A stretch of DNA of 37,291 nucleotides, from assembly GCA_013178155.1 (NCBI GenBank), contig JABLXH010000006.1, positions 1 through 37,291 on the forward strand, read 5' to 3'. The notes under the pieces were generated by a model. That model had not been told where the DNA came from, did no database searches, and saw only the letters and a program-made list of their open reading frames with translations. Position numbers and translations under genes: made by a program. Within the stretch, counting starts at the first letter, position 1. Each line of letters opens with the position of its first letter. The DNA comes from Armatimonadota bacterium (GTDB lineage: Bacteria > Armatimonadota > Zipacnadia > Zipacnadales > UBA11051). This document shows positions 1 to 37,291 of this stretch, piece after piece.

Positions 1-2
1 AT

Positions 3-500
3 GCAGCGGTGGCTGCGGTGGGGGGCAAGCTCTACGTCCTGGGTGGCATCTATGCCCCGCTGCAGCCCCGGCCCGGTGAGGGGGCCTACTACAACGCTGC
101 GGACAGTTGGGTCTATGACCCCGCGACGGGTGCCTGGTCGCAGCTTTCCGACATGCCCCACGGAGCCAACCGGCGCGCGCTGGCGTTCGCCGACCGCTAC
201 ATCATCCTCGTGGCCGGCTACAAGTACCGGCGGACCTGGAACATGGACGGGAGCGTGACCGAGGTCTACTCGGCCGAGGAGCGGGAGCTCGACTGGAAGA
301 GCTTCTTTCAGCGGACGGTGCTGGTCTATGACACCGTCACCGGCAAGCTATCCGCCACGGACCCTCTGCTCGATCAGACCTCCTGGCCCAGCGCCACTAT
401 CAGCGGCGACACCATCTACTGCCTGGGCGGCGAGGGCGGGGCCAGGCTGTGGCATCCGGCGACCTTCCAGATAGGCAAGGTGAGCGTACTCGCGCCGTGA
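3..500 (+). CDS. Kelch-repeat beta-propeller protein, C-terminal part (5' end outside window)
   Basis: The reading frame is open from the left edge, so only the last ~166 residues are present. Two kelch-type blades are visible: a GGKLYVLGG strand followed by NAADSWVYDPATGAWSQL, and a later TVLVYDTVTGKL...ISGDTIYCLGGEGG blade. These are the usual kelch double-glycine plus Tyr/Trp features. Kelch propellers of this type are secreted binding or galactose-oxidase-like proteins, or N-acetylneuraminate epimerase (NanM)-like enzymes. No catalytic assignment is possible from this fragment. It ends in TGA and converges with the LamG gene, leaving only 6 bp between the stops. Internal GTG codons near the window start are not real starts, because the frame continues upstream of them. 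Confidence 0.8.
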   Translation, partial: AAVAAVGGKLYVLGGIYAPLQPRPGEGAYYNAADSWVYDPATGAWSQLSDMPHGANRRALAFADRYIILVAGYKYRRTWNMDGSVTEVYSAEERELDWKSFFQRTVLVYDTVTGKLSATDPLLDQTSWPSATISGDTIYCLGGEGGARLWHPATFQIGKVSVLAP

Positions 501-506
501 CCCTGG

Positions 507-1667
507 CTAGTCGGCCGGAAGGGGCACCCGGTAGCGCACCACGTCGGAGATACGCAGGTCGTCCATTAGCATCCCTGGCGACCCCAGCCGCAACTCGGGT
601 CCGAGAAACCGGGAAAGCTTTGGGCGCGGCTCCCAGGCGATGAGCTTGCCATCTACAAACACCGTCAGCGCCTGCTCGTCCCAGCAGGCCGCGACGTGGC
701 GCCAGCAGGGCTGCCACGCCCAGGCGTACCCCATGGCGATGGCCCCCGACAGACGGCTCCAGCCGGTGCTGAACTGCAAGCCAACGTGGGAGTACTGGTC
801 CTTGCCGAGCCAGAGCCCTTCCGGACCGGGAATGCTGACCATGGGCTGCTGCACGCCGTTGTCCCCCGGTTCGAGCAGCTTGCACCACAGCTCGATGGTC
901 CCTGCCTTCGGGTTGAGGTGCTCATCGGCCGAACAGGCGACGTAGGCCCCCGCACCCAGGCGCAACGCTCGGCCGAAGCCTTCCTGGTTGTCCTCGGACG
1001 TGTACCCCACTTGCCCGCCGACGTAGAAGGCATCCTCGTCGAGGGGCTGCTCAAAGTCCAGGTAGAGCAGTGTGTGCTCATCGGCAGCGACCGGCGCGGG
1101 CGGCGGCCAGGGCGGGGTCGCCCATTGCGGCCCCGTCAGAAGGACCTCGTCCACCCGTGCCTCAGCGGCGCCCTCGGTGGCGATGGTCAGGCACCACTGG
1201 CGGCAAGCCGCCGGGGGCGTCCACGTAAGGGCCAGCTCGGTCCACTGTGCCTGCAGATCGAAGGTCTGCAAGGGCTGGTCGCGCCAGGGTTCGGCGGTGG
1301 CGTCAGTGGCGCTGACCGTGAGCTGGCCGGTTCCACAGGCCCAGAACCGCACCGTCCAGGCCTCCGGGCCACTGACGGGGATCGGCCCGTATCGGGCCGC
1401 AGCCCGGCCCTGCCGCGCTGTCAGATGCAGGTAACGCTGTCCGCCGTGAGCCGCCTCCCGGTTCGCCGGGCAGCGCCACTCGGCGTCGCCGTTGCTCCAC
1501 ACGGTCCAGGTGCGCGGGAGCCAAGTCTCCAGCGGGGGCAAAGCGCCCAACCGCGCCTGGTCGGCCGTCGGTCGAGGGGGCTCAACCAGCTCAAAGGAAG
1601 GGTTGGGCAGCAGGTTATCCTGGGCGAAGCTCAGGGCGGGGATTACCAGCAGCACGGCGATTAGCAT
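507..1667 (-). CDS. Secreted CBM plus LamG (concanavalin A-like) protein
   Basis: A 386-aa protein with an N-terminal signal peptide (MLIAVLLVIPALSFAQ, cleavage expected near residue 16-17). Residues ~18-190 look like a jelly-roll carbohydrate-binding module: NLLPNPSFE opening, a PVSGPEAWTVRFWACG strand, then a W-rich strand. Residues ~205-380 form a LamG/concanavalin A-like lectin domain: LLYLDFEQPLDED, GTIELWCKLLEP, WRHVAACWDEQALTVFVDGK, MDDLRISDVVRY. No catalytic motif is seen, so a glycan-binding or surface role is inferred. I chose the ATG at 1667 because the hydrophobic signal starts there and the upstream GH2 stop is only 2 bp away. An in-frame start at 1691 would overlap that gene and spoil the signal peptide. 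It is the last gene of the minus-strand cluster and ends in TAG. Confidence 0.8.
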   Translation of the reverse strand: MLIAVLLVIPALSFAQDNLLPNPSFELVEPPRPTADQARLGALPPLETWLPRTWTVWSNGDAEWRCPANREAAHGGQRYLHLTARQGRAAARYGPIPVSGPEAWTVRFWACGTGQLTVSATDATAEPWRDQPLQTFDLQAQWTELALTWTPPAACRQWCLTIATEGAAEARVDEVLLTGPQWATPPWPPPAPVAADEHTLLYLDFEQPLDEDAFYVGGQVGYTSEDNQEGFGRALRLGAGAYVACSADEHLNPKAGTIELWCKLLEPGDNGVQQPMVSIPGPEGLWLGKDQYSHVGLQFSTGWSRLSGAIAMGYAWAWQPCWRHVAACWDEQALTVFVDGKLIAWEPRPKLSRFLGPELRLGSPGMLMDDLRISDVVRYRVPLPAD

Positions 1668-1669
1668 CC

Positions 1670-4600
1670 TCACGGCGCTCCGCCCCCCCACATGCCTACC
1701 TTGCGTTGCCGCGCGATGAAGGCCAGGTTCTCCAGGTACATGCGCTGGCGGCTGTTGCCCTCGAAGTTCCCCAGCTTGCCCAGCCCGTCGCCGATGATCC
1801 GCGCGTTGACCAGGCTGTTGACGTCGTAGATGTCACCCAGGTAGACGTAGGCCAGACGCTGCCCGGCGGCGTTGTGGGTAACGACGTCGTCCACCAGCGT
1901 CACTCTCTGCCCCACGACCAGCGCCCGGTGCGCGGCCAGGGCTTGCTCATAGTAGGGGTCGTCCGGCTCGATGCCCGCGACGCCGATGTAGTGGACTTCC
2001 TCCACCTGCGTCCCGAGTTGCACCTTGATGGCGTGGGTCCCGACGGTATCGAGCACGACCCCTTGCCGGGGACGACTGACGGCTCCGGTAACGGCCACCA
2101 GCACCGGCACCGCGGCATAGCCCTCGTCGGCGTTGGCGATGAAGTCCAGGTCCCGTATGACCTTCTCGGGATGGGGGTTGGTCCACTCGTATCCTGGCAG
2201 GACCACGCCCTTCCGCATGGGGTTGTCGCCCTGCCAGGCAATAAACCCGCCGCCACGGCCCAGGGAGTCCGCCCAGACCGCGGGGTCTTGCCACCAGTCA
2301 ATGATCTGGCGCCCGTTCACGATGGGCACGTCCACGCTGGTTCCATCCTCGTAGTTCACCCGGTAGCGGAATGGCTGCTCCGTGGCCCAGGCCACCGAAT
2401 GGAGGAAGAACAGCACATCCGCGCGGCGGCCTATGGCGATACCGTTCACTTGCGCCGGCAGGTCCTGGTTGCCGGCGTTGATTGACTTCAGCACCACCGC
2501 ACCGCGGGGCGAGGCGATGTGGAAGGGGATGCCAGCGAGGGTCTGATCGCCCGTCGGCAGCGCCCGCATGTCGTTTTCGCCCTGGTTGGTCCAGCCTACC
2601 AGGCCGCTGGCCGGGTCATCGCGCAGGCCGCGGTTGGCGTAAGGGCTGAGGTCCACGGTGAAGAAGTCGTAGTTCTGTAGCCGCTGCTGCCGCGCTCGCG
2701 CCACCCCACCGGGGCCCCGCATGGTGCAACCGAGGTTCGTCAGCAAGAGGCTGCGCAGCCGAGCGACGGTCACGGCGCAGTCCGCCACGGGCTCATCCAG
2801 CCGAAGCTGGCTCAGCACCACGGCGCCCTGGCCCACGGAGGCCTCCAACAGCACTCCCGGTCGCGTCAGGCGGAGGGCCTTGCCGGCATCAGCGTCGGCC
2901 ACCGTGCAGAAGTAGTCGGCGATGAACTCCGCCGGCGGGCAACCCCCGTAGTAGGTTGACCACCAGTTGCCTTCGTGCCGCAGGATCGCGTAGTAGGCGT
3001 TGCTGGCCCAGTACAGGTCGTGGTTGGAGACACCTGCCAGCAGGCCGGCACTGGGGCCGCGGATGACGTGGTTCTGGATGTCGCTGGGCTCCTCAGTCAC
3101 CGGCGAGAGCCGTACCCGGCAGCCCAGCAGCTCCTCCACCAGCGCCTGCTTCTCCGGTGTGGCGCGGTGCAACAGGACGTTACCGCCGCCTGAGGCAAAC
3201 TGCCGCAGCGGGGTGATAAGGCTATCATCGAGGGCTGTTGCTACATCCACGATGGCGACGCGGTGGACGACCGGGGAAAGATCGGCCGGGCGGTCCGTCA
3301 GGTCGTCAAACAACACCTGGCTGTCGGCCAACGCCTGACGCAAGGGGCAGTTGGCTGCGGCGAAGAGAGCAGTCCCACCCGTTTGGCGGTAGACACCGGG
3401 AGTGGCCAGGTAGTCCAGCAGGTTCTGCAGGAGTGTCCCCGCCTGCGGCGCCGAGTCCGCCTTCTCGGTCAGCAGCAACTGGCAAAGTATGATGCTGCCG
3501 CGGCCCTCGTACTGCTCCAGCAGTGGGCTCTCCAGGATGCCCTCCCCGGAGCCGGCGTCTACCAGGGGCAGCCAGTTGCCTTGCGACGGCTTGCGGTAGT
3601 TGCCGGCACTGACCCTGTGGTCCGCGGCCCACCAGCGCAGGTCCCAGTCAGTCAGGCTCCGCAGCAGCGGATGGTCGGTGGCGCGGGCATAGGCCATGGT
3701 GCAGTTGCGCTGCCTGGCCATGGTCACTGGCACCGGCAGGAAGTCCGGGGCTTCGGTCTGCTCCAGGATCGCCAACTTGCCGCCGCCGCGCACAAAGGCG
3801 AGCAGCTCCTCGCGCCACGGCCCCTCGGGGGGCTGCTTGAGGGCATCTCGGCCAATGACCAATGCGCCCTGCTCCGGGACGCGTAGCTCCGCCAACACCT
3901 CAAAGGGCACCCGGTGCAGGCGCAGCAGCGAGGCCAGCCGGCCCTCCGGATCGTAGACCGACAGGGCCAGTCCCGTTGGCGCACGGAGACTCAGGCGAGG
4001 GGTGATGACCCAGTCACGGGTCTCGGCGTGGACAACTCGTCTGCCCTCCAGCAGCTCGACTCGCCACTGCACGGCCGTCGGTTCGCGGACCACCGGCAGA
4101 GGCACCTGAAGCGTGACCCGCTTGAGTTCGGCCGGTGCCAGGGTCAGGGTCTGGCTTGCTCCGGCGGTTTCCTCCATAGTGACCGTCACCGAGGTGCTGA
4201 CCGACGCCCCGGTGTTGGACGCGTAGATGGAGGTGCTGCGGGCCACCTCCGGCGGAACCCCCGGCAGGAGTCGCCAGCGCAAGGCCAGCCGCGCCGGCCG
4301 GCGCAGGTCATTGTGGACATTGACCTCCCGCTCCAGAACCTGGCCGCAGGGGAAGACGCGGTCCTCTTGTTTGAGCACCAGAGCCTGGGGCGGCTGCATG
4401 AACATGGGCACATAGGTGTCGATGAGCGCAAACTCCGCGTCGCGGAAGCCATTGAGGAAGAACCTGGAGGAGTCCAGCCAGGCCTTGCCATAGGCGTTCG
4501 TGCTGGCATAGGGCTCATCGCCGGCGATGATGCTGGCCCCCAGGGGCTTGTTCAGGGTCGCCGGCCAGAAGGCCTCACCCACGGTCAGCAGCTTGGTGCC

Positions 4601-6952
4601 CAGAGTGATGGGGCCCATGCTGTAGGGCACTACGGTCTTGCCGTCCAGCGGCCCCCACCAGGCGCCGTTGGGCAGGTCCGGAAAGCTGGTCAGCTCCCGC
4701 GGGTAGTGCAGGGCGTAGTGCTCCCAGGCGCCCATCAGGTCGCCGTCCGCCTCCCACTCGATCGGGCGGCCCATGCGGTCGAACTCACGCATGGCCTGAG
4801 CGATCTTCACCTGCCAGCGGTTGCCCAGCACCTTGGCTGCTTCGCCCTGGTAGATCCAGCCCCACATGTTCTCATTGCCCGCGCTCCACATGCAGACGGA
4901 AGGGTGGTTCTTGTAGACATCCATGACGTGGAGCTCATGCGCCAGCACGGCGTTCCAGAACCGCTGGTCAAAGGTGAAGTTGACCTGGTTGCACTCGCTC
5001 TCCAGCTTGATCATCAGTCCGGTCTCGTCAGCCACCTCTGCCGCCTCGCTCACGCCCGCCTGACCGTGCGTGCGCGTGAGCTGCACCATGAGGTCGTCCA
5101 CGTTTCGGCGCTGCCACAGCCAGATGGCAGCCAGTCGCTCGCCGGGGTCGGTCAGACCGGTGGCCTGTGACAGGCCGCTGGCGCCCCCGGCCCACTGGCT
5201 GCGGATCTTGGTGCGCACGCCGTTGAGGATGAACGAGATACCGTCAATCCATAGCTCGCGGAATCCGAAGCGGACCACGTGCCGGTCTGCCATGCCACGT
5301 TCCGGTCGCAGGTCAGTCTGCAGAATGTACAGATGGGGGTCTTCGGGCCACCAATAGCGAGGGTTCGTCCAGGTTGCCTCGACAAGGCGCTCCACGGTCT
5401 GACCGGCCGGGACGGTCATCTCCACCGGACCAAACAGCCTGACGGGCCGCCCGGCGTCAAGCACGCTCGGCGTGAGCACAACCTTCTGGGCCTCTGCGCC
5501 GCTATTGCGCAGACGGTAGTGCAGGCTGAGCTTGCGCTGGCGCACGCTGGTCACGACGAAGACGTCCTCGACGTATACAGCCGGCCGGGCAGTCAGGTAA
5601 ACCGGGCCGCCCAGACCCAGGTTGGCGGCGGCGTTGTAGCCCGCTACATCCACCATCCCGTCCTTGTAGATCGGCTCCTCACCCGCGCGGACGCGCTCCT
5701 GATTCCGCGGTGAGTAGGCAATCCAGTCACGGACAGCAACCAGAAGCTCGTTGATCGCGCCCGGCTTGAGGGCAGTTGTCACGTCCACCTCAAAGGGCTG
5801 GGAGCCGTGCAGTTCGTGCCCGACCGCCGTTCCGTTGAGATAGACCCAGGCCTCGGTCATGGCCTGGTCGAAGCGCAGCAGGAGACGCTCGCCCCTCAGG
5901 TACTCCGGTACGGTGAACTGACGCCGGTACCAGGCGCAGTGAGCCGGCGTGTTGGGCTGCACAGACGGTACCCGAATGGCCTGCCATGTGGCGTCGGCGG
6001 GAGGGGCCGTCCCGGGTTCGCTTCCCGGCACGTAACACATCTCCCACTCACCGTTGAGACAAAACGTGGGTCGTGGCCCGGAGGTAGTGTCGCTGACGAA
6101 GTACTTGCAGAGCCGCACCGGCGGGTAGACGCCCTCAGAAGTGGCTTCGAGCGTCAGGCGGATCCGGTGGCTGTCACCGGGCTTCAGCTCAAGAGCAGGA
6201 CTGACCGTCTCGCCCGGCTGTAGCGTGAGGGTCTGGTTGCGCTGCAGCAGCACTCGCTGCTCGTAGTCCACAGCGCGGACATCGAGTCTTACCACGCGGG
6301 GCAGGGCGCCGGGGTTGTGGAGTTCGCAGACCTGTGTGAGAGTGTTTTCGTCGCGCCGCGTGTCAAGCCACCGGGCTGTCAGCCAGTAGTCCTCCGGGCG
6401 GCCCCAGTTGGGCGGCATGAGCGCCTGCACGGCCCCCGTCGGCGGCGTCCCGTAGAGCCGTAGCGGACCAACGACCACCGCCCCTCCCTCAGGGACCCAA
6501 ACCACCCGCACACTGTCCCCCGGTTTGAGGCTAACCGGCCGGTCAACACGCATCTCCGCCTGATACCAGCGCTTCTCGGCGGCGTCCTCGGGCCGAAGCG
6601 GTTCCGTGTGGCTCGTCCACAGGAGGCGCCGGTCGTTGTGGTACAGGTGAACCTGGTGGTAGGTGAACTCGGAGAACCCCTGGTAGCTCTCCCCCGCCAC
6701 AAGCAGCCCGAGGTAGTACCCGCCGGCCGGGATTTCCCCGAGGGTCCACTGTAGCTGCGCCTTGCGCTGGCGCTGACCTGGCAGACGCACGCCATCAAGG
6801 CCCGCACCAAAGTACCCCGCCAGGGCTTCAGGGGCTCCCACGCCCGTCTCCGCCACCAGGGTGCCGGCGGTCGGCGGGACCTGGTACTGGGGCGCGGCGA
6901 CAGCTACCGCGCTGGCGAAGAGCAGCCCGGAGAGGGGAGGAAACAGTCGCAT
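1670..6952 (-). CDS. Very large secreted GH2-family glycoside hydrolase with C-terminal SNase-like domain
   Basis: A 1760-aa protein. The start is the ATG at 6952, which opens a signal peptide (MRLFPPLSGLLFASAVAVAA) and has an AGGAG 10 nt upstream. The open frame runs on to 7213, but that part overlaps the neighbouring gene and has no signal. Domain order: N-terminal binding module (~20-150), Ig-like region, GH2 sugar-binding jelly roll (~290-420, FCLNGEWE), Ig-like domain (to ~555), TIM barrel (~560-830), amidotransferase/trimerisation-like Rossmann domains (~1020-1400), a further beta domain, and a staphylococcal-nuclease-like domain (~1619-1760). The GH2 acid/base candidate is E694 in SAGNEN; the nucleophile candidate is E793 in VGEAFW. 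GH2 enzymes are retaining beta-galactosidases, mannosidases or glucuronidases; the substrate cannot be read here. The length is about twice that of a usual GH2. It follows the GH71/99-like gene by 50 bp, in the same cluster. Confidence 0.85.
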   Translation of the reverse strand: MRLFPPLSGLLFASAVAVAAPQYQVPPTAGTLVAETGVGAPEALAGYFGAGLDGVRLPGQRQRKAQLQWTLGEIPAGGYYLGLLVAGESYQGFSEFTYHQVHLYHNDRRLLWTSHTEPLRPEDAAEKRWYQAEMRVDRPVSLKPGDSVRVVWVPEGGAVVVGPLRLYGTPPTGAVQALMPPNWGRPEDYWLTARWLDTRRDENTLTQVCELHNPGALPRVVRLDVRAVDYEQRVLLQRNQTLTLQPGETVSPALELKPGDSHRIRLTLEATSEGVYPPVRLCKYFVSDTTSGPRPTFCLNGEWEMCYVPGSEPGTAPPADATWQAIRVPSVQPNTPAHCAWYRRQFTVPEYLRGERLLLRFDQAMTEAWVYLNGTAVGHELHGSQPFEVDVTTALKPGAINELLVAVRDWIAYSPRNQERVRAGEEPIYKDGMVDVAGYNAAANLGLGGPVYLTARPAVYVEDVFVVTSVRQRKLSLHYRLRNSGAEAQKVVLTPSVLDAGRPVRLFGPVEMTVPAGQTVERLVEATWTNPRYWWPEDPHLYILQTDLRPERGMADRHVVRFGFRELWIDGISFILNGVRTKIRSQWAGGASGLSQATGLTDPGERLAAIWLWQRRNVDDLMVQLTRTHGQAGVSEAAEVADETGLMIKLESECNQVNFTFDQRFWNAVLAHELHVMDVYKNHPSVCMWSAGNENMWGWIYQGEAAKVLGNRWQVKIAQAMREFDRMGRPIEWEADGDLMGAWEHYALHYPRELTSFPDLPNGAWWGPLDGKTVVPYSMGPITLGTKLLTVGEAFWPATLNKPLGASIIAGDEPYASTNAYGKAWLDSSRFFLNGFRDAEFALIDTYVPMFMQPPQALVLKQEDRVFPCGQVLEREVNVHNDLRRPARLALRWRLLPGVPPEVARSTSIYASNTGASVSTSVTVTMEETAGASQTLTLAPAELKRVTLQVPLPVVREPTAVQWRVELLEGRRVVHAETRDWVITPRLSLRAPTGLALSVYDPEGRLASLLRLHRVPFEVLAELRVPEQGALVIGRDALKQPPEGPWREELLAFVRGGGKLAILEQTEAPDFLPVPVTMARQRNCTMAYARATDHPLLRSLTDWDLRWWAADHRVSAGNYRKPSQGNWLPLVDAGSGEGILESPLLEQYEGRGSIILCQLLLTEKADSAPQAGTLLQNLLDYLATPGVYRQTGGTALFAAANCPLRQALADSQVLFDDLTDRPADLSPVVHRVAIVDVATALDDSLITPLRQFASGGGNVLLHRATPEKQALVEELLGCRVRLSPVTEEPSDIQNHVIRGPSAGLLAGVSNHDLYWASNAYYAILRHEGNWWSTYYGGCPPAEFIADYFCTVADADAGKALRLTRPGVLLEASVGQGAVVLSQLRLDEPVADCAVTVARLRSLLLTNLGCTMRGPGGVARARQQRLQNYDFFTVDLSPYANRGLRDDPASGLVGWTNQGENDMRALPTGDQTLAGIPFHIASPRGAVVLKSINAGNQDLPAQVNGIAIGRRADVLFFLHSVAWATEQPFRYRVNYEDGTSVDVPIVNGRQIIDWWQDPAVWADSLGRGGGFIAWQGDNPMRKGVVLPGYEWTNPHPEKVIRDLDFIANADEGYAAVPVLVAVTGAVSRPRQGVVLDTVGTHAIKVQLGTQVEEVHYIGVAGIEPDDPYYEQALAAHRALVVGQRVTLVDDVVTHNAAGQRLAYVYLGDIYDVNSLVNARIIGDGLGKLGNFEGNSRQRMYLENLAFIARQRKVGMWGGGAP
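1673..2098 (-). other. Segment encoding a staphylococcal-nuclease-like (SNase) OB-fold domain fused to GH2
   Basis: The last ~142 residues of the GH2 protein follow the SNase pattern: a VVLDTVGTHAIKVQL strand pair, VEEVHYIGVAGIEPDD, GQRVTLVDDVVTHNAAGQRLAYVYL, VNSLVNARIIGDGLGKL, and a closing helix with KVGMWG. In nuclease numbering, the Arg of the canonical RLIG strand is replaced (VHYIG) and the DTPE turn reads AGIE. The catalytic Glu and the second Arg (GQRLAYVY) remain. By homology this is probably a degenerate or binding version rather than an active nuclease. Confidence 0.65.
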
Positions 6953-7002
6953 CGTGCCATCGCTCCTGGCCAGCCTGGGCCTGGCCCTTCGCCCCGTGCG
7001 GC

Positions 7003-8760
7003 TCACTCGACGTAGCAGTAGTTGAACCGCCCGTTGGGGGCCACGTCGCCCTGGTCTATGAAGTCCATGATGTCGCCGCGCTCCGGGACGTTGTCGGCCC
7101 ACTTGAACTCCAGCGTCAATCGGCCGCTTCCCAGGAGGGCGCGCGGCACGGCGAGGTGCAGCTCCCTGCCATCCCACTCCAGTGACGCCTGGCCGATACA
7201 GCGCCAGTTCCAACCCGAACCGCTGTGTTGTTCCACCGAGCAGGTCCCTGGCTGCGGACGATGGCGGTTCACGAGGAGGTCATAGCCGTTCCAGCCGGTA
7301 TCCGCGCCGCCATCGGTGTTCAGCAGCAGTACCATCCAGTTGCTGCCCTCGGGCGCCGTGATAGCGGCGCGCGTGCGGGCGTAGAAGAAGACGTGTCTGT
7401 CATCGCGCGCGACCCGCAGGCGCTCAAAGTCGTTTCGGCCCGAGGTGTTCCGGTAGACAGTGCCTTGCCCATAGCCCGGGTGGTCCCGGTGGGCGGTGTC
7501 GCCCAGGTCATCGAGATACAGGGGGTTCACCTGCGCCCATTGCGCGAAGGGCCCCGGCACGGCGATGGTGCGTGGCGCAGAGGGTCGAGGCGCAGGTCGC
7601 ACACCCTTGTAGCGCCGGATGTAGGAGACCATCTGGTAGTAGTAGGCGTCGCCATGGCCACCCCGCATGGGCTCGATGTCGCGACTGTACTCCTGGCTGT
7701 ACTGGTCCACGAAGAAGGTCTCGCCTTTGGGCAGTCGGCGGCCCAGAAACCCCGCGTTGCCGTCGCTCAGGAAGCGTTGCGCGATCCACTCATTCCAGCC
7801 GGTGATGAACACGAACTGCGGGTCCACCTCCAGCGCGCGCTCCCACTGCTCCTGGAAACACAGTCCCGCAGTGGTCTGCAGTTGGTCAGGCGGCGGTTGC
7901 TTGCCGGCGTGGAAGCTGCGGCCGATGTTGCTCGTGGGGTGCTGCGCCACGCAGACGGAGAGTTCCTCGGGCACGCCGGGCTCATGCCAACCTGGCTGCT
8001 GGGGGTGACTGTCGAGCCACGGCCACTTGTCCCGCCCGTCGCCGAACCACCCGCCGGGGTTGCTCCAGGCCCAGGACTGGCGCAGCGTGAAGAAGTCTTT
8101 CAGGTCGGCGTCGAGGTCCTCCGCCGGGGCCAGGATGATGGGCTTACCATGCCAGCGAAACCACAGATCAGGGTAGTAGCCCTTGCCGTAGAAGCTGTCG
8201 TAGAGGTGTCGCACCACACGGTCTGCGCCGGCGTTGGCCAGGAAGCCGATCTGGGGCGTGGGCTGCCCAAGGCGACGCATCCTGTCGTAGACCCTGCAGA
8301 TGGTCAGGAAGTTGTGGTCATAGGTGAAACCATTGGTAACATCGAGGAACATGACGTCCACGCCGGCATCAGTGAGCATCTGTGCGTGTTTCCGGATGAC
8401 AAACTCGTCGTCCATGACGTAGTAGCCCAGATGTGGTTCGCCCCACCAGTGGAAGGCGCCCTCCGGTCCCCAGGCCGGGTTCTTCGGGTCGGCCGCGAGC
8501 AGTTTGCTGATGTCATAGACCCGGTCGCGCGGGTGTCCCCCCTGCCAGGTAAAGCCGAAGATGCCGACAAAGCGGCCCTCGCGCCGCGGGCCACATTCGG
8601 CGAACCCCGGCAGGCGCCGTCCCAGGCCATCGGTCGCCGCCCAGGTATCACTCATGGTGTCGCGGAGTGTGGGAGCCTCATCAGCCACAGCCAGCACTTC
8701 CCCGCAGGCGAAGATGAGCACGGCAGCCAAGAGGCGGGCCAGCAGTCTGGCCTGTGACAT
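7003..8760 (-). CDS. Secreted GH71/GH99-like glycoside hydrolase with C-terminal DOMON/CBM9-like domain
   Basis: A 585-aa protein with a signal peptide (MSQARLLARLLAAVLIFACGEVLA). Residues ~60-375 match the GH71/GH99-like barrel common in planctomycete-type genomes: FVGIFGFTWQGGH, YDISKLLAADP, FHWWGEPHLGYYVMDDEFVI, DAGVDVMFLDVTNGFTY, WHGKPIILAP, and FITGWNEWIA with E324 in the GWNEW motif typical of GH99/WbsX-like proteins. Residues ~400-580 resemble a DOMON/CBM9 carbohydrate-binding domain (HVFFYARTRA, LLLNTDGG, WNGYDLLVNR). GH71 enzymes act on alpha-1,3-glucan and GH99 on alpha-mannosides; which applies here is not decidable. GGGGAG lies 6 nt before the ATG. It lies 17 bp downstream of the YVTN gene and ends in TGA. 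Confidence 0.8.
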   Translation of the reverse strand: MSQARLLARLLAAVLIFACGEVLAVADEAPTLRDTMSDTWAATDGLGRRLPGFAECGPRREGRFVGIFGFTWQGGHPRDRVYDISKLLAADPKNPAWGPEGAFHWWGEPHLGYYVMDDEFVIRKHAQMLTDAGVDVMFLDVTNGFTYDHNFLTICRVYDRMRRLGQPTPQIGFLANAGADRVVRHLYDSFYGKGYYPDLWFRWHGKPIILAPAEDLDADLKDFFTLRQSWAWSNPGGWFGDGRDKWPWLDSHPQQPGWHEPGVPEELSVCVAQHPTSNIGRSFHAGKQPPPDQLQTTAGLCFQEQWERALEVDPQFVFITGWNEWIAQRFLSDGNAGFLGRRLPKGETFFVDQYSQEYSRDIEPMRGGHGDAYYYQMVSYIRRYKGVRPAPRPSAPRTIAVPGPFAQWAQVNPLYLDDLGDTAHRDHPGYGQGTVYRNTSGRNDFERLRVARDDRHVFFYARTRAAITAPEGSNWMVLLLNTDGGADTGWNGYDLLVNRHRPQPGTCSVEQHSGSGWNWRCIGQASLEWDGRELHLAVPRALLGSGRLTLEFKWADNVPERGDIMDFIDQGDVAPNGRFNYCYVE

Positions 8761-8777
8761 GAAACACTCCCCGGGTG

Positions 8778-9782
8778 TCAGTCGGTGGGCAGGTCTCCGG
8801 GCCAGTCACCACCAGGCGTCTCCGCCAGTTGGATATTGGCCAGAAACTCGCCGCTGCGCCCGTCCAACACACTGACAACGTTGAGTGCGCGGTTGGACAC
8901 ATAGACACGGTGGTTCGTTGAGTCCACCTGGATACCTACCGGCATGTCAAAGCCCTGGACACTGCCGCCGACGGCCATGGTCCGAGGGTCAATGATGGCC
9001 ACGCAGCGCGCGTTGATGCAGGCCACGTAGACCCAGTTCCACGTCTTGTCGCGGCCCAGGCCAATGGCGCCGGCGGGCACCGGGATGGAGGCGGCAAGTG
9101 TGTTGTCGGCGGTATTGACCACCGCCACGGAGTTCGACCCCAGGTTCGCCACGTAGAGCCGGCCGCCCGCGGCGTCCAGTAAGACGGCGAAGGGTCTCTC
9201 GCCCGCCCCCACCTCCGCCACCGTCTCTCCGCTGCCCGCGTCCAGCACCGATACCGTGCCGGCTCCGAAGTTGGAGACATAGAGCTTGCCTGCCTTAGGG
9301 TCTACCGCCACGGCAAAAGGCTTGTCACCGGTCCCGTAGGTCCCGATCACTTCGTTCTTCTCACCGTCAATGACCGACAGACTGTCATCGAGCTGGTTGG
9401 CCACGTAGACCCGCTTGGCCTCGGCATCGACCGCCACACCACCGGGTCCGCGCCCTACCTCGATGGTTGCGATCACCTCATCGGTCTCGCCGTCAATGAC
9501 ACTGACGGTGTCGTCCAGTGCGTTGGGGACATAGACGCGGTTGGTCTGGTCGTTGATGGCGATCTGGTCGGGGCGATTGCCGATCGTGATGACCTTCACA
9601 GGCTGGTTTGTCTTGATGTCAATCACGCTGACGTTAGCCGTGCCCATGTTGGACACGTACAGTTTCCCCGTCTTGGTGCTCAGCGCCATCCAGTGACACA
9701 GACGTCCTTCAGGTAGGTCCTGGGCCGCTGCTCCGACGACCGCGCCCACCATTAGAAGAGAAACAGCCATCAGTCTGCCCAT
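8778..9782 (-). CDS. Secreted YVTN-family beta-propeller protein
   Basis: A 334-aa protein: signal peptide (MGRLMAVSLLMVGAVVGAAAQ) followed by about seven tandem repeats of ~42 residues. Each carries a YV(S/P/A)N-type strand and a VSVID-type strand, for example VYVPNALDDTVSVIDGETDEV, VYVANQLDDSLSVIDGEKNEV, LYVSNFGAGTVSVLDAGSGET and VYVSNRALNVVSVLDG. This is the classical YVTN/surface-layer propeller signature. Nearly the whole mature chain is propeller, with no enzymatic module. A surface or periplasmic binding or scaffold role within the glycan cluster is inferred from position only. The intergenic gap to the preceding TIM-barrel gene is 73 bp. Confidence 0.88.
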   Translation of the reverse strand: MGRLMAVSLLMVGAVVGAAAQDLPEGRLCHWMALSTKTGKLYVSNMGTANVSVIDIKTNQPVKVITIGNRPDQIAINDQTNRVYVPNALDDTVSVIDGETDEVIATIEVGRGPGGVAVDAEAKRVYVANQLDDSLSVIDGEKNEVIGTYGTGDKPFAVAVDPKAGKLYVSNFGAGTVSVLDAGSGETVAEVGAGERPFAVLLDAAGGRLYVANLGSNSVAVVNTADNTLAASIPVPAGAIGLGRDKTWNWVYVACINARCVAIIDPRTMAVGGSVQGFDMPVGIQVDSTNHRVYVSNRALNVVSVLDGRSGEFLANIQLAETPGGDWPGDLPTD

Positions 9783-9855
9783 GCTGCCTCATCTACCTTC
9801 GCTTACCTGTATGGCACAGGAATCATTTTCTCCACTCTCATGGGCACTCACCTGC

Positions 9856-11256
9856 TCATGGCTCGCAGCCAGCGAAGAGCGGCTCTGCAGCAGCCCGGGC
9901 TGATTGCACCCGGTAGACGGCTTCCTGGCCCGGCGCCAGCCAGTGGCGTATCGTGAGCCCCTCGGGGGTGCGCTCCGTAGCGCCCGCGCAATAGGCCCCG
10001 CCCTCGCGCTCACGCCCGCTCCAGTCCCAGGAGAAGACCTTCACGTCCTCACCGGGGAAGGTCAAAGCGGCGTTCACGCTTTCCGTCGTGGAGTTGTTGA
10101 CCAGCATCACATACCGCTGTCCCTGTAGGTCAGCGAAGTAGCCCAGAAGCAGCGGATGCCCCTCCTTGTCAGGCTTCACAGCCGACACCAGGCCGTTAGG
10201 GGTGAAGGCCTGGCCATTGCCGATGGCCTCGGGCGTGAAATGCACACCGGTGGACACCAGGCGGGTGAACAAGTCGCCATAGAACCGATGAAAGCTCTTC
10301 TGCACCCGTCGGATGTCGTAGTAGGTCTGGGTGCGTTCCCAGTGCTCATCAACCGGCGAGAGCCGGTAGTTGTCGTGCGGCTGGCGCATGTAGTAGAAAA
10401 ACCACAGGATCCCGTTGGCCCCGGCGCAGACCGTTGTGTTGAACTGCCAGCGGATGTCGTCATAGTTGGGGCAGCGGTAGCGGAAGTGCCCGACCGATAG
10501 GACCGTGTTCCAGAAAGGTACTCCGTTGCGCACCGAGGCCTCGCGGTAGAGCCGCAGGTTCTCGTAGTAGCCCGCGACGTTGCCTGCCATCTGGCCGTAG
10601 AAATCGTAGCTGAGCAGCACGCCTGGAGCGGCGGCGCAGAACTCGTCCAAGTACTCCGGCCAACTGGTGTTGCCCACCACGCTCTCGGCTCCCGGCCACC
10701 ACGGCAGGTGGTTGCCGAAGGGGTGCAGGTGTGGGGCGATCTCGCTTTGGATGCGGGCACACTCGGCGAAGGCATGCTTGGCGTCCCTGCCGGGCTCATC
10801 GCCGACATGGAAGCCAAAAAGCGCCGGGTGGTCGCCGAACTGAGCCACGGCGGCCCGAATGCCATCGGCGTAGTCTGGGGCGGCATGGCCGTCGGGCCCC
10901 ACCTTCGCGTACCCCCGGGGGTCACACAGGATCAGCTTCATCCCTCGCTCTTGCGCCCAGTCCAGCATCTGGCGCATGTGGGCCACCTGCTCCGGCTTCG
11001 TCGGGTCATAGCTGGGGCTCTGCGGCACCGTGAAGCCGGCGTCAGCCCACTCATCTACCTCGGCCTCGTCCATGTAGCGCAGGTGCTCGTTGAGGTTGGT
11101 GTAGCTCCAGAAACTGATCGGGTATTTCCCCAGGCCGAAGGACTGCGTCTTCTCGACGATGGAGCGCATCTGCGGCGGCACCTCCTGGGCGTTGGCGGAC
11201 AGAGTGAGAATCAGGACCGGCAGACACACCAGACCGGGGACAGGGCGCAACCGCAC
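9856..11256 (-). CDS. Secreted TIM-barrel protein, putative glycoside hydrolase (family not assigned)
   Basis: A 466-aa protein. I chose the GTG at 11256: AGGAGG (11265-11270) lies 8 nt upstream, and the residues that follow form a signal peptide (LVCLPVLILTLSANA, then QE). The frame stays open to 11781, but that part overlaps the upstream membrane-protein gene. Barrel-like features: YPISFWSYTNLNEHL, WADAGFTVPQSPSY, RGMKLILCDPRGYAK, ALFGFHVGDEPG (E of DEPG is a plausible acid), GVLLSYDFYGQM, GILWFFYYMRQ, and a C-terminal beta-sandwich (RYVMLVNNSTTESVNAALTFPG, then QEAVYRV). This layout resembles clan GH-A / GH42-type enzymes, but I recognise no specific family. The gene sits 35 bp after the DUF6785 gene, in the cluster. 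Confidence 0.68.
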   Translation of the reverse strand: MRLRPVPGLVCLPVLILTLSANAQEVPPQMRSIVEKTQSFGLGKYPISFWSYTNLNEHLRYMDEAEVDEWADAGFTVPQSPSYDPTKPEQVAHMRQMLDWAQERGMKLILCDPRGYAKVGPDGHAAPDYADGIRAAVAQFGDHPALFGFHVGDEPGRDAKHAFAECARIQSEIAPHLHPFGNHLPWWPGAESVVGNTSWPEYLDEFCAAAPGVLLSYDFYGQMAGNVAGYYENLRLYREASVRNGVPFWNTVLSVGHFRYRCPNYDDIRWQFNTTVCAGANGILWFFYYMRQPHDNYRLSPVDEHWERTQTYYDIRRVQKSFHRFYGDLFTRLVSTGVHFTPEAIGNGQAFTPNGLVSAVKPDKEGHPLLLGYFADLQGQRYVMLVNNSTTESVNAALTFPGEDVKVFSWDWSGREREGGAYCAGATERTPEGLTIRHWLAPGQEAVYRVQSARAAAEPLFAGCEP

Positions 11257-11291
11257 GACAACCACCTCCTCTGCCAAGCATGCTCGCAGCC

Positions 11292-13250
11292 TCACTGCCA
11301 GAAGGCGTAGGCCGGAACGTGCCGCACCATGGCATAGATGATCCAGAGCGCTCCAGTGCCCACATCGCCGAGGACCAGGCCATAGGCCAGTAGTGGCAGA
11401 GCCTTGACCGCACCGAAGCCGCCCCACCGGGCGCAGGCCAGCTTGATGAGCCAGGCCAGGCACATCGGAAACCACATGTGGGCCATGTACCAGGTGGTGC
11501 AGAGAGCAAACCCCGCCGGGTGCAGCGGCCAGCCCACCCAGTTGCTGCGCACGGTCTGCAGGCCCCAGTAGCCCAAAAAGCCCAGCCCTGCTGCCAGCAT
11601 TCGCCCCCATGCCACCGGCGCATCGGCGTTGATCCATCCCGCCAGCTGGTTCCATGCCTCGCCGGCGAACCAGGTGTGGAAGCTGCCACGGTAGGTTCCC
11701 AGGCCCCGATTGTACGAAAGGAAGAGGGTCCAAAACCAGCCCCAGGCCAGCCCCAGGGAGATGAAGGGGACGGTGGCCCACAGCAGCTTGCGCCCGTCGA
11801 GGCCGGTCCGCGCGGCGAAATAAAGACCCTCCAACTGATGGGGAAAGGGGATGTTACGCATCCCGCGCGTGAAGCCGTGGAAGACCGACAGGGTGGTGAG
11901 GTTCTGCAGGCTCAGGACCCGCGGTCCCAGCCACGTGCCGTAGATTGTGGTCGGCCCCATGCGCTCCAGCTCGTGGGTGGGCAGGCCCATCTCGGCGCGA
12001 ATGCGCCCGATGATGACCACCATGAACAGGTACTGAATGAAGAAAGCAAGCGAGACGCCGGGCGAGAGTCTGTAGGCGATACCCATGGCTACCAGCACGC
12101 CCAGACCCAGGAGAAGGATGAGCAGGGCCGTGCGGTAGCTCATGGGCTCACCCGGCTCGCGCTGGCTGGTGTGCAGGGCACGCTGGACCAGCTCCGCCAG
12201 ATGCCGCCGCGCCGCCCACAGCGGGAAGCCGACTAGGGCCAGGTAGCCCCCGGCGGCGGTGCTATAGCGTACATCGGCCGGCTGCTGGAACCCAAGCCAG
12301 GCAGACACGATCATTTCGAAACGCCAGAAGAGGAAGAAGAACCACAGAGACAGCGACAGCTCTGCGGGTAACAGCAACCCCAGTCCCAGGATGAAGGGGT
12401 AGAGGCACACGTAGAACATGTCGGCCGCCGCATTCCACGGGCGACCCAGGGGTGCCAGATACTTGCCGATGTCCAGCCGGGCGTCCCACATGGCGGTGGG
12501 GAAGCTGGGGATGCCGGGATAGTACGTATGAAGCCCATTGAGCAGGTTGATCAGCGCGGGGATGGCGACCCCGACCCAGAAGATGGACTGGCGCAGGAAG
12601 TCCAGCCTCGGCTGCACGATGGCGAAGGGGAGTTGCACGATGGGGAAGCCCATGCGCTCCTGTTCGATCCAGCGCTTGCGCAGGAGCTGGCCGATGCCCA
12701 CAGGCGCAGTCCACAGCACGCTCATCAGCAGCCACCAGCGGAAGACCGGGCCCAGCCAAACTTGCAGGTTGCGCCACTCCAGGATGCTGCTGTCGCCCTG
12801 CCACAGGCGCTCCAGCGCTCGCGGGTCCTGGACGGTGATGGTCGTGGGGATGAGTTTCTGGAACAGGTCCTCCCAGTGGTTCTCGGGGGTGGCAAAGTGG
12901 AAGGCGCCCTGCATGGTCATGAAGGTGCATTGCATGGAGTCCATGCCCGCACCGCTGGTGGAGACACAAAGCAGGACCCACAGGGCCAGCATCTCGGCCG
13001 GGCTCAGCGACAGCCGCGGCCAGCGCCGGTGGACGAACCCATTCACCCCGCGGACCACCAGCAGGATGAACAGCACATTCCAGAAGAGCGCCACCAGAGT
13101 GGGATCAAAGATGTTGCGCTCATAGGAGAGGAACAGGATGAAGAAGTTGTTGAGCGGGACCAGCATCAGCGCCAGGACGAGGACGCGCACGGTGACGCCG
13201 CGCGCCCGCCCGTCCGCTGCGGCGGCTACCTGGGGAACGCCTGCTTGCAT
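11292..13250 (-). CDS. DUF6785/DUF6784 polytopic membrane protein (OPT-like putative transporter)
   Basis: A 652-aa protein with ten or more hydrophobic segments across its length. It carries hallmarks I associate with the DUF6785 (N-terminal) and DUF6784 (C-terminal) pair: LSPAEMLALWVLLCVSTSGAGMDSMQ-type helix (12945-13030), ENHWEDLF...VQDPRALERLWQGDSS, RKRWIEQERMGFPIVQLP, FAGEAWNQLAGWIN, and SNWVGWPLHPAGFAL followed by WFPMCLAWLIKL. These families belong to the oligopeptide-transporter-like superfamily; their substrates are undefined. It is the only transporter in the window and lies inside the glycoside-hydrolase cluster, so uptake of glycan or glycoconjugate products is inferred. AGAGG lies ~7 nt before the ATG. 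The gap to the preceding gene is 22 bp. Confidence 0.8.
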   Translation of the reverse strand: MQAGVPQVAAAADGRARGVTVRVLVLALMLVPLNNFFILFLSYERNIFDPTLVALFWNVLFILLVVRGVNGFVHRRWPRLSLSPAEMLALWVLLCVSTSGAGMDSMQCTFMTMQGAFHFATPENHWEDLFQKLIPTTITVQDPRALERLWQGDSSILEWRNLQVWLGPVFRWWLLMSVLWTAPVGIGQLLRKRWIEQERMGFPIVQLPFAIVQPRLDFLRQSIFWVGVAIPALINLLNGLHTYYPGIPSFPTAMWDARLDIGKYLAPLGRPWNAAADMFYVCLYPFILGLGLLLPAELSLSLWFFFLFWRFEMIVSAWLGFQQPADVRYSTAAGGYLALVGFPLWAARRHLAELVQRALHTSQREPGEPMSYRTALLILLLGLGVLVAMGIAYRLSPGVSLAFFIQYLFMVVIIGRIRAEMGLPTHELERMGPTTIYGTWLGPRVLSLQNLTTLSVFHGFTRGMRNIPFPHQLEGLYFAARTGLDGRKLLWATVPFISLGLAWGWFWTLFLSYNRGLGTYRGSFHTWFAGEAWNQLAGWINADAPVAWGRMLAAGLGFLGYWGLQTVRSNWVGWPLHPAGFALCTTWYMAHMWFPMCLAWLIKLACARWGGFGAVKALPLLAYGLVLGDVGTGALWIIYAMVRHVPAYAFWQ

Positions 13251-13272
13251 TGGTTACCTCTGAGGAGTACAG

Positions 13273-16200
13273 CTACCAGGTCACAACGTACCGTCCCACG
13301 CCCGCCTGGCCCGTCCTGAACGTCACGAACCCGTTCTTCACCTCCGCTGCCACCGCCGCCATCGGCGCCTGAGTGCCGGCAGCCCGGGCCTCGACCCTCA
13401 CGGCGCTGTCCGCAATGCTCGCTCCAGGCACAATCGCCTTCAGGTTCAGACGCACCGTGAACTCACGGTCGCGCGGGTACGGGAATACCGTGAGACTTCG
13501 CTCCCCCCGGTTCACCTTGACCGAACCATCCGTGGCCACTTTGCCAAAGTCCAGCATCGTCCCCGGCGGGTTCATGTGGGCGGTGAAGTCAGCCTCCGCC
13601 TCCCTGGCCTCGGCCGCAACCTGCGTGATGTCGCCGAGCGCTATGTCAGTGATGACGCCATCTTTCCTGGTGAGCTTCAGTTGCCCAATCACAACACGGT
13701 TGTTGCCCATGCGCGGGCCCTGCAGCAGCACGCGCTCACCGCGCCACAGGCCGATGGTGATGTAGTAGTCATCGAAGTCGGGGGGCACCTCGATCTCATA
13801 GGGCCCATCTACCAGGACCTGTCCCGGTTGCCATTGGCTGGTGGGCACCGGCGTCTGGTGGTCCTGTTGGAAGACGATCTGCTCCAAGTGGTCCTTGGTC
13901 GGGTTGACAAAGTGAACGAAGCACCCGGCGTCAAAGCTCATGGTGTCGTTGATGTCCCACTCATACGTCAGCCGCACCTTGTTGCCGCCCAGGTAGGCAA
14001 AGTCCTTCAGGCGCGGGGTGATGTTCTTGCGGTGGGCGCGATAGGGCATGTTGAAGTAGGTGCGGGCGTCCGCAAAGATGAACTCCGGGCACTCAGCATA
14101 ATCGGCGAAATGCTCGCCCTTCATTGCCGTATAGACCCGGGTATCGGGTCCCGTGGCCAGGAAGCCCCATTGCGGCAGGAGGGCGCCCCGCTCCACGCGC
14201 CAGGGTTCGGGACTCCAGTTGACCCACAGCGTCAGGCCGCTGTCGTAGATGATGCGCTGCCGCCAGGTCTCGCCCAGGGCCAAAGCGACGCTGCCCGGCA
14301 CCATCTGCCCGTCCACTTCGTAGCTGATGTCCTTGACCTTGGCGGCCCCATAGAGCCGCTGCACAGGGTGCATCAGGTGATGCTCCTTGGCGACCCACTG
14401 GATGTTGTCGGTCTGCGAGCTGCCGATGAACCCGGCGTGGCCGTAGGCCAGCTCCTGGGCGCGGTACTTGTCTACTTGCTCAGCAGTGCCCGTGCTGACG
14501 CCCAGGCTGTGACCATAGCCCTGGCGGAACCAGCGCTCGTAGTACCCCATGCCGTGGTTGACCATCTGCGGGTGCAGTTTGAGCAGGTCAAGGTCGAGGA
14601 AGGGGATGTGGTCCTCGCCACCAGTCACCTGTGCCTCCACGCCGTCGCACTTCCCCGCCCAGTAGAAATGGTTGGCGCCTTCTCCGAACAGTGGCCCGCC
14701 GTGAGTGTCGCGCATGTACTCGAACAGCTCGCCGTCGTACCGGACCTTGGTGCGGGCCATGGCTGCTCCCGGCTGACTGGCTTCGTGGTCAAGTTGGTGC
14801 CAGGGCGGCACGCAGGTGTGTACATCCAGGTATGCGGCTGTCGTGTGGTAGGTGTCGTGGATGTAGGGTGAGTTCTGCTGCGCGTAGCCCAGAGCGCGGT
14901 TGCACTTGAGGCCGAAGCTTTGCACTCCGGTCCCCGCGTTGAACCAGGCCGGCGAGGGGGTCCCATCTGCCCGCAGTACCCGCGCTGTTGGATCATAGGA
15001 CGGAGCGTCGGGGTACAGGTCAATGTAGTTCTCGTGCACCGACCAGACGTAGCCGCACTCATTGGCCGCACGGCCGAACTCAATCATCCCCTCGTCGCCG
15101 CCGAAATCCGGCATAGCCGGGATGTGGTCGGGCAGCTTGACGTCATAGCCCCAGCGCTGCCAGACGTGCTGGATGATCGCCAGATGGTCCACTCCATTGT
15201 CCTTGAGGTCCCGCAGGTTGGCGGCATCACCAGCAAAGCTGTTGTCGTGGTGGGCCCAGATGTCCAGCATGATGCGGTCGCCCAACAGCCCCAGGTACGG
15301 AGACGGCTCCCAGGGGATGTTGGGCAGTACCTCGTTGACATTGGGTGATACGGCAATGTAGCCGGACTCGTGGAGGGGGTTGCGGGTCCCGTCGGTCTTC
15401 GGCTCGTAGGTGGCCTCACTTTGCGGGCAATAGGAGGAGTTGGACTGGGTCCAGTCCAGGTAGCGGCTGACAAAGACGTTCTCGGCGGGCAGGTAGCTCA
15501 CCGTGCCGCCCCCGCCCCAGACGGGCGGCAGGTACGGAACGCTAAGCTGCCGGCGCAGAGCCGCACCCGCAACGCCGCCCAGAGAGAAGCGCGATATGAC
15601 GGGTGTGTCGCAGGTGACGTCCACCGTCAGGGCCTTACCCCTGATGCCGAAGCGCCACTTCACCCGTGCTGGCTGCCCCTTGGCGTCGTAATCATAGGTG
15701 AACTCGACGCCGTTGGCATCGCCAGTGCTTGTGTCCACCAGACGGCCCGAGGTGAGCGGAACCTGCTCCTCCTTCCCATCCGCTTTCACCACCGCGGTGA
15801 GCACGCCACCGGCCGCCGGCCGGAAGGTGCGGCCATCATCCACGGTGACCGTGAGGTCATCCAATGTGCCCGTCCATGGCCGGTAGTGGTAGACGATGCG
15901 AGCATCCGCCCCCTCATAGACGAAGGCGAAACCGCCGGCGGGAAGCTCGAGCAGGTTCTTGTGGGGCAGCAGATTGCCTGGGACAACGCCCTGGTCCGAT
16001 CGGTTCGCGAGAGCCGTCAGGCTGGCGCCCTGGCTGGCTCGATAGGCCTTGCTGGACAGCAGCCTCTCCAGCAGCGCCTTCCGCCCGCCAGTGGCGTCGC
16101 CGGCAGTGATCCGCGCGTTGCCGAAGAACGAATAGTCGAAGCTTGGGTCGTTGTCTGGCCCCGGCTCCACTTGCAGCCGCAACACGATCTCTTCACCGGC

Positions 16201-16707
16201 CAGTTCTGAGAGCTCGAAGGTCTGGTCCCGCCATTCTGCTCCGGCATAGTGCTCGCGCATCAACTCATCGGTCTGGCCTCCGTGGGTCAGGTACACGCTG
16301 AAGGTCACCCCATCGCTCTTGCCGGGTGCGGTCACCTCCTCCAGCATGGCGATGCCGAAGCCGAGGGTGATGGGCTTGATGTCGGGCAGTCGCAGGTGGT
16401 AATCCACCCACGCTTTGCCGGCAGGCACACGCCACGGGGAGTGCAGCAGTATGCCCCGGCGACCGTTGGCTGGCCGGTTGGGGTCATAGGAGATGCCGCT
16501 GGGCTCCACGAAGTGGCCGGTCCAGGACACGGGCATCAGGACCTCGGGCCCGTCGTAGGACTGGTAGCCCACCTGGTAGAGGCCGATGTCATCCAGCAGT
16601 GTCTCACCCGGCGGCAGAGGGACGGTCAGGTCCTTCTGGGGCCAGGCCGCGACAGCGAGAGACAACGCAACGGCTACAAGGGCTACCACTCGGTCCGCAC
16701 TCAGCAT
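13273..16707 (-). CDS. Large secreted putative glycoside hydrolase (DUF5696/GH101-like barrel)
   Basis: A 1144-aa protein with a signal peptide (VVALVAVALSLAVAAWPQ). Residues ~20-200 form an N-terminal beta-sandwich (VDYHLRLPDIKPITLGFG, FSVYLTHGG, IVLRLQVEPG). Next comes a galactose-mutarotase-like beta domain (~230-430) and a TIM-barrel-like core (~480-800): LAIIQHVWQRWGYDVKLPDH, FGRAANECGYVWSVHENYID, AAYLDVHTCVPPW, LFGEGANHFYWAGK. C-terminal beta domains follow. The Asp of YLDVHT and the Glu of FGEGA are plausible catalytic acids. The overall plan resembles DUF5696 and, more distantly, GH101 endo-alpha-N-acetylgalactosaminidase. I am unsure of the family and cannot give a substrate. It lies 18 bp after the UroD-family gene and ends in TAG. 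Confidence 0.65.
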   Translation of the reverse strand: MLSADRVVALVAVALSLAVAAWPQKDLTVPLPPGETLLDDIGLYQVGYQSYDGPEVLMPVSWTGHFVEPSGISYDPNRPANGRRGILLHSPWRVPAGKAWVDYHLRLPDIKPITLGFGIAMLEEVTAPGKSDGVTFSVYLTHGGQTDELMREHYAGAEWRDQTFELSELAGEEIVLRLQVEPGPDNDPSFDYSFFGNARITAGDATGGRKALLERLLSSKAYRASQGASLTALANRSDQGVVPGNLLPHKNLLELPAGGFAFVYEGADARIVYHYRPWTGTLDDLTVTVDDGRTFRPAAGGVLTAVVKADGKEEQVPLTSGRLVDTSTGDANGVEFTYDYDAKGQPARVKWRFGIRGKALTVDVTCDTPVISRFSLGGVAGAALRRQLSVPYLPPVWGGGGTVSYLPAENVFVSRYLDWTQSNSSYCPQSEATYEPKTDGTRNPLHESGYIAVSPNVNEVLPNIPWEPSPYLGLLGDRIMLDIWAHHDNSFAGDAANLRDLKDNGVDHLAIIQHVWQRWGYDVKLPDHIPAMPDFGGDEGMIEFGRAANECGYVWSVHENYIDLYPDAPSYDPTARVLRADGTPSPAWFNAGTGVQSFGLKCNRALGYAQQNSPYIHDTYHTTAAYLDVHTCVPPWHQLDHEASQPGAAMARTKVRYDGELFEYMRDTHGGPLFGEGANHFYWAGKCDGVEAQVTGGEDHIPFLDLDLLKLHPQMVNHGMGYYERWFRQGYGHSLGVSTGTAEQVDKYRAQELAYGHAGFIGSSQTDNIQWVAKEHHLMHPVQRLYGAAKVKDISYEVDGQMVPGSVALALGETWRQRIIYDSGLTLWVNWSPEPWRVERGALLPQWGFLATGPDTRVYTAMKGEHFADYAECPEFIFADARTYFNMPYRAHRKNITPRLKDFAYLGGNKVRLTYEWDINDTMSFDAGCFVHFVNPTKDHLEQIVFQQDHQTPVPTSQWQPGQVLVDGPYEIEVPPDFDDYYITIGLWRGERVLLQGPRMGNNRVVIGQLKLTRKDGVITDIALGDITQVAAEAREAEADFTAHMNPPGTMLDFGKVATDGSVKVNRGERSLTVFPYPRDREFTVRLNLKAIVPGASIADSAVRVEARAAGTQAPMAAVAAEVKNGFVTFRTGQAGVGRYVVTW

Positions 16708-16725
16708 TGTCTTCCTCTCCCGGGG

Positions 16726-17925
16726 TCAGAGGGTGGGCAATGTCTCATACATTGCCATGATGTTCTCGGGCGGCACGTCTGGCTGGATGTTGTGCACCTG
16801 GCAGAAGACGAAACCCCCGCCGGGCGCCAGATCACCGCAGCGGCGGATGACTTCTTCGCGCACCCGGGCCGGGGTACCTTGCGCCAGCACCGTCTGGGTG
16901 TCACAGCCGCCGCCCCAGAAGCTCAGGTCACCACCGAACTCGCGCTTGAGTTCAGCGCTGTCCATGCCCGCGGCTGTCACCTGCACCGGGTTGATGGCGT
17001 CCACTCCCAGCTCGATCAGGTCCGGGAGGACCTCGCGGATCGAGCCGCAGGAGTGCAGCAGGAGCGGCTTTCCGCTCAGCCGCTTGACGAGCCCCCAGAG
17101 GCGGGCATGGTAAGGCTTGACCATCTCCCGGTACAGCGGCAGCGAGAGCTGCAGGCCGCTCTGCGTGCCCAGGTCGTCATTGACCTGGATGACGGTGCAG
17201 TACTCGCCGACCGCCGCCATGTACCGCGCGACCCGCTCCTCGTAGCTGTCTACCAGCCGCCCCATGAGCGCGTGGGCCAGCCGCTTGTCGGCGATCAGGT
17301 CCACCATGAAGCTCTCAAAGCCGCGCAATGTCTGTCCGGCAGCCAGCACATGCACCCAGAGGTTGCCCACAATCGCCCGGTCGGTGTGTTCGTGGAGCCA
17401 CTGGGCCTTGCGGCGCAGGTCGGCGTAGTCCTCGTCGCAGTAATCCGGCCAGTCGAACCCGCGCAGGTGCGCCAGCCCGTCCTCGATGTCAGCCGGCGAC
17501 GAGGCTTTGGCCAGAGCGTGGTGACAGGTGTCCAGGTAGTGCGATCCCGCCGGACGCCGTGCCACCACCGTCCCGTCGGCCGCCAGCAGCTCCGTCGCCC
17601 CATCGGCCGTCTCCCGCAGCCGGGCCCGCTCCGGCACCTCGCACTCGGAGCCGTCGGGCAGGCGCCAGGGCTTCCACCGTCGCGGCTCGATGAGCAGCGG
17701 CAAGGCATCCGCGCCGACGCGGTCCAGCACCGCGGGCTCGACCTTGGCGATCATCTGCGACAGGTCGTAGACCTGCGTGCGTCCGCCGGCCAATCCCAGG
17801 TGCCGCTTCAGTCGGCTATAAGCAACCGCATGGATGCCCGATGACTCCAAGGCGCCCAGGTCCACCGGGGTGCGGTCCGCCTCCCGGTGGGCCAAAGCAG
17901 CCTCGATACGCTGGCGGGGGGTCAT
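16726..17925 (-). CDS. UroD-family protein (MtaA/CmuA-like methyltransferase fold)
   Basis: A 399-aa cytoplasmic protein with no signal peptide. The N-terminus MTPRQRIEAALAHREADRTPVDLG is the standard opening of uroporphyrinogen-decarboxylase-superfamily proteins. It keeps the zinc pattern of methylcobamide:CoM methyltransferases: H291-x-C293 in LLLHSCGSI and C341 in WGGGCDTQ, followed by GTPARVREEV. That argues for a zinc-dependent methyl-transfer enzyme rather than haem-pathway HemE. No corrinoid protein or HemE partner is nearby. It is the first gene of the eight-gene minus-strand cluster and diverges from the Gfo/Idh/MocA gene across a 178-bp spacer. UroD-like genes often accompany glycan loci in such genomes; their role there is not known. 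The family's usual length is 340-400 aa. Confidence 0.85.
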   Translation of the reverse strand: MTPRQRIEAALAHREADRTPVDLGALESSGIHAVAYSRLKRHLGLAGGRTQVYDLSQMIAKVEPAVLDRVGADALPLLIEPRRWKPWRLPDGSECEVPERARLRETADGATELLAADGTVVARRPAGSHYLDTCHHALAKASSPADIEDGLAHLRGFDWPDYCDEDYADLRRKAQWLHEHTDRAIVGNLWVHVLAAGQTLRGFESFMVDLIADKRLAHALMGRLVDSYEERVARYMAAVGEYCTVIQVNDDLGTQSGLQLSLPLYREMVKPYHARLWGLVKRLSGKPLLLHSCGSIREVLPDLIELGVDAINPVQVTAAGMDSAELKREFGGDLSFWGGGCDTQTVLAQGTPARVREEVIRRCGDLAPGGGFVFCQVHNIQPDVPPENIMAMYETLPTL

Positions 17926-18103
17926 CTCAGACGCTCACCATGTTCTCCCCAGGCTTCGCAAACGGGACGCCAGGTCCAGGTCTGTGTTCCCCTCCGTGCG
18001 GGATCGCTCCTGCCTTCGCCCCGCACTCCCGGCCACAGGCAGGGACGTCCGCACCTCACAGCGAACCCTTCGCCTCCGGTCCGCCCAAGGAGGATCACCT
18101 GCC
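17926..18103. promoter_or_regulatory. Divergent intergenic region, probable promoters for both flanking units
   Basis: These 178 bp separate the start of the minus-strand cluster from the plus-strand Gfo/Idh/MocA gene, so promoters in both directions are expected. I see no convincing sigma70-type -35/-10 pair or operator palindrome. The only clear signal is the Shine-Dalgarno AAGGAGG at 18087-18093, 10 nt before the ATG at 18104. Confidence 0.4.
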
Positions 18104-19120
18104 ATGTCGGAGCGCTGCGTGGTCGTTGGCGCCGGAGGCATCTCTGGCGCCTGGTTTCCACCCCTGAAGGCCGAGGGCGTGGACATTGCCGCCATCGTGG
18201 ACCTGCGGCTGGAGGCCGCCGTGGGTCGGGCCAAGCAGTACGAGCTGGACAGCTACACCACCACCAGCCTCCGCCGCGCCCTGCACAAGACCCGGCCCGA
18301 CTTCGTGGTGGACCTGACGGTGCCCGAGGCCCACTGCAAGGTGACCTGCCAGGCCCTGCGCGCGGGCTGCCACGTCATTGGCGAGAAGCCCATGGCCGCC
18401 TCCATGCGCGAGGCCCGGCGCATGGTCAAGGCCGCCGAGGAGAGCGGGAAGCTGTACATGGTCAGCCAATCGCGGCGCTGGGACGCGAAGCACGAGACCC
18501 TGCGCCGCACCATTGCCTCGGGCGAGATCGGCCAGGTCACCACCATCAACTGCGACTTCTACCTGGGTGCCCACTTCGGGGGCTTCCGCGACGAGATGGA
18601 AAGCCCGCTCATCCTCGACATGGCCATCCACCATTTTGACCTAGCCCGCTTCTTCACCGGTCTTGACCCGGTGGCGGTCTATGCGAAGGAGTTCAACCCG
18701 GTCGGCTCGTGGTATAAGGGCGACGTGGCCGCGAGCTGCATCTTCGAGATGAGCAATGGGGTCATCTTCACCTACCGGGGAAGCTGGTGCGCCGAGGGCT
18801 GCCACACCAGTTGGAATGGCGACTGGCGCATCATCGGCGATCGCGGCACCCTGTTGTATGACCACGACCAGGACCCCCACGGCCAGGTAGTCGCTGGCAC
18901 CGAGGGCTTCAACCGCCCTCTCCGGGACGCTGCCATCGTGACCGCCGAGGTGCCCTACACCGGCATGCACGGCGCCCTGCGGGAGCTACTGCACTACCTG
19001 CGCACCGGCGCGCGCCCGCAGACCGAGTGCCATGACAACATCAAGTCCCTGGCCATGGTCTTCGGGGCCATCGAGAGCTCGCGGAAGGGGAGGCGGGTGG
19101 AGGTGAAGGGGCAAGATTAG
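18104..19120 (+). CDS. Gfo/Idh/MocA-family NAD(P)-dependent oxidoreductase
   Basis: A 338-aa protein. The ATG at 18104 has AAGGAGG 10 nt upstream and directly opens the Rossmann fold (VVVGAGGISGAW). The open frame extends back to 17834, but into the UroD gene. Typical family motifs: the GEKPMA loop (EKP) near residue 92 and the LDMAIHHFDLARFF segment that carries the catalytic His region, followed by a C-terminal alpha/beta substrate domain. These enzymes oxidise or reduce sugars, inositols or sugar acids with NAD(P). With the divergent glycan cluster next to it, processing of an imported sugar is a reasonable inference. It ends in TAG and converges with the HEPN gene, leaving 18 bp. Confidence 0.9.
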   Translation: MSERCVVVGAGGISGAWFPPLKAEGVDIAAIVDLRLEAAVGRAKQYELDSYTTTSLRRALHKTRPDFVVDLTVPEAHCKVTCQALRAGCHVIGEKPMAASMREARRMVKAAEESGKLYMVSQSRRWDAKHETLRRTIASGEIGQVTTINCDFYLGAHFGGFRDEMESPLILDMAIHHFDLARFFTGLDPVAVYAKEFNPVGSWYKGDVAASCIFEMSNGVIFTYRGSWCAEGCHTSWNGDWRIIGDRGTLLYDHDQDPHGQVVAGTEGFNRPLRDAAIVTAEVPYTGMHGALRELLHYLRTGARPQTECHDNIKSLAMVFGAIESSRKGRRVEVKGQD

Positions 19121-19138
19121 GGCCAAAGGATGTCTATG

Positions 19139-20434
19139 TCAGGTTGCCCTCTGACGGATGCGCTTTATGTGGCTAATCACCCTCGACTGAACCTCAAGTT
19201 CGTTATTGGAGACGCTCGCCAAGCGGTAGTAGGTGAAGAGGCTCTCCCGGGTCGGACAGGCTCGCCGAAGGCCGTAGGTCGTGGCTATGCACACCTCAAC
19301 GATCTTCTTCAGCATCTGGACATCCCTGAGCCCTTCTTCCGCGAACCGGCCCGCATGGACCAGCCTGTTCCGGGTGACATAGCATACGTCGAGCAGGTCG
19401 GCCAACAAGGGATGTTGGCGTAGCAGTATCTTCGCCCGCTTGCAGACTTCGTCCATGCTATACTTGCCGTCAGGATCATGGGTCAGCAACTCCAGAACCT
19501 GCCAGAGACACAGAAAGGCTTCACTCCAGTTGGTGGTATCGAGAGCCTTCCCATACTTCTCGATGGCATCCTCGATGAGGCCTAAAGTCGTTCGCCCGCT
19601 TCGCGCGTGCCGGAGTTCGCGCAGAAGCCGTTCTGCCCGCATCAGTGTCCTCTCGGCCAAGCGTGGGCGGCTATATGAGTGCGGAGGGTTCTCCTCGTAG
19701 TAGTAGCCGGCCAGGTCGCCGCTCTCGCGGAAGATCCCGCTGACCGGAGGCACCCTCACTCTGCCTAGCGGGTTCGGTCTCCCAATCTGGATGGTATACC
19801 TGCCCAAAGCCTCCAGGTTCAGGGCTGAGCGCAGAAGCTGGAAAGATGCCTGGGTCGCACTGAACGCCTGTCGGTGGTCCCTCCCTTCATGTATGACTTC
19901 CAGCGGTGTGAACGAACGGTACAGGAGTGCCGGGTCCGTACCGGGCACCAGCTTGATCTCGTCCATCCACGCACCAAGCGAGAGATGGTGGCTCAGTCCA
20001 CTCCACGTGCGGACCCGGAAGCGGATGTCATTCGCGGTGAGCTACCGTCTCCCCGCCAGACACGCCGGGTCAACGTTCAGGGGAAAGACGATATGGTAAG
20101 TGTGGAGAGGGGTTGATAGGTGGCGACGGACACATGATGCCAGCACTCGTCGAAGAGCGAATAGGTCCGGTTTCCTCATCAACGGAAGGCGAAAGGCTGC
20201 TTCAGACACGAGACGGCGGCGGGTCCGATCATCCTGAATATCCGGGAGTTGCAGCAGAGATGCGAGGGTAAACAGAAGGGCGTCGAGTCTGAAGGCATCA
20301 TGTGCGACTGCTCGGCCACTCTCCACCACCATGAGTCTCAGCAGGGCATCGAGGTTCCGCCTGAGTTTCTGCTCGTCCTTCTGGTGCCACGTGACAAGTT
20401 CCCTCTCTGTCCGGCGCGTGGGGAGTGGGGCCAT
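19139..20434 (-). pseudogene. HEPN-domain (Apea-like) protein gene interrupted by one in-frame TAG
   Basis: A single reading frame of 432 codons runs from ATG at 20434 (GGGGAGG ending 6 nt upstream) to TGA at 19139-19141. It is broken only by TAG at 20042-20044 (codon 131). Translation is coherent on both sides: HIVFPLNVDPACLAGRR, stop, LTANDIRFRVRTWSG. So this is one gene with a nonsense codon, not two genes. A later ATG at 19966 could restart a 275-aa product but lacks a clear ribosome site. The C-terminal half is helical and carries R-x4-H (RNRLVH, R355/H360 in whole-frame numbering), the HEPN ribonuclease motif. It also has the WSEAFLCLWQVLELL helix typical of Apea-like HEPN proteins. Such proteins occur in defence and toxin-like systems, but no MNT or other partner is adjacent. 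GC is lower than in the flanking genes. CAG-to-TAG (Gln) is the simplest origin of the stop. Confidence 0.7.
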
Positions 20435-20531
20435 TCTCTACCTCCCCACAGTCGTACCAGTGGGGCGTGCCAGCAGGCTGACAATAACCGCTCTCCTGCT
20501 CTCCTGACGCCGTCGATACACTGCCGTGGTG

Positions 20532-20594
20532 GTTGCCGCGGGCGTCTACGGAGAGGCGTACGCTGTAACGCATTGTTCAATGGTCGGCGGCAAC
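20532..20594. repeat. 63-bp palindromic element with 8-bp terminal inverted repeats (REP/MITE-like)
   Basis: The ends are exact inverted repeats: GTTGCCGC at 20532-20539 and GCGGCAAC at 20587-20594. Inside are two more dyads, GCGTACGC (20556-20563) and CATTG-TT-CAATG (20571-20582). It lies in the 176-bp non-coding gap between UroD gene 2 and the HEPN gene. Read on the minus strand it would encode NNALQRTPLRR. I recall similar strings in spurious hypothetical proteins from other genomes, consistent with a dispersed repeat. I saw no second copy in this window. Confidence 0.5.
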
Positions 20595-20610
20595 GCACAA
20601 GGTTTGCGGG

Positions 20611-21729
20611 TCAGTCATACCTCGCCAGCCGCATTGCTGTCTCGACGAAGGCGATGTGGTTCTCGATGATGCGGTCGGAGAGCGTCGGCCAGGTGCCAGG
20701 GTCGCTGGTGGGGCAGAGAATGAAGCCCCCGCCGGGCTTGCCCTCGGCGATGACCTCCTCCACCCGCCGCACCATCTGCGGCGGCTCCAGAAGCTGAAAG
20801 TCGCCGTTTTGGACACCCCCGTCCAGGCACATGCGGCCGGCGCAGCGCTGCTTGGCCTCTGACAGGGTCAGCTTGCCGATGGGTGGCGGCTCGATGGGGT
20901 TCAGGCAGTCCACGCCCATCTCGATGAAGTCCTCCAGCACCGGGTTCATGTCTCCGTGGCAGTGTACCCACACCAGCTTCCCCGCGTCGTGGATGAGGTC
21001 TATGAGGCGCTTGTCGTAGTCGAAGCAGAACTCGCGGAAGTCGCGGGGCGAGGCCAGTGGTGGAATGCACAGCTCCGGCCCAACCCAGCCATAGCAGTCG
21101 CCCACGCCCGCGGCCAGACACTGCTTCACCACATGCTCGATGTCAGCATAGGCGCGGTCAATGAGCTCGCGCAGCAGCTCCCGTTCGTCCATCAGCCAGA
21201 AGCCGAAGGTCTCCGAACCCATCTGCGCCTCGACGGCATACATGGCTTCACCGATGCCGACCATGAGCATGGCGCTGTCACCGCTGCGGCGCTGCAGGTC
21301 GAAGTAGGATTCCGGGTTCAAGCGCGGTCGCCGCACCGGCAGGGACAGCCAGCGGTGAGCATCCTCGACGGTTTCGATGAAGTGCTTGCGCACATACCCG
21401 GGGCTTCCGTCGCGAGGGGCGTCGTAGAGCTGCGTCAGCGGCCCGGCGGGCGCTTCGATAGTCGTGGCGATCTCCCTGAGGTGCGGCCGGGGGCCATCGC
21501 GCTCCTCGCTGCGGGTGGGTGTCGGCGGCAGGTCGTCTTCCAGCACCGGGCTCCAGCCGCGCAGTTGGTCCAGGTCGTAGCGCTCGCACAGCTCGTAAAG
21601 CGGTTTCCACGTCTCATCGGCCCGCGGGAACATGGGGTCCACGCCCCACAGCCGCACCGGCAAGCGGTCCGTGGGTTCGCAGTGGAAGGCGCGGTGCAGA
21701 CGTTCGCGGCAGGACATGGTGGCAGCCAT
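20611..21729 (-). CDS. UroD-family protein, second paralogue
   Basis: A 372-aa cytoplasmic protein of the uroporphyrinogen decarboxylase superfamily (MSCRERLHRAFHCEPTDRLPV opening; GVDCLNPIEPPPIGKLTLSEAK; GKPGGGFILCPTSDP). The ATG at 21729 has AAGGAG 6 nt upstream; a second ATG at 21717 is possible. Compared with the paralogue at 16726-17925, the metal site differs. The HxC motif reads H256-C-H258 (VHCHGDM) and the position of the downstream Cys is Val (CLDGGVQNGD). A classical zinc/corrinoid methyl transfer is therefore less certain. Genes of this subtype are common in planctomycete-like genomes, with unknown substrate. It is not closely linked to another same-strand gene: the epimerase stop lies 282 bp upstream, and downstream is the HEPN gene past the palindromic element. 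Confidence 0.82.
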   Translation of the reverse strand: MAATMSCRERLHRAFHCEPTDRLPVRLWGVDPMFPRADETWKPLYELCERYDLDQLRGWSPVLEDDLPPTPTRSEERDGPRPHLREIATTIEAPAGPLTQLYDAPRDGSPGYVRKHFIETVEDAHRWLSLPVRRPRLNPESYFDLQRRSGDSAMLMVGIGEAMYAVEAQMGSETFGFWLMDERELLRELIDRAYADIEHVVKQCLAAGVGDCYGWVGPELCIPPLASPRDFREFCFDYDKRLIDLIHDAGKLVWVHCHGDMNPVLEDFIEMGVDCLNPIEPPPIGKLTLSEAKQRCAGRMCLDGGVQNGDFQLLEPPQMVRRVEEVIAEGKPGGGFILCPTSDPGTWPTLSDRIIENHIAFVETAMRLARYD

Positions 21730-21938
21730 GGGAGGCTCCTTCCGATGGTGCGGGCAGTGTCAACCCGGTCTCGCTGCTGTGCTTTCTCCCTACTCCAGCA
21801 GGTGCAGAGGGGAGGAAGGGGGGCTCATTGGTGCCGCCGGCGATACTTTCGTCAGCGGATGTGCCGGCCTGTCGCAGGCATCGGAGATTCCCCCGCCAGG
21901 CCGTGCAATCCTGCCCAACCTGTCCCCCGTGAGCACGA

Positions 21939-21962
21939 ACGGCGACCGTTTCCGGTCGCCGT
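21939..21962 (-). terminator. 10-bp GC-rich hairpin downstream of the epimerase-like gene
   Basis: A perfect 10-bp stem ACGGCGACCG / CGGTCGCCGT. On the minus strand the 4-nt loop reads GAAA, a GNRA-type tetraloop. It lies 49 bp past the epimerase-like stop at 22012. No U-tract follows, so it may be a weak or factor-assisted terminator or a 3' stabilising hairpin. The rest of the 282-bp gap (21730-22011) shows no gene that I can support. Confidence 0.4.
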
Positions 21963-22011
21963 CGCCGTTACCCTGGACCAGGGCTCACAGGAGTAGCCGT
22001 TGTGCCGACGA

Positions 22012-23058
22012 CTAGTAGACGTGGTCCGCGCTGCCGAACTTCGTGGGCAGGTTCCAGTACTCGCCGCCGGCCTTCACCCAGTTGGCCGCCGCCACGATCA
22101 TTTCCTCCCAGTTGTCGCGGTACGGCCCAAACTGCTCCACGCAGAAGCTGTCGTTGGCAATGAGGGCCGTGTCGGCCTCCTCGGTAGCAAAGATCGGTTC
22201 CTTGCCCAGTACTGCCGCCAGCTTCAGGCAGATTTCGCGCACGTTGTAGTAGGGTCCGCTGACATTGAAAACGCGGGGCGGGTTGGCCGCAATCTCCAGG
22301 CCGCGCAGCGAACGGTCAATGGCGTCACGCTGAGAGATGAGATTCACATACGGCATCTCCAGCGAGATGCGCTCGCCGGTGTTGATCATCCGCGCCAGGT
22401 CCACCAGCACGCCATAGCCCAGGTGCTGGGCATACATCAGCCGGTAGTGGCAGATCTTCTGCTCCTTGTGGCCGCTGGCTGAGACGTTCCAGGCCATCTC
22501 GCGACCCACGATGGAATAGCCGTAGATGCCCTGCGGCTCCAGGATGGCGTCTTCCTTGCAGCCGCCGGCGGCCGGATCGGTGTGCGGATAGGGATTGCCG
22601 GAGGACCAGTTCACGACCCGGGAGCGGTTGTACTTCATGGCGACCATACCCGGGACGATGCAGTTCATCAGGATGGTCTTGCCGGGGTCAGCGGCCGAGC
22701 CAAACTTGAAGCCGACCATGTAGATGACGTTGGCGGCGTCCGGAAGGCTATCCAGGAAGGCCTGGTCACTGAGGTCGCCCACGAAGGTCTTGACGCCGAG
22801 CTTCTCCTCGAAGTAGGCCTTCGTTGCCTTGGCGGCGTCGGTGATGTAAAGCGACGGGACCATGATCTCGCGTCGAGTGCCGGCCAGGCGGTCCGCCTTG
22901 ACCAGTGTCTCGACCAGCTCGGGCCCGACCTTGCCATCGCCACCCAGGACCACAATGTCGCCCTCAAGCCTGCCCATCATGCCGACGAGGCCCTCGGTCG
23001 GCTCGGTCATGAACTCCCGGAGCTCGTCCACGTTGGTGATGTCCACCATGCTCTTCAT
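22012..23058 (-). CDS. NAD-dependent epimerase/dehydratase-like (extended SDR) protein lacking the catalytic Lys
   Basis: A 348-aa protein with a Rossmann nucleotide-binding start (DIVVLGGDGKVGPELVETLV, glycine motif at residues 39-45), a VIYMVGFKFGS strand and the active-site serine strand VVNWSSGNPYP. The C-terminus is epimerase-like (RVFNVSGPYYNVREICLKLAAVLG). The YxxxK motif reads Y179-GYS-I183, so the usual Lys is missing. If Y181 is the tyrosine, the residue is Gly185. Catalysis by the normal SDR mechanism is doubtful. I chose the ATG at 23058, which has an AAGG 8 nt upstream; an upstream ATG at 23166 adds a non-conserved proline-rich tail. It lies 126 bp after the SGNH gene and ends in TAG. 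Confidence 0.75.
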   Translation of the reverse strand: MKSMVDITNVDELREFMTEPTEGLVGMMGRLEGDIVVLGGDGKVGPELVETLVKADRLAGTRREIMVPSLYITDAAKATKAYFEEKLGVKTFVGDLSDQAFLDSLPDAANVIYMVGFKFGSAADPGKTILMNCIVPGMVAMKYNRSRVVNWSSGNPYPHTDPAAGGCKEDAILEPQGIYGYSIVGREMAWNVSASGHKEQKICHYRLMYAQHLGYGVLVDLARMINTGERISLEMPYVNLISQRDAIDRSLRGLEIAANPPRVFNVSGPYYNVREICLKLAAVLGKEPIFATEEADTALIANDSFCVEQFGPYRDNWEEMIVAAANWVKAGGEYWNLPTKFGSADHVY

Positions 23059-23184
23059 TGACGGTACCTTCCCTCTCCAAAAAAGGCCGGGCCAGCGTGG
23101 GCCCGGGGCGTGCGTCTCGGTGCTATCGTGAGCTTCCATTATAGACCTTGCCGGCACTGGCCTCAAGACCGCGACCCATCCTCC

Positions 23185-24456
23185 TCAGGGAGACTGCAGC
23201 TGCCGCCTCACCCATTCGCCGAAGACCGTCGCGGCTGGTCGCTGGTCCCCCTCTTCCCGCAAGAGATAAGGCAGGTCCTGGCCCTGGGCGACCCGCAACG
23301 CGAGCGCCTCAGCGGCCTGATCCGGCAGGTTGAGCTGCGGCTCGGCCACCGACGGCAGGACGACGAGGCAGTCCCATTCCATCCGGCCAAACGACAGCGA
23401 CCAGTTCAGGACCCACGAGTATCGCCGGTAGTAGTCCCGGGCGTCACCCGCCAGGGCCGAACCCGGCACCGCAATGATGACCAGGTCCCGTTGCACTCGC
23501 GAACCGCCGTCGCTGGGGGCCGACCAGCCCATGGCCCTGGCTTCACTCTCGAGGTCGGCCAGCGACTTGCCGGCTGTCTCCCACCGCGTAACCTGGACCT
23601 TGGCGTCTGGTCTCACCGCCATAAGTGCAGGCCCGATGAGTTCATCGTAGGGGGGCATCGCCAGCACCCGCACAGGCTGTTCGGTCTGCAGACACTCGAG
23701 GGTGCGCGGCAGTCCCGGCAAGAGCGGTCCCACCTTACTCAGCGACACTCGGCGTCCGCTGATGACCCAGGCCACCTCCTCCGCCATGGCCTTGTGCCCG
23801 CGCATGTTGGGGTGGATGGTCTCGCTCATCAGCTCCGCCCACGCCCGTTCGTCGCGACGCCGGATGCCCTCGTAGACCGCGAAGTGGTCAGCCACAGGCA
23901 CGCCGAGGGTCGTCGCCACCTCGCGCACGATCCCTGCGTAGGCTGCCAGGCGCCCCAGCGGCCGCCCCGGGTCCTCGTCGTAGATGGAGTTGGGCGTGCA
24001 CAGCACTACTTCGGTGCCGGTCGCGGTACACCGCCTCACAATCTCCGCGAGGTTCGCTCGGTAAGTCTCGGGCGGGATGCCCGTGACATCGTTCATGCCG
24101 AACATGACGACGACCAGGTCGGGCCGGTGAGCCAACACGTCGGCTTCGATGCGCGCCAGGGCAGCCACTGTTGTGTTGCCGCTGACGCCCGCATTGACGA
24201 CCTGCACATCAGCGCCGGGATAGAGACGCCCCAACGCTACTGCCAGCATCTCGGGCTAGGCCCGCCGGCCTCCGGTGTGGTAGTACACGCCGGTGATGCT
24301 GTCCCCGAAGGCGACGATCCGGACCGGCCCGCGGCCGGCCGCCAGCTTCTGCGCGACCTTCAGTTCCATGGGGCTCTCCTGAGAGGATGCGACAGGCGAC
24401 CTCAGCACCAGCGCCGTCAGGGCCAACAGCAAGATAACCGGCCCCGGGGCTCTCAC
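23185..24456 (-). pseudogene. Secreted SGNH/GDSL hydrolase gene interrupted by one in-frame TAG
   Basis: One frame of 424 codons runs from GTG at 24456 to TGA at 23185-23187. It is interrupted only by TAG at 24256-24258 (codon 67). Before the stop are a signal peptide (VILLLALTALVLRSPVASS) and the nucleophile block IVAFGDSITGVYYHTGGRRA. After it, PEMLAVALGRLYPGADVQVVNAGVSGN supplies block II, VVMFGMNDV block III, and ETIHPNMRGH block V (Glu where most have Asp). Without the first 66 residues the downstream 354-aa frame (ATG at 24249) lacks the catalytic Ser and signal. The gene is thus inactivated unless the stop is read through or is a sequence error. Trp (TGG) or Tyr would fit the position. 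The start overlaps the GH5 stop (GTGA), suggesting coupling. SGNH enzymes of this kind deacetylate glycans; the substrate is not shown. A C-terminal ~150-aa extension follows the esterase domain. Confidence 0.75.
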
Positions 24457-25586
24457 CGCGCTGCCTGCAAGCGAGCGTTGGCTTCCGTGAGCGCCTGCAG
24501 TTGGTACGCCCGGGGGCCGTCGGGCTTGACGGTGAAGGTGTCGTCCTGCTGGCCGCCGAAGGTCCAGAGCGCAGCCAGCGGCACGCCCTCTTTCTCCAGG
24601 ACGGCGAGCATCTCGCGGAACTTCGTTTCGCTCTCCTCCGGTGGGCCGGGCACCCCGAACTCACCCACAAAGAGCGGCTTGCGTTCTCGCCGCGCCACGT
24701 CCATCGCCAACGCGATCCGCTGCACGTCGTCCTCGTAGGCGTGGACGCTGATCACATTGATCGGATCCGGATTGTCGTCGCGCAGCATCTCGGCCGTCTG
24801 AGCTGGCGTGTCCTCGTCCCAGGTTCCGTGCTTCCAGTTGTGCCAGGCGCAAGTGCGGGGGAAGCCGTCGCCGGTGGAGATGATGCGGTAGGGGTCATAC
24901 TTGCGGACCTCCTGGCCAAAGGCCGCGAAGGCGGTGCGAATGATCTCGTAGGTCCACTCATCCCGTTCCGAGCGGCTGGTAGCGGTGCCCAGTTCAGGCC
25001 ACACCGCCGGGCGATGCTCGCTGGCGTTGGGGAGGTTCGCACCGAGGTTGAACTCGTTGCCAAACTCCCAGCCCCAGATGGCCGGCGCGTCAACATACCG
25101 GGTCACCACGTCCCGCACATAGTCACGCATATAGCGGTGGGTCTCGCTCTCGAGGTTGCCCCACTGGTCGCACGGTTCGCCCACCAGGTCGCATACCGTG
25201 GCCTGATTCCAGAACAGCGACGGGATGAGACCAACCCCGTTTTGCCCGGCAGCCTTGACGATGAGGTCCAGGCGCCGGAAGAACTCGGTCTTGTCGTCCA
25301 GGTACAGCCGCGCGTCCTTGGGCCAGAAGCCGCAAGCGATGAAGCGCACAAAGGGCACCTTGGCCGCGGCGAGTTGCTGGAAGCCCTCCTTGTAGCTGGT
25401 ATCCTCGGGGTTCTCCAACAGCCGCAGGAAAACGTCATACCAGTTGACACCAAAGCCCCGGTAGGGCTCGCCATTGAACACGAGCCTGCCCGCCCGGTCC
25501 ACCTGCAGCCCCAGCTCCTGGGCGAATGTGGTCGTCCCCGCGCTCACCACGAATCCGGCCAGAAATGCAGCCGCCAGCAGCTTCAT
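24453..25586 (-). CDS. Secreted GH5-type glycoside hydrolase (cellulase/mannanase-like)
   Basis: A 377-aa protein with a signal peptide (MKLLAAAFLAGFVVSAGTTTFAQ). The (beta/alpha)8 clan GH-A signatures are clear: LVFNGEPYRGFGVNWYD, acid/base E178 in WEFGNEFN, HAYEDD (His of the substrate site), nucleophile E309 in LFVGEFG, and W near the C-terminus (AALWTFGG). The separation of the two Glu residues fits GH5. Specificity among glucan, mannan and other substrates cannot be told. I took the ATG at 25586, which overlaps the creatininase TGA (ATGA); another ATG lies 9 nt upstream. The chain end overlaps the SGNH start. Creatininase-GH5-SGNH therefore form a coupled trio. It ends in TGA. Confidence 0.87.
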   Translation of the reverse strand: MKLLAAAFLAGFVVSAGTTTFAQELGLQVDRAGRLVFNGEPYRGFGVNWYDVFLRLLENPEDTSYKEGFQQLAAAKVPFVRFIACGFWPKDARLYLDDKTEFFRRLDLIVKAAGQNGVGLIPSLFWNQATVCDLVGEPCDQWGNLESETHRYMRDYVRDVVTRYVDAPAIWGWEFGNEFNLGANLPNASEHRPAVWPELGTATSRSERDEWTYEIIRTAFAAFGQEVRKYDPYRIISTGDGFPRTCAWHNWKHGTWDEDTPAQTAEMLRDDNPDPINVISVHAYEDDVQRIALAMDVARRERKPLFVGEFGVPGPPEESETKFREMLAVLEKEGVPLAALWTFGGQQDDTFTVKPDGPRAYQLQALTEANARLQAAR

Positions 25587-26278
25587 GGCTTCCACCCTAT
25601 CTCGGTCAGCAGTGCCTGTGCCCGCGTGCCAACGGTGTCCACGATGCCCTCCGCGATGGTCCGCCCCAGCTCCGCCGAGGCGTGCACTCGTGGGTCCTTG
25701 CCGTAGACGCCGGCGGCTGCCTGCCCCTCCGCGGTGTCAAGCATCTCGTCGCCGATCTGGGTCATATTCACCAGTTCGGGCCGCAGGTGCATCAGCAGCG
25801 AGGTCTCCCAGTGCGCCGCGTGGTCCATGCGGTCCTCGGTCCGGTCGTAGAAGTCGCCCTCCATCATGGCCAGCCCCGTCGCTCCCTGCCCCTGGATGGC
25901 CGCCACGGCCCGCTCGATGGCCTCCCGCTGCGGCGGCACATCATGCCCGGTGACACCGATGACCACCCGAAAGCCCACCTCGACCAGGCACTCGAAGATG
26001 CGGCGATAGAGCGCGTCGGTCAGTTCCTGCCCCAACCCCGAGTTCGTCCAGGGCTTCCAGGGCTCCAGGATGCCCCAGTAGGTGGGGGGCACCACGACGC
26101 CTCCGTACTTCTCGGCGGTCAGCAGCAGTAGGTTGTACGCCTTCAGGGTGTCGTTCCCAACCGGCAGGTGCTTGCCGTGCCACTCCAGTGACCCGAAGGC
26201 GCAATAGGCCACCGGGCAAACCGCCACCGCAGCATCCAGCTCATGCGGCAACATCTCCTCCATGCGGATCTTGGGCAT
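25583..26278 (-). CDS. Creatininase-family amidohydrolase
   Basis: A 231-aa cytoplasmic protein of typical family length (~230-260 aa). The metal-binding motifs are GSLEWHGKHLPVGND (E32, H34, D43) and DHAAHWETS (E158). The usual NGHGGN loop is reduced to VTGHDVPP (H112), so part of the canonical site differs. Family members hydrolyse creatinine or related cyclic amides and include MftE-type peptidases and formamide hydrolases. The real substrate here is unknown. AAGGAGG lies 6 nt before the ATG. The stop overlaps the GH5 start by 4 bp. The gap to the upstream FAD oxidoreductase is 121 bp (26279-26399), with no gene seen. Confidence 0.85.
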   Translation of the reverse strand: MPKIRMEEMLPHELDAAVAVCPVAYCAFGSLEWHGKHLPVGNDTLKAYNLLLLTAEKYGGVVVPPTYWGILEPWKPWTNSGLGQELTDALYRRIFECLVEVGFRVVIGVTGHDVPPQREAIERAVAAIQGQGATGLAMMEGDFYDRTEDRMDHAAHWETSLLMHLRPELVNMTQIGDEMLDTAEGQAAAGVYGKDPRVHASAELGRTIAEGIVDTVGTRAQALLTEIGWKP

Positions 26279-26399
26279 GACAGGCCTCCTTGGCCACTCG
26301 TTCTGAGCTATCGCTCCACTGCCACGTCTGGGGGAGGGGCAGACGTTCGATCGTCTCTGGCGTCTCTGGCAAACCGCAGCCCCACGGGGCCCTCCCCCT

Positions 26400-28031
26400 C
26401 TACCTCTCCGTCATCCGCCGGAAGCGCTGGAAGCTGCGCCACAGGGCCCAGTAGCCCTTGGCCAGCTCCAAAAGGCTCCTGCGGGACACTTTCCGACCAA
26501 GGTCCTTGAGCACCTCCCGCGCGGCATTGCGACCCGGGAGGCCGGTGATCCCACCGCCGGGGTGGGTACCGCTGCCGGTCAGGTACAGGTTGGCGATGGG
26601 TGTGCGGTACTGCGACAGCTCTGGCAGCGGGCGCAGGCCCCAGGCCTGGTGCAACTCCATGTCCACATGCCACGCGCAGCCCCGCGGATTGTCGGTCAAG
26701 CGCTCCCAGTCCAGGGGCGTCGTGATCAGCCGCCCCTCGATGCTGTCCCGCACGTTAGGCGCGTACCGGCAGAAGGTGTCCACCACCTGGTCGGCCACCC
26801 GCTCGCGGATGTCATCCCACGACTGGCCGTCCGAGAGGCGGTACGGGGCGAACTGCGACAGCCACAGCGTGTGCTTGCCGGGCGGGGCGAGGGTTGGGTC
26901 CAGGGCCGTGCAGCAGGCACACCACAGACCCGGCTCCCGCGACGGCTGCCCCGCCTGGATGTCGAGCCAGCCGTCATAGACGTACCGCAGCGAGGGGGCA
27001 ATGATGGGCGAGGCGATGGTCTGCTCCGGCCGCGCGCCATAACGGTCAAAGACGGGCAAGGCGGAAAGGGCCAGGTCCACCTTGAACAGCGAGGCGCTTT
27101 CGACCGACACCTGCCGCACGCGACCCAGGAGGCCGCTTGGCACATCGCTCTCGTCCATCAGGTTGAGAAACACGCGCCGCGCGTCGAGGGCCGAAACGAG
27201 CACCTTGCCCACCTCGAAAGCCTCGCCCTGAGCTGTCCGAACCGCAATGGCGCGGCCATTGCGGATGACGATGCGGTTCACGTGCTGCCCGGTGACGACC
27301 TCGCCGCCGTGGGCGCGGATGACGTTAGCCATCGCCTGGCACACCGCCCCTGAGCCGCCCCTGGGGCGGGCGCTCCCCGACAGGTGGCTGCCCGACTGCA
27401 GGCTCATCGCCAGAGTGCTGCCGGGCTTGGTCGGCGGGGTGCCGGTCTGCACCGACCACCAGGCCATGGCGCCCTTTAGGCGCTCGTCGGTGAAGAAGCG
27501 GTCAATGAAGACCGTAGGCGGCGTGAGCAGTGCCCGCCACAGCTCCTGCATCTCCGCGGTCTCCGTGGACAGCATCATGTCGGCCAGCGTCGGTGGAGGC
27601 ACCACGTCGAAGGACTCCAGCATGTGCAAGGCCTGTACCCAGAAGTCGTGCCAGCGCCGGTAGCTTTCCACCTCCTGCGGACAGAAAGCGGCCAGTTCGT
27701 CGCAGGTGCGGTCCACGTCGCGCCAGACCAGCCAACTGGTCCCGTCAGGGTACGGAAAGAACCACAGGGGCTCATGCCAGAGGTACTCAAGGCCGTGCTT
27801 CTCCAGCTCCAACTCCGCTGGCACCGGCCCCGAGCACATGTGCTGGTGGTCTACTCCGCCGCGGTTGATGCGGAAGCCCGGCAGGTCGGGGAAGTCCTCC
27901 GTCGGGCAGCATCCCCCCAGCACCTCGCGGCGCTCCAGGACGAGGGTCTTCAGCCCGCCCCTAGCAAGGTAGGCTCCGCAGGCCAGGCCGTTGTGGCCGC
28001 CGCCGATGACGATGGCATCGTAGGTGGGCAT
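26400..28031 (-). CDS. Phytoene-desaturase-like FAD-dependent oxidoreductase (CrtI/PYROXD2 type)
   Basis: A 543-aa protein. The N-terminal dinucleotide-binding motif is YDAIVIGGGHNGLACGAYLARGG followed by VLERREVLGG. The middle has the family segment GGSGAVCQAMANVIRAHGGEVVTGQHV. The C-terminal FAD loop is LYLTGSGTHPGGGITGLPGRNAA, near-diagnostic of CrtI/PYROXD2-like amine-oxidase-superfamily enzymes. No phytoene synthase or other carotenoid gene lies nearby, so carotenoid desaturation is not supported by context. The ATG at 28031 has GGGAG 7 nt upstream and starts right before the Rossmann motif; the longer frame start at 28052 is less likely. It ends in TAG. No signal peptide. Confidence 0.87.
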   Translation of the reverse strand: MPTYDAIVIGGGHNGLACGAYLARGGLKTLVLERREVLGGCCPTEDFPDLPGFRINRGGVDHQHMCSGPVPAELELEKHGLEYLWHEPLWFFPYPDGTSWLVWRDVDRTCDELAAFCPQEVESYRRWHDFWVQALHMLESFDVVPPPTLADMMLSTETAEMQELWRALLTPPTVFIDRFFTDERLKGAMAWWSVQTGTPPTKPGSTLAMSLQSGSHLSGSARPRGGSGAVCQAMANVIRAHGGEVVTGQHVNRIVIRNGRAIAVRTAQGEAFEVGKVLVSALDARRVFLNLMDESDVPSGLLGRVRQVSVESASLFKVDLALSALPVFDRYGARPEQTIASPIIAPSLRYVYDGWLDIQAGQPSREPGLWCACCTALDPTLAPPGKHTLWLSQFAPYRLSDGQSWDDIRERVADQVVDTFCRYAPNVRDSIEGRLITTPLDWERLTDNPRGCAWHVDMELHQAWGLRPLPELSQYRTPIANLYLTGSGTHPGGGITGLPGRNAAREVLKDLGRKVSRRSLLELAKGYWALWRSFQRFRRMTER

Positions 28032-28098
28032 GGTTGGTCTCCCAGGGGACAACGGGTCGGCCAGGCCTAGAAACAGCGATTGGCGGGCTGCTGGCGTC

Positions 28099-31000
28099 CT
28101 ACTGCGGCCACTTCACCGTCTGGCTGTAGACGTTGCCGGCAGCATCGCGGACCTGCAACTTCACTTGCGCCTTGTCCCCCTCCAGCGGCACACTGAAGAC
28201 GAAGGCCTCATGCGTGCTGTCGTACTGGCCATCGGCCGCGGCCACACCGCACCACTGCTCGGCCTGCTGGTAGGCAACCTCGACGACGCGATGGTTGTCG
28301 GTGGCCGTGCCGGCGATCTGCAGCCGTCCTCCTTCGGCAGTGGTCTGGGCAATCTGGACCCCAGGCTTGGCGTTGTCTATGACCAGTGCTCTCAGTACAA
28401 CCTCCCGCACTTGGGCGCTGCCAGGGTTACTGGGCTCGTCGGATGCGGTCAAGCGCAGGTCGCAAAGGCCATCCGCCACCTTGGTGGTATCCCACTTGTG
28501 AGACTTCTTGTCTGCCGGCAAGGCCGTGAGCTTCTGCCACTCTCCCCCCGCGGCCCGGTATTCGACGGTAACCGCAAGCTGATCCTTGTCGGCGTCACTG
28601 GCCGTCCATTTGATCTCGACCTCGCCCCGGGCAGGCTTGTCCACAGCGGGAGCGTCGAACTTGATCTCGGGCCGCTGATTGACGGGCAGGTAGGAGAGGC
28701 TGAGACGCCGCAGGAAGGGAACGCCATCGCCCGGTGCCTTGCTGAGAGTGAGCCGGTACTGCAGGTATCGCCCTGGCGGGCTGGTGATGCGGTCCACACC
28801 CGGTCTGGTGTAGCTGGCCGACCAGGCACTCCAGGAGCCGTCCTCGGGATCGTTGCTGTTGCCCGAGCGGGTCTGCAGGCCCAAAGCGGCACCGGCAGGC
28901 AGGTCGGCGAGCCAGTCCACGAGGCCCCACTGGGCGGGGCGCTCCGCATCCATGACCGCCGAGGTGAAGGTGCCCTCAGCCGCGGCCCCCGGGGACAGTC
29001 GTAAGGCCTTGCCAGGACTGGCCAGGCCGCAAAGCAGCGAGCCGTCAGGCGCGGGCCAGAGGCACAACGCGTGGGTAGCCGGGGTGTCCCGAACCAGGTC
29101 ATAGGCGCTGTCGCCCGCCAGGGCCAGTATCTGTCCCTCGGTGCCCGTGCCCACGTACAGGCGATCTCCCACTGCCGCCAGGGCATAGACGGGCCGGTCC
29201 TTGTCCTGAAACACGACCTCTGGCGCTTTGCCGCCCGCGAGGCGCACAATCCTGCCCTCTGTGGCCAGACCGGCATACACACATCCTTGCGCGTCGGCCG
29301 CCAGGCAGGTTACATCCTGCTCACCCGCATCGTAGAGGGCGGTGAGCTGCCGTTCCGCGTTCAGTCGGTAGATCAGGCCACTGCCTGCCGTACCCAGATA
29401 GATGTCTGGGCCCACCGCGAGCAGACTCATCAGGTGCACCTGTGGCAGGCTCACCAGTTCCGTGCCCTGCCCGGTGGCATCAACAGCAAACAGCCGGGCG
29501 CCGGGGCCCACCCCGGCCAGCAATCGTCCGTCGGCTCCAAAGGCCAGCGCCCATACGTAATCGGCTGGCAGTTGGCAAAAGACCGAGCCCTGGCCCTCGG
29601 CAGTGACGCGATGGACGCGTCCGCCGGGAAAGGTGCCGGCGTAGAGCACGCCCGCGGCATCGGCAACCAGGCTCTTGACCGCGAACTCCCCCGTGTCGTA
29701 GAAGACCTCCGGCTTGCCCTCGGCGCTCAGCTTGTAGATGCGGCCCGGGCTGGCCGTGGCCAGGTAGGTGGTGCCGCCGACATCAAGCGCCGCGGTTACA
29801 TACAGCTCGGGAAGGTCGCCCAGGTCGGTGATCGCCGGGGCCAGGGCAAGACCGCCATCGCTATGAAGGGCCACACCGTCCTCCTCTCCGGCGGTGAAGT
29901 CGCTGAGGTTGTCCTGCGTCCAGGTCGTTGGTTGGCGCAGGACAGGCTTACCCTCCTCGCCCTCCTCTTCTTCCTTCTCTTCATCCTCTTTGGCGATTGG
30001 ATTGGTCTCCCTGGCAGCTCCGGCCGGGGGCGGGGGCATCTCCTTGGGGCGCGCCGTCTTGTCCGTCGGATCCAGCGGGCGGGGTTTGTTGTCGCTATCG
30101 GTCTGCAGAGAGCCCCACTGACGGCTGTTCGTCGGCCGTCCGTAGGCGGCGGCAGCCCACCACAAGGGCTCAGGTGGCCGGCGCGGAGTGACGCTCTCCT
30201 CCTCGGCGCCCTTGGTGGGTTCGGCGCTGGGCTTGGTGGCGGTGACCGTCCCCTTGCCCCCTTGGCGATCCTCGGTCGGCAGGGCAATCATCAGGCGGCC
30301 GTAGATGACCCAGGGAAGCTCCTGCTTGAGGGTCATCTCCTCGCGCCCCTCCTCCATGTCAGTGCGCGGCGACTCACCAAACATGGCGCCCAGAGAGTTC
30401 GGGACGCGCCGCAGTTGGGTGGTGCCCACCAGCAGAGTGGACTGCGGCAGGGCGGCAATGACGCACAACTCGGTGCTCTGCTCCGTCCGCTCATAGTAGG
30501 ATAGGACGCCGGCGAGGCTGTCAAACTGGGGCAAGAGTATCCCCAGGCGCTGGCGATGCAGCATGGCCTCCTGGCCCCCCACCACTGCGATCCGCAGTGC
30601 CCCTTTGGGGAGGTCGCGGGGCAGTTGCAGCGTGAACGGATAGTCCCTGGGTTCACCGCTGTCGGGTCGTACCTGTACGGTCAGGTGAAGCTCCTTGCCC
30701 GCCTTGGCGACCGTCTCCTGAGCCCGTACCTTCTCGATGAAGGCGGTGTCATCGGATGCCTCCAGCTCCGCCCGGAAGGTCACGCGTTCCACGTCCTGTG
30801 GCTCCCAGCGGTTCTCCTCAAACATCGAGGCCAGCGCCAGCACTTCGCTGACCGCCTGGCCTACCGGAGTGTCTGTGACGTAGAAGCGGTCGCTACGCGA
30901 CACTTTGACGCCGCGTGTCCCTATCACCTCAAACTCGGTCTTGAGCATGCCTTCGTAGCCCGGGTTGTAAGCCGCTTCCAGGGCCGAGGCAATCCCGGTG

Positions 31001-32088
31001 GCCAGCAGGCCGGGAGTGACGCCCTTCTCAACCATCACGCGCACATTGAACTGCTTGCGGAGATCGCGGGTCTTGTCGTAGATCTCGATCCGTACCGGGC
31101 GCATGGGCGGCACGGCTCCCACCGTACCGCCGACAGACCAGGCGGTGTCCGCCTGCAGGGTACCTACATCGGTCACCCCCGAGCCCAGCTTGTCGCTGCG
31201 CTGGACACTGGGGATGAAATCATGGATCCAGGCGGTGCAGATCGGCATCGCCACCCGGCCGCGCTGCATCATGGGGTGCCCAAAGCCCAGCAGGCGATCA
31301 CCGTCGCGGTATGTGACGGTGCCGATGCCGGTCATGTCGAAGTCGCCCTCCATCAGGCGAATGCCCAGCGCCGCGCCCGGTTCCAGCGTCAACTTGGCCG
31401 TGGGCGCCTGGGCCCCGCCGGTCTGCAATGGCTGCAGACCGAAGGGCTTAAGAGTCTGCGTCGCCAGCTCCAGTGCCCGCGGCCCCAGGCCCGTGCAACT
31501 GATGGCCGGACCTACCAGTCGCAGAGGCATCACTCCGGGCGCCGCAGTTTCGCCGGCGTCCACGACCTCAGCGGCGTGATAGCTTTTCCCACCAATGCGC
31601 ACCGGCAGACGACTGGTCCAGCGGGTGCCCCGCAGCCCTGGCAGCGTTCCCTGCTGCTGGTTTGCGCTGCTGATGATATCCATCGACTCCAGCATGTCGC
31701 GGATGGCCGTGATCCCGGCAATCGGCTCGCGGTTGAAACTCCAGCCGTAAGCGATGGCGCCTATGAGGCGACCGTCAATGTAGACCGGCGTCCCACTCAT
31801 GCCCCCGATAATGCCGGAGTTGCGCTCCACACAGGGGCCGTCGAGGGCCTTGGCGAGTATCATGTCGCCGCCGGCGTTGGCCCTGCTCATCACGTCCAGG
31901 ATAGCGAGCTTGAAGGTCGTGATGGTGCCGCCCACGAAAACCGTCTTGCCGTAGGCGATCATGCCCCGTTTGATCTCTGGTGTGTCCATCATGGTCTTGG
32001 GGTCGAAGCTGAACGCCGAGGCACCCGACACCTGCAACGCAAGCAGCACAAACAGGAGGCCTAGCGGGCCTCGCAGCAGTCTCATCAT
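28099..32088 (-). CDS. SpoIVB-like (S55) serine peptidase fused to a beta-propeller and Ig-like domains
   Basis: A 1329-aa secreted or anchored protein (signal: LLGLLFVLLALQ-type hydrophobic stretch in the first ~25 residues). Residues ~30-350 match the S55 (SpoIVB) peptidase: KRGMIAYGKTVFVGG, the catalytic-Ser loop GGMSGTPVYIDGRLIGAIAYG (Ser ~98), then PIAGITAI, and DRLLGFGHPM. A long middle domain follows, then a very acidic Glu-rich linker near residue 700. A propeller comes next (~745-1030; repeats such as GVLYAGTFPGGRVHRV, DIYLGTAGSGLIYRL, RLYVGTGTEGQILAL), then a discoidin-like region and Ig/FN3-like domains to the end. In Bacillus, SpoIVB signals sigmaK activation, but S55 domains also occur in non-sporulating phyla. 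Either of two adjacent ATGs (32088, 32085) fits the GGAG upstream. It ends in TAG and diverges from the GH43 gene. Confidence 0.82.
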   Translation of the reverse strand: MMRLLRGPLGLLFVLLALQVSGASAFSFDPKTMMDTPEIKRGMIAYGKTVFVGGTITTFKLAILDVMSRANAGGDMILAKALDGPCVERNSGIIGGMSGTPVYIDGRLIGAIAYGWSFNREPIAGITAIRDMLESMDIISSANQQQGTLPGLRGTRWTSRLPVRIGGKSYHAAEVVDAGETAAPGVMPLRLVGPAISCTGLGPRALELATQTLKPFGLQPLQTGGAQAPTAKLTLEPGAALGIRLMEGDFDMTGIGTVTYRDGDRLLGFGHPMMQRGRVAMPICTAWIHDFIPSVQRSDKLGSGVTDVGTLQADTAWSVGGTVGAVPPMRPVRIEIYDKTRDLRKQFNVRVMVEKGVTPGLLATGIASALEAAYNPGYEGMLKTEFEVIGTRGVKVSRSDRFYVTDTPVGQAVSEVLALASMFEENRWEPQDVERVTFRAELEASDDTAFIEKVRAQETVAKAGKELHLTVQVRPDSGEPRDYPFTLQLPRDLPKGALRIAVVGGQEAMLHRQRLGILLPQFDSLAGVLSYYERTEQSTELCVIAALPQSTLLVGTTQLRRVPNSLGAMFGESPRTDMEEGREEMTLKQELPWVIYGRLMIALPTEDRQGGKGTVTATKPSAEPTKGAEEESVTPRRPPEPLWWAAAAYGRPTNSRQWGSLQTDSDNKPRPLDPTDKTARPKEMPPPPAGAARETNPIAKEDEEKEEEEGEEGKPVLRQPTTWTQDNLSDFTAGEEDGVALHSDGGLALAPAITDLGDLPELYVTAALDVGGTTYLATASPGRIYKLSAEGKPEVFYDTGEFAVKSLVADAAGVLYAGTFPGGRVHRVTAEGQGSVFCQLPADYVWALAFGADGRLLAGVGPGARLFAVDATGQGTELVSLPQVHLMSLLAVGPDIYLGTAGSGLIYRLNAERQLTALYDAGEQDVTCLAADAQGCVYAGLATEGRIVRLAGGKAPEVVFQDKDRPVYALAAVGDRLYVGTGTEGQILALAGDSAYDLVRDTPATHALCLWPAPDGSLLCGLASPGKALRLSPGAAAEGTFTSAVMDAERPAQWGLVDWLADLPAGAALGLQTRSGNSNDPEDGSWSAWSASYTRPGVDRITSPPGRYLQYRLTLSKAPGDGVPFLRRLSLSYLPVNQRPEIKFDAPAVDKPARGEVEIKWTASDADKDQLAVTVEYRAAGGEWQKLTALPADKKSHKWDTTKVADGLCDLRLTASDEPSNPGSAQVREVVLRALVIDNAKPGVQIAQTTAEGGRLQIAGTATDNHRVVEVAYQQAEQWCGVAAADGQYDSTHEAFVFSVPLEGDKAQVKLQVRDAAGNVYSQTVKWPQ

Positions 32089-32163
32089 GGTCTCTCCACT
32101 CCACACGGCACTGGGTGAGTTCAGAGGAGGTTCGCCTGCGGGTCCTATAGCACCTGCAGCACT

Positions 32164-32193
32164 GCCTCCGGCAGGTCGCCTGCCGCTTGAGGC
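32164..32193. promoter_or_regulatory. Hairpin in the divergent region upstream of the GH43 gene
   Basis: A 7-bp perfect stem CGGCAGG-TCG-CCTGCCG (32169-32185) is extended by GCCTC (32164-32168) pairing with GAGGC (32189-32193), leaving a 3-nt bulge. It lies in the 149-bp spacer between the S55 gene and the GH43 gene, 44 bp before the GH43 ATG. It could be an operator dyad or a leader hairpin. No promoter boxes are convincing. Confidence 0.4.
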
Positions 32194-32237
32194 CGAATCG
32201 ACCGGTTCTCTGCGGTTCCCCCCGGGAGGTAGCGCCG

Positions 32238-33182
32238 ATGCTCCTGGCTGTGCTGATTCTCACAGGTCTGCTATCGCTGGCCGGAGGAGGCCAAGCCGCG
32301 ATGTTGAGGCTGGACGACATTCACCTGCGCGACCCGTTCATCCTGCCCGTGGCGGAGGAGGGCAAGTACTATCTCTATGGCACCGGCTGGACACCTCCGG
32401 ACGGGCCCGGGTTTGCGGTGTATATTAGCCGTGACCTGGTGACCTGGGAGGGCCCCCAGGCGGCCTTCAAGCCCCCGGAGGGGTTCGCCTCGTATGACTA
32501 CTGGGCGCCTGAAGTCCATCGCCACGGTGGCCGTTACTACATGCTCGCCACCTTCCGGCCCACGCCGGAGGGGTCTGTCCGCCAGACGCGGGTGCTGGTG
32601 GCCGACCGCCCGGAGGGCCCCTTTCGCTTCCACAGCGAGGGTCCCGCTACTCCCGCCGACTGGTTCTGCCTGGACGGCACGCTGTTTTGGGACGAGGCCA
32701 ATAAGCCCTGGATGGTCTACTGCCACGAATGGGTGCAGACCGTGGACGGCGAGATGCGCGCCCAGCGCCTGACTGAGGACCTCAGACAGTGCACCGGCGA
32801 CCCGCTGCTGCTCTTCCGGGCCTCGGAGGCCCCGTGGTGCCGCACGGCTCGCTTCGGTGCCGCCGATGGCTACATCACCGACGGACCATTTCTCCATCGT
32901 CTGCCGTCGGGTCACCTGTTGATGCTCTGGTCGAGCTTCGGCGAGGGGGGCTACAAACAAGCCGTGGCCCATTCGCAGTCAGGGACAATCCAGGGTCCCT
33001 GGTTCCAGGAGCCCCAGCCCATCTTCGAGCGTGACGGCGGCCACGGGATGCTCTTTCGCACCTTCGATGGCACGCTGCTGCTGACTCTCCATCAGCCGAA
33101 CCGCCATCCGGAGGAGCGGCCACGGCTGTTCCGCGTGGTCATGGACGGCAATCGGCTCCATCTGGGCCCCTGGGGGCCGTGA
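32238..33182 (+). CDS. Secreted GH43-family glycoside hydrolase (five-bladed propeller)
   Basis: A 314-aa protein with a signal peptide (MLLAVLILTGLLSLAGGGQA). The ATG at 32238 has GGGAGG 8 nt upstream; the frame extends upstream to 32187 without a signal. GH43 features: catalytic base D32 in IHLRDPFIL, KYYLYGTG, VYISRDLVTWEGP, YWAPEVHRHGGRYYML, pKa-modulating D146 in LDGTLFWDE, and HGMLFRTFDG near the end. The general-acid position, usually Glu in an E-(G/A)-P motif, reads ITDGPFLH (D215), a variant worth checking. GH43 enzymes are inverting arabinofuranosidases, xylosidases, arabinanases or galactosidases. The sialidase-like gene follows by 25 bp, so the two are probably cotranscribed. Confidence 0.85.
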   Translation: MLLAVLILTGLLSLAGGGQAAMLRLDDIHLRDPFILPVAEEGKYYLYGTGWTPPDGPGFAVYISRDLVTWEGPQAAFKPPEGFASYDYWAPEVHRHGGRYYMLATFRPTPEGSVRQTRVLVADRPEGPFRFHSEGPATPADWFCLDGTLFWDEANKPWMVYCHEWVQTVDGEMRAQRLTEDLRQCTGDPLLLFRASEAPWCRTARFGAADGYITDGPFLHRLPSGHLLMLWSSFGEGGYKQAVAHSQSGTIQGPWFQEPQPIFERDGGHGMLFRTFDGTLLLTLHQPNRHPEERPRLFRVVMDGNRLHLGPWGP

Positions 33183-33207
33183 CGAGACCCGAGGAAGGTG
33201 ACCGGTC

Positions 33208-34269
33208 ATGCGCTGTGTCTGTGTCTTGCTCTTGGCTGTATCCCTGTGTGCAGGAGGTGCTCTGATGGCTCAGAACGAAGACATCCAGGTGATGGTTTGC
33301 CCGGCCGGACCGGGCAACGCGCGCAACAGCGAGGCGTCTATCGTGGTGCTGAAGGACGGCACGCTGTTTCTGGCCTACTCCCGCATGGCCGGAGGCGAGG
33401 ACCACGCCTCCGGAGATATTGCCGGCAAGACCTCCAGCGATGGCGGCCGCACCTGGAGCGAGCCCTTCGTCGTGCAGCCCAATGACGGCGCACAGAACGT
33501 CATGTCCGTGGTCATGTTGCGGCTGCAATCAGGGAAAATCGGCCTGGGGTATGCCCGCAAGAACTCAGACTCCGATTGTGCGCTGTACTGGCGCACCTCG
33601 TCCGACGAGGCCAAGACGTGGTCCGACGAGGTGCGGGTCAGCCCTGACTGGGGTTACGGCGCTACCGGCCCCGACGTCGCCATCCAGTTGCGGTCCGGCC
33701 GGATTGTGGTGCCTGACTACCGCACCACCAACTGGAAGCAGCAGCCGCAGTTCACGGCCCAGTGCTGCTATTCCGACGACGACGGCGCCACGTGGCGGCA
33801 CGGCGGCACCATCATCATCCCCGAGGGCAAGAGCCTCGAGGAACCGACCATCGTGGAGCTCAAGGATGGTCGCCTGCTCATGTACATGCGCACTGTCCCC
33901 GGCCCGATCTACCGGGCCTTCAGCAGCGACCAGGGTGTGACCTGGACCCGCCCGGAGCCCAGCCCCCTCGTCCACCCACGCTCACCCATGCAACTGCGCC
34001 GCATTCCGGACACGGGCGACCTGCTGTGCATCTGGAACAACAGCACGACCCACCGCTATCCGCTCACCACGGCCATCTCCCGCGACGAGGGGGAGACCTG
34101 GGAACACCTTCGCGACCTGGAGGTTGCGACGCCGGGGGTCAGCCAGTACGCCTACGCCAGTTGCACCTTCCACAACGGTCGGGCCCTGCTGACCTACTGG
34201 GTCATAGACGACCACGGCATCAACCTGAAGTTCCGCAGCCTTCCGGTGGGGTGGTTCTACGGAGAGTAG
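33208..34269 (+). CDS. Secreted sialidase-family (BNR/Asp-box) protein
   Basis: A 353-aa protein with signal peptide MRCVCVLLLAVSLCAGGALMAQ. Five Asp-box repeats (S-x-D-x-G-x-T-W type) occur at residues ~76-83, 131-138, 189-196, 239-246 and 291-298, the signature of six-bladed sialidase/neuraminidase propellers (GH33-like). The Arg that would open a sialidase triad may be in GNARNSEASIVVLKDG. A GAGGAAGG-type ribosome site precedes the ATG. Many environmental members with this fold are not proven sialidases, so activity on sialic acid is only a possibility. It sits 25 bp after the GH43 gene on the same strand. It ends in TAG and converges with the DUF4838 gene, 14 bp apart. Confidence 0.85.
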   Translation: MRCVCVLLLAVSLCAGGALMAQNEDIQVMVCPAGPGNARNSEASIVVLKDGTLFLAYSRMAGGEDHASGDIAGKTSSDGGRTWSEPFVVQPNDGAQNVMSVVMLRLQSGKIGLGYARKNSDSDCALYWRTSSDEAKTWSDEVRVSPDWGYGATGPDVAIQLRSGRIVVPDYRTTNWKQQPQFTAQCCYSDDDGATWRHGGTIIIPEGKSLEEPTIVELKDGRLLMYMRTVPGPIYRAFSSDQGVTWTRPEPSPLVHPRSPMQLRRIPDTGDLLCIWNNSTTHRYPLTTAISRDEGETWEHLRDLEVATPGVSQYAYASCTFHNGRALLTYWVIDDHGINLKFRSLPVGWFYGE

Positions 34270-34283
34270 TGGCTGACTCGCGC

Positions 34284-35378
34284 TTAGACCCCTGACACCG
34301 GCCTTCCGCCGACGTCTCGCCAGCGGCAGAGGTCGGCGGCGTACTCGTCTACGGGTGGCTCGCCAAAGCGCGCCAGGTAGTCCCGGTCATACCAGAACGC
34401 ATACGTCCGCACGTGGCGGATGCCACGCTGGGCGTACGTGCGCAGGTCGTCGCGGAAAACCTCACGGTTCCACGGCACTCGCCTGACGTTCTCCCGCTTC
34501 CAGCCGCTGAAGCGCGAGTTGTCCAGCCAGTACTCCAGCACGTCCGCCCCGTCCGCACCGAACCACTCCAGGTTGCCGTCAAGGTGGTCCAGCAGCTCAC
34601 CGTGAGTGGGGTATCCTGGCACAAGCCGCGCCGCACGGTCGCTGAGCGGCCGCTCGAAGGTGCGCTCGATGGGGGCGAACTGCAGGAAGATGCCCGGCTC
34701 GGGACGGACCTGAGTCGGTGGCCGCAGCGTGCGGGTGTAGGCGAGGTGGCAGAGCCGCGCTGCCGGGTCCACCGTGCGCACGGCCTTGAGCAGCGAGTTC
34801 ACCAGCACCAGCGCCTGGTCGCTGTCCGACAGTCCCCGGCACTGCGGGCAACGACACATGGGCTGGCCGTCGTCAATCCAGAAGAAGTACCGCCCGGTCG
34901 TGGACTTCAGCGGCGCCACGTAGCTCGCCATGCGCTCACCGGCGATCTCCAGGGCGCGGGGGGCACTCACGCAGAGGTTGGCATCGGGCGTGCGCTGACC
35001 ATCTTCGTTCATCCGGAACAACTCCGGATTGTCGGCGAAGAGGTCCCGGGGAAGAGCCCAACTGCAGACGTGGAATCCGTACTCGAAGCCGATACCGTGT
35101 CTGGTGCAGTCGGCCACCGTGCGTCGGCCCAGCTCCGTGGCCCTCAGCCAACTCGGTGCCAGGTAAGTGAGGTCCAGGATGTTGAGGCCCAGCCGCGCCG
35201 CCGCCGCGGGCCAGTCCATGGCCCGCAACTCGCCCTCGCCAAGCATCACGGCGCGGGTCTGGAACCACGGGGCACCATCGCGGCCTGGCAGTCCGGCCTG
35301 GCCTTGACCCCCACAGGCAGCACCCACGAGCCCAACGCTCGCGCCACCGATGACTCTCAGGAACTGGCGGCGATCCAT
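34284..35378 (-). CDS. Tat-type lipoprotein with DUF4838-like domain
   Basis: A 364-aa protein. Its N-terminus MDRRQFLRVIGG is a twin-arginine-type signal (RRQFLR), followed by GASVGLVGAAC, a lipobox with Cys22. It is therefore predicted to be exported folded and lipid-anchored. The body matches DUF4838: a DNPELFRMNEDGQR segment, then DDGQPMCRCPQCRGLSDSDQ with a CxCxxC cluster, LCHLAYTRTLRPP, and DVLEYWLDNSRFSGWK. DUF4838 proteins are barrel-like and commonly found beside glycan enzymes; their activity is uncharacterised as far as I know. The CxCxxC motif could bind a metal or form disulfides. It is the only gene in the window ending in TAA. The start context has only a weak ribosome site. 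Confidence 0.78.
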   Translation of the reverse strand: MDRRQFLRVIGGASVGLVGAACGGQGQAGLPGRDGAPWFQTRAVMLGEGELRAMDWPAAAARLGLNILDLTYLAPSWLRATELGRRTVADCTRHGIGFEYGFHVCSWALPRDLFADNPELFRMNEDGQRTPDANLCVSAPRALEIAGERMASYVAPLKSTTGRYFFWIDDGQPMCRCPQCRGLSDSDQALVLVNSLLKAVRTVDPAARLCHLAYTRTLRPPTQVRPEPGIFLQFAPIERTFERPLSDRAARLVPGYPTHGELLDHLDGNLEWFGADGADVLEYWLDNSRFSGWKRENVRRVPWNREVFRDDLRTYAQRGIRHVRTYAFWYDRDYLARFGEPPVDEYAADLCRWRDVGGRPVSGV

Positions 35379-35497
35379 GGTCCGTCATTCGCCCACAAGC
35401 CGCCGCTACCTGCTCCCCAAACACCATCTGGAGAGGCGCCGGGGTGGCGGGCCTGCGTCCCCACGGCGCGGCGCCAACAGCCCCTGAACGCCGGGGG

Positions 35498-37291
35498 CTA
35501 TACCGCCAGACGCTGCAGCCTCTGGCGCTCCCGCTCGGCACGGTGTCGGTAGTTCAGACACCTCCGGATCAGCGGATGAGTGGCATACAGCCGCCATTCG
35601 GGGATGTCCATCACGTCCTCGATCACGTAGCGAGGTCCGCACATGCGCGGCGGCGCCAGGGTGATCCATTCGTGGGGTCGGATCGGGCGGAAGGCCAGCT
35701 CAACGTCCTGGAACTGCAGGGCCTGCGCTGCCTCGGGCGACATGGACTGCATGAACTCCTCGTAAGTCTTGCGTGCCCGAGCGTCACCCAACTGGTGCAT
35801 GCGCTGCCAGTGTTGCAGCGCCGCCTCCACATCACCGCGGTCATTCCGGAGCATGAGCGCCAGTCCGAGGTTGGCGTGTGACAGCGGGGAGTCCGGGCGG
35901 GCTTCCAGCGCGATCCGGAAATAGTGGATGGCGCTGGTCAGCAGCGTCCGGGCCTCCTGGCGAATCTGTTGCTTGCGCCCCTCTGCCATCAGGGTGGCGG
36001 TCTGCGCCTGACGCTGCAGTTCCTGGGCACGGCGGGCCTGGGCCAGCGCCAGGGCGTTCATAATCCAGGGCGGGGAATCCGTGCGCACTACCTTACGCAG
36101 CACCTCGACAGCCTTGGCGTAGTCACCGATCAGGTAAAAGAGTAGGCCCAGGTCGTGCGCTGAGGCCTCGTGGAAGGCGGGCAGCTCCATGGACCGCTCA
36201 AAGTGGGGACGAGCACGCAGGAACAGCTCCCGCACCGATGGGGCCACGGTGTCCTCCAGCCTCTCGTGCTGCTCGCTCTCCTTGAGCGCCGCCAGGACAT
36301 AGCACATACCTGTCAGGTAGTGCATCTCCGTCTGGGTTGGATGCTGTTTCAGGGCTGCCGCTAGCGTGTCACCGGCGGTCTGGTAGTCGCCCTCCAGGTA
36401 GTGGGCCAGCCCCAGGTTGAAGCTGGCCTCGGCAACTGGCCCCCTCCCGGCACTGACGATCCCCTGGAAGAGAGCAATGGCCTGGCGCAGGTTGTGGCTC
36501 CGCATCTGGCGGTGCGTTTCGGTGGTCGGCTCAATGCTCATCCCGGTCAACGTGAACACGAGCCCCCGTTCCAGAGCGGTTTCGGTCTCTTCGTCACCGA
36601 TCCTGTTGAGCAGCTCCCGGGCTTCGTCGCTCCTTCCGGCGGCCAACTGCGCGCGCACCAGGTTGTGGCCGTAAAGACCATCGGTTTGCACATTTTGCAG
36701 CCGCTGGAAGCACTCCAGAGCTTCCTGGTACCGCTGCGCCGCGAAGTGGAGACAGCCGATGTTGTTGACGGTTTCCGGATCCCCCGGGGCGAGCCGCTCA
36801 GCCTCGCGAAACGCCTCCAGGGCTCGCTCCCGCTCGCCCTGTTCCAGGAATACCAGTGCCATGTCATAGTGGGCCAGGTGTTGATGGGCACCGATATGCA
36901 GCGCGCTGCTGAAGGCCTCCGTGGCCTCCTCGACCTTGCCGTCCAGAGCGTAGGCGTTGCCCAGGTTCACCTGGATGCCAGCATGGCGCGGCTGCAGCCG
37001 TTCCGCCTTGGTGAGCCATTCCAGGGCGGCGCGCGTCTCACCGGCTTGCGCCAGCGCCGCCCCCAGGTTGCTAAAGACGACGGGATCCGCCGACAGCGCC
37101 GCCGCTGAGCTCATGGCCGATACCGCGCGGGCCAAGTGCCCCTCGCGGTAGGCCAGGACACCCAGGTTGGCCTGGGGGGGAGCGTAGGTGGGACGTTCGC
37201 GCAAGGCAGCAGTGAAGGCCTGGCGAGCCTCGGCGAACTGGCCCAGACGCAGCGAGCGGACCCCCAGGTTGTTGAGCAACACGGGGTCAGC
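35498..37291 (-). CDS. Large TPR-repeat protein, C-terminal part (5' end outside window)
   Basis: At least 597 codons are present, and the frame is open at the right edge. There are about ten or more tetratricopeptide repeats with the canonical W/L-G-Y-A-F-A-P pattern, e.g. NNLGVRSLRLGQFAEARQAF, ANLGVLAYREGHLARAV, VNLGNAYALDGKVEEATEAF, NNIGCLHFAAQRYQEALECF and FNLGLAHYLEGDYQTAG. The final ~90 residues (FMQSMSPEAAQALQFQDVELAF onward, to ERQRLQRLAV) leave the TPR pattern and end in a basic Arg-rich helix. TPR arrays mediate protein-protein contacts; no enzymatic module is seen in this part. It ends in TAG, 119 bp upstream of the DUF4838 start. A link to the glycan genes is not shown. Confidence 0.88.
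   Translation of the reverse strand, partial: ADPVLLNNLGVRSLRLGQFAEARQAFTAALRERPTYAPPQANLGVLAYREGHLARAVSAMSSAAALSADPVVFSNLGAALAQAGETRAALEWLTKAERLQPRHAGIQVNLGNAYALDGKVEEATEAFSSALHIGAHQHLAHYDMALVFLEQGERERALEAFREAERLAPGDPETVNNIGCLHFAAQRYQEALECFQRLQNVQTDGLYGHNLVRAQLAAGRSDEARELLNRIGDEETETALERGLVFTLTGMSIEPTTETHRQMRSHNLRQAIALFQGIVSAGRGPVAEASFNLGLAHYLEGDYQTAGDTLAAALKQHPTQTEMHYLTGMCYVLAALKESEQHERLEDTVAPSVRELFLRARPHFERSMELPAFHEASAHDLGLLFYLIGDYAKAVEVLRKVVRTDSPPWIMNALALAQARRAQELQRQAQTATLMAEGRKQQIRQEARTLLTSAIHYFRIALEARPDSPLSHANLGLALMLRNDRGDVEAALQHWQRMHQLGDARARKTYEEFMQSMSPEAAQALQFQDVELAFRPIRPHEWITLAPPRMCGPRYVIEDVMDIPEWRLYATHPLIRRCLNYRHRAERERQRLQRLAV

Follow-up and report, generated by a model that had tools for sequence, protein, structure and literature searches.

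A diversified family of permeases with a predicted OPT/YSL fold in Armatimonadota, and the non-conserved gene neighbourhood of one member

The DUF6785/DUF6784 proteins of Armatimonadota are probably a diversified family of inner-membrane importers with the OPT/YSL fold, and the run of eight genes in which the member studied here lies is one local, non-conserved neighbourhood. Judging from the predicted fold, the family represents an uncharacterised expansion of OPT-fold transporters and appears to be worth attention, being both the largest importer family counted in this 5.5-Mb genome (TRAP and APC, for example, fall outside the count) and multi-copy across much of the phylum. Were the substrates of DUF6785 known, the uptake physiology of the Armatimonadota could be deduced from their genomes, and if the OPT fold carries sugars the known range of functions of that fold would be widened. 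The names DUF6785 and DUF6784 were found in no paper of the library searched, and a literature search on OPT proteins or polysaccharide-utilisation loci in Armatimonadota found nothing relevant. An earlier sequence-only reading had taken the eight genes for a glycan-utilisation system built around the permease, which as posed is ordinary and mostly unsupported.

Gene content of the eight-gene run

The window, that is the whole 37,291-nucleotide stretch of DNA that was analysed, belongs to an Armatimonadota metagenome-assembled genome of 5.53 Mb in 211 contigs with a completeness of 95.6%. The open reading frame list and a gene caller that relies on codon usage and was trained with the same genome agree with the earlier reading on eight tightly spaced, co-directional genes, which run on the minus strand from 17925 to 507 and are flanked by opposite-strand genes at 18104 and 500:

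16726-17925, minus strand: URO-D protein related to the MtaA/CmuA corrinoid methyltransferases, 399 aa (Pfam URO-D, E 3e-22)
13273-16707, minus strand: large secreted GH129-like protein, 1144 aa (weak or borderline DUF5696; ortholog profile against NagBb)
11292-13250, minus strand: DUF6785/DUF6784 permease with a predicted OPT/YSL fold, 652 aa and the main object of interest (Pfam scores of 414 and 80 bits)
9856-11256, minus strand: secreted TIM-barrel glycosidase-like protein, 466 aa (no Pfam match; fold of a model)
8778-9782, minus strand: YVTN/YNCE beta-propeller, 303 or 334 aa depending on the start (Pfam YNCE, E 6e-13; TIGR02276, E 2e-52)
7003-8760, minus strand: secreted 585-aa protein, possibly a GH99-like barrel (no Pfam match; phmmer to 4acy at E 0.12 only)
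1670-6952, minus strand: secreted GH2-type multidomain protein, 1760 aa (Pfam GH2 domains)
507-1667, minus strand: LamG_3/CBM4_9-like carbohydrate-binding protein, 386 aa (Laminin_G_3, E 7e-07, above the cut-off; CBM_4_9, E 2e-04, below it)

The gaps at the successive junctions are 18, 22, 35, 73 or 166, 17, 50 and 2 bp, the alternative at the fourth arising from the ambiguous start of the propeller gene (ATG at 9782 or 9689). Of 20 control stretches of 17-20 kb fetched from the same genome, 2 contained a run of at least eight co-directional genes with gaps below 100 bp, so the tight spacing by itself carries little weight. A scan of the run for sigma-70 promoters and terminators gave no signal above that of shuffled sequences, and the operon thus stays unproven.

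The run can fairly be described as a permease surrounded by secreted hydrolases, since the neighbours that had been called hydrolase-like appear, from their sequences and models, to be mostly glycosidase-like (GH2, GH129-like and a TIM-barrel glycosidase fold). Residues 339-694 of the 1760-aa GH2-type protein match beta-galactosidase and glucuronidase structures with E-values down to 3e-20; the same protein has a staphylococcal-nuclease-like (SNase-like) match at its C-terminus (residues ~1660-1755), which is an odd fusion. An ortholog profile (A5) of the 1144-aa protein matched the GH129 alpha-N-acetylgalactosaminidase NagBb (5wzn) at E 2.4e-16. Part of the catalytic domain appears to be shared with GH129/DUF5696, including two aspartates, D522 and D628, which are invariant in 10 sequences and align with D330 and D435 of NagBb, presumably its catalytic pair; the window protein differs in being far larger, with the match confined to 143 residues. 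The 466-aa protein is predicted to fold as a TIM barrel with a beta-sandwich, resembling GH5, GH27, GH13 and other barrels in a low-confidence model (pLDDT 63). The GH71/99 label of the earlier reading retains only a weak GH99 hint, the match of the 585-aa protein to the endo-alpha-mannosidase 4acy; no relative of this protein was found in the fetched loci.

The 399-aa URO-D protein matches the NCBIfam model mtaA_cmuA at E 3e-13, which is under the curated cut-off of that model, and it differs from the MtaA/CmuA methyltransferases of its superfamily also in belonging to a set of about 90 URO-D domain matches within a single genome. This number is about twice that of DUF6785, and two of the matches lie in the window (16726-17925 and 20611-21729). 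The rest of the window contains a creatininase-family protein (25586-26278), a protein that matches SpoIVB S55-like peptidase, Ig-like and propeller domains (28102-32106) and a DUF4838 protein (34287-35378).

Family assignment and predicted fold of the permease

The permease exceeds the curated Pfam cut-offs in both of its domains, with 414 bits against 25 for DUF6785 (PF20581) and 80 bits against 26 for DUF6784 (PF20580). Its nearest named relatives are found in Armatimonadota metagenome-assembled genomes (CG06_66_21, 67% identity; Candidatus Zipacnadia, 48%), and a search of a plasmid collection revealed no DUF6785 relative. Structure prediction from a six-sequence alignment, from which the locus L012 was omitted owing to a likely frameshift, yielded one good AlphaFold model out of five (pLDDT 71, pTM 0.76; the other four had pLDDT 40-44). 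When this model was compared with the PDB by Foldseek, barley yellow stripe 1 (HvYS1) was matched with an E-value of 3e-08, a probability of 1.00 and a TM-score of 0.68, and VIA-align superimposed 551 of the 652 residues on HvYS1 at 3.8 Å and 10% identity with a Z-score of 23.2, the runner-up reaching 4.3. HvYS1, an OPT/YSL protein, is the only convincing PDB fold match for the DUF6785/DUF6784 model, and the designation of the permease as OPT-like is therefore supported.

The likeness to the OPT/YSL transporters (PF03169; barley YS1, PDB 7wst and 7wsr) extends over the whole length of the model, while the differences are the identity of about 10%, the lack of a PF03169 match and the presence of about 43 copies in this genome. 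None of 36 DUF6785 paralogs matched the PF03169 profile at E<=1, and the genome searched with this profile gave no match and hence harbours no canonical OPT. Sequence searches of the PDB with the single permease or with a profile of the 36 paralogs returned nothing useful and did not recover HvYS1. Since the fold is predicted and the PF03169 sequence match is absent, we would file DUF6785/DUF6784 as a distant fold relative of OPT outside PF03169. The polar positions conserved among the paralogs include E86, N124, R191, E198, R348, R416, E420, H577 and K603. Characterised OPT/YSL members transport peptides or metal chelates. HvYS1 itself works as a symporter driven by protons, and its mechanism is elevator-like (PMC9691689).

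Copy number in the genome and the phylum

The genome gave 45 DUF6785 matches, which correspond to 43 distinct loci as two genes are split; several are truncated at contig ends. The median pairwise identity among these paralogs is only 27%, compared with 66-68% between the window copy and its orthologs elsewhere, and the split of this copy from its paralogs must consequently be old. The other importers counted in the same genome comprise about 18 MFS genes (22 matches), 19 ABC-importer permease domains and 7 SSF genes (8 matches). As the dozens of divergent DUF6785 paralogs outnumber every other importer family counted, they probably provide a major pathway for solute uptake in this genome, which lacks SusC/TonB receptors. 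Among 291 Armatimonadota genomes DUF6785 was detected in 206, and counts of first-look candidates, as distinct from fully scored genes, were at least 10 in 119 genomes and at least 20 in 51, with a maximum of 48.

The absence of a SusCD-type receptor, which the earlier reading had pointed out, holds: a search of the whole assembly for TonB plug domains gave no match, which means that there is no SusC, and no SusD domain is present among the eight proteins. TonB plugs were found in 101 of the 291 genomes, with at most 7 per genome, and a SusC-type expansion was not seen in the phylum with or without DUF6785. Plugs being few throughout the phylum regardless of DUF6785, their absence here is no specific evidence of replacement.

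Comparison of neighbourhoods

The two best permease orthologs from a search of the class (G274:C111, 68% identity; G251:C240, 66%) and the ortholog in CG06 (67%) all have neighbours that differ from those in the window, apart from proteins distantly related to the 466-aa barrel protein that are encoded close to the CG06 gene. Conversely, orthologs of the 1144-aa protein (~58-66% identity) occur in eight genomes of the class and none of them adjoins a permease ortholog. The nearest permease paralog in the same genome (L032, 53%) has no other gene in common with the window. A conserved eight-gene locus is ruled out by this synteny, and the proposal that a polysaccharide-utilisation locus is conserved around the permease thereby fails, its orthologous permeases and hydrolases lying in unrelated neighbourhoods. 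The fold argues for an OPT-like importer, and the comparison does not support a glycan importer belonging to a conserved locus.

The same picture emerged for the family at large. Of 40 DUF6785 genes of this genome, 11 had a co-directional partner at a distance of up to 150 bp and 14 had none. The co-occurrence of DUF6785 with glycan enzymes and UroD, suggested earlier as a check, was largely not borne out, as neighbours vary between genomes and between paralogs and include housekeeping genes: at 20 DUF6785 loci in other genomes of the phylum they take in NusA, Lon, SRP54 and ribonucleotide reductase at one extreme and GH127, PL8 and sugar-acid enzymes at the other. A Pfam tally of DUF6785-adjacent genes in the same genome found no family recurring above background, for which the 20 control stretches served, and a tally at the loci of the other genomes yielded no recurrent family either. 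Two candidate partners were rejected since they were not enriched, namely URO-D (15/40 loci against 7/20 in the background) and the GFO/IDH oxidoreductases (13/40 against 11/20).

With signal peptides called by a simple hydropathy rule, large secreted proteins occupied 17 of 74 slots beside DUF6785 and 59 of 544 background slots (p=0.007, uncorrected and one of five measures); as co-directional partners they accounted for 8/74 and 31/544, respectively (p=0.12). The over-representation of large secreted proteins beside DUF6785 is thus weak.

Discussion

Based on its model, the DUF6785/DUF6784 gene would encode a polytopic inner-membrane importer, which by analogy to HvYS1 may perform proton-coupled, elevator-type symport of a small organic solute. 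The neighbouring secreted enzymes (GH2, GH129-like, TIM-barrel and possibly GH99-like) may set free a small compound on the outer side of the inner membrane, and the paralog in the window could import it; that the permease takes up what the neighbouring glycosidases produce is a sensible guess, suggested by proximity rather than by comparative evidence. Import of glycan-derived small solutes is, as a function of this permease, plausible although on the unlikely side. The most likely picture would be one of diversified secondary importers encoded mostly by single genes, some of which may lie beside enzymes that make their substrate.

What such importers carry may be read in several ways. It is quite possible, though we do not favour it, that the classical task of OPT proteins has been kept, with uptake of oligopeptides or metal chelates and with neighbourhoods that are incidental; HvYS1 as the only fold match and the lack of a fixed neighbourhood are both consistent with this. 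About 43 divergent paralogs seem in our judgement to exceed the needs for peptides and metals, and the lack of a sequence relation to OPT, together with the failure of siderophore and peptidase families to recur in the neighbour tally, argues in the same direction. Alternatively, the permease may tentatively be seen as one of many independent single-gene importers of sugar-related molecules (glycosides, sugar acids or methylated sugars) with no conserved operon. GH123, GH106, NAGidase, DUF4838 and GFO/IDH genes are scattered among the neighbours in the same genome, GH127, PL8, MR_MLE and DHDPS adjoin DUF6785 in other genomes of the phylum, and the weak excess of large secreted neighbours would fit; this is opposed by the abundance of sugar-catabolic and glycosidase genes elsewhere in the same genome and by the substrates of characterised OPT/YSL members, which are peptides or metal chelates (for HvYS1, see PMC9691689). 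Finally, a polysaccharide-utilisation locus of non-Bacteroidetes type, with all eight genes in a single operon and the permease importing an oligosaccharide made by the hydrolases, could draw on the co-directional spacing, the glycosidase-like neighbours, the missing TonB plug and the slight excess of large secreted proteins, but is very improbable considering that the gene set is kept neither at the 66-68% orthologs nor at the nearest paralog, that 14 of the 40 DUF6785 genes lack a co-directional partner and that NusA, Lon, SRP54 and ribonucleotide reductase are among the neighbours in the phylum.

The family resembles the SusC/SusD loci of Bacteroidota in that secreted glycosidases are found near the transporter and in that a multi-copy transporter family has diverged within one genome. 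It differs in that the Armatimonadota genome has no TonB plug and that DUF6785 is a polytopic protein of secondary-carrier type, whose partner genes are not conserved and many of whose copies stand alone. We consider it unlikely that DUF6785/DUF6784 corresponds in Armatimonadota to the SusCD/TonB expansions, in the sense of an OPT-fold family that takes up a wide range of glycan-derived or other organic substrates as the main uptake system.

Some individual loci deserve mention beside our preferred reading of a diversified family of predicted OPT/YSL-fold importers. The best lead to a substrate is given by the DUF6785 subfamily at L032 (G000:C112:162600-182500) and L091 (G258:C90:18500-38400), whose members share 53% and 46% identity with the copy in the window and keep two partners at both loci, one of 425 aa encoded upstream and an amidohydrolase-like one of ~275 aa downstream. 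At L011 (5968-14006) a DUF6785 gene lies immediately upstream of an apparent F-type ATP synthase operon, as judged from protein sizes and starts, which is a further sign that the family has no fixed context. MTTB-type genes of the trimethylamine methyltransferase family adjoin two DUF6785 genes, one of them at L015 (3502-4953), and these neighbours, along with the URO-D/MtaA relatives, are hints of corrinoid-dependent demethylation.
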